Source: Cololabis saira
Taxonomy: Eukaryota > Chordata > Actinopteri > Beloniformes > Belonidae
DNA length: 64,000 nucleotides
Assembly: GCF_033807715.1 (NCBI RefSeq)
Contig: NC_084600.1
Coordinates: forward strand, 45,449,824 to 45,513,823
Direction: 5' to 3'
Positions 1 through 64,000 of the stretch are shown here, piece after piece (the stretch's first letter is position 1; each line of letters begins with the position of its first letter). The notes below the pieces were generated by a model. The model was not told the DNA's origin. It was given only the letters and a program-made list of their open reading frames with translations, and did no database searches. The position numbers and the translations under genes were made by a program.

Positions 1-135
1 AAAGAAATTGAAACAAAGAAACAATTTTAGTATCAACTTTGTTTTATTAAAACAAAGTTTTTACTAAAATTGTTTCTTTTTAGTATTTTAGTATCAACTT
101 TGTTTTATTAAAACAAAGTTGATACTAAAATAGTT
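1..135. repeat. AT-rich palindromic repeat, two tandem copies
   Basis: Two tandem copies (about 28-69 and 89-128) of an AT-rich segment that is its own reverse complement around TTTTATTAAAA. Strong hairpin potential and no coding content. It looks like the inside of a MITE whose other end lies left of the window. Family not identified. Confidence 0.6.
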
Positions 136-138
136 TCT

Positions 139-249
139 TCTCCTTTTTTCCAAATGAGAATCGATAAGAGAATCGATAAAGAATCGAATCGATAAGCAGA
201 ATCGATAAGAGAATCGGAATCGAAAAAATCTTATCAATTCCCATCCCTA
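139..249. repeat. AATCGATAA-rich end of a hAT-like element (partial)
   Basis: Several imperfect copies of AATCGATAA followed by CCCATCCCTA, which resembles the terminal inverted repeat of fish non-autonomous hAT elements (compare 40445-40468). The left part is cut by the window edge. Family assignment is inference. Confidence 0.4.
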
Positions 250-465
250 TGCGTGGCCATGCATTATTTTATTTTTTTCAAATGTCACCAGAGGGGCTCT
301 GTAGAAATGTATGTGATCCCTGTGGATTCAATTTATTTACTGCAATTTATAAACAGGAAACTGCATTAAATGTAGCTGATTGCTGCATTGTCCTCCAATA
401 ACCAATAATAAAGTTGCAGCATTTAAAAAAAAATATTAATAAAAAGAAAAAATAGAAAAGCAGTC
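250..465. other. Intergenic, nothing recognised
   Basis: No gene, RNA or clear repeat was seen. An A-rich run near 425-460 precedes the dispersed repeat that follows. Confidence 0.4.
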
Positions 466-612
466 ACCCAGGGCTCATATCGAGTTTTTAAAACCAGAAT
501 ATGATCAAATTCCGGTTATTCAAAGGGGTTATTGCTGTCTACATGGCCGTGTAACCGGGTTATTGCTGATATTCCAGTTATTGCTAATATTCCGGTTATT
601 GACTGCACGGTA
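466..612. repeat. Dispersed short repeat, copy A
   Basis: Contains CAGGGCTCATAT, then GGTTATTCAAAGGGGTTATT and several further GGTTATTG motifs. The same sequence recurs at 52312-52460 and 55926-56050, so this is a three-copy dispersed family in the window. It looks MITE-like; no family is recognised. Confidence 0.6.
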
Positions 613-797
613 GTGAATCTGCTTCCCAAAGATCCTGCAGCAGGAACGGTTTTACATGCACGTTCTGCTTCAGCGCTGCCTGTCTTTGTGCAGCGATCCG
701 TGAACCAGTAACGTCCTGGAAGCCTCTGGAATGCTGCACATTAGCCGCTCAAATACACATTTACCCAGCAGAGCACGGCGCTCTCAGCTGTTTCTGT

Positions 798-827
798 CCT
801 AGTGAGAGAGTGGTGCATGTTTTATAC
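798..827 (+). repeat. Half-unit of the 48-bp satellite left of a hAT insertion
   Basis: The bases from TAGTGAGAGAG to TGCATGTTTTATAC match the satellite spacer plus unit start (TAGTGAGAGGG, TGCATGTTTCATAC) with few differences. The unit is interrupted by the hAT element and resumes at 1389, so this is the left part of the founding unit. Confidence 0.65.
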
Positions 828-1388
828 CAGGGGTCTCAACCCGCGGCTCTTTAGCGCCGCCCTGGTGGCTCCTGGAGCTTTTTCAAAAATGTTTGACCTT
901 TTTCTTCTTTTTTTCTTTTTTTCTTCTTTTTTCTTCTTTTTTTCCCTTTTTTTCTTCTTTTTTTCTCTATTTTTCTTTTTTTCTTTTTTCTTCTTTCTTT
1001 TCTTTTTTTTCTTTTTTTCTTTCTTTTTCCTTTCCTTTTTAATCTCAACATTTCGACTTTATTCGCGAAATTTTGACTTTTCTCGACATTTGTATTTTTT
1101 TATTGAGATTTTACTTCAACATTAATCTCGACATTTTGACTTTTTTCTCAAAATTTTGACTTTTTTCTCGACATTTCGACTTTTTTCTCAAAATTTTGAC
1201 TTTTTTTCTCGACATTTTGACTTTTTTCTGGAAGCGCATAATGAAAGGAAGGATCTCCCCATCCTCAGCACGTGTTTATTCATTCTAAAATGATACAAGA
1301 CTTTTCATTTTTTGCGGCTCCAGACATATTAGTTTCTTGTGTTTTTGGTCCAATATGGATCTAAAACATTTTGTGTTGCCGACCACTG
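828..1388. mobile_element. Non-autonomous hAT element
   Basis: Begins CAGGGGTCTCAACCCGCGG and ends TTGCCGACCACTG, i.e. inverted CAGGGGTC-type termini, with sub-terminal GCGGCTCC motifs. Flanking 8-bp sequences are TTTTATAC (820-827) and TTTCATAC (1389-1396), a target duplication with one mismatch and the size expected of hAT. The inside is a polypyrimidine tract (895-1040) and TTTTGACTTTTTTCTCGACA repeats (1040-1225). No transposase is present. Confidence 0.75.
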
Positions 1389-4300
1389 TTTCATACGAAC
1401 AGCATCGCTGGTTTGTGTTGTAGAGGGTTGTGCATGTTTCATACGAACAGCATCACTGGTTTGTGTTGTAGAGAGTTGTGCATGTTTCATACGAACAGCA
1501 TCACTGGTTTGTGTTGTAGAGGGTTGTGCATGTTTCATACGAACAGCATCACTGGTTTGTGTTGTAGAGAGAGGGTTGTGCATGTTTCATACGAACAGCA
1601 TCGCTGGTTTGTGTTGTAGTGAGAGGGTTGTGCATGTTTCATACGAACAGCATCACTGGTTTGTGTCGTAGAGAGAGGGTTGTGCATGTTTCATACGAAC
1701 AGCATCACTGGTTTGTGTTGTAGAGAGTTGTGCATGTTTCATACGAACAGCATCGCTGGTTTGTGTTGTAGAGGGTTGTGCATGTTTCATATGAACAGCA
1801 TCACTGGTTTGTGTTGTAGAGAGTTGTGCATGTTTCATACGAACAGCATCGCTGGTTTGTGTTGTAGAGGGTTGTGCATGTTTCATACGAACAGCATCAC
1901 TGGTTTGTGTTGTAGAGGGTTGTGCATGTTTCATACGAACAGCATCACTGGTTTGTGTTGTAGAGGGTTGTGCATGTTTCATATGAACAGCATCACTGGT
2001 TTGTGTTGTAGAGGGTTGTGCATGTTTCATACGAACAGCATCACTGGTTTGTGTTGTAGAGGGTTGTGCATGTTTCATACGAACAGCATCACTGGTTTGT
2101 GTTGTAGTGAGAGGGTTGTGCATGTTTCATACGAACAGCATCACTGGTTTGTGTTGTAGTGAGAGGGTTGTGCATGTTTCATACGAACAGCATCGCTGGT
2201 TTGTGTTGTAGAGGGTTGTGCATGTTTAATAGGAACAGCATCGCTGGTTTGTGTTGTAGAGGGTTGTGCATGTTTCATATGAACAGCATCACTGGTTTGT
2301 GTTGTAGAGGGTTGTGCATGTTTCATATGAACAGCATCACTGGTTTGTGTTGTAGAGGGTTGTGCATGTTTCATACGAACAGCATCACTGGTTTGTGTTG
2401 TAGTGAGAGGGTTGTGCATGTTTCATACGAACAGCATCACTGGTTTGTGTTGTAGAGGGTTGTGCATGTTTCATACGAACAGCATCACTGGTTTGTGTTG
2501 TAGAGGGTTGTGCATGTTTCATACGAACAGCATCGCTGGTTTGTGTTGTAGAGGGTTGTGCATGTTTCATACGAACAGCATCGCTGGTTTGTGTTGTAGT
2601 GAGAGGGTTGTGCATGTTTCATACGAACAGCATCGCTGGTTTGTGTTGTAGAGGGTTGTGCATGTTTCATACGAACAGCATCACTGGTTTGTGTTGTAGA
2701 GAGAGGGTTGTGCATGTTTCATACGAACAGCATCGCTGGTTTGTGTCGTAGAGAGAGGGTTGTGCATGTTTCATACGAACAGCATCGCTGGTTTGTGTTG
2801 TAGTGAGAGGGTTGTGCATGTTTCATATGAACAGCATCGCTAGTTTGTGTTGTAGTGAGAGGGTTGTGCATGTTTCATATGAACAGCATCGCTAGTTTGT
2901 GTTGTAGTGAGAGGGTTGTGCATGTTTCATACGAACAGCATCACTGGTTTGTGTTGTAGAGGGTTGTGCATGTTTAATACGAACAGCATCGCTGGTTTGT
3001 GTTGTAGTGAGAGGGTTGTGCATGTTTCATATGAACAGCATCGCTGGTTTGTGTTGTAGTGAGAGGGTTGTGCATGTTTCATACGAACAGCATCGCTGGT
3101 TTGTGTTGTAGAGGGTTGTGCATGTTTCATACGAACAGCATCGCTGGTTTGTGTTGTAGAGAGAGGGTTGTGCATGTTTCATACGAACAGCATCACTGGT
3201 TTGTGTTGTAGAGGGTTGTGCATGTTTCATACGAACAGCATCGCTGGTTTGTGTTGTAGTGAGAGGGTTGTGCATGTTTCATACGAACAGCATCACTGGT
3301 TTGTGTTGTAGAGGGTTGTGCATGTTTAATACGAACAGCATCGCTGGTTTGTGTTGTAGAGGGTTGTGCATGTTTAATACGAACAGCATCGCTGGTTTGT
3401 GTTGTAGAGGGTTGTGCATGTTTAATACGAACAGCATCGCTGGTTTGTGTTGTAGAGGGTTGTGCATGTTTCATACGAACAGCATCGCTGGTTTGTGTTG
3501 TAGTGAGAGGGTTGTGCATGTTTCATACGAACAGCATCACTGGTTTGTGTTGTAGAGGGTTGTGCATGTTTCATACGAACAGCATCGCTGCTTTGTGTTG
3601 TAGTGAGAGGGTTGTGCATGTTTCATACGAACAGCATCGCTGCTTTGTGTTGTAGTGAGAGGGTTGTGCATGTTTCATACGAACAGCATCGCTGGTTTGT
3701 GTTGTAGAGAGAGGGTTGTGCATGTTTCATACGAACAGCATCACTGGTTTGTGTTGTAGAGGGTTGTGCATGTTTCATACGAACAGCATCGCTGGTTTGT
3801 GTTGTAGAGAGAGGGTTGTGCATGTTTCATACGAACAGCATCGCTGGTTTGTGTTGTAGAGGGTTGTGCATGTTTCATACGAACAGCATCACTGGTTTGT
3901 GTTGTAGAGGGTTGTGCATGTTTCATACGAACAGCATCACTGGTTTGTGTTTCATACGAACAGCATCACTGGTTTGTGTTGTAGAGGGTTGTGCATGTTT
4001 CATACGAACAGCATCACTGGTTTGTGTTGTAGAGGGTTGTGCATGTTTCATACGAACAGCATCGCTGGTTTGTGTTGTAGAGGGTTGTGCATGTTTCATA
4101 CGAACAGCATCACTGGTTTGTGTTGTAGAGAGAGGGTTGTGCATGTTTCATACGAACAGCATCGCTGGTTTGTGTTGTAGAGGGTTGTGCATGTTTCATA
4201 CGAACAGCATCACTGGTTTGTGTTGTAGAGGGTTGTGCATGTTTCATACGAACAGCATCACTGGTTTGTGTTGTAGAGGGTTGTGCATGTTTCATACGAA

Positions 4301-4680
4301 CAGCATCGCTGGTTTGTGTTGTAGAGGGTTGTGCATGTTTCATACGAACAGCATCACTGGTTTGTGTTGTAGAGGGTTGTGCATGTTTCATACGAACAGC
4401 ATCGCTGGTTTGTGTTGTAGAAGGTTGTGCATGTTTCATACGAACAGCATCACTGGTTTGTGTTGTAGAGGGTTGTGCATGTTTCATACGAACAGCATCA
4501 CTGGTTTGTGTTGTAGAGGGTTGTGCATGTTTCATACGAACAGCATCACTGGTTTGTGTTGTAGAGGGTTGTGCATGTTTCATACGAACAGCATCACTGG
4601 TTTGTGTTGTAGAGGGTTGTGCATGTTTCATACGAACAGCATCACTGGTTTGTGTTGTAGAGGGTTGTGCATGTTTCATA
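1389..4680 (+). repeat. 48-bp satellite array, about 65-70 units
   Basis: Units run from TTGTGCATGTTTCATACGAA through CAGCATCACTGG to TTGTGTTGTAGAGGG. Spacer classes (TAGAGGG, TAGAGAG, TAGAGAGAGGG, TAGTGAGAGGG) give unit lengths of about 46-52 bp. Common variants are CATCACTGG/CATCGCTGG, ATACGAA/ATATGAA and TTTCATA/TTTAATA. The variants are interspersed along the array, as expected from unequal exchange or slippage. Open frames on both strands arise only because the unit has few stops and they break at 52-bp units; I do not regard them as genes. Confidence 0.95.
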
Positions 4681-4689
4681 AATGGTCAA

Positions 4690-4850
4690 TTAAAACAAAC
4701 TTTTGTCGACATTTCAACTTTTTTCATAAAATTTTTGACTTTTTTTTCCTCAAAATTTCAACTTTTCTATGGACATTTTGACTTTTTTTCTCTAAATTTC
4801 AACTTTTTTTCTAAGAATTTCGATTCTTTTTTCTCAAAATTTCGAGAAAA
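4690..4850. repeat. TTTGACTTTTTTCTC low-complexity tract
   Basis: Imperfect tandem repeat of the motif seen inside the hAT at 828-1388 and, on the other strand, at 25140-25270, 27500-27860 and 33710-33980. No coding signal. Confidence 0.7.
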
Positions 4851-4865
4851 AAGTTGAAATTTTCA

Positions 4866-5007
4866 CCTGTTTCAAGTAGATTTTCACTTAAAATAAGTAG
4901 AAAAATTTGCCAGTGGAACAAGACTTTTTTCTTGTAATAAGAAGATAAATCTTGTTCCACTGGGAGATTTTTCTACTTATTTTAAGTGAAAATCTACTTG
5001 AAACAAG
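4866..5007. mobile_element. Palindromic MITE
   Basis: The first about 60 bp (CTGTTTCAAGTAGATTTTCA and on to CAGTGGAACAAGAC) return as a near-perfect reverse complement ending CTACTTGAAACAAG. The whole unit is about 140 bp with a short loop. Typical of a miniature inverted-repeat element; superfamily not determined. Confidence 0.7.
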
Positions 5008-5440
5008 TTAAAATTGTTGTTTTTTCCAGTGACGAGTCTTGTTTTAAGTGTAATGAGATACTTAAAAATAAAGCGTGCATTTCTGATCACAGCAGTCCTC
5101 AGTTTGCTCAGGGAGCTTGTGTGAATGCCCAGATACATGAAAGATTAGAGGGAACATTGGTAGGGAGATCCTGGGCCGGGATGAAAACTGACTCTGTGAA
5201 ATCTGAGCCGGGTGTTGGCCGGGCGTTTGGGGCGTTAGACGGGCGGACCCGGCAGGACGGGGATAATTATAGCTGCTCCCGACCATGAAATGTACACGTG
5301 ATGGAGTTTGAGCAGCGACTCCAACGAGCAACTTAACAGCTACAGAAACCAGCGCACAAACTGTTGAGTCTCCTTTAGAGACTGATCGTCCGTCCAAACT
5401 CTTAGCAGTTTTCTTGGGAGCCGTTACATTTCTTTACACT
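5008..5440. other. Intergenic, no gene recognised
   Basis: The short open frames here (4986-5288 +, 5062-5397 -) show no recognisable domain or splice context. Nothing else identified. Confidence 0.4.
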
Positions 5441-5441
5441 A

Positions 5442-5561
5442 TTAAGCAATAAAACATGTTTAGTGTGTAAACTCAGCCTATAAGACAATAAAACATGTTT
5501 AGTGTGTAAACTCAGCCTATGAGACAATAAAACATTAGTGTGTAAACTCAGCCTATGAGAC
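5442..5561. repeat. Three-copy direct repeat, about 40 bp
   Basis: AATAAAACATG, TTAGTGTGTAAACTCAGCCT and TGAGAC recur three times; the last copy has lost a few bases. Simple tandem duplication. Confidence 0.8.
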
Positions 5562-6300
5562 AAATGAAACGCTTGTTTGAATGTTCCAACGCCGTCTCTG
5601 TCCAAACAGGTGCTGGTTCCAGTCCGGCAGTTAAATACAGTCTGTCATTAAGGGGATATTTATACAACCCCGATACCTCATTGTATTTTGCAGCTAAGCT
5701 AATAGTTGGTTGTCTGGTAATGATTCATTTAAATGGCTTTATAAGTACAGGAGTTTGTTTTTTTTATTTTAGTTAATTGTTTTGCAGAGTTTTAAAAATA
5801 TACAGGAAATATCAAATATAAATACTATACGGTGCAGGAAGAGGCAAAAAACCCAATGGGCTTATTTGAAGCTATAAAGTTATAAAGAACAAGATTAACG
5901 TACAAAAACAGAAAGTATAACTACACAAAAGTGATGGCAAACTAATAATGCAATATTTAAATAATAAAGGATAAAGACAAAAGAATAAGTGTGTGAGTGT
6001 GCATGGATATTGTTTTTACAACTTATATTACTGATATTGATCCTGAGCAAATAAGACGGTTCATGTCACTAAGAGAGAAACACAAAAAAACACACAAAAA
6101 GAACATGGATACATGGACAACATTACTTTGGAAAACGGTTACAAAACAGCAGTCAAGTTCCTTCAAACGTCTTTATTAACATTTCAAAGAGGAAGAGTCT
6201 TTGCCAGGTGGAAAAATCATTCCACAATTTAGTCCCTAAATCTCATTGAGATTTAGGGACTTTTAGGAGCTCCCACCTCCTGCAGTAAGAGGGTGATGCA
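5562..6300. other. AT-rich intergenic DNA
   Basis: No coding exon with plausible splice sites and no recognised family. A 17-bp perfect inverted repeat around 6230-6262 (GTCCCTAAATCTC / GAGATTTAGGGAC) makes a small hairpin. Confidence 0.35.
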
Positions 6301-6497
6301 GTTCCTTCAGTTCCTTCAGTTCCTTCAGTTCCTTCACTTCCTTCAGTTCCTTCAGTTCCTTCAGTTCCTTCAGTTCCTTCAGTTCCTTCAGTTCCTTCAC
6401 TTCCTTCAGTTCCTTCAGTTCCTTCAGTTCCTTCAGTTCCTTCACTTCCTTCAGTTCCTTCAGTTCCTTCAGTTCCTTCAGTTCCTTCAGTTCCTTC
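6301..6497 (+). repeat. 9-bp minisatellite CAGTTCCTT, about 22 copies
   Basis: Tandem CAGTTCCTT with occasional CACTTCCTT variants. Because the unit is 9 bp, all frames stay open; the resulting QFL/KEL-type repeat peptides are artefacts. A transposon has inserted at its right end (6498-7350). Confidence 0.95.
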
Positions 6498-7350
6498 CAG
6501 GGCCAGATTTAGTGAGGCCCACTAAGGTGGGCAGACTGAAATGCAGGGTGGGCGATGCTGGCGAAAAAATTTTGGGGGGTCAAACCCCCGAAATGCATAG
6601 AAAACTATGCTATCATCATATCAGTTCATCTATCTTCTCCTTCTTTGACCAACATTAACCCAATTGCCCTTCCTGACACTTCCCTCTGCATTTACCCGGG
6701 CTTGGGACCGGTGTCGTTGCCAAAAAGTGATTTCCTGCCAGAATCTGATTTCTTCTGATTTGTGGCCGCGGGAGCCGCACAGCAGCCCGTTGAGCGGTAG
6801 CGCTAAAACGTCAGATTTTCAGATTATGAAGCTCAAGAATGAGATCAAGTCATATTTAGGCTGAAACAACTTTTCATTAACTGTATTTGGCCTTCAATCA
6901 ATTTTTAGCAGGTAAAAATGCCTATTTTGTGTTGTAATGGTCCTTTAAAAGAGTTAAAAGCAATCCTGTGAGCTCTAGTATTTATATTATGAAGCTCAAG
7001 AATGACATCAAATCATATTTACGTAGAAACAACCTTTCATTAACTGTATTTGGCCTTCAATCAGTTTTTAGCAGGTAAAAAGACCCATTTTCAGGAGAAA
7101 TCAGATTCTGGCAGGAATCACTTTTTGGCAGAACACCAGGTTCCTCCGCCGAGACAACTTTTGCGGTATGTGTTCATTGTTGTGTCTAAAAATGAGGCGC
7201 AGTGCCGACCCAATCAGGAACGGTACAGATATTTTGTGATATTTTTTTATATATATAAAAGTATAAAGGATCCCCATAACTTTGATTGGGTGGGTAGAAC
7301 GCACGTTTGGGTGGGCACGGCCCACCCCTGCCCCCCTAAAACCGGCCTTG
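6498..7350. mobile_element. Non-autonomous hAT-like element in the 9-bp array
   Basis: Termini CAGGGCCAGATTTA and TAAAACCGGCCTTG are imperfect inverted repeats (11/14). They are flanked by identical 8-bp GTTCCTTC at 6490-6497 and 7351-7358, although the target is itself repetitive. Inside are a direct duplication containing CTGTATTTGGCCTTCAATCA (about 6830-6925 and 6990-7080) and an inverted pair around ATTCTGGCAGGAA. No transposase is visible. Confidence 0.65.
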
Positions 7351-7584
7351 GTTCCTTCAGTCTGGAACAAGGTTCCCCTCCTCGCCGTCACCAGCAGCAG
7401 CGTTGACGCCGCTGACGCTCGACACCGTGCTATTCTGACCGAGGTCGGAGCAGTTGGCTCGGATTCCTCTCAGGGTCAAGCTGTTGTCAGAAAAAGCTCC
7501 TGCAGGTTTTACGACTGTTGCATCTGTTCCATGAAGATCCCAGCGTTTAGTCTCAGCAACACTCGCTAACTCCCCCGTCCACCG

Positions 7585-8364
7585 CAGCGGTGTCAAACTC
7601 ATTTTTCTTGGCCGGCCGGATTTGACCAATTTATTTCTCGCGTCGCTCAAAATAACAAAAACGGTGCGAACATTTTTTTTTGTAATTGTTTTTTTTACTA
7701 TTGTTATCTAATCCAATATCAGTTTAGTTAATTTTAAAGGAAATATGCACTTTGTTTACACTCTAATTATGTAAAATATATTTCTTCAGGATCTTTTCTT
7801 GAAATTTCTCGTTTTTTTTCTAATTATGTAAAATACTTTTAATATCATTTTACAAAGATAAACAGAAACAAGTATGTTTTTTTAATATTTCGCTTTTTAA
7901 TAGGAAATTTAATTAAAAGCTAAATCTTTCTTATTACATCCGAGAGTGTTTCTTTGTGATTTAGAGATTTTTCCAGTACAATTAAGTGTATTTAAAAAGT
8001 CAACACTTCTTTTTTAACTGTTTTACTTTGTCACTATCCTCGTATTCAAAACTGAAATTCTCCCAATAAATATCTTCTATCATCTTTTTTAGAAGTGAAA
8101 ATTTTCCTGCGAAAATATATAATAGTAGTTGGTTAATAAAAATAAACCACCGTCTACAAAGAAATAAAATCGGTAAATGCATTTTAGAAAACTAGAAAAT
8201 GTCAAAAACTGCTCTATTTGTGGAATAACGATGGATTTGTAGAAGAAATATATTATGGGATATGCTGCGATTCATGGCAATTATTTATGCCTTCCTTTTT
8301 AGTAAATTAACATTTTGTTTTTTTGCGTTGGAAACTTCTCGCGGGCCGAACATTGACACCCCTG
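7585..8364. mobile_element. Non-autonomous hAT-type element
   Basis: Starts CAGCGGTGTCAAACTCATTT with GGCCGGCCGGATTTG sub-terminally, and ends GCGGGCCGAACATTGACACC CCTG. The ends are inverted CAGxGGTGTCAA termini, a familiar fish hAT-derived family as I recall. AT-rich interior without a gene. Flanking 8-mers do not match, so the target duplication is lost or an end is rearranged; the right edge abuts a LINE/SINE tail fragment. Confidence 0.6.
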
Positions 8365-8462
8365 CTCTAGACGCTTTCCAGAGACCCAGAACATAAACCC
8401 CCGAGCAGTTATTACATAAACAATGGCAGCTAAAAACTCCCCCAGTGGGAGAAAACCCTTAA
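8365..8462 (-). repeat. LINE/SINE 3' tail fragment (reverse)
   Basis: Reverse complement of the sequence at 15340-15440 (AAGGGTTTTCTCCCACT, GGGAGTTTTTA, ATAACTGCTCGGGGG, CTCTGGAAAGCGTCTAGAG). A truncated copy of that retroposon, bordered by a T-rich run at 8468-8485. Confidence 0.65.
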
Positions 8463-8688
8463 GACAAATTTTTTTTTTTTTTTTTATCCAGGACGATGCG
8501 GCGTCCACTCAGCACTGCTAGCAGCTAGCTAGCTTAGCCGCGGAGAGCGCCGTGCCGCCCTGTTCTGTGTGTAATTAAACTAAGAACGTTTGTTAAGCCT
8601 TTACAGGGCAAGTAAACACATCTGGTAACTTCATTAGGCCTGCCAATAGTTTACATCTTTAAAGTTCTAGTATTGTATTTACTCCCTC

Positions 8689-10558
8689 TTAACCTTCGTC
8701 TGGTGTTAGGGTCGCCACCGACCCGTTTTTAGGTTTTAAATTCATAAAACTACCACAAAAATCCGTTTATTGCATCAAGGCTTTTTGACTTTGTCAGGAA
8801 CCTCTATTTCAACAAAATAATATCAAAAAAAATTTTGTCACTAAATTATAAAATGCTCTGGTTGAAATTGTTACCTTTGTGGGGTTAGGGTCGGTTTCGA
8901 CCCGGTTATAAAATTATGCTTATAAAGCAATAATTAGAGCCAAAACTGAAATCATAAGTGCACTATCAGACAGCCAGCTCCTCTCCCAGTCATGTGAGCT
9001 TCAGTGGATTCTCATTTTGGATTTTTGTCTTCCAGTTTACCTGCACATAAACAAAAGCAAATAAAGTCGGGCATGTCCAGCTATGTAGGTCAATTCACTC
9101 ATTTCACTTGCAGAGTGCAAATCTCCAGTTTGCAGCATGCAAAGATGAGAAGAAGATTAACAGTAAGCCAAGTTCTGGACTATATTTTTGTTGAAAATGA
9201 TAGAGACGACAATGAGCAGAATAGTGATGCAGAGGAGCAGAATTCTGAGGAGGAAGACCATGTGGAGTATCATCCAGAAGATACTGACACATCTGGTGAG
9301 TCTGACGAGGAGGTCACTGGTGCTGAAGCTTCTTCTGCTGAAAAATTCAAGTCCAAAAATGGAAAGATACTTTGGAGCTCAGTACCTCATGATGTACATG
9401 GCAGGGCAGCTGCTGAAAATGTCATCAAAAAGACCCTGGAATCACAAGGTTTGCTGTGACAAGAGTCAGTGATATCAAAACATGTTTTATTTATGCCATT
9501 GTCAATAAAAAGGGTCATAATTGCTATGACAAACCTTGAAGGGGAAAAAAGTCCATGGCGCCATGTGGAAAGACATGGATGAGGAATGCCTGGATGCTTA
9601 TATTGGTGTCCTTCTTCTTGCTGGAGTGTACAGATCCTGCAATGAGTCCACTGATCTCTGGGATGCATCGACAGGCAGAAATATTTTCTGGGCAACAATG
9701 TCACTTCAGACCTTTCGAATGATATCACGAGTCCTCAGATTTGACAACAGGGATACCAGAGCAAGATCTGACAAGCTTGCCCCCATCAGGGATGTCTGGG
9801 AGAAATGGGTGCAGCTCCTTCCACTGATGTTCAACCCAGGACTAGAGGTGACAGTGGACGAACGTCTTCTCCCTTTCCGAGGAAAATGCCCCTTCCGGCA
9901 ATACATACCCAGTAAGCCAGGGAAGTACGGCATAAAAATCTGGGCAGCCTGCGATGCCAAAAACAGCTACAGATTTACACAGGCAAAGCTGCGAGTGGCA
10001 TCCCTGAGAAGAACCAAGGAAAACGTGTGGTCCTTGATTTGTCTACTGGCCTGCAGGGTCACAATATCACTTGTGACAATTTTTTAAAGTTCTATTGCTG
10101 AAAAAATACTTTTGTTCCATTTCCTTGAGGTAAATGTATATGGGTCGAAATTGACCCATAACACCATAGATGTTATTATAGTTAATAATATTAAAATGAA
10201 AAAATAAATGAAACAAATTTATTTAAGAGATGTGTTCTAATACCCCTCAGTAATAGCCAGGTAACACAACAACCTTTTATTTATTCATATGATTCTCTTG
10301 AGGCTCATTTGACCAGTTTTTTAAATTGAAATCAAGGGCTATACTGACAAAAAAAGGCCCAGAGTTCCCACACCAAAAATATTAAAACCAATATTTTCAT
10401 GGATAAGGAAGCCTAACAATGTAACCAAGAGATGAGAAACAAATTGGATGATGGATAATTGCTTTTAGTGTATTTTAGAGATGATTTAAAACACGGGTCA
10501 AAACCGACCCGTTAACATCGGAGATGGTAACAGAAAGCTAACACCAGACAAAGGTTAA
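8689..10558 (+). mobile_element. piggyBac element, degenerate
   Basis: Bounded by TTAA at 8689-8692 and 10555-10558, the piggyBac target. The inverted termini read TTAACCTTCGTCTGGTGTTAG on the left and the same with one change on the right strand. Sub-terminal repeats with TAGGGTCG and GACCCG occur near both ends. At 1870 bp it is shorter than autonomous elements and its transposase is broken, so it is probably immobile unless driven in trans. Confidence 0.85.
9147..10087 (+). pseudogene. PiggyBac-type (PGBD4-like) transposase remnant
   Basis: An acidic N-terminal block (rich in D/E, about 9200-9330) starts near MRRRLTVSQVL. The frame stops at 9459 and resumes in another frame from about 9536. 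That second block has the DDE_Tnp_1_7 hallmarks: LDAYIGVLLLAGVYR, DLWD, RFDNRDTRA and VDERLLPFRGKCPFRQYIP with KPGKYGIK, where the D of VDER is expected to be the first catalytic Asp. It ends at 10087 without the later catalytic Asp residues or the C-terminal Cys-rich domain. Frameshift plus 3' truncation mark it as dead. Confidence 0.85.
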
Positions 10559-11095
10559 AGGATTAATAAAGGATTAATATTGGAATAGTGATGTTCCCTG
10601 ATCTTCCCCTGAAGGGAAACACGAGTAAAGACGCCTCGTTACACAGAACTGGGGGAAATATTTATCCTGCATGAACATGAATGTCCTTTAGTGTCTTCTC
10701 CACCAAACCTGGCAACAAACCTGGCAACATCGTTCCAACATCGTCTCCAACCCCACCAAACCTGGCAACATGGTTTCCTCTGTCCTCTGGCCGGTCAGGG
10801 CCGACCGAGGGTCAGGAGCTGCTCCAAAATACAACGTTTCCTACCGTAACAGCTCCTGTCGCTACGACAGAACGGACTAAGAACCAGTAGAAAGAGAGAA
10901 TAGGTAATCAATACCCCCATACATTCCTGCTCCGTCTCTCTGGCAGAGTTCAACAGCTGATTTATTAATAGCATTACTAGATCTGGTTCTAACACGGTCA
11001 GCAGGAAGTTGCATAACAAAAAACTGCCCTAAAATAAAGTAACAGACACACTTGATTGATTTCCGATGGAAGTGAAAGGTGTAAATCTCAGAGCA
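10559..11095. other. Intergenic, nothing recognised
   Basis: Contains a short duplicated ACCAAACCTGGCAACA segment near 10700-10770. No gene or repeat family recognised. Confidence 0.4.
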
Positions 11096-11100
11096 AACGC

Positions 11101-11356
11101 TTCAGAACCAGTTAAAGTTCTGCTGGTTACGGTTCAGAACGAGTTAAACTTCTGCTGGTTACGGTTCAGAACCAGTTAAACTTCTGCTGGTTACGGTTCA
11201 GAACCAGTTAAAGTTCTGCTGGTTACGGTTCAGAACCAGTTAAAGTTCTGCTGGTTACGGTTCAGAACCAGTTAAAGTTCTGCTGGTTACGCTTCAGAAC
11301 CAGTTAAAGTTCTGCTGGTTACGGTTCAGAACCAGTTAAACTTCTGCTGGTTACGG
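11101..11356 (+). repeat. 32-bp minisatellite, 8-9 copies
   Basis: Units of TTCAGAACCAGTTAAA plus GTTCTGCTGGTTACGG with AAAG/AAAC variants. Non-coding tandem array. Confidence 0.95.
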
Positions 11357-11389
11357 TTGACGGGGACCGGTTTCAGTCGTGTTTGGTTC

Positions 11390-11487
11390 TGAACTCACAG
11401 GAAGTAACAAACCTGAACTAACAGGAAGTAACAAACCTGAACTAACAGGAAGTAACAAACCTGAACTAACAGGAAGTAACAAACCTT
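11390..11487 (+). repeat. 24-bp minisatellite, 4 copies
   Basis: CTGAACTAACAGGAAGTAACAAAC in four copies, directly right of the 32-bp array. Confidence 0.9.
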
Positions 11488-11604
11488 TACCCGATCATCA
11501 AGTCTGGGCCTTTTCTTATTGTTATGTTTTTAGAAAAGGCAAAGCTTTAGTAACTGGTTCAAGCTGAAACAGCCGTGTTTCAGAGATTCAGATGAATATT
11601 CAGA

Positions 11605-13348
11605 GAATAGATGATTCCATGATTCCATGATTCCATGATTCCATGATTACATGATTCCATGATTACACGATTACACGATTACACGATTCCATGATTCCAT
11701 GATTCCCTGATTCCATGATTCCATGATTCCATGATTCCCTGATTCCATGATTACATGATTACATGATTCCATGATTACACGATTCCACGATTCCACGATT
11801 ACATGATTACACGATTACATGATTCCATGATTACATGATTACACGATTCCACGATTCCACGATTACATGATTACACGATTACATGATTCCATGATTACAT
11901 GATTACACGATTCCACGATTCCACGATTACATGATTACACGATTACATGATTCCATGATTTCCTGATGATTACATGATTACATGATTCCTGATGATTACA
12001 TGATTCCATGATTACATGATTCCATGATTCCTGATGATTCCATGATTACATGATTACATGATTCCATGATTCCATGATTACATGATTCCATGATTACATG
12101 ATTCCATGATTACATGATTACACGATTCCACGATTCCACGATTACATGATTACACGATTACATGATTCCATGATTTCCTGATGATTACATGATTACATGA
12201 TTCCTGATGATTACATGATTCCATGATTACATGATTCCATGATTCCTGATGATTCCATGATTACATGATTACATGATTCCATGATTACATGATTCCATGA
12301 TTACATGATTACACGATTCCACGATTCCACGATTACATGATTACACGATTCCACGATTCCACGATTACACGATTACATGATTCCATGATTACATGATTCC
12401 ATGATTCCTGATGATTACATGATTACATGATTCCTGATGATTACATGATTCCATGATTCCACGATTACACGATTACACGATTACACGATTCCATGATTCC
12501 ATGATTACATGATTACATGATTCCTGATGATTACATGATTACATGATTCCTGATGATTACATGATTCCATGATTCCATGATTACATGATTCCTGATGATT
12601 CCATGATTCCATGATTCCTGATGATTCCATGATTACTGATGATTTCATGATTACATGATTCCTGATGATTCCATGATTCCATGATTCCTGATGATTCCAT
12701 GATTACTGATGATTTCATGATTCCTGATGATTACATGATTACATGATTCCATGATTCCATGATTACGTGATTATATGATTACATGATTCCATGATTACAT
12801 GATTCCATGATTCCATGATTACATGATTCCATGATTCCATGATTCCATGATTACATGATTCCATGATTCCTGATGATTACATGATTACATGATTACATGT
12901 TTCAATGATTACATGATTACATGATTCCATGATTCCTGATGATTACATGATTACATGATTACTGATGATTACATGATTACTGATGATTCCATGATTCCAT
13001 GATTCCATGATTCCAAGATTCCATGATTCCATGGTTCCATGATTACATGATTCCTGATGATTACATGATTCCATGATTCCATGATTCCATGATTCCTGAT
13101 GATTCCATGATTCCATGATTACTGATGATTTCATGATTCCTGATGATTACATGATTACATGATTCCTGATGATTACATGATTACTGATGATTACATGATT
13201 ACATGATTCCATGATTACTGATGATTCCATGATTCCATGATTACATGATTACATTATTATATGATTACTGATGATTACTGATGATTCCATGATTCCTGAT
13301 GATTCCATGATTCCATGATTACATGATTACATGATTCCATGATTCCAT
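11605..13348 (+). repeat. GATTCCAT/GATTACAT 8-bp array, about 1.7 kb
   Basis: Alternating 8-bp words GATTCCAT, GATTACAT and GATTACAC plus 11-bp GATTCCTGATG words. Longer blocks recur (for example around 11770-11830, 11830-11900 and 12110-12180), so there is a higher-order structure. Non-coding. Confidence 0.95.
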
Positions 13349-13564
13349 CTAGTACTTCCTGGTCTCCAGTCATAAGAGCTGCTTCATGACCTGGTTGGCT
13401 TTGGAAGCCAAAGCTTTGTACGTTTCAGACTAAAATGTTCTCAGTATTTCATAATCATGTGATTTTATTTTCATAAAAAAATAATTCTTAAGTGACTGTA
13501 AATATGTTTTGAGTAGATATGGAGACCTAGAATGTACACTAGATCTGCTCATGGTGCTTTCATT
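13349..13564. other. Spacer between array and tandem duplication
   Basis: No gene or repeat family recognised. Confidence 0.35.
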
Positions 13565-14460
13565 CACTCTCTGCAGGAACTACGGTCTTTCTAAGACATA
13601 AAAACGTACCTTTTTGCACCGGCGTTTGAGTAAACTCTACATCATTGGCTGATTAGTGATAGCACTTTGGTTATACCACTTATGCCTTGCATAGATATGG
13701 AGACATGGAGCTACCAGACAGAAGACACTTGTGGAGCAGCAGACAATGTCCCACCTGCTGGACGATGTCCTCCGGTGGCCGGGACCGCAGGCCAGCAGCA
13801 GCTCCCGAGGCTCCGGCCTGCAAACATGCACAAAAGAGAAAAAAGGGGGGCCGGCACAAGAAACTACAGAAACGATGGACAAAAACGATAGCTATGAGAT
13901 ACTTATAATAAATAAAAATGGAAATGGAGAAGATATGAAGGGAAGAGGAGAGGAGAAGAAGGGTGAGAGCGATTGTGAAAGTTTGCAGAATGACTTTGCA
14001 GCTCGTCTTCACTTGTTTGTAGTCGACTCCAGCTAGTATTACCTTTGCCAGGAGAGATGATTTTTCAAGAATTTACTGGACTAATCGATATAATTGCATT
14101 AAAGATAAAGACGATCATGCATTTCAGGGTTAGGGTTAGGGATAGGGATAGGGTTAGGATTAGGGTTAGGGTTAGCATACTGCCATACTAACCACTGCCA
14201 GTGAAAGGAAAACCACTTTCCAACTTTCACACCCAACACACAGATCCTCATTCTCCTCCATGAGATGTTTGGCAACTGTGAAGCTTGTAGCGCCTGTAGC
14301 CCCTGTTCCCCCCCCACGCCTGTTCCCCCAACGCCTGTCCCAGCGCCTGTAGCCCCTGCCCCCCCCTAACCCTGCCCCCCCCACCACTATTACATGATGG
14401 TCTCAGATACCAGCGTGGTCCAACTGGAGCTAAGTAGGGACTGGGGGGTTATGGGGGTTA
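13565..14460 (+). repeat. Upstream tandem duplication, copy 1
   Basis: Shares near-identical sequence with 14952-16290, from CACTCTCTGCAGGAACTA to GGGACTGGGGGGTTA. Content: a block with CACCTGCTGGACGATG, a telomere-like tract (14127-14176), a C-rich tract (14305-14390) and a segment with an E-box-like CAACTG. Short open frames such as 13731-14036 are shared between copies but carry no recognised domain. It lies directly upstream of the ckm promoter. Confidence 0.85.
14127..14176 (+). repeat. Interstitial telomere-like (TTAGGG) tract
   Basis: GGGTTAGGGTTAGGG mixed with GGGATA variants. A second tract is at 15703-15747 in the duplicate, and a short one is near 39403-39428. Confidence 0.8.
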
Positions 14461-14945
14461 TTGTTTTTCGGGTTTATTTCAGGTATATTTTCGGGTGTGT
14501 TTCGGGTTTTTTCAGGGGTTTTTGGGGTTTTTTTCAGGTTTGTTTCGGGTTATTTTCGGGTTTTTTCGGGTTTATTTTTGGGTGTGTTTCGTGTTTTTTT
14601 CAGGTTTTTTCGGGTTTAATTTCGGGTGTGTTTAGGGTTTTTTTTGGGTGTGTTTCGGGTTTTTTCGGATTTATTTTTGGGTGTGTTTCAGGTTTTTTTC
14701 GGGTGTATTTCAGATTTTTTCGGGTTTGTTTCGGGTTTTTTCGGGTTTATTTTCGGGCGTGTTTCGGGTTTTTTTCAGGTTTATTTTCGGGTGTGTTTCG
14801 GGTTTTTTCGGGTGTGTTTCGGGTTTTTTTTTGTTCATTTTTGGGTGTGTTTCGGGTTTTTTTGGGTTTATTTTCGGGTGTATTTCTTTTTTTTTTCCGG
14901 GTGTGTTTTGGGTTTTTTTCAGGTTTTTTTCTGATTTTTTCACTA
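14461..14945 (+). repeat. TTTCGGGTGTGTTTCGGGTTT minisatellite, locus 1
   Basis: Irregular 16-24 bp units of TTTCGGGTGTG and TTTCGGGTTTTTT. The same family recurs at 15755-15995, 16625-16890 and 41670-41995. T/G-rich on +; the F/G-rich open frames are artefacts. Confidence 0.9.
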
Positions 14946-15316
14946 CAGTCCCACTCTCTGCAGGAACTAAGGTCTTTCTAAGAAATAAAAACGTACCTTT
15001 TTGCACCGGCGTTTGAGTAAACTCTACATCATTGGCTGATTAGTGATAGCACTTTGGTTATAACACTTATGCCTTGCCTAGATATGGAGACATGGAGCTA
15101 CCAGACAGAAGACACTTGTGGAGCAGCAGACAATGTCTCACCTGCTGGACGATGTCCTCCGGTGGCCGGGACCGCAGGCCAGCAGCAGCTCCCGAGGCTC
15201 CGGCCTGCAAACATGCACAAAAGAGAAAAAAGGAACTACACAAGAAACTACAGGAACGATGGACAAAAATGATAGCTATGAGATATTTATAATAAATAAA
15301 AATGGAAATGGAGAAG

Positions 15317-15508
15317 AGTTTTTCCTTGCCACTGTTTGGCTTAAGGTTTTTCTCCCACTAGGGGAGTTTTTACCTGCCATTGTTTATGTAATAACTGCTC
15401 GGGGGTCATGTTCTGGGTATGGGTCTCTGGAAAGCGTCTAGAGACAACTCTGTTGTATTAGACGCTATATAAATAAAATTGAATTGAATTGAATTGAATT
15501 GAATTGAA
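15317..15508 (+). mobile_element. SINE/LINE 3' end with (GAATT)n tail
   Basis: Absent from duplication copy 1, where GGAGAAG runs directly on into the downstream sequence. Contains TTTTTCCTTGCCAC, TAATAACTGCTCGGGGGTCA and the tail TAGACGCTATATAAATAAAA followed by GAATT repeats, a form common to fish non-LTR retroposons. Short direct repeats (GAAGAG) flank it. A reverse, truncated relative is at 8365-8462. Clade (RTE-like?) uncertain. Confidence 0.7.
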
Positions 15509-15754
15509 GAGAGGAAGGGAAGAGGAGAGGAGAAGAAGGGTGAGAGCGATTGTGAAAGTTTGCAGAATGACTTTGCAGCTCGTCTTCACTTGTTTGTAGT
15601 CGACTCCAGCTAGTATTACCTTTGCCAGGAGAGATGGTTTTTCAAGAATTTACTGGACTAATCGATATAATTGCATTAAAGATGATGACGATCATGCATT
15701 TGAGGGTTAGGGTTAGGTTAGGGTTAGGGATAGGGATAGGGTTAGTATTAGGGG

Positions 15755-15995
15755 GTTTATTATTTTTTTCGGGTGTGTTTTGGGTTCATTTTCTGGTTTA
15801 TTTTCGGGTGTGTTTCTGTTTTTTTTCTGTGTGTTTCGGGTTTTTTTCAGTGTGTTTCGTGTTTTTTTCAGGGTTTTTTCTGGGGTTTTTTCTTTTTTTT
15901 TCGGGTGTGTTTCGTGTTTTTTTCAGGGTTTTTTCGGGTGTGTTTCGCGTTTTTTTCAGGGTTTTTTCGGGTGTGTTTCGGGTTTATTTTCGGGT
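15755..15995 (+). repeat. TTTCGGGTGTG minisatellite, locus 2
   Basis: Same family as 14461-14945, inside duplication copy 2, just right of a telomere-like tract. Confidence 0.9.
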
Positions 15996-16250
15996 GTGAG
16001 CTCCAACCAGCATACTACCATACTAACCACTGCCAGTGAAAGGAAAACCACTTTCCAACTTTCACACCCAACACACAGATCCCCATTCTCCTCCATGAGA
16101 TGTTTGGCAACTGTGAAGCTTGTAGCGCCTGTAGCGCCTGTAGCGCCTGTTCCCCCCCCAACGCCTGTTCCCCCAACGCCTGCCCCTGTTCCCCCCCCTA
16201 ACCCTGCCCCCCCACCACTATTACATGATGGTCTCAGATACCAGCGTCAC

Positions 16251-16470
16251 CAGCTGGAGCTAAGTAGGGACTGGGGGGTTAAGGGGGTTACGGGGGGGCC
16301 TGGAGGTGGGGCAGCTGCAGGTCTTGAATGACAGTGATGCAAACGTCTCCCTTTCACACCGATCAGAGTATCAGAGTAATCAGAGTACCAGGGCACCGGC
16401 TCCGGCCAATCAGGGCCCAGCAGGCACTAACATGGCCAAACCAATGGCGTGGCGGTTCCCGGTATATAAA
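16251..16470 (+). promoter_or_regulatory. ckm: ckm proximal promoter
   Basis: TATATAAA at 16463-16470 sits 25-30 bp upstream of the inferred start. Upstream lie two CCAAT boxes (GGCCAATCAG near 16403 and ACCAATGG near 16439) and two CAGCTG E-boxes (16251-16256 and 16312-16317). CAGCTG is a known MyoD/myogenin-type site in muscle creatine kinase promoters; occupancy here is inference. No clear CArG or MEF2 consensus was found in this stretch. Confidence 0.7.
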
Positions 16471-16494
16471 CCGGGGGCCGACGCCTCGGAGTCG

Positions 16495-16564
16495 GGTGAC
16501 CCCTATTTCTGCTGGAGAAGGATCTGATCCCGGATTGTTACCTCTGTTCTTGTGTCGCGTGCAG
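16495..16564 (+). other. ckm: ckm 5' non-coding exon
   Basis: Begins about 25-30 bp after the TATA box and ends ...GCGTGCAG with donor GTAAAG at 16565. Vertebrate muscle creatine kinase genes have such a non-coding first exon. The exact start is inferred from TATA spacing. The intron runs to 18317. Confidence 0.65.
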
Positions 16565-16624
16565 GTAAAGAAATATCAGAGACACGCTTGGTTTTCTGCT
16601 GGTAAAAAAAACTAAACGACACGG

Positions 16625-16890
16625 GTGGATTTTGTTTTTTTTCTTCGTTTTTTTCTGTTTTTTTTCGGGTGTGTTTCGGGTTTTTTTCAGGGTTTTTTTT
16701 CTGTTTTTTTTTCTGTTTTTTCCGGGTGTGTTTCGGGTTTTTTTCTGTTTTTTTTCGGGTTTATTTTCGGGTGTGTTTCTGGTTTTTTTCTGTTTTTTTT
16801 CGGGTTTATTTTCGGGTGTGTTTCAGGTTTTTTTCTGTTTATTGTCGGGTTTTTTCAGGTGTGTTTCGGGTTTATTTTCGGGTTTATTTC
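16625..16890 (+). repeat. TTTCGGGTGTG minisatellite, locus 3 (ckm intron 1)
   Basis: Starts about 60 bp after the first ckm donor; same unit family as loci 1, 2 and 4. Confidence 0.9.
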
Positions 16891-18317
16891 CTGCTGTTAA
16901 AAAACGGAAACGACAAGGAGATATGGGTGGATTTGAACTTTTCCAAATAACTCTGTTGTTGTACTGTAATTAAGGATTATAAACTTATATGATAAAGGCA
17001 GAACCAGTCAGGAATGTTCTGCATCTCGGTGTCGACGGTCCGACTAGTATTTTATTGTATCTTAGTTTTACTTCCAGCACAATCTGCAGCTGTTTCTCTG
17101 CAGACGTTTGGGAGTGATTTATGTGGAAACGTTCAGGTCTGATGGTGTGAAGACGAGCGTCTTAAACCTAAAACCGTTCTTTTAAACACTTTAACGTCAC
17201 ATTTGTCTGTTTTAGGTTTAATCTCATGAAAAAACTGTTTTACTCAAAGCTTAGTTTAGTTTAGTTTCATTGGTCCTTTCAATTTCCACAACACAAATAA
17301 CACAAAGTACAGGTGTAAATCATCAGTGTTATACAAAAAAATATATATAATTTTTTGGTATATATACAATTTTAACTAAAAACCAAGGACCAGAAGGTTA
17401 TGACCCTTTACACAAGAAAAAATGTTAGCTTTTATAAACTAGTGCATGTAATAAAGCTAGCATGTTATACATGTCTTATTTTCACTGTTAATCACACCAA
17501 GGGTAATCAAATCCCAATATAAGGAGGACTATGTCAACAGATAATTGTAAAATAAGGGATATTAAAGGGAAACTGGAGTCTACAGTTGCAGTTAAAGGTT
17601 ATGTCGTCGAACGCGCTACAGTTATAAATATCCGCGGAGCATTTGCTGCTCGTCCATTTCAGTCGGTCATCCGAGCCTCAGAAAGACAAGTGACACTTGT
17701 TCCCAGGATTCCTTGGCCAACACCCGGTAACTTTGCAGCTGTCTATAGACATGTCATGTAACCCAGGAGTCTCCAACCTTTTTTAGCCGTTGGAGGAGAG
17801 AAAAACAGAGCAGGAACTCCCGCTTCTTAGTTTTTCCCTTTTTTTTAATGTGTCAAGTTTCAAGCCTGGCTTATAATAACTTTTACATTTTGCATCACCT
17901 TATTCTCCAATTCCTGACTGGGTTATTATAATAATAACTTTAATGTGTTTTATTCTGCTTCTATAATTCCTGACTGGGTTTTTAGCTACATGTGTTTACG
18001 GTTGATGAAACTTCGTCAGACGTGAAGGAGTAACGTTAGTAACGTTAGGCCGAGCTGGAACGTTACAATCTCCAGCTTTAGACTTCGTTATCGTCACTAA
18101 TTTATCCTTCAGGTCCAACTAGTTAAATATGCAATAGACAAGTAAATTTTGCAATGAATTTTCTATTCTTAAACAGCTAGTTAACTGGTTTTCCGCTCTA
18201 AAGTTGACATTAGTCACATGACTCATGGGAATGATTTATGTAGAGTTAAAGACTAACGTTCACATTCACTAGCAGGTTTTCTGGTCTTGATTGTATCTTT
18301 CATTTCCGTCTGTGCAG
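16891..18317 (+). other. Remainder of ckm intron 1
   Basis: No coding exon recognised. A small open frame at 17531-17761 has no domain I recognise. CAGGAGTCTCCAACCTTTTT at 17764-17783 resembles a hAT terminus, without a visible partner. This intron holds an enhancer in mammals; no specific site is claimed here. Confidence 0.4.
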
Positions 18318-18525
18318 TGTTAGAAAGCAATCATGCCTTTCGGAAACACCCACAACAACTTCAAGCTCAACTACAAGGTTGAGGAGGAGTTCCCCGACCT
18401 GTCCAAGCACAACAACCACATGGCCAAGGTGCTGACCAAAGAGCTGTACGGAAAGATCCGGGACCGCCAGACGCCCAGCGGCTACACCCTGGACGACGTG
18501 ATCCAGACCGGCGTAGACAACCCTG
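18318..18525 (+). CDS. ckm: ckm coding exon 1 (with 15-nt 5' UTR)
   Basis: Acceptor TGTGCAG at 18311-18317, start codon 18333. Encodes residues 1-64 (the N-terminal ATP-guanido domain, ending GVDNPG) plus one base. Donor GTGAGA at 18526. Confidence 0.97.
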
Positions 18526-21500
18526 GTGAGAAACTCCTTTAAACTCCTTTAATCTCCTTTAAACTCCTTTAAACTCACTCAAACTCACCCTGGACGACGT
18601 GATCCAGACCGGCGTAGACAACCCTGGTGAGAAACTCACTAAAACTCACTCAAACTCACTAAAAAACTCACTAAAACTCCTTTAAACTCACTCAAACTCA
18701 CTCAAACTCACCACCTCGTAACACCCTGGACGACGTGATCCAGACCGGCGTAGACAACCCTGGTGAGAAACTCCCTCAAACTCACTTAAACTAACTAAAA
18801 AACTCACTCAAACTCACTCAAACTCCTTAAAACTCACTCAAACTTACTAAAAAACTCAATCAAACTCCTTTAAACTCTTTTACACTCACTCAAACTCATC
18901 ATCAAACTCCTCCTAGCTGGGAGGGAATCTGTCAACAATCATAAAGATTGTGCACTTGGTGACGGTTTTTGATATTTGGCCTGTTAGTTTTGGACATAAG
19001 GTTTTCAAACAAATGGTGACGCCCCCTATTGGCCGGTTTGCATTTACGTCGAGGCCTGCAGGGTCCCGGTTTGGCTTTCTGGGCTCGGAACCTCGGGGGT
19101 CACTCGTGCAGCGCTGCAAAACGGACGCTCCTTCGGTTACAAAAGGAGAAAGCCGGTGTTCTGCCAATTTCTGCTACCTGCCGAAAAATGCTACTTTGTG
19201 GTTTTGCGCATGCGCCCAGTCGATTTTTCAAAGTTTGCATCATTTCTTGCACAATGTAAAATGGATAATATGGGATGCTTTTAGAGTAGTTTTAGTTTTA
19301 GAGTATTTGATCCTTCAAAATTCACTTACCCATGACATGAATGCGTTACACTTTGTGAACATTATACGATAGAGAGAAAAAAAAACAATTCTATCGCTTT
19401 ATTTAGTCATTAAGAGGTCATTAATAACACGTTCTTATTTACAATGACGGCCTGGCAAGAGACTAGGACCACTTGGGGGGAAAAGGAAGTGGTTTAGGGA
19501 GTAAAACACAGTAAACTTGTAGCTCTACAAAGGTAGAAAACCATTAGGTAGCATTTTTTGGCAAAGCAGCAAAAAATGGCAGAACACCGGCCCTTGGCTG
19601 GTCCTGGTGCTTCAGCAGACCTGTAGGGAGAGGGAAGGCAGAAAAGACAGAAGAGAGACCAGAGAAAGGGGCTTCTCTTTTATATCTGTGCCCAGGAAGT
19701 CCATGCTCCTTCCTGCAGCTTGGGGTTTTGTCCAATCAGAGTGGTCCCTTATCACCAAGGGGCCACATATGCAAATCCTGGCTGGGCTTCGTGTCCAGGG
19801 GTTTTTCCGTTGCTCCAAGTCGTGTGACCACGGTGTCGTAAAACTTTAGTCCTGGTTTCGGGCTGTGGAAATGTCCATGGCCCCTTTTGTTCTCCAGACC
19901 ACGCTGGAGGTAAAACTTTAGGGCAAACTCACTCAAACTCACTCCATCTCTTCGTTCAGGTCACCCCTTCATCATGACCGTCGTAGTCTCACAGTCATGT
20001 GTTCATCTCTCCGTCCAGGTCACCCCTTCATCATGACCGTCCTAGTCTCACAGTCATGTGTTCATCTCTCCGTCCAGGTCACCCCTTCATCATGACCTTC
20101 GTAGTCTCACAGTCATGTGTTCATCTCTCCATCGTTCAGGTCACCCCTTCATCATGACCGTGGGCTGCGTGGCCGGCGATGAGGAATCCTACGAGGTGTT
20201 CAAGGATCTTCTGGACCCCGTGATCTCCGACCGTCATGGTGGATACAAACCCACCGACAAGCACAAGACCGACCTGAACTTCGAGAACCTGAAGGTAAAC
20301 GTTTCCGGCAGTAACTACTCTGGTGGTAAAAACCGGGACGAGCTTGTTGAGTCGCATTTTGTAATACATTTTGTTATTGCATTTTGAGAAGATTATTAGT
20401 GCCACGGCTGCGCCAAGAGGCACTCCTCCTCCATAGCTATGCAATGGAGGAGGAATGCCTCTGGCTTAGCCAGAGGCATTCCTCCTCCATTGGAGAAACG
20501 TAGCGACAATACTATTGTTCCTCTATTGTTATTCTGCGGGTTTTTTATTCAACTCATTCATTTTCCGGACAAAAATTCGGTTTGCTACTCCTCCTACAGC
20601 TTTGAGAAAACGCGAAAAGTAAAAACGTAGAAACGTGCGCCTTAAGCAGGAATTGTGTGCTATGACTTTTATTAGCGATTGGCGTGCACGTTTTTGCGCA
20701 ACGTGCAAAAACGTGCATGCACATCCGGAATGCATTGGGAGAAGTTTGGGGCCTCCCCACTTGCACACGGTTACTTGAAAAATTATGAACCAATTTAGAA
20801 AGTTGTAGGCCCTGAATTTAACTACAGTCCTGTGGATTTTCAGAGCGATGGCACAAATTGTTTTTGCACAAAGTGCAAAAGCAATTCCAAATTTCCAAAC
20901 TAATGGGGAGATTTTCCCATGTAAGTGAATGGGGCAGAATGTCACACTGTGGCTGGAAGGAGGTTGGAAAAACTCCAAATTCACCTTTTTTCTGAGTCAC
21001 GTATCTTTCTCATACTTGCACGTAGAACTGTCATTCAAACTTCAAAACAGAGGAAAACTTCTCTTCTCTCTCCAAACCTAAAACAGTTTTTCCTAAAATG
21101 TACACTTTTCAAGATATGAGCGCTCAAGCGAGGACTGGAAATCACTTTTTTGTCAAATTTACAGTGCGGCTTTCAGTTATTAGAGTGTAGTAGAGTGAAA
21201 AAATAACTTGATTTTTTATTTGTAACTCGAGCTCACGGCCAAACCGTAAAAGGTAGACGGATATTTTTTGGTCAGAATGTAGACATAGGTGTTGCGATTC
21301 ATAAAAGGCGGGGTATGCACAAAATTTAAACGGGGGGGGGGCTAACAGCCACGCAAATTCCTGCATCTGTCTCCATTGACTGGAATGTAAAAAAAAGTCT
21401 TCTTCAAAAAAATCTCACTTTGTTTTCAAACTGCCATTACTAAGACATTATAAGGAATATCTGAATAAAAATAAGATTGACAGAATCTGCCGGGTTCTCT

Positions 21501-24500
21501 GTCTCTCACGATGTTTTCGTTTTTCTGCTAAGAGCTACGGTTTGATCACAAAGTGGAGTGATTTGAGGCTTGTGACAACCGAAAATCTAGGTTCTAGGAG
21601 GTTCTCTTTGCTGAGTCATCCCGGCTCCCTCTGTATATACAGTAGTAGGTTTTTAACGTAGTTTCCTCCATTGTTTCAGGGTTTTAAAGTAGTTTCCTCT
21701 TTTGTTTCAGGGTTTTAACGTAATTTCCTCCGTTGTTTCAGGTTTTTAATGTAATTTCCTCCGTTGTTTCAGGTTTTTAATGTAATTTCCTCCGTTGTTT
21801 CAGGGCGGTGACGACCTGGACCCCAACTACGTCCTGTCCAGCCGTGTTCGTACCGGCCGCAGCATCAAGGGCTACACCCTCCCCCCCCACAACAGCCGCG
21901 GCGAGCGCAGAGCCATCGAGAAGATGTCCATCGAGGGTACGCTAGCATCTTTATCTTTATCAATCTTTAGCATCGAGGGTACGCTAGCATCTTTATCTTT
22001 ATCAATCTTTAGCCATGGAGAAGCTAGCCATGAGGGTACGCTACCATCTTTATCTTTATCAATCTTTAGCCATGGAGAAGCTAGCCATGAGGGTACGCTA
22101 CCATCTTTATCTTTATGAGTCTTTAGCCATCGAGAAGATGTCTATCGAGGGTACGCTACCATTAGCTTTAGACTCCATGCTAGGTCTCCATGCTAGGCCG
22201 TTGAGGGTACGCTACCATCTTTATCTTTATGAATCTTTAGTAGTTAGAGGAATAACAGGAATAATCGTTCAGTTGCGGCTACAAGCACCAGAATTGGCAC
22301 ACATACTCCTTAGGGGTTGCTCTTTTGATAAAACCATGTGCCAGAAAAAAAAAAGATGGCGGCCTTTTTTCAAGATGGCCGCCATCGAATATACAGTAAT
22401 ATTGGTAAGAATATTAATGCAGTAATATTGCATTTCACAATAAAATCCAATAGAATTGTCCTATTGGAATGATCTTGGTGTCAAATCATAACCTTTCCAA
22501 TAAGTATAATCTAAATTTGGACCCATGGACTTTGGCTTCCTTGTACCATCTATCAGTCCCAGAATCCTAATATTCTGCAGAATTTGAGTTTTTTTTGTTA
22601 TGTTTGACACTGGTAAAATGGATGGCAGTGTATACTTTAGTATTGTTAGAGGTTTTGTGTGTTTTATGAAAAGAGCCACCCCTAAGGAGTATGTGTGCCA
22701 ATTCTGGTGCTTGTAGCCGCAACTGAACGATTCACCTGTTTTCTGCCTGTTATTTCTCTAACTAAAAGTGGAGAAACGTAGCGACAATCTGGAGAAAAGA
22801 GGGTGGAAGTTCGGCAGGTTAACGGCAGCTGAGGAGAAGTTATGATGCAAACTTCAAGATGATGGTTTCAATGAGGAAAGGAACAAGCTTTTTCTCTTGA
22901 ATATATTGTTATAATCATTTGTTTCAGATGTACTGGAATTAGTTTCTGTATAAAAATTTAATTTGGTGTTCAAAAAGTCTTTTTTCAAATTTGAATCTTG
23001 AAAAAGAGGGTCGTCTTATAATCGGGGTCGTCTTATATTCGGGACAATACGGTATATTTTAATTTGTGTAACGATGAAACCCCCAGCTGGTCCCGTAACC
23101 TCCTAACGATGTTTCCTGCAGCTCTGAACAGCCTGGACGGAGAGTTCAAGGGAAAGTACTATCCTCTTTCTGGCATGACCGACGCCGAGCAGGAGCAGCT
23201 CATCAACGACCACTTCCTGTTTGACAAGCCTGTCTCCCCCCTGCTGACCTGCGCCGGCATGGCCCGCGACTGGCCCGACGGCAGAGGAATCTGGTGAGTA
23301 ACAAACATACGACATAAACATGTGGTGTAGAGAGTTTTAGTCTGTGGTGTAGAGAGTTTTAGTCTGTGGTGTAGAGAGTTTTAGTCTGTGGTGTAGAGAG
23401 TTTTAGTCTGTGGTGTAGAGAGTTTTAGTCTGTGGTGTAGAGAGTTTTAGTCTGTGGTGTAGAGAGTTTTAGTCTGTGGTGTAGAGAGTTTTAGTCTGTG
23501 GTGTAGAGAGTTTTAGTCTGTGGTGTAGAGAGTTTTAGTCTGTGGTGTAGACAGTTTTAGTCTGTGGTGTAGAGAGTTTTAGTCTGTGGTGTAGAGAGTT
23601 TTAGTCTGTGGTGTAGAGAGTTTTAGTCTGTGGTCTAGAGAGTTTTAGTCTGTGGTGTAGAGAGTTTTAGTCTGTGGTGTAGAGAGTTTTAGTCTGTGGT
23701 GTAGAGAGTTTTAGTCCGCTGTGGTGTAGAGAGTTTTAGTCTGTGGTGTAGAGAGTTTTAGTCTGTGGTGTAGAGAGTTTTAGTCTGTGGTTTCATCATT
23801 AGGGACTGTAAAGTTTAACGGTTCTACTCTGATTTGTCTCCACTCAGGCACAACGAGGACAAGACCTTCCTGGTCTGGGTGAACGAGGAGGATCACCTGC
23901 GCGTCATCTCCATGCAGAAGGCCGGCAACATGAGGGAGGTGTTCAGACGCTTCTGCGTCGGTCTGAAGAAGGTACGGCATGAAATTCACTCAACTGATTA
24001 CAGCTACGGGGATCAGGTCTCTCTGAAACTCCTCTCATGACCTTGTGGGGGCAGAAATTGTTGCTTGTTCAATAAAGAATGTCAGGACACGTCAGCTGTC
24101 TTTCTGGAGTTTTAATAAAAAGCATTCATGAATGGGGTCTCACAGAGCAGCTGATCAGACGAGCAGTCAGTCCTGAGTGAGCTGGAGATGTTTAGAGACA
24201 CACTATCTTATGGTTTCAGCAAGCTTAAAACAAAAAGACAAAATATGGCCCCTGAAACTCAACCTGGCTGATAGTGAGAAATTCCACAGGCTCTGTGTCA
24301 GAGAGCTGGACCTCGGGCAGAATAGCAACTTGAAAAAAGGATTTGTGCTTTAGTCTTAAAGCAACAAAATGTATCAAGGGCCGAAGAACATAACCTCCTA
24401 TCTGAAAATTTCACTTTTTTGGGAAAACACAAAAAATTGCAGAAGAGCACCTGAAGTATACTTTTTATACACCCAGAAGCACTCCATGCGTTTGTAGTTG

Positions 24501-26249
24501 CACAAACTGTAGTGCTATTTTGTTTTAAGGATACCTATATGGGTGGAAATAATGTACAGACAGGCTGATTAGGTGCAGCCCACATTGTGATGTCATCTAA
24601 AGTGAAAAACACCAGTCAGACAATTTTGCAGATAGGAGGTTCTGTTCTTTGGCCCTCGATACTAAAATGTCCCATTCCACCCTCCAGATCGAGGAGATCT
24701 TCAAGAAGCACAACCACGGCTTCATGTGGAACGAGCACCTGGGCTACATCCTCACCTGCCCGTCCAACCTGGGCACCGGGCTGCGCGGCGGCGTCCACGT
24801 CAAGCTGCCCAAGCTCAGCACACACGCCAAGTTCGACGAGATCCTGCACAGGCTGCGTCTGCAGAAGCGCGGCACAGGTACGGACATTTACTCACCACCG
24901 GTACCGACATTTACTCACTCCGCTTGGGCCAGACACGGCCACTTACAGGGGTTACATGTTCATCTTGGAAGTAACTGGAAGTTACTCGTGTCATTTGTTG
25001 ATGTTTTTTTCCAGGATTCTGATTGGCTAGCATGACTTTATCTTCTCGTTACACTGCCCCCTGTAGGTTTGGCTGCTCATAGCACCTTAACAGTTATTTA
25101 TGCAGGTTCCTGGAAATGATGGGATTTTTATAAACGTAGAGGGAGAAATATCTGTTTTTGAGAAATTTTGAGAAAAAGTCGAAATTTCAAGAAAAAAGAC
25201 GAAATGTCGAGAAAAAAGTCAAAATGTTGAGAAAACAGTCAAATTTTTAGAAAAAAGTCAAGAAAAAAGTCGGTCCTGGTCCTGGTCCTTGTCCCGGTAA
25301 CCGACTCTGAAAACTTTCGTCGAGTCCTCCTCCTTATATACTATCAAAGGGCCTGGGGGCCACACCCCTCAGTTTTATGATTACAACCATATCCTTCCAT
25401 TGTTTCCCTCACGTATATTCCACCGGAAGAACAAGAAACAACCGTTCATGTTTTAAACCTTTATCTTTCCTCCCCTGCACCTTTTATCATTATTTGTCGT
25501 CTCCCAGAATCTCGAGTCTTTCCTTAGAATCTTGAGACCATTGAGCACTCAAGGGGAGGATTCCCCGAGTGACTCTTGTTATTACAAATGTTGGTGTAAA
25601 TTGCTCAAACAAGGGCGATGTCTAGACACCTGTTGTGATACATGACGACCTTTATACTCACTCTCAGGAGCCGCGTCAGCTCCTTCCAGTCTGAGCCGAG
25701 ACCGGCAGGTTTTTACAACAGACAACATTCCTTTACATTCAGTTGCAGATATTCTTTACGGTCACCAAAGCTTTAAGAAACAACTGTTCATCTTTTTTTC
25801 TACAAGGGAGGTGCAGATGGGGAGAGAGAGACACACATCCCCTCCTTCTTAGCCACATGCCGGAGAGATAAAGACGCACACACTGTCCTTTTTCTTCCTC
25901 CCTTAGCTTAAAGTTCATATAAATCATTCTGAAGTAGAAAGTTCCCAGCGCTAGATTTCAACCAAATGACTGTACATACATAAAAACAATTCCTCTACAA
26001 TCCTTGACGAGACCTCTGGAGATGTGACGCCAGCGTCTCACGTCCTCGTCCTTCTCTCCTTCTCCTCTAGGTGGCGTGGACACGGCGTCCGTGGGCGGAG
26101 TGTTCGACATCTCCAACGCCGACCGTCTGGGCTCGTCCGAGGTGCAGCAGGTGCAGCTGGTGGTGGATGGAGTCAAGCTGATGGTGGAGATGGAGAAGAA
26201 GCTGGAGAAGGGCGAGGCCATCGACGGCATGATCCCTGCCCAGAAGTAA
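18333..26249 (+). CDS. ckm: Creatine kinase, muscle type
   Basis: Catalyses reversible phosphate transfer between ATP and creatine in muscle cytosol and myofibrils. Seven coding exons (18333-18525, 20140-20294, 21804-21936, 23122-23293, 23848-23971, 24688-24877, 26071-26249) add to 1146 nt, giving 381 residues plus TAA, the normal family length. Exon lengths 193, 155, 133, 172, 124 and 190 and their phases match the vertebrate gene. The N-terminal ATP-guanido domain occupies about residues 1-100. The catalytic domain carries [10 protein letters not shown] with reactive Cys at residue 283 and the [12 protein letters not shown] block. The start [14 protein letters not shown] is the usual one, preceded by a 15-nt UTR after an acceptor at 18317. 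Whether it is ckma or ckmb cannot be decided here. Every splice site is canonical, but several are tandemly duplicated. Confidence 0.97.
18526..18770 (+). repeat. Two decoy copies of ckm exon 1 3' end plus donor
   Basis: The last about 40 bp of exon 1 with its donor (GACAACCCTG|GTGAGAAACT) recur at 18587-18637 and 18721-18770, separated by AAACTCACTC-type short repeats. The copies have no acceptor, so they are potential alternative 5' splice sites rather than extra exons. Confidence 0.93.
18771..18910 (+). repeat. AAACTCACTC short tandem repeat
   Basis: Irregular AAACTCACTC/AAACTCCTTT words continuing the donor-derived array of ckm intron 2. Confidence 0.8.
18916..19045 (+). repeat. Dispersed repeat with CCCCCTAGTGGCC-type end, copy A
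   Basis: AGCTGGGAGG, AAGATTGTGCACTTGGTGAC, TTTTTGATATTTGGC, GGACATAAGGTTTTCAAA and CGCCCCCTATTGGCCGGTTT. The same order occurs at 29272-29404 (+) and 30318-30455 (-). Confidence 0.75.
19154..19591. mobile_element. Inverted-repeat element in ckm intron 2
   Basis: GCCGGTGTTCTGCCA...AATGCTAC at 19154-19194 is inverted at 19547-19591 (GTAGCATTTTTTGGC...GAACACCGGC). The interior is AT-rich with no gene. Family and exact ends unknown. Confidence 0.5.
19950..20139 (+). repeat. Tandem decoy acceptors before ckm exon 2
   Basis: A 59-62 bp unit, CTCTCCGTCCAG|GTCACCCC followed by TTCATCATGACCGTCGTAG, recurs three times before the genuine acceptor. Decoy AGs end at 19959, 20018 and 20077; the genuine AG ends at 20139. 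Each unit contains the first about 22 bp of exon 2 and its splice site, but the decoy frame soon meets TAG. Confidence 0.93.
20140..20294 (+). CDS. ckm: ckm coding exon 2
   Basis: 155 nt encoding the rest of codon 65 to residue 116 ([20 protein letters not shown] to FENLK). Acceptor GTTCAG, donor GTAAAC at 20295. Confidence 0.97.
20395..20500. repeat. Perfect hairpin with GGAGGAGGAATGCCTC arms
   Basis: CAATGGAGGAGGAATGCCTC...GAGGCATTCCTCCTCCATTG forms a long perfect stem with a very short loop (about 20441-20494), next to a partial extra copy of the arm. It is probably the end of a transposon filling part of intron 2 (to about 21650); family not identified. Confidence 0.7.
20501..21650. other. 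Intron 2 interior, probable decayed repeat
   Basis: Shares GGAGAAACGTAGCGACAAT with the TA-target element copies at 22780 and 34440. No exon or domain recognised. Confidence 0.4.
21655..21803 (+). repeat. Tandem decoy acceptors before ckm exon 3
   Basis: An about 31-bp unit, TTTCCTCCGTTGTTTCAG|GG plus TTTTAATGTAA, occurs five times; only the last (AG at 21803) precedes the exon. Each unit is a pyrimidine tract plus AG. Confidence 0.92.
21804..21936 (+). CDS. ckm: ckm coding exon 3
   Basis: 133 nt, residues 117-160 plus one base; contains [20 protein letters not shown], part of the nucleotide-binding region. Donor GTACGC at 21937. Confidence 0.97.
21937..22240 (+). repeat. Tandem decoy donors after ckm exon 3
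   Basis: The exon end and donor (ATCGAGG|GTACGCTA) recur about five times (near 21972, 22032, 22089, 22146 and 22203), separated by ATCTTTATCTTTAT and TCTTTAGCCAT segments. Spacing is about 55-60 bp. Confidence 0.92.
22241..22764. mobile_element. MITE with about 90-bp inverted repeats, TA target
   Basis: Left TAGTTAGAGGAATAACAGG with CAGTTGCGGCTACAAGCACC is inverted at the right end, including GGAGTATGTGTGCCAATTCT. TA dinucleotides at both ends suggest a Tc1/mariner-type TA target. The interior is AT-rich without a gene. Confidence 0.75.
22765..23054 (-). mobile_element. TA-target element, partial copy
   Basis: Reverse-orientation fragment of the element seen complete at 34191-34709 and 48123-48704. 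It ends GGACAATACGGTA and contains GAGGGTCGTCTTATAATC. Its other end is lost at the junction with the adjoining MITE. Confidence 0.75.
23122..23293 (+). CDS. ckm: ckm coding exon 4
   Basis: 172 nt encoding residues 161-217 plus two bases ([19 protein letters not shown] to [11 protein letters not shown]). Acceptor CTGCAG, donor GTGAGT at 23294. Confidence 0.97.
23318..23790 (+). repeat. 22-bp minisatellite in ckm intron 4, about 21 copies
   Basis: Unit TGTGGTGTAGAGAGTTTTAG TC, very homogeneous, beginning about 25 bp after the exon 4 donor and ending about 60 bp before the exon 5 acceptor. Confidence 0.95.
23848..23971 (+). CDS. ckm: ckm coding exon 5
   Basis: 124 nt to residue 259; includes [20 protein letters not shown] and [10 protein letters not shown]. 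Acceptor CACTCAG, donor GTACGG at 23972. Confidence 0.97.
24371..24662. mobile_element. MITE in ckm intron 5
   Basis: GTATCAAGGGCCGAAGAACA...CCTCCTATCTG at the left is inverted at the right (CAGATAGGAGG...GGCCCTCGATAC), about 33-bp termini with few mismatches. It ends only 25 bp before exon 6. Confidence 0.75.
24688..24877 (+). CDS. ckm: ckm coding exon 6 (active-site Cys)
   Basis: 190 nt, residues 260-322 plus one base. Contains [19 protein letters not shown] with Cys283, the conserved reactive cysteine, and [10 protein letters not shown]. Acceptor CCTCCAG, donor GTACGG at 24878. Confidence 0.97.
24960..25275 (+). repeat. Dispersed module with GAGAAAAAAGTCGAAAT tail, copy in intron 6
   Basis: GGAAGTTACTCGTGTCATTT, GATTCTGATTGGCTAGCATG and ACTGCCCCCTGTAGG lead to AGTCGAAAT / GAGAAAAAAGTC repeats. 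The same module occurs twice in the Harbinger-like element at 26614-28076 and partly at 33978-34046. Confidence 0.75.
25276..26070 (+). other. Rest of ckm intron 6
   Basis: No exon or clear family. A short GGTCCTGGTCC repeat lies at 25271-25300. The sequence up to the exon 7 acceptor is otherwise unremarkable. Confidence 0.4.
26071..26249 (+). CDS. ckm: ckm coding exon 7 (C-terminus)
   Basis: Residues 323-381: [20 protein letters not shown] to GMIPAQK, then TAA at 26247-26249. Acceptor TCCTCTAG. Confidence 0.97.
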
Positions 26250-26271
26250 CGGGGACGATCGTCTTCCTGTG

Positions 26272-26388
26272 ACCAGGAAACTCCCCTGGAAACTCCCCTG
26301 GAAACTCCCCTGGAAACTCCCCTGGAAACTCCCCTGGAAACTCCCCTGGAAACTCACCTGGAAACTCACCTGGAAACTCACCTGGGAC
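26272..26388 (+). repeat. 12-bp repeat in ckm 3' UTR, about 9 copies
   Basis: GAAACTCCCCTG repeated, the last copies reading GAAACTCACCTG. It starts about 23 bp after the stop codon and should be present in the mRNA. Confidence 0.9.
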
Positions 26389-26543
26389 TCTGGACTCTGC
26401 TAACCTCCTTTCCTTTCCTTTTATCTACCCTTTTGTCCAGTTCTCTTGTTTGGGTCTGTAACATCCTGGGATCAGCCCGGCCGACGCCGCATCACCCATA
26501 CCTTTATATAAAACGTCATCATTGAAACTGTTCATACTGTTCA

Positions 26544-26549
26544 ATTAAA
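26544..26549 (+). terminator. ckm: ckm polyadenylation signal ATTAAA
   Basis: ATTAAA about 295 bp after the stop, followed by a GT-rich stretch (TGTTTGAGTGGGTTTTT). This predicts a cleavage site near 26565. Inference from motif and spacing. Confidence 0.65.
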
Positions 26550-26613
26550 AGCCCCATTGGAAAAATGTTTGAGTGGGTTTTTCATTTCAAAGCCGGAACA
26601 GTCGACGTAGCCG

Positions 26614-28076
26614 AGGCCTCGTTTCCACGGAGCAGAAACGCTGGTGTTTTCCTGCGTTTTGTTCGTTCGTTTACATGAAAACGAAGCTCAAAGTCTCCAA
26701 AAACCATCATTTCTGAAAACTCCGGAACTCCAAAGTGTAGATTTTTAAAACTTTCGTCTTCACGTTTGCTTGTAAACGGAGGGAAACGGACACAGGTTTC
26801 CTACAAGTTTTTCAAGGTCATATTTTTAAATTTTAAAAATCTTCAAGCACTTTATCACTGGAGTAAAATATCTACAGGAATATATAAACTCATTATTTTT
26901 TCCGCTTTTTATCACAATTATGTACGTTGTATTGTGCTGTAAACATCTAGTTATGTTTCATCTGACTGGTTTTATTTTACTCCTTGTAAAAACTAAACTA
27001 TACAGTCTGATCCCAGTTTGGTGAAAGACACAAAGTTATAATTTCAAGCACTTAAACAAAAATTCAAGCACTTTTCAGGCCTTGAAAACACAACATTGAA
27101 ATTCAAGCACTTTCAAGGATTTCAACCCTGCGGACATTTAGTCTTCAGAACGTCACATTATGAGACAGAAACGTCACCAGCGTCATGAGTGACACCTGTG
27201 GTTACAATTAGTTTGTAACCGTCAATATTTTCTTGTATTTTACCTGTTTTATATTCTAACGTCACACTTAAAAGTAACTCCACTTCTCTGTCACTCCAAA
27301 CCAAAGACTCTGGTTCATCTTGGAAGTAACTGGAAGTTACTCGTGTCATTTGTTGATGTTTTTTTCCAGGATTCTGATTGGCTAGCATGACTTTATCTTC
27401 TCGTTACACTGCCCCCTGTAGGTCTGGCTGCTCATAGCACCTTAACAGATATTTATGCAGGTTCCTGGAAATGATGGGATTTTTATAAACGTAGAGGGGG
27501 AAATATCCGTTTTTGAGAAAGTTTGAGAAATTTTGAGAAAAAAGACAAAATTTTGAGAAAAAAGTCGAAATGTCGAGAAGAAAGTCGAAATGTTGAGAAA
27601 AAGTCGAAATATTGGGAAAAAAGTCGAAATTTTGAGAAAAAGTCGAAATATTGAGAAAAAGTCGAAATTTTGGGAAAAAAGTCGAAATTTTGAGAAAAAG
27701 TCGAAATATTGAGAAAAAGTCGAAATTTTGGGAAAAAAGTCAAAATTTTGAGAAAAAGTCGAAATATTGAGAAAAAGTCGAAATTTTGGGAAAAAAGTCA
27801 AAATTTTGAGTAAAAAGTCGAGAAAAAAGTTGAAATTTTTAGAAACAAGTCAAAATGTCAAACTGGAAGTTACTCGTGTCATTTGTTGATGTTTTTTTCC
27901 AGGATTCTGATTGGCTAGCATGACTTTATCTTCTCGTTACACTGCCCCCTGTAGGTTTGGCTGCTCATAGCACCTTAACAGATTTTTATGCAGGTTCCTG
28001 GAAATGATGGGATTTTTACAAACGTAGAGGGGAAATATCCATTTTTGTAAATACACGGTTTGTGGAAACGTGGCCT
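26614..28076 (-). mobile_element. Degenerate Harbinger-like element
   Basis: Ends are inverted: AGGCCTCGTTTCCAC and GTGGAAACGTGGCCT. On the - strand, 27158-27388 encodes SLVWSDREVELLLSVTLEYK, a Myb/SANT-like block typical of Harbinger-associated DNA-binding proteins. The interior holds two copies of the dispersed module described at 24960-25275 and a GAGAAAAAGTCGAAAT array (27500-27850). Family placement is inference. Confidence 0.55.
27500..27850. repeat. GAGAAAAAGTCGAAATTTT minisatellite
   Basis: Units of about 17-20 bp (GTCGAAATTTTGAGAAAAA, GTCGAAATATTGAG). Same family as 25140-25270 and 33710-33980. Not coding. Confidence 0.9.
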
Positions 28077-29271
28077 AAGAAAACAAGACACCAAAATGAG
28101 GAAGAAAATGCCAACATTAGTGAAGTTTATTCATCTTTAGCTTCATGTTCTCCTCAGAAACCACAACCACTCAGTCTCAGTTTACAGTTTAACTGGGGAA
28201 GGAATTTAACAGCAGAACTGGGTAAAAATCACTCGTACAAGTCCAACTGTGTCGTCTTCACTTTCTTTCCCATTGAGCATCAACTGTTTCCAAAAGAAAA
28301 ATGGTGCAGGTTTAATACTGAACCCCCTGGTGCTAATACTGCGTATGCTAACATTCCTGCGGCAAAAATCATCAAAACCCAAGAATCTTTCACAGTAGAC
28401 GACGTTCATCCATCACACACTTGAAGATTGAGTTTAACGACTAATAATTGTCTTTTATTCCATCTTACATCAAACATTTCTGCTCAAATTCTCAGAAAAC
28501 AACCAGATCAATATTTGAGATCATCAGACAGTAACATCATTTATTTTTTCATGGCTTGATTGCAACCCTGGGTTTTTAACATCAGGATAAATTCCAGTTA
28601 AATTGAAGTTAGATTTCTATCCTCTAGTAGCTGCGGTAACTTCTCTTCGTGTTTGTGACGGGGGATAAAAATCTGGCGCTTCATCCAAGTTCATGCCGAC
28701 AGACGGACAGTGTTTGTTTCATAAAATCTCCAATCTGAGCTGTGCATCACGTTTAAATTTCTCTAAAACCCAAACGTTTTCATGCAGGATTGCAGGTCGT
28801 TCCCCGTCGTCACTGACAGAAACTGATTTCCTCTAGTTTTACTTCCCTTTGCTCTAGCTATAAATAAACCTTGAACTCTAAGATATATACTATATTCATA
28901 TATTTTATATACAGTCATCAAGTGACTGATATAAATCCAGTTTTTTTTTTAAATATTATTATTCTAAAAAATAAATAAAGTACCTGTGCAAATATCCACA
29001 AATTGAAGTGTTTTTCACATTTAAGACGTCGGCGCCTCCAGTGACGAGTTCTGGACATTTACAGGTTTCACTGGACGGAGCGGATTCAAGTCAAAGAAAA
29101 GTGCATTGAGGTTTATATTATTATTAATATCTAATATACACCACAATGAGAACCGTCCAGGGAGAGGACGAGTACGAGGACGGAGTCCTGACGTCCTCGT
29201 TGGTGAAACAGAAACACCGACCGGACGGAGAGAAAACGATGTGGGAAAGTGAATGATCCGTTTCCGTCTTA
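28077..29271. other. Intergenic, no gene recognised
   Basis: An open frame at 28062-28424 (+) has no recognised domain and no splice context. AT-rich DNA follows. Confidence 0.35.
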
Positions 29272-30455
29272 GCTGGGAGGAAATCATCAAAAATCACAAA
29301 GATTGTGCACTTGGTGACAAGTTTTTGATATTTGGCATGTTAATTATGGACATAAGGTTTTCAAAAACCATCAAACAAACTGTGACGCCCCCTAGTGGCC
29401 GGTTTGGTGTCGCCCCCTAGTGGAAACATGGAACCGTCTGCCAACACTAATCAGAAACAATGACACATATTCATTTAAAACTGTGTTAAAATCACAGTTA
29501 AAAGACAATCAAGTGTGTGACCTGCTCAAATAACATGAAGCCTGTTTTATTTAATGTTTTACGTATTTATTGTTTTTATTCTTAAGTGTTTTATGTGTTC
29601 TTATGTGTCCTTATGAAGGTCGCCCCCTAGTGGCCGGTTTGCAGAAAATTCAAAATGTCTCCAAAGGTCAAATCTCAGCTTCTCTCAGTCCTAGATTGTT
29701 GTATATTGTTACTTTCTCTACTTTTTTTGGTGCTAGGAATTCAATCCTGAGATACATTTCCTATTTCAAGGTCAAATTTCATTTTCAAGGTCATTTTTTG
29801 TCCAAAAAACTCTAGAATGAAGTCACATAGAAAGATTATATTTGGATCTAGACCCATATTTTCACCCCCAAGGAAATGCAGATTTCTGTTTATTGGACCG
29901 GACACTGTCACTGTAGTGAAATAATCTGATTGAGTGAGAACAGTGGCTTCATTCATTCATTCATTCATTCATTCCTTCATTCATTCATTCATTCATTCAT
30001 TCATTCATTCATTCATTCATTCATTCATTCATTCATTCATTCATTCATTCATTCATTCATTCAGGCTGAAGATGAACCTCAGAACTAAGTCACAATGAAA
30101 CAATAGGATTTTATTCAAATGACACACATTTAGAATGTTCTTTAAACCGGCCACTAGGGGGCGATTTCCCAGTTAGTTTGCTGTGGTTTTTGTTTCTTAC
30201 GGGAGAAAATCAGGGCCAGGCAGGAGAAGAAATATTTGAGAGGAGAAGATTTGTTTTTATTGTGCACTTCGAGAAATATGTCGAAATTTCGTGAATAAAG
30301 TCGAAATTTCGAGAATAAAGTTTTCCTGCAAACCGGCCACTAGGGGGCGATTTCCCAGTTTGTTTGCGGTGGTTTTTGAAAACCTTATGTCCATAACGAA
30401 CATGCCAAATACCAAAAACTTGTCACCAAGTGCAGGATTTCCATGAATTCCCTCC
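29272..30455. mobile_element. Inverted pair of the CCCCCTAGTGGCC repeat enclosing about 0.9 kb
   Basis: The module of 18916-19045 is present at 29272-29404 (+) and inverted at 30318-30455. Extra GCCCCCTAGTGGCCGGTTT ends occur at 29409 (partial), 29618 and, inverted, 30150-30168. It may be one large inverted-repeat element or several insertions. No ORF of note. Confidence 0.5.
29947..30063 (+). repeat. (ATTC)n microsatellite, about 29 repeats
   Basis: Near-perfect tetranucleotide ATTC run with a single CCTT interruption. Confidence 0.97.
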
Positions 30456-30571
30456 TAACTCTTTAGGAAACGAAGACAAAACGCTCATCAATTCGTGACG
30501 ATAGAAAAAGTTGTTGGTGCGAGTGAAGGCGGTGCGGTCCGATAACGTTAGCATTCCTGGTAAACGTAGGA

Positions 30572-31712
30572 ATGTGGAGAGTTTGGGATGTTTGGGAACA
30601 GTTTTGGGATGTTTGGGAACAGTTTTGGGGTTTGGGGATGTTTGGGAACAGTTTGGGGATGTTTGGGAACAGTTTTGGGATGTTTGGGAACAGTATTGGG
30701 ATGTTTGGGATGATTGGGAACGGCTTTGGGAACAGTTTTGGGGTTGAGGAGAGTTTGGGATGTTTGGGAACAGTTTGGGAACAGTTTTGGGATGTTTGGG
30801 AACAGTTTTGGGAACAGTTTGGGGGTTGAGGAGAGTTTGGGATGTTTGGGAACAGTTTTGGGATGTTGCAAACAGTTTTGGGATGTTTGGGAACAGTTTT
30901 GGGATGTTTGGGGTGTTTGGGAACAGTTTTGGGGTTGAGGAGAGTTTGGGATGTTTGGGAACAGTTTTGGGGTGTTTGGGAACAGTTTTGGGGTGTTTGG
31001 GAACAGTTTTGGGATGTTTGGGAACAGTTTTAGGGTTTTGGGATGTTTGGGAACAGTTTTGGGAACAGTTTTGGGGGTGAGGAGAGTTTGTGGTGTTTGG
31101 GAACAGTTTTGGGATGTTTGGGAACAGTTTTGGGAGTTTTGGGGTGTTTGGGAACAGTTTTGGGATGTTTGGGAACAGTTTTGGGATGTTTGGGAACAGT
31201 TTTGGGAACAGTTTTGGGATGTTTGGGAACAGTTTTGGGGGTTGGGGATGTTTGGGAACAGTTTTGGGATGTTTGGGAACAGTTTTGGGAACGGTTTTGG
31301 GATGTTTGGGAACAGTTTTGGGGTTTGGGGATGTTTGGGAACAGTTTTGGGATGTTTGGGAACAGTTTTGGGAACAGTTTTGGGATGTTTGGGAACAGTT
31401 TTGGGGTTTGGGGATGTTTGGGAACAGTTTTGGGATGTTTGGGAAGTTTTGGGATGTTTGGGAACAGTTTTGGGAACAGTTTTGGGATGTTTGGGAACAG
31501 TGTTGGGGTTTGGGGATGTTTGGGAACAGTTTTGGGATGTTTGGGAACAGTTTTGGGGTGTTTGGGAACAGTTTTGGGGTGTTTGGGAACAGTTTTGGGG
31601 TTTGGGGATGTTTGGGAACAGTTTTGGGATGTTTGGGAACAGTTTTGGGGTTTGGGATGTTTGGGAACAGTTTTGGGACGTTTGGGAACAGTTTTGGGAA
31701 CAGTTTTGGGGG
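30572..31712 (+). repeat. 21-bp minisatellite GGGATGTTTGGGAACAGTTTT
   Basis: About 50 units mixing 21-bp units with shorter GGGAACAGTTTT units, plus blocks GGTTGAGGAGAGTTT and GGGGTTTGGGGATG that define higher-order repeats. + is G-rich with regular GGG runs. The long open frames on both strands (P/K/T/V/F- and G/N/S/F-rich) are repeat artefacts. Confidence 0.95.
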
Positions 31713-31990
31713 TGAGGTCACCATGAGTAAAGCCACAACTGAGAGTTATTATTAACAGTAAATCAGCAGCCAAACGATACGACCTCTTTAGCTACGCAGA
31801 AATCACAGTACGTTTTCACTAGAAACAGGAGGGAGTTAGAAAGATTCTGAAGGTTTTTATGTTTAGTACAATAAATATGTAACTGTATGAAGGCGCTGGG
31901 GCTTTCACTGTGAAGGCAACCGGACTAACGAGAATAAAACAGCGTCCACAACTGCCTTTCTGGAAACACAACCACTTCCTGTTCACACCC
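31713..31990. other. Spacer between two arrays
   Basis: Nothing recognised. Confidence 0.35.
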
Positions 31991-31992
31991 AG

Positions 31993-32117
<125 letters not shown>

Positions 32118-32159
32118 GTAAGAGACAAAGCAGTTAATTTACGGTGCAGTTAGAAAAGA

Positions 32160-33515
32160 AAGAGGTGGAGAAGTGTCTGTTAGCTAAAAGTGGAGAAGTG
32201 TCCGTTACTAAAGGTGGAGAAGTGTCCGTTACTAAAGGTGGAGAAGTGTCCGTTACTAAAGGTGGAGAAGTGTCCGTTACTAAAGGTGGAGAAGTGTCCG
32301 TTACTAAAGGTGGAGAAGTGTCCGTTAGCTAAAGGTGGAGAAGTGTCCGTTACTAAAGGTGGAGAAGTGTCCGTTAGCTAAAGGTGAAGAAGTGTCCGTT
32401 AGCTAAAGGTGGAGAAGTGTCCGTTAGCTAAAGGTGAAGAAGTGTCCGTTACTAAAGGTGGAGAAGTGTCCGTTAGCTAAAGGTGGAGAAGTGTCCGTTA
32501 CTAAAGGTGAAGAAGTGTCCGTTAGCTAAAGGTGGAGAAGTGTCTGTTACTAAAGGTGGAGAAGTGTCTGTTACTAAAGGTGGAGAAGTGTCCGTTACTA
32601 AAGGTGGAGAAGTGTCCGTTACTAAAGGTGGAGAAGTGTCTGTTACTAAAGGTGGAGAAGTGTCTGTTACTAAAGGTGAAGAAGTGTCCGTTAGCTAAAG
32701 GTGGAGAAGTGTCCGTTACTAAAGGTGGAGAAGTGTCCGTTAGCTAAAGGTGAAGAAGTGTCCGTTAGCTAAAGGTGGAGAAGTGTCCGTTAGCTAAAGG
32801 TGAAGAAGTGTCCGTTACTAAAGGTGGAGAAGTGTCCGTTAACTAAAGGTGGAGAAGTGTCTATTACTAAAGGTGGAGAAGTGTCCGTTACTAAAGGTGG
32901 AGAAGTGTCCGTTAGCTAAAGGTGAAGAAGTGTCCGTTAGCTAAAGGTGGAGAAGTGTCTATTACTAAAGGTGGAGAAGTGTCCGTTACTAAAGGTGGAG
33001 AAGTGTCCATTACTAAAGGTGGAGAAGTGTCCGTTACTAAAGGTGGAGAAGTGTCTGTTAGCTAAAGGTGGAGAAGTGTCCGTTACTAAAGGTGGAGAAG
33101 TGTCCGTTACTAAAGGTGGAGAAGTGTCCGTTACTAAAGGTGGAAAAGTGTCCGTTAGCTAAAGGTGGAGAAGTGTCCGTTACTAAAGGTGGAAAAGTGT
33201 CCGTTAGCTAAAGGTGGAGAAGTGTCCGTTACTAAAGGTGGAGAAGTGTCCGTTAGCTAAAGGTGGAGAAGTGTCCGTTACTAAAGGTGGAGAAGTGTCC
33301 GTTACTAAAGGTGGAGAAGTGTCCGTTACTAAAGGTGGAGAAGTGTCTGTTACTAAAGGTGGAGAAGTGTCCGTTACTAAAGGTGGAGAAGTGTCCGTTA
33401 CTAAAGGTGGAGAAGTGCCCGTTAGCTAAAGGTGAAGACGTGTCTGTTACTAAAGGTGGAGAAGTGTCCGTTACTAAAGGTGGAGAAGTGTCCGTTACTA
33501 AAGGTGGAGAAGTAA
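32160..33515 (+). repeat. 24-bp minisatellite, about 56 copies
   Basis: Unit GGTGGAGAAGTGTCCGTTAC plus TAAA, with 25-bp GTTAGCTAAA variants, GGTGAAG and TGTCTGTT variants. Mixed 24/25-bp lengths shift frame, so no continuous reading survives. Not coding. Confidence 0.97.
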
Positions 33516-33709
33516 AAACATCCGATTCACAAGGTTCGTGTTTGGACGGGGATCTGGTTTTAAAGGCGTTATATTCTTCTCTTTGCACCTTGAAAGACGC
33601 CAGAATTTGAGGACTGTAGCTCCCAATAATGTAATTATTTCCTATAATGTAATAAAATTTGCACTTAACTCAATCGAAAATGTAATAAAATCCAATAATG
33701 TAATTTTGA

Positions 33710-33980
33710 GGAAAGAGTCGAAATTTTGAGAAATAGTCGAAATATTGAGAAAAAGTCGAAATTTTGAGAAAAAAAGTCAAGATTTTGAGAAAAAAGTCGA
33801 AATTTTGAGAAAGAGTCTAAATTTTGAGAAAAAAGTCAAAATTTTGAGAAAGAGTCGAAATTTTGAGAAAAAAGTCAAAATTTTGAGAAAAAGTTGAAAT
33901 ATTGAGAAAAAAGCAGAGAAAAAAGTCGAAACTTTGAGAAAAAAGTCGAAATTTTGAGAAAAAAGTCAAAATGTCAAACT
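33710..33980. repeat. GAGAAAAAAGTCGAAATTTT minisatellite
   Basis: Same family as 27500-27850, followed by a partial copy of the TTACTCATGTCATTTGTTGA module. Confidence 0.9.
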
Positions 33981-34190
33981 GGAAGTTACTCATGTCATTT
34001 GTTGATATTTTCTTCCAGGATTCTGATTGGCTAGCATGACTTTATATAGTAATAACTTCACCAATAATGTAATAAAATATCCTGACTGATATTGTAATAA
34101 CATTTTTACCGATAATGTAACACCTTATTACATTATTGGTCTTTTTTTCCTCCAAAACTGATAATGTAATACGTGACAGATAATGTAATA

Positions 34191-34709
34191 TACCGTATTG
34201 TCCTGAATATAAGACGACCCTGATTATAAGATGACTCTCTTTTTCAAGACTCAAGTTTGAAAAAAGACTTTTTGAACACCAAATTCAATTTTTATACAGA
34301 AAATAATTACAGTACATCTGAAACAAATGATTATAACAATATATTCGAGAGAAAAAGCCTGTTATTTTGCATGTTGAAGTTTGCATCATAACTTCTCCTC
34401 AGCTGCCGGTTCACCTGCCGAACTTCCACCCACTTTTCTCCAGATTGTCGCTACGTTTCTCCACTTTCTGTTAACTCTTCTCTTATTTTCTTCTCTTTTC
34501 TTTCTTACTGCTATTTTTTATTTTTCTTCTTCGTGACAGGGGTTCACTTTGTTCTGGGGAGTTAAGTTCAGCATTGGCTTTAAAGATAAAGGCGCCATCT
34601 AGTGGTGTAAATGGGTATAACGTCTAGACCCCGAATGTAAGACGACCCACACTTTTTCACTCTGATTTCAATGAAAAAAACACCGTCTTATATTCAGACC
34701 AATACGGTA
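34191..34709 (+). mobile_element. TA-target element, complete copy 1
   Basis: TA, CCGTATTGTCCTGAATATAA, ... CTTATATTCAGACCAATACGG, TA: about 25-bp inverted termini at TA, as in Tc1/mariner-type MITEs (inference). 519 bp with no transposase. Relatives at 48123-48704 (complete) and 22765-23054 (partial). Confidence 0.8.
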
Positions 34710-34965
34710 TATGTTCATTTTCAGTCCAGAGTTCTACATTTTGTGTTTTAAATATCTAAGAATGTTTTATATGAAATAGAATATTGGGTTAAATTACAGA
34801 CTTTGAGTTCCATGTAATAAATTCCCAATAACGTATTAAGGTGTTAAATTATCAGTAAAAATGTTATTACAATATCCGTCAGGATGTTTTATTACATTAT
34901 TGCTGAAGTTATTACATTATTGGGTTTTATTACAGTTTCGATTGAGTTAAGTGAAAAATTTATGA

Positions 34966-35310
34966 CATTTTCAGGAAACGGTGACGTAAACCAGATCATC
35001 GTCGGTGAAGAATTGAACAGGAAGTGTTTGGAGTTTAACTTATAAATGGAACGGGTCGGTCACTGATGTTGGACAACGTTCTTCTTCTGTGGTGGTGAAA
35101 CTGATGACAGTTGATTTAAAAATAAAGAAACAACAACCTTCAGAGCAGAATAATAAATAAATAAATGAAGAGTCTTTATGGCTAAGTTAAAAATACTGAC
35201 GTAGCTTTTCTGATCCAGATCCAGATCCTGCAGCTCGGTGGAGAAGTTTGATAGGTGGAGGGGGCGGGGCTTCAGGAGGGGGCGGGGCTTCAGTCTGGGT
35301 CAAAGGTCAG
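34966..35310. other. Intergenic, nothing recognised
   Basis: Short duplicated GGGGGCGGGGCTTCAG near 35260-35295; otherwise unremarkable. Confidence 0.35.
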
Positions 35311-35455
35311 GAGTGTGTGTGTGTGTGTGTGAGTGTGTGTGTGTGTGTGTGTGTGAGAGTGTGTGTGAGAGTGTGTGTGAGTGTTGGGGTTTCCTGGTAA
35401 GAGACAGAAGGAAAGGATTGTTCTTTTTTATTCTGGGTCCAGCCCCTTAGCTAGT

Positions 35456-35516
<61 letters not shown>

Positions 35517-35560
35517 AATATATATGTGTATATATATATAAATATATATATATATTAGGG
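35311..35560 (+). repeat. (GT)n and (TA)n microsatellites
   Basis: (GT)n tracts at 35313-35385 and 35458-35513, followed by a (TA)n-rich stretch to 35555. A hAT-like element begins at its right edge. Confidence 0.95.
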
Positions 35561-36739
35561 GTGCAACGGTTCAGGTAGCCCACGGTTCAGTTTTTGGGCC
35601 ACGGTTTTGGTTCGGTTTCGGTTCGGTTTGGGTTTAAGTTAAACCTGAATTATGGTTCCTCGTCACACCAACGCAGAGCCTACGGCGTACGTTGCGCGTC
35701 GCCGCGTACCCTACGCCGTAGGCTCTGCGTTGGTGTAACGAGGAACCATAAATCAGCCTTTATGTGCATGAGAGAGAGCTTTTTTTTCCAAAATTATCTG
35801 TTTATTTCTCTTGTCACTTTTCAAAATGTAAATTACTATAATTCTTCATTGTCAACAGCCTCTTAATCTTGACAACTCAGTACAGTAACTTAAGAATACA
35901 CTACTAAATACATATGGGAAAATGCCCGACGAGGTACATTATCAGAAATATATGGACGACCCGGGGGCGTGAACCGGACGGTTTCACTCCGCGAAAATAT
36001 TGTAAATTATTATAATTATAATTATTACAAAATATTGTAGCGACCCTGATATGGGACCGTTACAAAGTTGGGGAGATCAGCCTGAATTCTCTCGTCTCTG
36101 CCGGTCACAGTAATGCACGTGATGTCATGAAGGAGCGGTGGTGGCAGAGGGAGGGAGGCTGAACCCCGAGTTCTTCAGGTGTTATAATTTAAGTTGTTGG
36201 AGAGTTTTCCCGAGACGTTAGAGTTGGAGTCTGCGTTTGTTTAAGACTGTAAAGCTGTTTATTTCCTTCCTGTAATAAACCGGCCCGATCAGAGCCGTCT
36301 CCGCCGGTCAGTGAAACGTTTCACTGACCAGGCGGAGACTCTGATCTTCCACCAGCCGGTCTCAAGCAATCATTACAGACAGTAAAAGCTTTGTTAACAG
36401 TTTTCACTCCACCGTCGTTGTAATCAACAGCGAAACCGAAATGATGCCACCGGAGATTTGAATGAAGCCGGCGCTTCTTCGAACTTTTTTCTCTCAACTC
36501 CCCCGCTCCGTGTCTGCTCTGTGTGAGGGGTGAGTGGGCGGAGCTACGAGGGGGAGTGGGCGGAGCTACAGCAGTGACTCGCGGAGCTGTTCTGCAGCTG
36601 ACAGGCACAAAAACACGCGGATTGTAAAGCATTAGTGCAAAATTAACGGCAAAACCGAAAATCCGCGGCACACATGGGCGTATTGAACCGTGGAGGGAGA
36701 ACCGAACGGTTCGGTTTTATACCGAGAACCGCTGCATCC

Positions 36740-36742
<3 letters not shown>
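35556..36742. mobile_element. hAT-like non-autonomous element between microsatellites
   Basis: TAGGGGTGCAACGGTTC at the left, GAACCGCTGCATCCCTA at the right (inverted), with sub-terminal GGTTCGGTTT/CCGAACGGTTC motifs. It contains a nested palindromic MITE (35646-35757). GGTCAGTGAAACGTTTCACTGACC near 36307 is a perfect palindrome. The flanks are (TA)n and (GT)n, so a target duplication cannot be judged. Confidence 0.65.
35646..35757. mobile_element. Palindromic MITE with TACGGCGTA core, copy 1
   Basis: GGTTCCTCGTCACACCAACG, CAGAGCCTACGGCGTA and the reverse complements TACGCCGTAGGCTCTG and CGAGGAACCATAAATCAG form one long palindrome around GCGCGTCGCCGCG. Relatives at 37929-37992, 61993-62095 and 63353-63457. 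Confidence 0.8.

Positions 36743-36790
<48 letters not shown>
36743..36790 (+). repeat. (GT)n microsatellite
   Basis: About 24 GT repeats, 60 bp beyond the mark4 stop codon (inside the likely 3' UTR on -). Confidence 0.97.
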
Positions 36791-36792
<2 letters not shown>

Positions 36793-36848
36793 CATTTCCT
36801 CCATCCATCTCCGTGGAAACGCTCGTATCCTAGCAACGCCGCCCCCCC

Positions 36849-37242
36849 TCATAGTTCCAGGTCCTTAGAGATTTGGGTGGCGATGTCCCGGAAGGCGAGC
36901 GGCGCCCCCCAGAGTCGGGTGTAGCGGACGCCGTTGGAGGTCTGGGCGGTGCCGGCAGTGCCGGCGGTGCCGGCGGAGAGGTGGCACACCTCGGCCTCGA
37001 AGGCCACGCGGCCCGCCGCCACGCCGCCGCCGCCGTGGCTGCAGGACAGCAGGAACGGGCCGGAGTGGTGGACCAGGCAGCCGCAGCCCAGCGCCGCCTC
37101 GCGCAGAGCCAGAACCACCTCCGACGGGTCCCGCCGGGCCAGGACCGCCTCCGACGGGTCCCAGCGCCGCCCGGCCCTCAGATCCCGGCCACGTCCGGCG
37201 GCCCGGGGCTCGGACGCTTTTTGATACCCAGGTAAATGGCAA
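36849..37242 (-). CDS. mark4: mark4 last exon, read in two frames (short tail / KA1)
   Basis: Acceptor CCTCTTCAG after a long pyrimidine tract. With the 83-nt exon included the frame gives [21 protein letters not shown] and a stop about 65 nt in, matching the short human tail ([14 protein letters not shown] as I recall). With that exon skipped the frame reads [14 protein letters not shown] and continues to the KA1-like end ([48 protein letters not shown]), stopping with TGA at 36849-36851. Oddities: a near-duplicate [20 protein letters not shown], an AGTAGTAGTA insertion from a 9-bp repeat, and no obvious counterpart of the usual RFPWSVK stretch of KA1. Confidence 0.88.
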
Positions 37243-40200
37243 CTGAAGAGGAGAGAGGAGAGAGGTTAGGCAGGTCGCCACGGTTACGCCCAGTCCCAAT
37301 CCTAGTCCTACTGTGAGGTTAATTAACCTTTAAACCTGTTTTTGTCCTTCTAAACTGTCACATGCTTTGTTGACAGATGTCACAATGCCTGGTGGCTGAA
37401 CGATCTACGTGGGTTCACCAGTCACAGTGAAAGCTAGTAGAAAACTTTCCAGACCCTGAGTAGTCCGGAAGTCGGACGGTATCAAAACCTTTGTCCGCTG
37501 AAGAACTCACCTGACGCCTACTCACCAGCCACGGGCCTGAAGAAGATGACTAGCCCAAACTGACTGGCTACAACAGACTGGAGAGGAGCCCGATAGATGG
37601 AAGAAAACATATAGCCCTGTTACCATGGCTATAGCCGAATAACGTCAGTTGGCCAAAGTTGTGTCAGAAGACAGATGCTCAGCAGGCACCACCTTTTGGT
37701 CCTGGCTGACTTCCGGGCCCTGGACTGACATAATGACTAAAATTATGATTCTGTTCATCACTGTCCTGGTACTGTTCTATGTTTTCATTACCTGTATCAT
37801 TCTGTGTCTAAGTGCAATGGTCCAAAGAACCATCCAAACTTCCTTAGTCCAGTGTTCCAACAACTCCAACGAACCCTAACTGATGACAAGGATGATTGTG
37901 ATGACACTGGAGTGTAGACTGTTTACTGTGGTTAACGCGTAACCTACGGTGTAGGTTACGCGTCGATTTAACGCGGAACCATAAATCAGCTCCCGAGCCA
38001 GCGGCTCTTCTCATCTCCGAAAACATCGGATAACAGCGTTATTTGGCGTTATTTGGGTAACTGAGCCCAAGTTGGGGATGTTAACGGTTACTTTTACGCC
38101 TGAAAAAATATTAAACTTAATAAAGTGGCATATTAACAGCGCTACAGCTGAAATTAAAACAGCTTTTAGCTCTGGGCTTCCTGATATGGTGTGACGTTTG
38201 TGCAAAAGTAACTACGCAGTCGCTTACGTACCCGAAAGTAAACCACGCAGTGACGTAGCAGCTAAATTTAGAGGTAGTGCTAAAAAGTAGGGGTAGTGGG
38301 GGGATTGGGAATGGGCCCTGGGAAGATTACAAAGGCCCTAAAATGTGTGGCTTGATTTTTAGGGGTAGTGGTAGAAAGTAGGGCGTGTATTGGGATTGGC
38401 CCTTACTCTGCCGGCGGCTCAGAAACCGTGGACGACTCACCTTGTGACCGCAAATCTCCTGATTCCCTCAGATTCATTTGTGACCCTGTGGAGAAAACGT
38501 TCAGAGTTAGAGGTCAGTTAGAGGTCAGTTAGAGGTCGTCCAACCAGAGCCCAGAACCTGCATCAGGTTCACATGACACGGCTTTCAACAAGCTTCAGCA
38601 ACGACAAGCAGGTGACGGTGCAGAACATTCACCTCACAGGAAGTGCTTCACTTTCTGACACCAAATCCTTACAGCATGCAGACGCTACCATGAACCGTTC
38701 ACCACTTCACCAAATCCTTACAGCATGCAGGCGCTACCATGAACCGTTCACCACTTCACCAGATCCTTACAGCATGCAGACGCTACCATGAACCGTTCAC
38801 CACTTCACCAAATCCTTACAGCATGCAGACGCTACCATGAACCGTTCACCACTTCACCAAACCCTTACAGCATGCAGACGCTACCATGAACCGTTCACCA
38901 CTTCACCAAATCCTTACAGCATGCAGACGCTACCATGAACCGTTCACCACTTCACCAAATCCTTACAGCATGCAGATGCTACCATGAACCGTCCGTAACA
39001 TCACTTGTTTCTGTTGCACAAACATGAAATAAGCATTCACTTCTCTCTTCTTTCAACCAGGACAGGGACGTAACCGTTTCTAGGGGAATCTCAGCACAGG
39101 ACGACACGTTTCTACGTGCCAGACCCAGAAAGAAGGAAGTTTACCGACATGCAGACATGCAGCATGCTTTAGCATTAGCATTAGCACGGAGCCAGAGACA
39201 CGGGAACTTACTAACGGTTTTTGATCCTTGTGGAAGAGTACAACCCGAGACGGATTTGTTAGAGCCCTGGCGCTTGGACGGGTCCAGGTTGACCCTGGTT
39301 GACCCGGCGGGGGAAGAGGAAGAAGATGGAGAGAGGAAAGGAGGAGGAGGAGGACGAGGTCGGGGGGGTTAGGGGTTATGGGTTAGGAGGAGAAGGTTGG
39401 GGGGTTAGGGTTAGGGTTAGGGTTAGGAGAAGAAGGTTGGGGGGGTAGAGGGGGGCAGGAAAGACAACATCATTGAGTCACATGAGAGCCAGTGGTGAAA
39501 CAGGAAGCAGCGGATCGTGGAGGATAAAGCTGCAGTTTGATCAGATTAGACACTGTGATTATGACCAGAGGGGGGGGGGGGGTTAATCCGGGGCCAACGG
39601 AGGGCCGGCCCGGGGGGTTTAATCCGGGGCCAGGGCTGGAGAAAAGGTTTGGATCAACATGAACCAGCAGCCTCCGGGGAGACGGCAGATGTTCAGAGAC
39701 GGAAACGGTGGAACCATGTGACACATGACCATGGAATAGACGTAAGAGACCTGCTAGAAAGGTTACATTAAATGAAACATTACAATAATAAAGTAGATCA
39801 GGTTGTCCGTCATGTGGTAGAGGTGGGTGCAATTAATTGATGTGTCGATGCATCGCGATGTGTCACGTGACGATTTGGAATCGATTAATTGATTTTTTTT
39901 TTTTAGTTCTCCTATCCAGATTCCAGACTGAATAAGCTGCTGAATCATTTCATTTTCAAGAATGCACATTTCTTATTGTTCACTTGAAATATGGCAGATA
40001 TGTTTACACTAAGTACATATCTAGTTTACTTGAATTAATGAACTCATTAAATCCAGGGCGTGACCGTTTTCAGTGTTTTCCACCAATAGAGGGCGCTCTC
40101 ATGCAAGTGCAGCTTTCCCTGGTCAAAGTTAAGGAAGTCAAAGAGCAAATGTTTAAATAGTCATAAAATACATTATTTTGTCTCTTTGAAAAATACAAAT

Positions 40201-43200
40201 GTTCAAAAAACCTTGATATTTACTTAATGAGTGTTGTTAGAGGAACTGAGTTCATTGATTGGCTATTTATTTACAAATGTAGCCACAGATGAAGACAAAA
40301 TCAATCTTGTTTGGAAAAAAGCATTAAAAATCACAATAATCCAAGAATCGTGGCACCAATAATCGAATCGACAATCGTTATAATCGAAGAATCGAAGAAT
40401 CGATGAATCGAAGCTCCAATAATCGAAATCGAATCGAATCGTGAGGTTCCCTTGTTTGCACACCCCTATCATGTGATCATGTGAACTCTTATGAATGTTT
40501 ATGAACATTGGGTGAATGTGTGTATTCGACTTTAAAGCCGGCTCAACCCCGGCCTAAAATCAGCTTTAAAATGCCTCTTAAAATGGCCGCTTTGTGAAGA
40601 ACTACAAAGACCAACTTGCCTTGGGGGCGGCGCCTGAAGGGCGCGCGTCCAATCACTGGCCAGGCGCTGATGACGTCACGCAGCCCGCGGAGCACAAATC
40701 TCCGTTCTTCCAGAGCTGAGTTCTGGGTGATCAGTTTCATCTAGAGCGGTTCAGAGCTAAATTTTTGTTTAATGAAGTTACTGTTCGTATATAACTGTGT
40801 AACGCCGGCAATTACCGGCATCATTATTATTGTTTGTTTATTTTGTGGCGCCATTTTCCGCTAGTTATTCACGTTTTAAACGCTGTGTTTTGTCATCCCG
40901 TCTGGTTGCACGTGGCGTGGCGAGGGCGCCGCCATCTTTAAATACCACCATCGTTTTGTGTCACGTGTATATTGTTTTTGATTTCTTTTTCCATTCATGC
41001 AGTTAACGTTTTATTCGTATTGTTTTTCCTGATAGTGTTTATGTTTTTAATGTAGTTGCCATCAGAGTTTATTTGGGTATCGCTTTACCATCTGCTTGGT
41101 ACCTGATGTAAATAAATTCTGATTGATTTTAATGAGAAGTTGTTTGTGATGTTTTAGACATTGTGACATATTTCGTCACAATGGCTGAACTAGAACCGAA
41201 CTCTTTAAGAGCCTTCAACATTATTCACCAGAAATAACAGCCCTAACTGTTCTGGTGGAATAATCCATAATCTCTGAGACTGATTTCTGCTGTTAAAAGT
41301 AATCATTTTTCCTGGTTAAGGCCCAGGTGGTGCCCCTGCAAGAATGTCATTTTGATAATTCAATTTGATAAGTAATCTACCTTATTAATTATTAATAATT
41401 GTTGAATCATTATTAATAGTTCTTGATAACTGAACAGCGCTACTTGTTGCACAACATAATGGTGCCCCGTGTGAGGCTCTGAATAATTAACAGCATGTGA
41501 CGGAATTTGTGTGTATTCGACTTTAAAGCCGGCTCAACCCCGGCCTGAAATCAGCTTTAAAATGCCTCTTAAAATGGCCGCTTTGTGAAGAACTACAAAG
41601 ACCAACGTGCTTTGGGGCTACCTCCAGCTTGGTGAAGATGTTAGAGGTGTTTTTACCTGCGGGTGAGCTTGGAGGTTTTTTTCAGGTTTTTTTCGGGTGT
41701 GTTTCGGGTTTATTTTCGGGTTTGTTTAGGGTTTTTTAGTTTTTTTTCGGGTGTGTTTCGGGTTTTTTTCGGGTGTGTTTCGGGTTTGTTTCGGGTTTTT
41801 CGTTTTTTTTTCGGGTGTGTTTCGGGTTTGTTTAGGGTTTTTTCGGTTTTTTTGGGGTTTTTTTCAGGGTTTTTTCAGGGTTTTTTCGGGTGTGCTTCGG
41901 GTTTGTTTCGGGTTTATTCATATTCGGGTGTGTTTCGGGTTTTTTTGTTTTTTTTCGGGTGTGTTTCGGGTTTTTTCGTTTTTTTCGGGTGTGAAGATGT
42001 TGGAGATGTTTTTACCTGCGGGTGAGCTTGGAGGTCAGCTTGGTGAAGATGTTGGAGGTTTTAAGAGTGATATTTTTACCTGCGGGTGGTTTTATGTGTA
42101 TGTTTTTACCTGCGGGTGAGCTTGGAGGTCAGCTTGGTGAAGATGTTGGACGTGGCCCGGGTCCGGGCGTGGGGGAGAGGACTGGCTTCGTGGTGGGACA
42201 GCGTGGGGGACGTGGGGGGGCCGGAGTAGACCGGGGGGCCCCGGTCCCTCAGCTGGCCCCCGTGGAAGGTGCTGCGGATGGTGGAGCCCCTGGTGAGGCG
42301 GCACCGGTCCGAGGACGAGGACGAGGAAGCAGCTCCGGCTCCGGCCATGCTGAGGGTGGAAGGAGAGGCTGCTGGGAGACGGTGGCCCAGAGAGCTGCAG
42401 GAAAAAACCACAGAAGAAGAGGAGTTTTCTCAGGGAAATGAAGAAGAAGAGGAGCTTTCTCAGATAATCAGCATCAAGAGCTGCAGGAAACCACAGAAGA
42501 AGAGGAGCTTTATCGGATAATCAGGGAAACCACAGAAGAAGGGGAGCTTTCTCAGATAATCAGCATCAGTCCTTCAGAACTAAACCTGGTATTTCTCCAC
42601 ATTCATGCAGCTCAACATCCAGCCTGTAACTGCTTGAGGAAACTGCTGCGGCATTGTAGTCTAGAACCTCTGGTCCTCCTGACACCGCAGCAGAACCTCT
42701 GGTCCTCCTGACACCGCAGCAGAACCTCTGGTCCTCCTGACACCGCAGCAGAACCGTGGTCTGTCTATCCCTGGCAACCGCTCACGTCAAACTTACCGAA
42801 GCATTTCCAACGCAGCAGGCCCAGTATTTGGGCCTCTGCCGGTAAGTTTTGATACAACTTTTACTTCTCCCGTGTACACCGCAACTGTCTTCTCTCCGCT
42901 GCGGGCTCCTCTTGGAGCCCTCGCGAGTAAGTTTTGCTCTGAACCACCGGCTAAAGCAACTAGCTAGCTGCTCGCTACTCTGCCATTACTCGTTACTGGT
43001 CACCGCTGTTTTCCGTCCTCAGCCACCACCACCTCCACCTCAACAAGCTTACCTGCTGGATGTAGCATGCTGTGGCTAATCCTGTGGATATTCCTGGGGT
43101 TCTCGTCGCTCCTCTACACCCGGACCCTCGGCTCCTCGACGCTAGCTCTCGTTAGCTTCCAGCTACCGCTCTCGACCCGGACCATGCCGCCGCTCCACTC

Positions 43201-46200
43201 CGCCGCGGCCCACCACCCGCGCCCGACACCTGGTCCACTCTGGCAAAACCATCCTCCACACAGCCGCTCAGGACGCATGTTTTCATACAACTTCACGTCG
43301 CCAAACTCCATTCCTTCCTTCTGGTCTTCCTGCCGTCCTGCAACTTCGTTACGTCATCACAACAAACATAATCTGTCCAATCTCCGTCCACTTCCTCAGT
43401 CCTCTCAGCCAATCACCAAGCAACACCACCTGAAACTGGCTCTGTTCAACACCCGCTCACTCAACAACAAAAGCCTGCTGCTGAATGAATTTATAACGGA
43501 CAATAATCTGGATTTCCTCTGTCTAACAGAAACCTGGCACAAACCCCTGGACTATTTCTCACTAAATCAGGCCACTCCCCCCAACTTCACCTACATGGAA
43601 CAAGCTCGTGCTGAGGGGCGGGGGGGCGGTGTTGCAGCAATATACAGAAAGGACATTAAAGCAACCTCCATCCCCATTCCTGTCATTCCTTCATTCGAAC
43701 ACACTGCCTTCAAACTACCTGGCCCCACTCCTCTTGTCACCGCCGTCATTTATCGCCCCCCCAAACCAAACCCCTCCTTTCTCTCGGATCTCTCGGATTT
43801 TCTGACCCAGCTCTGCTCCATCTCTCCCTCTGTTCTCCTCCTGGGTGACTTCAACTTCCACATCAACGATCCTAACTGTAAACCTGCTGCTGAATTCCTG
43901 GACCTGCTACACTGCCTCAACTTCACTCAACACGTCGACTTCCCCACTCACGCCCGCGGCCACACCCTCGATCTCGTCTGCTCCACTGGCCTCACAATAA
44001 ATCAGCTCTCCAGCCTCAACCTCCACGTGTCTGATCACCTGGCAATCATCATGGACATCAACATCCCCATCCCCACTCCCAAAGAAGCACGCAAAATATC
44101 CTTCCGCAACATCAGATCCATCTCCCCCTCTGCCCTCTCAGCCTCTCTTGCCACTCAGATGTCCGCCTCCCCTCCCCCGTCACCCGACAACCCCTCGGAC
44201 CTCGTGGATTACTACAATCATACACTCTCCTCCTGTCTTGATCAACTGGCTCCCATCAAAACCAAAACAGTCTCTTTCGCACGCTCAGCACCCTGGTACA
44301 CCCCTGAACTCCGCAAACTGAAATCCCGTAAACGTCAACTCGAGCGACTCTGCAAGAAATCTGGATTAACTGTTCACCAACTCGCCTACACTGATCATCT
44401 CCACCAATACAAGGATGCCCTCAACTCAGCTCGCTCCACCTACTTCTCCAACATCATCCATTCCGACTCCTCCAACCCAAAGGCTCTCTTCTCCACAATC
44501 AACAAACTTCTCAAACCCAGTGACAACATCTCCAACTCCTTCACAGTCTCTAAGTGCAACGACTTCCTCTCATTTTTTCAATCCAAAATCCAGACCATCT
44601 ACAGTAACCTGACCACCTCCTCCGCCCCCTCCACCTCCCCACCTGTTTCCCCCCCCTCCACCACTCAGCCCCTGTCTCACTTCTCTCCCATGTCTTCAGC
44701 GTCTCTTTCCACTGTCATGATGGGCATGAAAACCTCTTCCTGTGCTCTGGACCCCATCCCATCCACATTTATAAAAAACTGTCTCCCAGCCATTTCCCCA
44801 CTCATCATCAACATCGTCAACTCCTCCTTCAGCTCTGGATCAGTCCCGGACACCCTCAAACTGGCAGCTGTCACCCCCATCCTCAAAAAACCTGGACTCA
44901 ACCCTGACACCATGAACAACTTCCGGCCCATTTCCAACCTCCCTTTCCTGTCAAAAATTCTGGAACGCGCCGTCGCCACTCAGCTCAAGACCCACCTCAC
45001 CTCCAATGATCTGTTTGAAACATTTCAATCTGGTTTCCGCTCACGTCACAGCACAGAAACAGCCCTCATCAAAGTCACCAATGACCTCCTTCTCTCCTCC
45101 GACTCCGGCAACCTCAGCATTCTCCTTCTCCTGGACCTCACAGCAGCCTTCGACACCATCAGCCACACCATCCTCCTCTCCCGCCTGGAATCATCTCTCT
45201 ACATCACCGGATCCGCCCTCTCCTGGTTAAAATCCTATCTCACCAACAGACATCAATTCATCAGCATCAACAACTGCTCCTCCTCCACTGCCCCTCTGTC
45301 ACAAGGCGTCCCCCAGGGTTCGGTGCTTGGTCCTCTACTCTTCATCCTCTACATGCTCCCCCTTGGCAACATCATCCGCCGCCACCGCCTCCACTTCCAC
45401 TGCTACGCCGACGACGTCCAACTGTACATCTCCACCAAATCCCTCACCTCTGCAACCCACTCTACCCTGACCAACTGCCTCGCCGAAATCAAGTCATGGA
45501 TGCACTCGAACTTCCTCCAACTCAACTACAACAAATCGGACATGCTCATCATCGGCCCAAAATCCCTCACCAAAACCGCTCACAACTTCACCCTCACCAT
45601 GGACAACTCCATTCTGTCTCCCTCCACTCACATCCGCAACCTCGGAGTTATCCTGGACAGTAACCTCTCCTTCCAACACCATGTCAACCACATCACAAGG
45701 ACTGCTTTCTTCCACCTGAAAAATATTGCCCGTCTCCGTCCATCACTCTCCTTCTCTACCGCTGAAACCTTGATCCACGCCTTCATCACCTCAAGACTCG
45801 ACTACTGCAATAGCATCCTCTACGGTTCAACTTCCAAGGTCCTCAATAAACTCCAATATATTCAAAACTCTGCCGCCCGCCTGCTCACCCACACCCGCTC
45901 CAGAGACCACATCACCCCAGTCCTCCAGAAGCTCCACTGGCTCCCCATCCCTCAACGGATCCACTTCAAAATCCTTCTCCTCACCCACAAAGCCCTCCAC
46001 AACCAGGCCCCCTGCTACCTCACCGACCTGCTCCACCGCTACACTCCCTCCCGCAGCCTCCGCTCCTCTGACGCCAACCTCCTGTCCCTTCCTGTCAGAA
46101 CCAAGCACCGGACCTGGGGCGACAGGGCCTTCTCCATCGCTGCTCCCACCCTCTGGAACTCCCTCCCCAAAAACATCCGTGACTGTACAGACCTCCCAGC

Positions 46201-49200
46201 ATTCAAATCCCATCTCAAAACTCACCTTTACAGAACTGCTTTTAATGTGTGATTAATGTCCTGTCTCATGTTGTGTCCTTTTGTACTGTCCTGTGTAATT
46301 GTAATTTGTATTATGTGTTTTGTTTTAATGTAAAGCGTCTTTGAGTGCCCAGAAAAGCGCTATATAAATAAAATGTATTATTATTATTATTATTGTAACT
46401 GGGCGTCCTCCTCACACAAGACAAGACAACTGTCATGGTTCTGTCATGGTTTCACAGTTTCATAGGTTTTTTACAGTGTTACTGACTCTCCTGTCGTTCC
46501 AGATCCTCCACCCTCATCAGCCAGTAATCCACTCATTCCCTTCACCTGTGCTTCCCACCCAGCTCCACACCTGGTTTCCCTCATCAGTTCCCCTCATATA
46601 CCGGCCCTTTTCCACCTTTCGTTTGCCAGATTGTCGAGTGTTTTTGCCTCGCTTTCCAGCCTGATTCTGTTCTGTTTTCTGCCTGCCTGCCTGTCTGCGA
46701 CCCTGCCTGATTCCGGTTTTTGGATTTTGCCTGCCCCTCTGGATTCGTTTGCCCGGTTTGACCCCTGCCTGCCTTTTGACCCGAATAAAGCCTCTTGGAC
46801 TCTGATCTGCCTGGTGTTGTGCATTTGGGTTCTCTGTCCTGTCTGAGCCGTGACAACAACTCAGTTCTCTTGTATGTCCTGCTGCGCCAGTTACTCCTGT
46901 TTTTTGTGAAGGGGACAGCAATGCATTATTGAGATTTTTTACTGACAAAATGAAGACGATCAAGGAGAAAATCGCTCCCCTTTTGTGCGGAAGCCGTGCT
47001 GTCGTTGAGCCGTCTCCAGCTGGTGGTCCTCCTTTAGGTCTGGGACTGATATCTCAGCACTGGTGACCAAGATGAAACTCTCCTCTTGCTCATCGGACTT
47101 CCTTCCGTGTAGGATTTTTGTGGAAATGTTTGATGTAATTGATGTAACCCTGGGTTACCAAAATGGGTAACCTCTCTCTTTCTGCCGGTGTGTTTCCCAA
47201 TGCACTTAAGCATTAGCTATAGTGGAGCCTTTACTTAAAAATACAGACTTAGACCCGACTGTCCTCAGTCATTTCAGGCCGATCTCTAAGCTACCAATCC
47301 TGTCCAAGATCCTAGAGAAGGTACAGTAGTAGTAGTAGTAGTAATAGTAGTATTAGAGAAGGTACAGTCGTCTCTGAGAGCTGTCATTATTCCTGGATCA
47401 AAACAACATCCATGAGACATTTCAGTCGGGTTTCCGCAACCATCACTCTACGGAGACAAAGCCTTCCTGAAGAAGAAGGAACGAATCCGTACCTGTTGTC
47501 TTTGTGAAGAGCAAGTTTAAAGGTTTAAAGGTTTAAAGTTTGAGTACAAACCTGTTGTCTTTGCCGTTCTGCAGAAGCGAGTGCCGGTCGGCGCCGGATC
47601 GGTCCGTGCAAACGTAGGTGTTGCGGCGCGTCATGGTGCTGCCGGGGATGTTATTCTGGAAACAAGATAAAACCTGAGGTTAGAATAAAAACTATAAACT
47701 ATAAACCTGAGGTTAGGATTAAAACCTGAGGTTAGGATTAAAACTATAAACCTGAGGTTAGGATTAAAACTATAAACCTGAGGTTAGAATTAAAACTATA
47801 GTAGTAGTGCACCGTACTTTTCCTCGAGCTACGGTGCTAACGATGTGGGAATAAAACCAACAGCTGGGAATTCCATGCATTCCATGAAATCATGAAATCA
47901 CTGCAGCGAATGAAACGTGCGTCTGTGTTTTGACTCTTTATATGTATTTATATATATTTCAGTAATATTGATAGTGAATCTGGATACATGATAGGATTCC
48001 TCTAAGTGTCAGCTTTCATTAGAGGCTGGAATTATGACGTTGAAAGATTCAAGACTTATGCCCATGGTTATCCAAGTGTTTTTTGGCGTCTCCAAATGGC
48101 CATTTTTGGAAAGGTCTACACATACCGTATTGTCCCGAATATAAGACGACCCTGATTATAAGACGACCCTCTCTCTTTTTCAAGACTCAAGTTTGAAAAC
48201 ATAATTTTTTCTGTGCAGAAAAGGTTAAAGAAAAAAGAAAAAAAAAGACTTTTTGAACACCAAATTCAATTTTCATACAGAAAATAATGACAGTACATCT
48301 GAAACAAATGATTATAACAATATATTGGAGAGAAAAAGCCTGTTATTTTGCCTAATTGAAACCATCATGTTGAAGTTTGCATCATAACTTCTCCTCAGCT
48401 GCCGGTTCACCTGCCGAACTTCCACCCTCTTTTCTCCAGATTGTCGCTACGTTTCTCCACTTTCTGTTATCTCTTCTCTTATTTTCTTCTCTTTTCTTTC
48501 TTATACTATTTTTTATTTTTCTTCTTCGTGACAGGGGTTCACTTTGTCCTGGGGAGTTTAGTTCAGCATTCGCTTTAAAGATAAAGGCGCCATCTAGCGT
48601 TGTGAATGGGTATAACGTCTAGACCCCAATGTAAGACGACCCCACACTTTTTCAGTCTGATTCCAATGAAAAAAACACCGTCTGATATTCAGGACAATAC
48701 GGTAGTCTTACAAAAACCTGTGTAAAATACTAATTTTTTGTGGTATTCTTATCAAACTTGAACTTGCACTAGATAAGGCTTCAGGCTGTCTCATTGTGTT
48801 TTCCAGCTAATAAGTCAGAGATTCATCTGCAACATCTGGTTACAAAACTAATAAAAACCTTCTTTTTCAGTGTGTTCAAACTGAGATTACTGAATTATAG
48901 TAGCAGTTACAGTTACAGTTACAGTTACAGAGATTCTGACAGTTGGGAGAAAAACTTCAGAGTGTTTCCTTTCAAAAGAACCAGAACCATCGATGAACTG
49001 CAATCGGTTCAAGAACAGATTTACATTTACTTTGGGTTTAACTTGTATAGACTTTTAGGCAACTTTTACAGGAGTGGAAACGAGTGGCCAATCTTTTGGG
49101 TTGGTAGCCACGAATCACCGTGGTAGCCGTTTGACTCACCGTGGTAGCCGTTTGAACCCCGTGGTAGCCATTTGACCCCCCTTGGTAGCCGTTTGACTCA

Positions 49201-52200
49201 CCGTGGTAGCCGTTTGACTCACCGTGGTAGCCGTTTGACTCACCGTGGTAGCCGTTTGACTCACCGTGGTAGCCGTTTGACCCCCCTTGGTAGCCGTTTG
49301 ACCCCCCTTGGTAGCCGTTTGATTCACCGTGGTGGCCGTTTGACTCCCCGTGGTAGCCGTTTGACTCACCGTGGTAGCCGTTTGACTCACCGTGGTAGCC
49401 GTTTGACTCACCGTGGTAGCCGTTTGACTCACCGTGGTAGCCGTTTGACTCACCGTGGTAGCCGTTTGACTCACCGTGGTAGCCGTTTGACTCACCGTGG
49501 TAGCCGTTTGACTCACCGTGGTGGCCGTTTGACTCACCGTGGTAGCCATCATGACTCACCGTGGTAGCCGTTTGACTCACCGTGGTGGCCGTTTGACTCA
49601 CCGTGGTAGCCGTTTGACTCACCGTGGTAGCCGTTTGACTCACCGTGGTAGCCGTTTGACTCACCGTGGTAGCCGTTTGACTCACCGTGGTAGCCGTTTG
49701 ACTCACCGTGGTAGCCGTTTGACTCACCGTGGTAGCCGTTTGAACCCCGTGGTAGCCGTTTGACTCACCGTGGTAGCCGTTTGACTCACCGTGGTGGCCG
49801 TTTGACTCACCGTGGTAGCCGTTTGTCTCACCGTGGTAGCCGTTTGACTCACCGTGGTAGCCGTTTGACTCACCGTGGTAGCCGTTTGACTCACCGTGGT
49901 AGCCGTTTGACTCACCGTGGTAGCCGTTTGACTCACCGTGGTAGCCGTTTGACTCACCGTGGTAGCCGTTTGACTCACCGTGGTAGCCGTTTGACTCACC
50001 GTGGTAGCCGTTTGACTCACCGTGGTAGCCGTTTGACTCACCGTGGTAGCCGTTTGACTCACCGTGGTAGCCGTTTGACTCACCGTGGTGGCCGTTTGAC
50101 TCACCGTGGTAGCCGTTTGACTCACCGTGGTAGCCGTTTGACTCACCGTGGTAGCCATCATGACTCACCGTGGTAGCCGTTTGACTCACCGTGGTAGCCG
50201 TTTGACTCACCGTGGTAGCCGTTTGACTCACCGTGGTAGCCGTTTGACCCCCCTTGGTAGCCGTTTGACTCACCGTGGCAGCCATCATGACTCACTGTGG
50301 TGGCCGTTTGACTCACCGTGGTAGCCGTTTGACTCACCGTGGTAGCCGTTTGACTCACCGTGGTAGCCGTTTGAACCCCTTGGTAGCCGTTTGACTCACT
50401 GTGGTAGCCGTTTGAATCCCGTGGTGGCCGTTTGACTCACCGTGGTGGCCGTTTGACTCACCATGGTAGCCGTTTGAATCCCGTGGTGGCCGTTTGACTC
50501 ACCGTGGTAGCCGTTTGACTCACCGTGGTGGCCGTTTGACTCACCATGGTAGCCGTTTGAATCCCGTGGTGGCCGTTTGACTCACCGTGGTGGCCGTTTG
50601 ACTCACCGTGGTAGCCGTTTGACTCACCGTGGTAGCCGTTTGACTCACCGTGGTAGCCGTTTGACTCACCGTGGTAGCCATTTGACTCACCATGGTAGCC
50701 GTTTGACTCACCGTGGTAGCCGTTTGACTCACCGTGGTAGCCATCATGACTCACCGTGGTGGCCGTTTGACTCACCGTGGTAGCCGTTTGACTCACCGTG
50801 GTAGCCGTTTGACTCACCGTGGTAGCCGTTTGACTCACCGTGGTAGCCGTTTGACTCACCGTGGTAGCCGTTTGACTCACCGTGGTAGCCGTTTGACTCA
50901 CCGTGGTGGCCGTTTGACTCACCGTGGTAGCCATCATGACTCACCGTGGTAGCCATCATGACTCACCGTGGTAGCCGTTTGACTCACTGTGGTAGCCGTT
51001 TGACTCACCGTGGTAGCCATCATGACTCACCGTGGTAGCCGTTTGACTCACCGTGGTAGCCATCATGACTCACCGTGGTAGCCGTTTGACTCACCGTGGT
51101 AGCCGTTTGACTCACCGTGGTAGCCATCATGACTCACCGTGGTAGCCGTTTGACTCACCGTGGTAGCCATCATGACTCACCGTGGTGGCCGTTTGACTCA
51201 CCGTGGTAGCCGTTTGACTCACCGTGGTGGCCGTTTGACCCACCGTGGTAGCCGTTTGACTCACCATGGTAGCCGTTTGACTCACCGTGGTAGCCGTTTG
51301 ACTCACCGTGGTAGCCGTTTGACTCACCATGGTAGCCGTTTGACTCACCGTGGTAGCCGTTTGACCCCCCTTGGTAGCCGTTTGACTCACCGTGGTAGCC
51401 GTTTGACTCACAGTGGTAGCCGTTTGACCCCCCTTGGTAGCCGTTTGACTCACCGTGGTAGCCGTCATGTCCTTGCGGCGGTCGGGGATCTCCGACTTGT
51501 TGGGGTTGTTAGCGCTGCTAACCATGGGGCTAGAGGGCGGCAGGCTGTGGCTACCCATCACGCTGCAGCTAGCTTTCCTGGACGGCATCCGGCCCTCGCG
51601 CAGCTCCCGCTCGCCGGCGCTGGTCGGGCTGCGCTTGGGCTGCATGACGGGCATGGAGGGCCCGCCTTTGTTGTGGAGGACAGAAGAGACACACGAGACG
51701 GAATAAGGGATATTCTGATGGTAACGAGACACGTAAGGGATATTCTGATGGTAACGGAATATTCTGATGGTAACGAGACACGTAAGGGATATTCTGATGG
51801 TAACAGGAATATTCTGATGGTAACGACACTCGTAAGGAATATTCTGATGGTAACGAGACACGTAAGGGATATTCTGATGGTAACGAGACAATCATGAGGA
51901 ATATTCTGATGGTAACGTTGTGGAGGACAGAAGAGACACACGAGACGGAATAAGGAATATTCTGATGGTAACGAGACACGTAAGGAATATTCTGATGGTA
52001 ACGGAATATTCTGATGGTAACGAGACACGTAAGGAATATTCTGATGGTAACGGAATATTCTGATGGTAACAAGACACTCATAAGGAATATTCTTACGGCA
52101 GGAAGTGCTGCTGTTACCATGGTAACAACTCCCCTTCCCAACGGCAGGAAGGGACGTGTGCGCTCTTAATAGTACGTCCGAATTAATGCTACTACTGATA

Positions 52201-55200
52201 TTTAGTGCCGAACTTAAGTAAACTTTTTAGTCTGGCATTTCGGACGCACCGCAAGATTCCTTGCAAACTTCAAATTCATGTTCCATTTGATGGGGATAGT
52301 AAAAGGAGTAACCCAGGGCTCATATTGGGGTTTTTAAAAACCTGAATATGAGCAAATTCTGGTTATTCAAAGGGGTTATTGGTGTTTACATGGCCGTGGA
52401 ACCAGGTTATTGATCATATTCGGGTTTTAAAAGGGTTATTGATGCTGGAAACGCAGTCACGCCAGAGCAGAGACATGTTAGAGACATGTTAGAGACATGT
52501 TAGAGACACGTTAGAGACATGTTAGAGACACGTTAGAGACATGTTAGAGACATGTTAGAGACACGTTAGAGACAGAAGACACGTTAGAGTCTCGTCAGAG
52601 CAGAGACGTGTTAGAGACATGTTACAGACATGTTAGAGACACGTTAGAGACAGAAGTCTCATCAGAGCAGAGACTCGTTAGAGACATGTTAGAGACATGT
52701 TAGAGACATGTTAGAGACACGTTAGAGACACGTTAGAGACATGTTAGAGACATGTTAGAGACACGTTAGAGACACGTTAGAGACATGTTAGAGACATGTT
52801 AGAGACAGAAGTCTCGTCAGAGCAGAGACTCACAGAAGTCGCTGTGTCTTCTCTGCCGGTGGTACGTGGACGTGCTGCGCTGCGTCTTGCTGTGCGAGGA
52901 CGAGGTGGAGGACGAGGACGAGCCGGTGGCCGACGAGTGCTTGTTGGTTCCGTTGGTGATGGCGTTGGTCCGAACCCGGGCCAGGGACAGACTGCTGGCG
53001 GTCCGGGCGTCGCTGCTCTCCTACAGGCCCGGGACAGGAGGATAAGAGTCAGAAAAGAGTCAGAAAAGAGTCAGAAAAGAGTCAGAAAAGAGTCAGAAAA
53101 GAGTCAGAAAATAGTCAGAAAAGAGTCAGAAAAGAGCCAGAAAAGAGTCAGAAAAGAGTCAGAAAAGAGTCAGAAAAGTATCAGAAAAGAGTCAGAAATG
53201 TGTCAGAAAAGAGTCAGAAAAGTATCAGAAAAGTGTCAGAAAAGTATCAGAAAAGAGTCAGAAAAGAGCCAGAAAAGAGTCAGAAAAGACTTAGAAAAGT
53301 ATCAGAAAAGAGTCAGAAAAGAGTCAGAAAATAGTCAGAAAAGTGTCAGAAAAGAGTCAGAAAAGAGTCAGAAAAGAGTCAGAAAAGAGTCAGAAAAGAG
53401 TCAGAAAAGAGTCAGAAAAGAGTCAGAAAAGAGTCAGAAAAGTATCAGAAATGTGTCAGAAAAGAGTCAGAAAAGAGTCAGAAAAGTATCAGAAAAGAGT
53501 CAGAAAAGAGTCAGAAAAGTGTCAGAAAAGTATCAGAAAAGAGTCAGAAAAGACTCAGAAAAGTATCAGAAAAGAGTCAGAAAAGAGTCAGAAAAGTATC
53601 AGAAAAGAGTCAGAAAAGAGTCAGAAAAGAGTCAGAAAAGTATCAGAAAAAGTGTCAGAAAAGAGTCAGAAAAGAGTCAGAAAAGAGTCAGAAAAGAGTC
53701 AGAAAAGAGTCAGAAAAGAGTCAGAAAAGTATCAGAAAAGAGTCAGAAAAGAGTCAGAAAAGAGTCAGAAAAGAGTCAGAAAAGAGTCAGAAAAGAGTCA
53801 GAAAAGAGTCAGAAAAGAGTCAGAAAAGTATCAGAAAAGTATCAGAAAAGAGTCAGAAAAGAGTCAGAAAAGAGTCAGAAAAGTATCAGAAAAGAGTCAG
53901 AAAAGTATCAGAAAAGAGTCAGAAAAGAGTCAGAAAAGAGTCAGAAAAGAGTCAGAAAAGAGTCAGAAAAGAGTCAGAAAAGTATCAGAAAAGAGTCAGA
54001 AAAGAGTCAGAAAAGAGTCAGAAAAGTATCAGAAAAGTATCAGAAAAGAGTCAGAAAAGAGTCAGAAAAGTGTCAGAAAAGAGTCAGAAAAGAGTCAGAA
54101 AAGTATCAGAAAAGAGTCAGAAAAGAGTCAGAAAAGAGTCAGAAAAGAGTCAGAAAAGTATCAGAAAAGAGTCAGAAAAGAGTCAGAAAAGAGTCAGAAA
54201 AGAGTCAGAAAAGAGTCAGAAAAGAGTCAGAAAAGAGTCAGAAAAGTATCAGAAAAGAGTCAGAAAAGTGTCAGAGAAGAGTCAGAAAAGAGTCAGAAAA
54301 AGTATCAGAAAAGAGTCAGAAAAGAGTCAGAAAAGAGTCAGAAAAGAGTCAGAAAAGAGTCAGAAAAGAGTCAGAAAAGAGTCAGAAAAGAGTCAGAAAA
54401 GAGTCAGAAAAGAGTCAGAAAAGAGTCAGAAAAGAGTCAGAAAAGAGTCAGAAAAGAGTCAGAAAAGTATCAGAAAAGAGTCAGAAAAGAGTCAGAAAAG
54501 TATCAGAAAAGTATCAGAAAAGAGTCAGAAAAGAGTCAGAAAAAGTATCAGAAAAGAGTCAGAAAAGAGTCAGAAAAGAGTCAGAAAAGTATCAGAAAAG
54601 AGTCAGAAAAGAGTCAGAAAAGTATCAGAAAAGTATCAGAAAAGAGTCAGAAAAGAGTCAGAAAAAGTATCAGAAAAGAGTCAGAAAAGAGTCAGAAAAG
54701 AGTCAGAAAAGAGTCAGAAAAGTATCAGAAAAGAGTCAGAAAAGAGTCAGAAAAGAGTCAGAAAAGAGTCAGAAAAGTATCAGAAAAGAGTCAGAAAAGA
54801 GTCAGAAAAGTGTCAGAAAAGAGTCAGAAAAGTATCAGAAAAGAGTCAGAAAAGAGTCAGAAAAGAGTCAGAAAAGTATCAGAAAAGTATCAGAAAAGAG
54901 TCAGAAAAGAGTCAGAAAAGAGTCAGAAAAGAGTCAGAAAAGAGTCAGAAAAGTATCAGAAAAGAGTCAGAAAAGAGTCAGAAAAGAGTCAGAAAAGAGT
55001 CAGAAAAGTATCAGAAAAGTATCAGAAAAGAGTCAGAAAAGAGTCAGAAAAAGTATCAGAAAAGAGTCAGAAAAGAGTCAGAAAAGAGTCAGAAAAGAGT
55101 CAGAAAAAGTGTCAGAAAAAGTGTCAGAAAAGAGTCAGAAAAGAGTCAGAAAAGAGTCAGAAAAGAGTCAGAAAAGTATCAGAAAAGTATCAGAAAACAG

Positions 55201-56274
55201 TCAGAAAAGAGTCAGAAAAGAGTCAGAAAAGAGTCAGAAAAGTATCAGAAAAGTATCAGAAAACAGTCAGAAAACAGTCAGAAAAGAGTCAGAAAAGAGT
55301 CAGAAAAGAGTCAGAAAAGTATCAGAAATGTGTCAGAAAAGAGTCAGAAAAGAGTCAGAAAAGAGTCAGAAAAGAGTCAGAAAAGAGTCAGAAAAGAGTC
55401 AGAAAAGAGTCAGAAAAGAGCCAGAAAAGAGTCAGAAAAGAGTCAGAAAAGAGTCAGAAAAGAGTCAGAAAAGAGCCAGAAAAGAGTCAGAAAAGAGTCA
55501 GAAAAGAGTCAGAAAAGAGTCAGAAAAGAGTCAGAAAAGTATCAGAAAAGTATCAGAAAAGAGTCAGAAAAGAGCCAGAAAAGAGTCAGAAAAGAGTCAG
55601 AAAAGAGTCAGAAAAGAGTCAGAAAAGAGTCAGAAAAGAGTCAGAAAAGAGTCAGAAAAGTATCAGAAAAGAGTCAGAAAAGAGTCAGAAAAGAATCAGA
55701 AAAGAGTCAGAAAAGAGTCAGAAAAGAGTCAGAAAAGTATCAGAAAAGAGTCAGAAAAGAGTCAGAAAAGAGTCAGAAAAGAGCCAGAAAAGAGTCAGAA
55801 AAGAGTCAGAAAAGAGTCAGAAAAGAGTCAGAAAAGAGTCAGAAAAGAGTCAGAAAAGAGTCAGAAAAGAGTCAGAAAAGTCCGGGCGTCGCTGCTCTCC
55901 TACACCCACCGGGAAAGGCACAAGGGGAATGAGGAATACGAACAAATTCCGGTTATTCAAAGGGGTTATTGGCGTTTCCATGGCTGTGTAACCGGTTATT
56001 ACCAATATTCCGGTTAGAAAAGTCTTATTGATGCTGGAAACGCAGTCCCAGTTGTTGACAGAGCTGAATCTTTACGAGCCCTTCGGGCTTCGTTCCCTGC
56101 ACACCACGGTTTTATAAAACATTTGTGCTATATAAATAAAAGAAATGAAATAAGAGAAACTCACGTCTCCTTTCCGGCCCAGCAGCAGGTACGTGGCCGT
56201 CACCTCGTTGTATTTCTGGTTGAGCAGAGCGTCTTTGATTTCCTCTGAGGTGAAGCCCATTCCCACCATCACCT
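36849..56274 (-). CDS. mark4: MAP/microtubule affinity-regulating kinase 4, 3' two-thirds
   Basis: Ser/Thr kinase of the MARK/Par-1 family that phosphorylates tau/MAP2/MAP4-type proteins. Eight exons are present: UBA (56165-56274), the spacer (52834-53020, 51454-51665, 47552-47655, 42110-42349), a switch exon (39212-39294), 38441-38485 and the final KA1 exon (36849-37242). The N-terminal kinase domain is upstream of the window. Recognition rests on [102 protein letters not shown] and [11 protein letters not shown], which resemble human MARK4 as I remember it. All junctions are GT-AG and phases agree. It is convergent with ckm. Its introns are packed with tandem arrays, many anchored at splice sites. 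Confidence 0.93.
37243..37640. other. mark4 last intron, unassigned part
   Basis: No exon. It may be the upstream part of the retroviral remnant that follows, but no domain was recognised. Confidence 0.35.
37641..37882 (+). pseudogene. Endogenous retrovirus env 3' fragment
   Basis: The frame at 37649-37879 shows [14 protein letters not shown] followed by a long hydrophobic segment and a short polar tail. This is the membrane-anchor and cytoplasmic-tail layout of a retroviral transmembrane subunit. Only this C-terminal piece is recognisable; no fusion peptide, gag or pol is seen nearby. It is antisense to mark4. Identification is by layout and composition only. Confidence 0.4.
37929..37992. 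mobile_element. Palindromic MITE, short copy 2
   Basis: GGTTAACGCGTAACCTAC...GTAGGTTACGCG then TTTAACGCGGAACCATAAAT CAG; a shortened relative of 35646-35757. Confidence 0.65.
37993..38440. other. mark4 intron DNA with a probable repeat
   Basis: Contains GGGGTAGTGG direct repeats and a GGGATTGGCCCTTAC edge near 38390-38405 that looks like a transposon end. Nothing firmer. Confidence 0.35.
38441..38485 (-). CDS. mark4: mark4 exon, 45 nt, dual-frame
   Basis: Acceptor CCACAG, donor GTGAGT. After the 83-nt exon it reads (R)[14 protein letters not shown], nearly identical to the human short-isoform sequence I recall ([15 protein letters not shown]). If the 83-nt exon is skipped it reads [13 protein letters not shown], the counterpart of the human long-isoform stretch. 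Length is a multiple of three, so it does not itself switch frame. Confidence 0.88.
38490..38535. repeat. GAGGTCAGTTA triplicate near mark4 acceptor
   Basis: TTAGAGGTCAG tandem copies about 20-50 bp from the exon edge. Confidence 0.75.
38640..38995 (+). repeat. 49-bp minisatellite in mark4 intron, 6-7 copies
   Basis: CTTACAGCATGCAGACGCTA plus CCATGAACCGTTCACCACTT recur. Highly homogeneous, non-coding. Confidence 0.95.
39212..39294 (-). CDS. mark4: mark4 83-nt switch exon
   Basis: Acceptor AACCAG, donor GTAAGT. It adds [27 protein letters not shown] after SKLTRR, matching the human short-isoform segment DPSKRQNSNRCVSGASLPQG as I remember it. 83 is not a multiple of three, so its inclusion or skipping chooses the reading frame of both following exons. 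In human MARK4 the S/L isoforms are known to arise by skipping one exon. Confidence 0.88.
39340..39440 (+). repeat. G-rich tract with telomere-like core in mark4 intron
   Basis: GGAGGAGGAGGACGAGG, GGGGGGTTAGGGG and GGGTTAGGGTTAGGGTTAGG. It is about 50 bp upstream (in transcript) of the 83-nt exon, so on - it is C-rich polypyrimidine. Confidence 0.8.
39818..40468. mobile_element. Non-autonomous hAT element in mark4 intron
   Basis: Left TAGAGGTGGGTGCAATT, right TTGTTTGCACACCCCTA; interior rich in AATCGA repeats near the right end. Flanks TCATGTGG (39810-39817) and TCATGTGA (40469-40476) are an 8-bp target duplication with one mismatch. Resembles the partial element at 139-249. Confidence 0.75.
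40517..41456 (+). mobile_element. Putative LTR of an LTR retrotransposon
   Basis: Starts TGTGTGTATTCGACTTTAAA, ends GTTGCACAACA, and is followed by TGGTGCCCCGTGTGAGG at 41460, which looks like a primer-binding site. The first about 110 bp recur at 41508-41618, as a second, truncated LTR would. No gag or pol. Boundaries are inferred. Confidence 0.5.
41508..41618 (+). mobile_element. Truncated second LTR
   Basis: Near-identical to 40517-40627 (GACTTTAAAGCCGGCTCAAC, AATGGCCGCTTTGTGAAGAA). It then breaks off into a copy of mark4 exon-edge sequence. Confidence 0.6.
41628..42109 (-). repeat. Three decoy copies of a mark4 donor, plus array
   Basis: The end of exon 42110-42349 with its donor (CTCACCCGCAG|GTAAAAA) recurs near 41656, 42016 and 42080 (the last with an altered exon part), all on the intron side of the genuine donor at 42109. 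Between the first two lies a TTTCGGGTGTG array. Confidence 0.88.
41670..41995 (+). repeat. TTTCGGGTGTG minisatellite, locus 4 (mark4 intron)
   Basis: Same unit family as the three arrays around the ckm 5' end, about 25 kb away. Confidence 0.9.
42110..42349 (-). CDS. mark4: mark4 spacer exon, RSTFHGGQ
   Basis: 240 nt. Acceptor CCCTCAG, donor GTAAAA. Encodes a Ser run, [33 protein letters not shown] and [15 protein letters not shown], hallmarks of MARK4 between UBA and KA1. The Ser/Arg-rich block may be phospho-regulated, by analogy. Confidence 0.93.
42395..42565 (+). repeat. Imperfect repeat near mark4 acceptor
   Basis: GCAGGAAACCACAGAAGAAG, AGGAGCTTTCTCAG and ATAATCAG recur three times, starting about 45 bp from the exon edge. 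Confidence 0.8.
42663..42755 (+). repeat. 29-bp repeat, 3 copies
   Basis: AGAACCTCTGGTCCTCCTGA plus CACCGCAGC in tandem. Confidence 0.9.
42774..46395 (+). mobile_element. L2/CR1-type LINE, probably full length
   Basis: GC-rich 5' leader (start approximate), a single 1061-residue ORF2 and a short 3' end AAAGCGTCTTTGAGTGCCC ending in (ATT)n at about 46375-46394. It lies antisense in a mark4 intron. No ORF1 found. The 5' boundary and target duplication are not determined. Confidence 0.8.
43067..46252 (+). CDS. LINE ORF2: endonuclease-reverse transcriptase
   Basis: Uninterrupted 1061 codons. The APE-type endonuclease occupies about residues 125-330 (NTRSL near 128, [16 protein letters not shown] near 260, SDHLAI near 322). 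Reverse transcriptase follows at about 560-830 ([67 protein letters not shown] and the catalytic YADD near 780). A C-terminal domain has [12 protein letters not shown] and [10 protein letters not shown]. Order and motifs fit the fish L2/CR1 group. The start ATG is the first in frame; MPPLHS or MFSYNF could be used instead. All catalytic motifs look intact, so the copy is potentially active. Confidence 0.92.
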   Translation: MLWLILWIFLGFSSLLYTRTLGSSTLALVSFQLPLSTRTMPPLHSAAAHHPRPTPGPLWQNHPPHSRSGRMFSYNFTSPNSIPSFWSSCRPATSLRHHNKHNLSNLRPLPQSSQPITKQHHLKLALFNTRSLNNKSLLLNEFITDNNLDFLCLTETWHKPLDYFSLNQATPPNFTYMEQARAEGRGGGVAAIYRKDIKATSIPIPVIPSFEHTAFKLPGPTPLVTAVIYRPPKPNPSFLSDLSDFLTQLCSISPSVLLLGDFNFHINDPNCKPAAEFLDLLHCLNFTQHVDFPTHARGHTLDLVCSTGLTINQLSSLNLHVSDHLAIIMDINIPIPTPKEARKISFRNIRSISPSALSASLATQMSASPPPSPDNPSDLVDYYNHTLSSCLDQLAPIKTKTVSFARSAPWYTPELRKLKSRKRQLERLCKKSGLTVHQLAYTDHLHQYKDALNSARSTYFSNIIHSDSSNPKALFSTINKLLKPSDNISNSFTVSKCNDFLSFFQSKIQTIYSNLTTSSAPSTSPPVSPPSTTQPLSHFSPMSSASLSTVMMGMKTSSCALDPIPSTFIKNCLPAISPLIINIVNSSFSSGSVPDTLKLAAVTPILKKPGLNPDTMNNFRPISNLPFLSKILERAVATQLKTHLTSNDLFETFQSGFRSRHSTETALIKVTNDLLLSSDSGNLSILLLLDLTAAFDTISHTILLSRLESSLYITGSALSWLKSYLTNRHQFISINNCSSSTAPLSQGVPQGSVLGPLLFILYMLPLGNIIRRHRLHFHCYADDVQLYISTKSLTSATHSTLTNCLAEIKSWMHSNFLQLNYNKSDMLIIGPKSLTKTAHNFTLTMDNSILSPSTHIRNLGVILDSNLSFQHHVNHITRTAFFHLKNIARLRPSLSFSTAETLIHAFITSRLDYCNSILYGSTSKVLNKLQYIQNSAARLLTHTRSRDHITPVLQKLHWLPIPQRIHFKILLLTHKALHNQAPCYLTDLLHRYTPSRSLRSSDANLLSLPVRTKHRTWGDRAFSIAAPTLWNSLPKNIRDCTDLPAFKSHLKTHLYRTAFNV
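46431..46855 (+). mobile_element. Solo LTR
   Basis: TGTCATGGTTCTG...CTGAGCCGTGACA, i.e. 5' TGTCA and 3' TGACA ends, flanked by perfect 5-bp ACAAC at 46426-46430 and 46856-46860. A TATA-like CATATA near 46593 and AATAAA near 46785 mark U3/R. This is what remains after LTR-LTR recombination of a Gypsy- or ERV-type element. Inserted just past the LINE tail. Confidence 0.88.
46900..47480 (+). pseudogene. Decayed LINE reverse-transcriptase fragment
   Basis: [21 protein letters not shown] sequence near 47270-47325 and [15 protein letters not shown] near 47415-47460, interrupted by a (GTA)n run. These are the same RT motifs as in 43067-46252, but an older, separate copy with frameshifts. Confidence 0.65.
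47552..47655 (-). CDS. mark4: mark4 spacer exon, [10 protein letters not shown]
   Basis: 104 nt. Acceptor TTTCCAG, donor GTTTGT. Encodes [34 protein letters not shown] plus two bases that join the next exon as Ser. Human MARK4 has [20 protein letters not shown] here. Confidence 0.93.
47664..47802. repeat. 27-bp repeat beside mark4 exon, about 5 copies
   Basis: AAACCTGAGGTTAGGATTAA plus AACTAT repeats starting about 10 bp from the acceptor side of exon 47552-47655. Confidence 0.9.
47803..48122. other. mark4 intron, nothing recognised
   Basis: No exon or repeat family seen. Confidence 0.35.
48123..48704 (+). mobile_element. TA-target element, complete copy 2
   Basis: TA, CCGTATTGTCCCGAATATAA ... 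GATATTCAGGACAATACGG, TA. It carries an internal segment (near 48195-48245) that the 34191-34709 copy lacks or has in shorter form. Confidence 0.8.
48705..49102. other. mark4 intron, nothing recognised
   Basis: A short CAGTTA repeat lies at 48901-48930. Otherwise unassigned up to the array. Confidence 0.35.
49103..51453 (-). repeat. 21-bp array of mark4 5' splice sites, about 110 units
   Basis: On the transcribed strand the unit is GGCTACCACG|GTGAGTCAAAC, which is the end of exon 51454-51665 plus its donor. The array begins exactly at the donor and fills the first 2.35 kb of the intron. Most units keep GTGAGT; a minority read AAGGGGGGTC or ACGGGGTTC and have lost it. 22-bp units (GTGAGTCATGATGG) recur in the proximal part. 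The long open frames on both strands are products of the unit. Confidence 0.95.
51454..51665 (-). CDS. mark4: mark4 spacer exon, KRSPTS / RKASC
   Basis: 212 nt. Acceptor ACAACAAAG (weak pyrimidine tract), donor GTGAGT. Encodes [60 protein letters not shown] and [11 protein letters not shown]. The frame stays open past the donor as VSQTATK and so on, down to a stop at 51127. Confidence 0.93.
51706..52095. repeat. About 30-bp array before mark4 acceptor, with acceptor-region duplicate
   Basis: Units of GGAATATTCTGATGGTAACG AGACACGTAA. TTGTGGAGGACAGAAGAGAC, the sequence just upstream of the acceptor, occurs both at its genuine position (51671) and as a copy at 51918. Confidence 0.9.
52096..52311. 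other. mark4 intron spacer
   Basis: Nothing recognised apart from a duplicated AACGGCAGGAAGG/TACGGCAGGAAG motif. Confidence 0.35.
52312..52460. repeat. Dispersed short repeat, copy B
   Basis: CAGGGCTCATATTGG, GGTTATTCAAAGGGGTTATT and GATGCTGGAAACGCAGTC, as in copy A (466-612) and copy C. Confidence 0.65.
52461..52833 (-). repeat. TTAGAGACATG array after mark4 donor, with donor-flank copies
   Basis: 11-bp units TTAGAGACATG/TTAGAGACACG. The intron start after the donor (GTCTCTGCTCTGACGAGAC on -) is copied near 52585-52610, 52650-52675 and 52462-52475. The array starts within 40 bp of the genuine donor. Confidence 0.9.
52834..53020 (-). CDS. mark4: mark4 spacer exon, [10 protein letters not shown]
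   Basis: 187 nt. Acceptor GCCTGTAG, donor GTGAGT. Encodes [33 protein letters not shown], a Ser tract, [20 protein letters not shown] and DF plus T, completing Cys with the next exon. Human MARK4 has [15 protein letters not shown] here. Confidence 0.93.
53041..55878. repeat. 11-bp array AGTCAGAAAAG, about 255 units, mark4 intron
   Basis: On the transcribed strand the unit reads CTTTTCTGACT, a pyrimidine run plus CTGAC, which fits the vertebrate branch-point consensus. Variants: GTATCAG (13 bp), GTGTCAG, GAGCCAG, CAGTCAG. It lies 20 bp from the acceptor of exon 52834-53020. The 1073-codon open frame (K/R/E/S-rich) exists only because the unit lacks stops in all three frames. Confidence 0.95.
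55879..55925 (-). repeat. Duplicate of mark4 exon start beyond the 11-bp array
   Basis: TCCGGGCGTCGCTGCTCTCC TACA repeats 53002-53025, the first about 20 bp of exon 52834-53020 with its acceptor TGTAG. The array is thus bracketed by two copies of the junction. Confidence 0.93.
55926..56050. repeat. Dispersed short repeat, copy C
   Basis: ACAAATTCCGGTTATTCAAA, GGGGTTATTGGCGTTTCCAT and GATGCTGGAAACGCAGTCCC; third copy of the family at 466-612 and 52312-52460. B and C bracket the exon and 11-bp array. Confidence 0.65.
56165..56274 (-). CDS. mark4: mark4 UBA-domain exon
   Basis: 110 nt. Acceptor TTCTGGTTTCAG, donor GTGAGT. Encodes [20 protein letters not shown] and [16 protein letters not shown], the UBA-like domain that packs on the kinase domain in MARK proteins. 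It ends in phase 0 and joins ESSDAR. Confidence 0.95.
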
Positions 56275-56289
56275 CTGAAACCAGAAGAG

Positions 56290-59200
56290 ACGGTTAAAAA
56301 CCATGAACCAGGACCAGGTCTGGTGGTAAAACCCTGAACCGGGACCAGGTCTGGTGGTAAAACCCTGAACCAGGACCAGGTCTGGTGGTAAAACCCTGAA
56401 CCAGGACCAGGTCTGGTGGTAAAACCCTGAACCAGGACCAGGTCTGGTGGTAAAACCCTGAACCAGGACCAGGTCTGGGGGTAAAACCCTGAACCAGGAC
56501 CAGGTCTGGTGGTAAAACCCTGAACCAGGACCAGGTCTGGGGGTAAAACCCTGAACCGGGACCAGGTCTGGGGATAAAACCCTGAACCGGGACCAGGTCT
56601 GGTGGTAAAACCCTGAACCAGGACCAGGTCTGGTGGTAAAACCCTGAACCAGGACCAGGTCTGGTGGTAAAACCCTGAACCAGGACCAGGTCTGGTGGTA
56701 AAACCCTGAACCAGGACCAGGTCTGGGGGTAAAACCCTGAACCAGGACCAGGTCTGGTGGTAAAACCCTGAACCGGGACCAGGTCTGGTGGTAAAACCCT
56801 GAACCAGGACCAGGTCTGGTGGTAAAACCCTGAACCAGGACCAGGTCTGGTGGTAAAACCCTGAACCAGGACCAGGTCTGGTGGTAAAACCCTGAACGGA
56901 CCAGGTTTGGTGGTAAAACCCTGAACCAGGACCAGGTCTAAGGATAAAACCCTGAACCAGGACCAGGTCTGGTGGTAAAACCCTGAACCAGGACCAGGTC
57001 TGGTGGTAAAACCATGAACCAGGACCAGGTCTGGTGGTAAAACCATGAACCAGGACCAGGTCTGGTGGTAAAACCATGAACCAGGACCAGGTCTGGTGGT
57101 AAAACCATGAACCAGGACCAGGTCTGGTGGTAAAACCATGAACCAGGACCAGGTCTGGTGGTAAAACCCTGAACCAGGACCAGGTCTGGTGGTAAAACCA
57201 TGAACCAGGACCAGGTCTGGTGGTAAAACCATGAACCAGGACCAGGTCTGGGGGTAAAACCCTGAACCAGGACCAGGTCTGGGGGTAAAACCCTGAACCA
57301 GGACCAGGTCTGGTGGTAAAACCATGAACCAGGACCAGGTCTGGGGGTAAAACCCTGAACCAGGACCAGGTCTGGTGGTAAAACCATGAACCAGGACCAG
57401 GTCTGGTGGTAAAACCATGAACCAGGACCAGGTCTGGGGGTAAAACCCTGAACCAGGACCAGGTCTGGTGGTAAAACCATGAACCAGGACCAGGTCTGGT
57501 GGTAAAACCATGAACCAGGACCAGGTCTGGTGGTAAAACCCTGAACCAGGACCAGGTCTGGGGGTAAAACCATGAACCAGGACCAGGTCTGGGGGTAAAA
57601 CCCTGAACCAGGACCAGGTCTGGTGGTAAAACCCTGAACCAGGACCAGGTCTGGTGGTAAAACCCTGAACCAGGACCAGGTCTGGTGGTAAAACCCTGAA
57701 CCAGGACCAGGTCTGGTGGTAAAACCCTGAACCAGGACCAGGTCTGGTGATAAAACCCTGAACCAGGACCAGGTCTGGGGGTAAAACCCTAAACCAGGAC
57801 CAGGTCTGGTGGTAAAACCCTGAACCAGGACCAGGTCTGGTGGTAAAACCCTGAACGGACCAGGTCTGGTGGTAAAACCCTGAACCAGGACCAGGTCTGG
57901 TGGTAAAACCCTGAACCAGGACCAGGTCTGGTGATAAAACCCTGAACCAGGACCAGGTCTGGTGATAAAACCCTGAACCAGGACCAGGTCTGGTGGTAAA
58001 ACCCTGAACCAGGACCAGGTCTGGTGGTAAAACCCTGAACCAGGACCAGGTCTGGTGGTAAAACCCTGAACCAGGACCAGGTCTGGTGATAAAACCATGA
58101 ACCAGGACCAGGTCTGGTGGTAAAACCCTAAACCAGGACCAGGTCTGGTGATAAAACCATGAACCAGGACCAGGTCTGGGGGTAAAACCATGAACCAGGA
58201 CCAGGTCTGGTGGTAAAACCCTGAACGGACCAGGTCTGAGGATAAAACCATGAACCAGGACCAGGTCTGGTGGTAAAACCCTAAACCAGGACCAGGTCTG
58301 GTGATAAAACCCTGAACCAGGACCAGGTTTGGTGGTAAAACCCTGAACCAGGACCAGGTCTGAGGGTAAAACCCTAAACCAGGACCAGGTCTGGTGATAA
58401 AACCCTGAACCATGAACCAGGTCTGGTGGTAAAACCATGAACCGGGACCAGGTCTGGTGGTAAAACCATGAACCAGGACCAGGTCTGGTGGTAAAACCCT
58501 GAACCAGGACCAGGTCTGGTGGTAAAACCATGAACCAGGACCAGGTCTGGTGGTAAAACCATGAACCAGGACCAGGTCTGGTGGTAAAACCCTGAACCGG
58601 GACCAGGTCTGGTGGTAAAACCCTGAACCAGGACCAGGTCTGGGGGTAAAACCCTGAACCAGGACCAGGTCTGGTGGTAAAACCCTGAACCAGGACCAGG
58701 TTTGGTGGTAAAACCCTGAACCAGGACCAGGTCTGAGGATAAAACCCTGAACTGGGACCAGGTCTGAGGATAAAACCCTGAACCAGGACCAGGTCTGGTG
58801 GTAAAACCCTGAACCAGGACCAGGTCTGAGGATAAAACCCTGAACCAGGACCAGGTCTGGTGGTAAAACCATGAACCAGGACCAGGTCTGGTGGTAAAAC
58901 CCTGAACCAGGACCAGGTCTGGTGGTAAAACCCTGAACCAGGACCAGGTCTGAGGATAAAACCCTGAACCAGGACCAGGTCTGGTGGTAAAACCCTGAAC
59001 CAGGACCAGGTCTGGTGGTAAAACCCTGAACCAGGACCAGGTCTGAGGATAAAACCCTGAACCAGGACCAGGTCTGGTGGTAAAACCCTGAACCAGGACC
59101 AGGTCTGGTGGTAAAACCATGAACCAGGACCAGGTCTGGTGGTAAAACCCTGAACCAGGACCAGGTCTGGTGGTAAAACCCTGAACCAGGACCAGGTCTG

Positions 59201-61345
59201 GTGGTAAAACCCTGAACCAGGACCAGGTCTGGTGGTAAAACCCTGAACCAGGTCTGGTGGTAAAACCATGAACCAGGACCAGGTCTGGTGGTAAAACCCT
59301 GAACCAGGACCAGGTCTGGTGGTAAAACCCTGAACCAGGACCAGGTCTGGTGGTAAAACCCTGAACCAGGTCTGGTGGTAAAACCATGAACCAGGACCAG
59401 GTCTGGTGGTAAAACCCTGAACCAGGACCAGGTCTGGTGGTAAAACCCTGAACCAGGACCAGGTCTGGTGGTAAAACCCTGAACCAGGACCAGGTCTGGT
59501 GGTAAAACCATGAACCGGGACCAGGTCTGGTGGTAAAACCCTAAACCAGGACCAGGTCTGGTGGTAAAACCATGAACCGGGACCAGGTTTGGTGGTAAAA
59601 CCCTGAACCAGGACCAGGTCTGGTGGTAAAACCCTGAACCGGGACCAGGTCTGGTGGTAAAACCATGAACCGGGACCAGGTTTGGTGGTAAAACCCTGAA
59701 CCAGGACCAGGTCTGGTGGTAAAACCCTGAACCGGGACCAGGTCTGGTGGTAAAACCATGAACCGGGACCAGGTTTGGTGGTAAAACCCTGAACCAGGAC
59801 CAGGTCTGGTGGTAAAACCATGAACCGGGACCAGGTCTGGAGGTAAAACCCTGAACCAGGACCAGGTCTGGTGGTAAAACCCTGAACCAGGACCAGGTCT
59901 GGTGGTAAAACCCTGAACCAGGACCAGGTCTGGTGGTAAAACCATGAACTGGGACCAGGTCTGAGGATAAAACCCTGAACCAGGACCAGGTCTGGTGGTA
60001 AAACCCTGAACCAGGACCAGGTCTGGTGGTAAAACCCTGAACCAGGACCAGGTCTGGGGGTAAAACCATGAACCAGGACCAGGTCTGGTGGTAAAACCCT
60101 GAACCGGGACCAGGTCTGGTGGTAAAACCCTGAACCAGGACCAGGTCTGGTGGTAAAACCATGAACCAGGACCAGGTCTGGTGGTAAAACCCTGAACCAG
60201 GACCAGGTCTGGTGGTAAAACCCTGAACCGGGACCAGGTCTGGTGGTAAAACCATGAACCAGGACCAGGTCTGGGGGTAAAACCCTGAACCAGGACCAGG
60301 TCTGGTGGTAAAACCCTGAACCAGGACCAGGTCTGGTGGTAAAACCATGAACCGGGACCAGGTCTGGTGGTAAAACCCTGAACCAGGACCAGGTCTGGTG
60401 GTAAAACCCTGAACGGACCAGGTCTGGTGGTAAAACCCTGAACGGACCAGGTCTGGTGGTAAAACCCTGAACCAGGACCAGGTCTGGTGGTAAAACCCTG
60501 AACCAGGACCAGGTCTGGTGGTAAAACCATGAACCAGGACCAGGTCTGGGGGTAAAACCATAAACCAGGACCAGGTCTGGTGGTAAAACCATGAACCAGG
60601 ACCAGGTCTGGTGGTAAAACCATGAACCAGGACCAGGTCTGGGGGTAAAACCATGAACCAGGACCAGGTCTGGTGGTAAAACCATGAACCAGGACCAGGT
60701 CTGGGGGTAAAACCATGAACCGGGACCAGGTCTGGTGGTAAAACCCTAAACCGGGACCAGGTCTGGTGGTAAAACCATGAACCGGGACCAGGTCTGGTGG
60801 TAAAACCCTGAACCAGGACCAGGTCTGGTGGTAAAACCCTGAACCAGGACCAGGTCTGGTGGTAAAACCATGAACCAGGACCAGGTCTGGTGGTAAAACC
60901 CTGAACCAGGACCAGGTCTGGTGATAAAACCCTGAACCAGGACCAGGTCTGGTGGTAAAACCCTGAACCAGGACCAGGTCTGGGGGTAAAATCCTGAACC
61001 AGGACCAGGTCTGGTGGTAAAACCCTAAACCGGGACCAGGTCTGGTGGTAAAACCCTGAACCAGGACCAGGTCTGGTGGTAAAACCCTGAACCAGGACCA
61101 GGTCTGGTGGTAAAACCATGAACCAGGACCAGGTCTGGTGGTAAAACCATGAACCAGGACCAGGTCTGGTGGTAAAACCATGAACCAGGACCAGGTCTGG
61201 TGGTAAAACCATGAACCAGGACCAGGTCTGGGGGTAAAACCCTGAACCGGGACCAGGTCTGGTGGTAAAACCATGAACCGGGACCAGGTCTGGTGGTAAA
61301 ACCCTGAACCAGGACCAGGTCTGGTGGTAAAACCCTGAACGGACC
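56290..61345. repeat. 31-bp array, about 160 units, mark4 intron
   Basis: Unit AACCAGGACCAGGTCTGGTG plus GTAAAACCCTG, with variants CATGAACC, CCGGGACC, GGGGGTAAAA, GAGGATAAAA and a 28-bp short form CTGAACGGACCAGG. On the transcribed strand each unit holds CCTGGTCCTGGTTCAG|GG, resembling a 3' splice site. The array ends 15 bp from the UBA exon acceptor. The 1460-1470 codon open frames on - are unit artefacts. Confidence 0.95.
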
Positions 61346-61347
61346 AG

Positions 61348-62612
61348 GGGCCTCATTTAAAATGGACTGCGTAGGATTCATACTAAAAGTGCACGTACGC
61401 TCAAAAGCCGAAAATGCCGTGCGCAAAAAAAAATCCGGATCAATAAAACCATGTGCACGCAGACTTCCACGCAGTCCAGCTGGAAGGTTGCGTAGCTGAA
61501 TCCGCCCCTTTACACGCCCAGAAATGCATATGGATGAGCCTGCTGAGCATGCGCAGTGGCTTTCTGCAGCCTGTTTGGCGCAGATCCATGGTTTGGCGTC
61601 AGAATTAATTAGAAGTAGCAGCCACCGTGACACTGACTTTCACGGAGACAGAGATGTTGTAGATGATGTGGAGGACAGGAAAACCACATTATTTGGTGGT
61701 CACAGTAAAAGTTAGAATAAGTATATAAATAGTATACAATAAAATAAAGCGAGTGAGTGGCAGCACGCCGTTGCTGCGCTAAACGCCGTGAGTTCCCCGG
61801 CGCAACAGGGGGACACACGTCCCCCCGTCTTTTCAAAATCATGTTTTTTTTCCCTTACTTTTTACAGTTTAAAAACTAACGGTAGGATCAGCCTTAAATT
61901 GCAAATTATCAAGACACTGTATGAAAGCGATACGAGAAAGGCCCGGCAGCCCCGCTCCCCCTCCTCCTCTCTCCCCTCAGAGCGGCTCAGGGCGGGTTTA
62001 TGGTTCCGCGTCACCGATGCAGAGCCTACGGCGTAGGTGCGCGTCGCCGCGTACCCTACGCCGTAGGCTCTGCGTCGTTTAACGCGGGACCCTAATTTAG
62101 GCACCATATACAAGCAGCACGTAAAGGTTTCACGCGCGCGTAAAACTCATATATATGAAAAAAAATCTGTGTCCCTTTAGGGAAGAAATGAGGGGCTCCG
62201 TGGGGCTCCCTAAACGCAGCCCCTCATTCGTTCTGTCCTAAAGCGGTGCAGAGGAGGCTGCAGCTCCAGTAGCTCCAGAGTCCTGACTGACAGCTTCACA
62301 CACAGAGGGACACGATCAGGGCTATTTTATTTTATTTTATTATTTTATTATTTTAAGCCTGACATATGTTGTGATGTGTGATGACATTATTAAGAGTATG
62401 ACATGAATCTGGCTTCATTTCACCACCTCACAGCCTGCGTCGCCAGTTCCCCGTGTCTTAAGTAAATTCTTACGGGAGGGTCCGAGTTGCCGTAAAGATA
62501 CGCAGATTTTTCGGTTAGTTTTTTCTTTTTAGATCCGAGGATTTGCGTAGAAGGTGGCTTCCGCAACTTTCAGGCGCTTTTTCTGCGCAAGCAAGCTTTA
62601 TAGATGAGGCCC
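61348..62612. mobile_element. GGGCCTCAT-ended element inside the 31-bp array, copy 1
   Basis: Ends GGGCCTCATTT and AGATGAGGCCC with CAG on both sides (61345-61347, 62613-62615), a 3-bp target as in PIF/Harbinger-type elements (inference). Sub-terminal GCGTAGGATTC / CGCACGGCATTTTCGGCTT-type motifs. Inserted into the short array unit CTGAACGGACCAGG. Carries a nested palindromic MITE (61993-62095). No transposase. Confidence 0.7.
61993..62095. mobile_element. Palindromic MITE, copy 3 (nested)
   Basis: GGTTTATGGTTCCGCGTCAC, CAGAGCCTACGGCGTAGG and inverted CCTACGCCGTAGGCTCTGCG; same family as 35646-35757. Confidence 0.75.
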
Positions 62613-62644
62613 CAGGTCTGGTGGTAAAACCCTGAACGGACCAG
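62613..62644 (+). repeat. Single 31-bp-array unit between two transposon copies
   Basis: CAGGTCTGGTGGTAAAACCC TGAACGGACCAG is exactly one short-form unit of the 56290-61345 array. The transposon plus unit therefore forms a higher-order tandem repeat. Confidence 0.88.
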
Positions 62645-63986
62645 GGGCCTCATTTAAAATGGACTGCGTAGGAGTCATACTAAAAGTGCACGTACGCTCA
62701 AAAGCCGAAAATGCCGGGCGCAAAAAAAAATCCGGATCTATAAAACCGCGTGCACGCAGACTTCCACGTAAGGTTCTCTTTATAAATCACAGTCCAGCTG
62801 GAAGGCTGCGCACGTGAATCCGCCTGGTATCCCCGCCCTCTACACGCCCACTTTCTACCGAAAATGGAATCATTTTGCATATGAATGAGCCTGCTGAGCA
62901 TGCGCAGTGGCTTCCTGCAACCTGTTTGGCTTCAGAATGAATGAATGAACGTGTCGAGCCACCGTGCCACTGAATTTCACTGAGATCTGAGATCTAGATG
63001 TTGTTGATGAGGAGGAGGACAGGAAAACCACATTATTTTGTTGTCACAGTAAAAGTAGAAAAATAAATAGTGTAAAATAAAGAGAGTGAGTGGCAGCACG
63101 CCGTTGCTGCGCGGAACGCCGTGAGTTCCCCGGTGCAACAGGGGGACACACGTCCCCCCGTCTTTTCAAAATCATGTTTATTTTCCCCTTACTTTTTACA
63201 GTTTAAAAACTAACGGTAGGCTCAGCCTTAAATTGCAAATTATCAAGACACTGTATGAAAGCGATACGAGAACGGCCCCGCAGCCCTGCTTCACCACCGC
63301 CCCCCCCCCCCGCTCCCCCTCCTCCTCTCTCCCCTCAGAGCGGCTCAGGGCGGGTTTATGGTTCTGCGTCACCAACGCAGAGCCTACGGCGTAGGTGCGC
63401 GTCGCCGCGTACCCTACGCCGTAGGCTCTGCGTCGTTTTAACGCGGGGCCATAATTTAGGCACCATACACCCGCACGTAAAGGTTTCACGCGCCCGTAAA
63501 ACTCATATATATGAAAACAAATCTGAGTCCCTTTAGGGAAGAAATGAGGGGCTCCGTGGGGCTCCCTAAACGCAGCCCCTCATTTGTTCTGTCCTAAAGC
63601 GGTGAAGGAGGTTCCCGGCGTGTCACCGCGGCTGCAGCTCCAGCAGCACCAGAGTCCTGACTGACAGCTTCACACACAGAGGAACACGATCAGCGCTATA
63701 TTATTTTATTTTATTACTTTATTATTTTAAGTCTGATATATTTTGTGATATGTGATGACATTATTAAGAGTATGACATGAATCTGGCTTCATTTCACCAC
63801 CTCACAGCCTGCGTCGCCAGTTCCCCGTGTCTTAAGTAAATTCTTACGGGAGGGTCCTAGTTGCCGTAAAGATAAGCAGATTTTTCGGTTAGTTTTTTCT
63901 TTTTAGATCCGAGGATTTGCGTAGAAGGCGGCTTCCGCAACTTTCAGGCGCTTTTTCTGCGCAAGCAAGCTTTATAGATGAGGCCC
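62645..63986. mobile_element. GGGCCTCAT-ended element, copy 2
   Basis: Same ends and same insertion point in the unit as copy 1. About 77 bp longer overall, with extra CGTAAGGTTCTCTTTATAAA near 62767-62790 and a C-run at 63300-63312. Followed by CAGGTC, array sequence at the window edge. Carries its own nested palindromic MITE. Confidence 0.7.
63353..63457. mobile_element. Palindromic MITE, copy 4 (nested)
   Basis: GGTTTATGGTTCTGCGTCAC and TACGGCGTAGG / CCTACGCCGTA palindrome, at the equivalent place to 61993-62095. Confidence 0.75.
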
Positions 63987-64000
63987 CAGGTCAGGTTTGG

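Follow-up and report, generated by a model that had tools for sequence, protein, structure and literature searches.

Why does an intron of mark4 open with a long minisatellite whose units carry the 5' splice site of the preceding exon, and what could so many donors mean for the transcripts of the gene? The window, the whole 64-kb stretch of DNA that was analysed, holds the 3' half of mark4 on its minus strand. The exons were placed by tblastn with a human MARK4 query, and the junctions were then read. The coding features are as follows, a slash marking the exon-intron boundary.

56274-56165, minus strand: mark4 exon (tblastn and junction reading)
53020-52834, minus strand: mark4 exon e2 (tblastn and junction reading)
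51665-51454, minus strand: mark4 exon e3, 212 nt, last residues KDMTATT, phase 0 (tblastn, junction reading and homologues)
51448-51453, minus strand: genuine mark4 e3 donor GTGAGT (site ACG/GTGAGT), also the start of array unit 1
47655-47552, minus strand: mark4 exon e4, acceptor TTTCCAG/AAT (tblastn and junction reading)
42394-42110, minus strand: mark4 exon e5, donor CGCAG/GTAAAA (tblastn and junction reading)
37242-36849, minus strand: last mark4 exon, with the stop at its end (tblastn and junction reading)
18333-26249, plus strand: CKM gene

The original prediction had named the gene as mark4 and the acceptor for the e3 donor as 47655, and both assignments held. Joining of the donor at 51453 to 47655 is in phase 0, and the six exons of the window, when joined, give an open reading frame. 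The joined protein matches the Pfam domains UBA (27.8 bits, cut-off 22.4) and KA1 (33.4 bits, cut-off 23) as well as PDB chains of MARK1-4, and it is matched by named MARK4 homologues, e.g. Channa argus at 84% identity and full coverage. Among the best 120 of 2969 matches, the highest full-length identity is 85%, with Seriola, Channa, Echeneis, Liparis and Sparus at 84-85% and full coverage, and some homologues are 90-94% identical over 70-73% of the query. The matches suggest that the DNA is from a bony fish, probably a percomorph. Some UniRef rows among the matches listed carry the name MARK3. No convincing tblastn match to a kinase-domain exon upstream of UBA was found within the window; such exons are expected beyond position 64000.

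Exon e3 ends with the sequence GACATGACGGCTACCACG, and the GTGAGT of its donor begins at 51453, which is also base 1 of the first array unit. The array thus abuts the genuine donor of a mark4 coding exon, as had been claimed.

49112-51453, minus strand: 112-unit minisatellite, units ~21 nt long, sequence GTGAGTCAAACGGCTACCACG (wrap-around alignment; TRF)

The units were counted by a wrap-around alignment started at 51453 and running down to 49112. The count agrees with the earlier estimate of about 110 and with TRF, which reports a 21-bp unit in 111.8 copies with 92% matches at 49115-51465. Unit lengths are 21 nt (95 units), 22 nt (10) and 20 nt (6), with one end piece of 7 nt, and the most frequent unit, GTGAGTCAAACGGCTACCACG, accounts for 61 of the copies. 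Most units keep GTGAGT as predicted: 95 of the 112 open with it, 99 open with GT and 13 lack GT. The ladder of near-identical donors is also borne out, as 86 sites, the genuine donor counted, have the same 11-nt donor sequence, and the variants among the 95 GTGAGT sites are ATG (5), ACA (3) and ACT (1). In the rest of the window (~61,640 nt) GTGAGT occurs 10 times on the plus and 31 times on the minus strand, and ACGGTGAGT is not found at all. Since GTGAGT is sparse and ACGGTGAGT absent there, the donor array is far beyond chance. In RNA duplexes with the 5' end sequence of U1, the genuine e3 donor has an energy of -9.4 kcal/mol, second in strength among the 11 genuine donors that mark4 and CKM have in the window. 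Folding of the exon end with ~14 units (354 nt) gave a weak signal (z = -2.05; 2 of 100 shuffles as good).

Arrays of short units are difficult to assemble, and the array could in principle be misplaced or of invented length. The window is however free of N bases, the units vary irregularly, and the unit plainly resembles the adjoining exon end; an artefact of this kind is hardly credible.

The resemblance to the exon bears on where the units came from. The last 12 bases of the exon are identical to the 21-nt unit; the statement that the unit contains the exon end is upheld in the match itself, but not in its extent, which had been put at 10 bases. The 22-nt unit family agrees with the last 16 exon bases at 15 of them. 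Over 22 nt across the junction, the edit distance from the exon is 1 to the 22-nt type and 2 to the 21-nt type, against 3 between the two types. The exon junction therefore lies between both unit families, the position expected of a common source. In 150 of the 181 homologues readable across the junction, the exon end reads MTATTNNIPGS[A/T] (183 were fetched from the matches listed; P0044 and P0100 fell outside the reading pattern). This conservation in fish MARK4 argues that the e3 exon is the source and the intron copies are derivatives. The exon end thus appears old and is the likely source of the array units. We suppose that about 22 bp across the junction, 16 exon bases plus GTGAGT, would have been duplicated in tandem, seeding a minisatellite that may then have expanded and been homogenised within the intron. 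Both the direction of copying, from exon to intron, and the extent of the initial duplication are inferred. The array probably arose by ordinary repeat expansion.

What the copies could do for the protein depends on the reading frame past the genuine donor. The frame was said to stay open to 51127, and a TGA does stand there.

51127-51129, minus strand: first in-frame stop, TGA, when the exon reads into the array
51175-51411, minus strand: span of the ten extra frame-open GTGAGT donors, with extensions of 42-273 nt

The peptide added by the array consists of VSQTATT-like heptads, again as predicted. Splicing at eleven of the 95 GTGAGT sites (the genuine donor and ten extra) would leave the frame intact and open; 2 lie before the stop but are frame-shifted, and 82 lie behind it. 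The claim that early decoy donors would give in-frame variants is accordingly possible for the ten extra donors, which would add 14-91 residues, but does not extend to the others. Seven of the ten have ACG/GTGAGT as in the genuine site, two have ATG and one ACT. No unit before number 14 shifts the frame, and such a run of 13 would occur by chance with a probability of 0.12; the in-frame run is thus no sign of selection. Three of the first 14 units lack GTGAGT, as do 17 of all 112. Selection for frame or for donors was considered and set aside, as neither count shows a sign of it.

The explanation we prefer, and hold to be probable, is a neutral minisatellite seeded by the exon, with the genuine donor dominant and some leakage to near in-frame copies. 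The donor at 51453 would make most of the mRNA, as it is transcribed first and defines an exon of 212 nt; splicing at farther copies would give ever longer exons. A minority of transcripts may be spliced at near copies, yielding a MARK4 spacer longer by 14 to 91 residues in frame, and use of far copies would include the stop and expose the mRNA to nonsense-mediated decay. Where 5' splice sites are duplicated, the intron-proximal one is often favoured when U1 fills all sites. Such a preference would predict use of the far copies, against the explanation that we prefer. In a further reading, U1 would occupy the copies, far donors would win, the stop at 51129-51127 would send the mRNA to decay, and array length would set the dose of MARK4. 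The position of 82 of the 95 donors behind the stop would suit such a brake on expression, as would the intron-proximal choice at high U1 occupancy; loss of most MARK4 output should however be selected against, and the six exons of the window are open when joined. This outcome is very unlikely.

Substantial use of the alternative donors, making a family of MARK4 proteins with a spacer whose length varies between tissues and individuals, would be served by the ten extra in-frame donors, seven of them with the genuine ACG/GTGAGT, and human IFI6 is described as using two downstream repeat units as donors (PMC4526556). The same mark4 exon is moreover extended in annotated models of pike and salmonids. 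The length of the junction is unchanged in 174 of the 181 readable homologues and differs in seven, all of them annotated models.

P0121 Esox lucius: VRNSE added after MTATT
P0122 Oncorhynchus keta: VRNSE added after MTATT
P0049 (name beginning 'Salm'): VRNSE added after MTATT
P0058 Coregonus: VRNSEVGR added after MTATT
P0131 Neogobius: 28-residue insert at the junction
P0051 Gadus morhua: VSVRT replacing NNIPGS
P0041 Echeneis: three residues fewer at the junction

Esox is also present without the VRNSE addition (P0053 and P0061). The VRNSE and VRNSEVGR models indicate that extension at the e3 junction is tolerated elsewhere, and the 174 homologues without a length change make it an exception in annotated fish MARK4. 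Neither VSQTA nor SQTAT was found in any of the 183 fetched homologues. A search with the VSQTATT-heptad protein found nothing at E up to 0.001 in the 7993 scored candidates that shared most words with it. MARK4 with many heptads should share most words and would be expected among these candidates; the test is incomplete, as only candidates of ~287-911 residues were covered, the repeat words probably crowded the list, and ordinary MARK4 itself was missing from it. The lack of heptads in these proteins, among which the species itself seems not to be represented (best full-length identity 85%), speaks against annotated use of the extra donors. Together with an open stretch compatible with chance, it counts against substantial use of the ladder, which we regard as unlikely.

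The position of the array exactly at a splice junction could suggest that tandem repeats are drawn to such sites. Tandem arrays of period of at least 6 make up 38% of the window; within the mark4 and CKM spans their shares are 36% and 20%. Several other junctions also have copies close by.

41651-42121, minus strand: four copies of the e5 donor CGCAG/GTAAAA, one with 3 mismatches in 18

These and the following copies in CKM were counted under loose limits with no control of their own: for the donors of exon 1 (3 copies), exon 3 (6 at up to 4 mismatches) and exon 6 (2, the second with 3 mismatches), and for the acceptors of exon 2 (4) and exon 3 (5, of which four have 3-4 mismatches). The 11 donors and 12 acceptors of mark4 and CKM were compared with intron and exon points. 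Copies of the centred 20-mer lie within 700 bp of 4 of the 11 donors and 1 of the 12 acceptors; when shifts of at most 6 nt are allowed, the counts are 5 and 2, and controls treated alike give fractions of 0.38 for 3000 intron points and 0.08 for 2191 exon points. With 22-mers, taken at three splits and over two distances, the repeated donors number 4 of the 11 in every setting and the repeated acceptors 0, 0, 1, 1, 1 and 2 of the 12, the CKM exon 6 donor and the CKM exon 3 acceptor not being counted as repeated; the controls are 285/800 and 271/800 for intron points and 40/800 and 36/800 for exon points. A preference of tandem repeats for splice junctions was rejected, since the rates are no higher than at intron points. 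The junction repeat rates are as expected of neutral capture. With ~38% of the window in tandem repeat and junctions repeated no more than intron points, the position of the array needs no special cause. Repeats seem to form anywhere and to survive where the coding sequence does, exon edges included.

This placement, in keeping with the general repeat load of the introns, also fits a strictly inert array, in which 51453 alone is ever joined to 47655 and the copies are silent intron DNA. The genuine donor is strong and nearest to the exon, which fits it as well. Against it are the 85 further sites with the identical 11-nt donor, which could all stay silent only under a strong rule of proximity. 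We consider complete inertness rather unlikely.

Another array, distinct from that of the donors, lies in the intron upstream of e2.

53044-55880, minus strand: 11-bp array, unit TTCTGACTCTT (TRF)

It makes up most of the intron preceding e2 (53020) and stops 23 nt short of the e2 acceptor. The array is 79% pyrimidine, with 2 AG in 2837 nt. At the e2 acceptor the AG-free zone measures 267 nt, whereas those of the other 11 acceptors measure 16-57 nt. TTCTGAC, which we take to be a branch-point-like motif, is present in 199 copies in the array; elsewhere in the window there are 5 on the minus and 4 on the plus strand. Of the yTnAy motifs, the six closest to exon e2 are 23, 29, 40, 51, 62 and 73 nt from it, and the array may supply the branch point of that exon. 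At the far end of the array, at 55880-55905, the acceptor recurs together with the first 20 bases of the exon. A bolder reading would see two ladders of splicing signals in mark4 (95 GTGAGT and 199 branch-point-like motifs), the donor array serving as a landing strip for U1 and its length determining the set of spacer isoforms in each individual. We think this quite unlikely; if it were true, the MARK4 spacer isoforms made would differ between individuals whose arrays differ in length.

The choice among equal donors has mostly been studied with small numbers of artificial copies. The array places 86 identical 11-nt donors in a conserved vertebrate gene, mostly in 21-nt steps and with built-in variants, and RNA of a single fish would yield a curve of donor use versus distance. 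The locus also shows that the introns of a repeat-rich stretch can take up copies of entire splice junctions with the coding exons still readable.

The nearest known system is the minisatellite of human IFI6 (6-16, G1P3), reportedly described by Turri, Cuin and Porter in 1995 (Nucleic Acids Res 23:1854). Two downstream repeat units of IFI6 are reported to be used as donors, giving three mRNAs (PMC4526556), and the minisatellite units carry splice-donor sequence, as do those of mark4. The mark4 array differs in belonging to an unrelated gene and lineage, with units of 21-22 nt, against 12 nt in IFI6, and ~112 of them; donor use is reported for the IFI6 units, whereas the mark4 copies are putative donors. 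In introns of gilthead seabream, a percomorph, tandem repeats are described as well: repeat number varies in GH introns, the GH intron-1 array is reported as repressive in reporter assays, and in MSTN-2 one allele of intron 1 is predicted to contain an extra acceptor (PMC3045353, PMC5133863). The GH unit is TGACCTGTCTSTCTCTC, 13-17 bp, and unlike in mark4 a copied splice donor is not described in the text available. The VRNSE models of pike and salmonids resemble the putative array products in being extended in frame past MTATT at the same exon end, but they carry one short addition in annotated proteins and not a tandem array; the addition may reflect a donor 15 nt downstream. In the literature searched, which left most subscription papers outside its coverage, no donor-bearing minisatellite besides that of IFI6 was found. 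Donor-bearing minisatellites are a rare kind, with IFI6 as the nearest precedent, and the mark4 array is a new and long case with putative extra donors.

Besides the donor array at the end of exon e3, tandem arrays were found near the acceptors of other mark4 exons. A 31-bp array of about 164 copies (56297-61348) ends 22 nt short of the acceptor of exon 56274-56165. At exon e2, an 11-bp array on the minus strand (53044-55880) stops 23 nt short of the acceptor; it comprises about 257 units, and the branch-point-like motif TTCTGAC occurs in it 199 times. At the far end of this array (55880-55905, minus strand), a copy of the e2 acceptor is seen together with 20 exon bases.

Copied junctions and arrays were also observed at CKM, the second gene of the window:

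18488-18780, plus strand: exon 1 donor together with roughly 40 bases of the exon, three occurrences
19945-20161, plus strand: exon 2 acceptor with the exon head, four occurrences
21647-21805 and 21929-22240, plus strand: arrays on either side of exon 3, resembling its own splice sites

The acceptor-like array beside exon 3 has a 31-bp unit, with copies carrying 3-4 mismatches to the exon 3 acceptor, and the donor-like array consists of 42- and 57-bp units resembling the exon 3 donor. Outside both genes lie two long minisatellites, with units of 48 bp (1387-4680) and 24 bp (32163-33513).

An in-frame VRNSE addition at the end of mark4 exon e3 is common to four annotated pike and salmonid MARK4 protein models (P0049, P0121, P0122 and P0058). 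The shared addition is suggestive of an ancient alternative donor, which would lie 15 nt downstream of the exon end.
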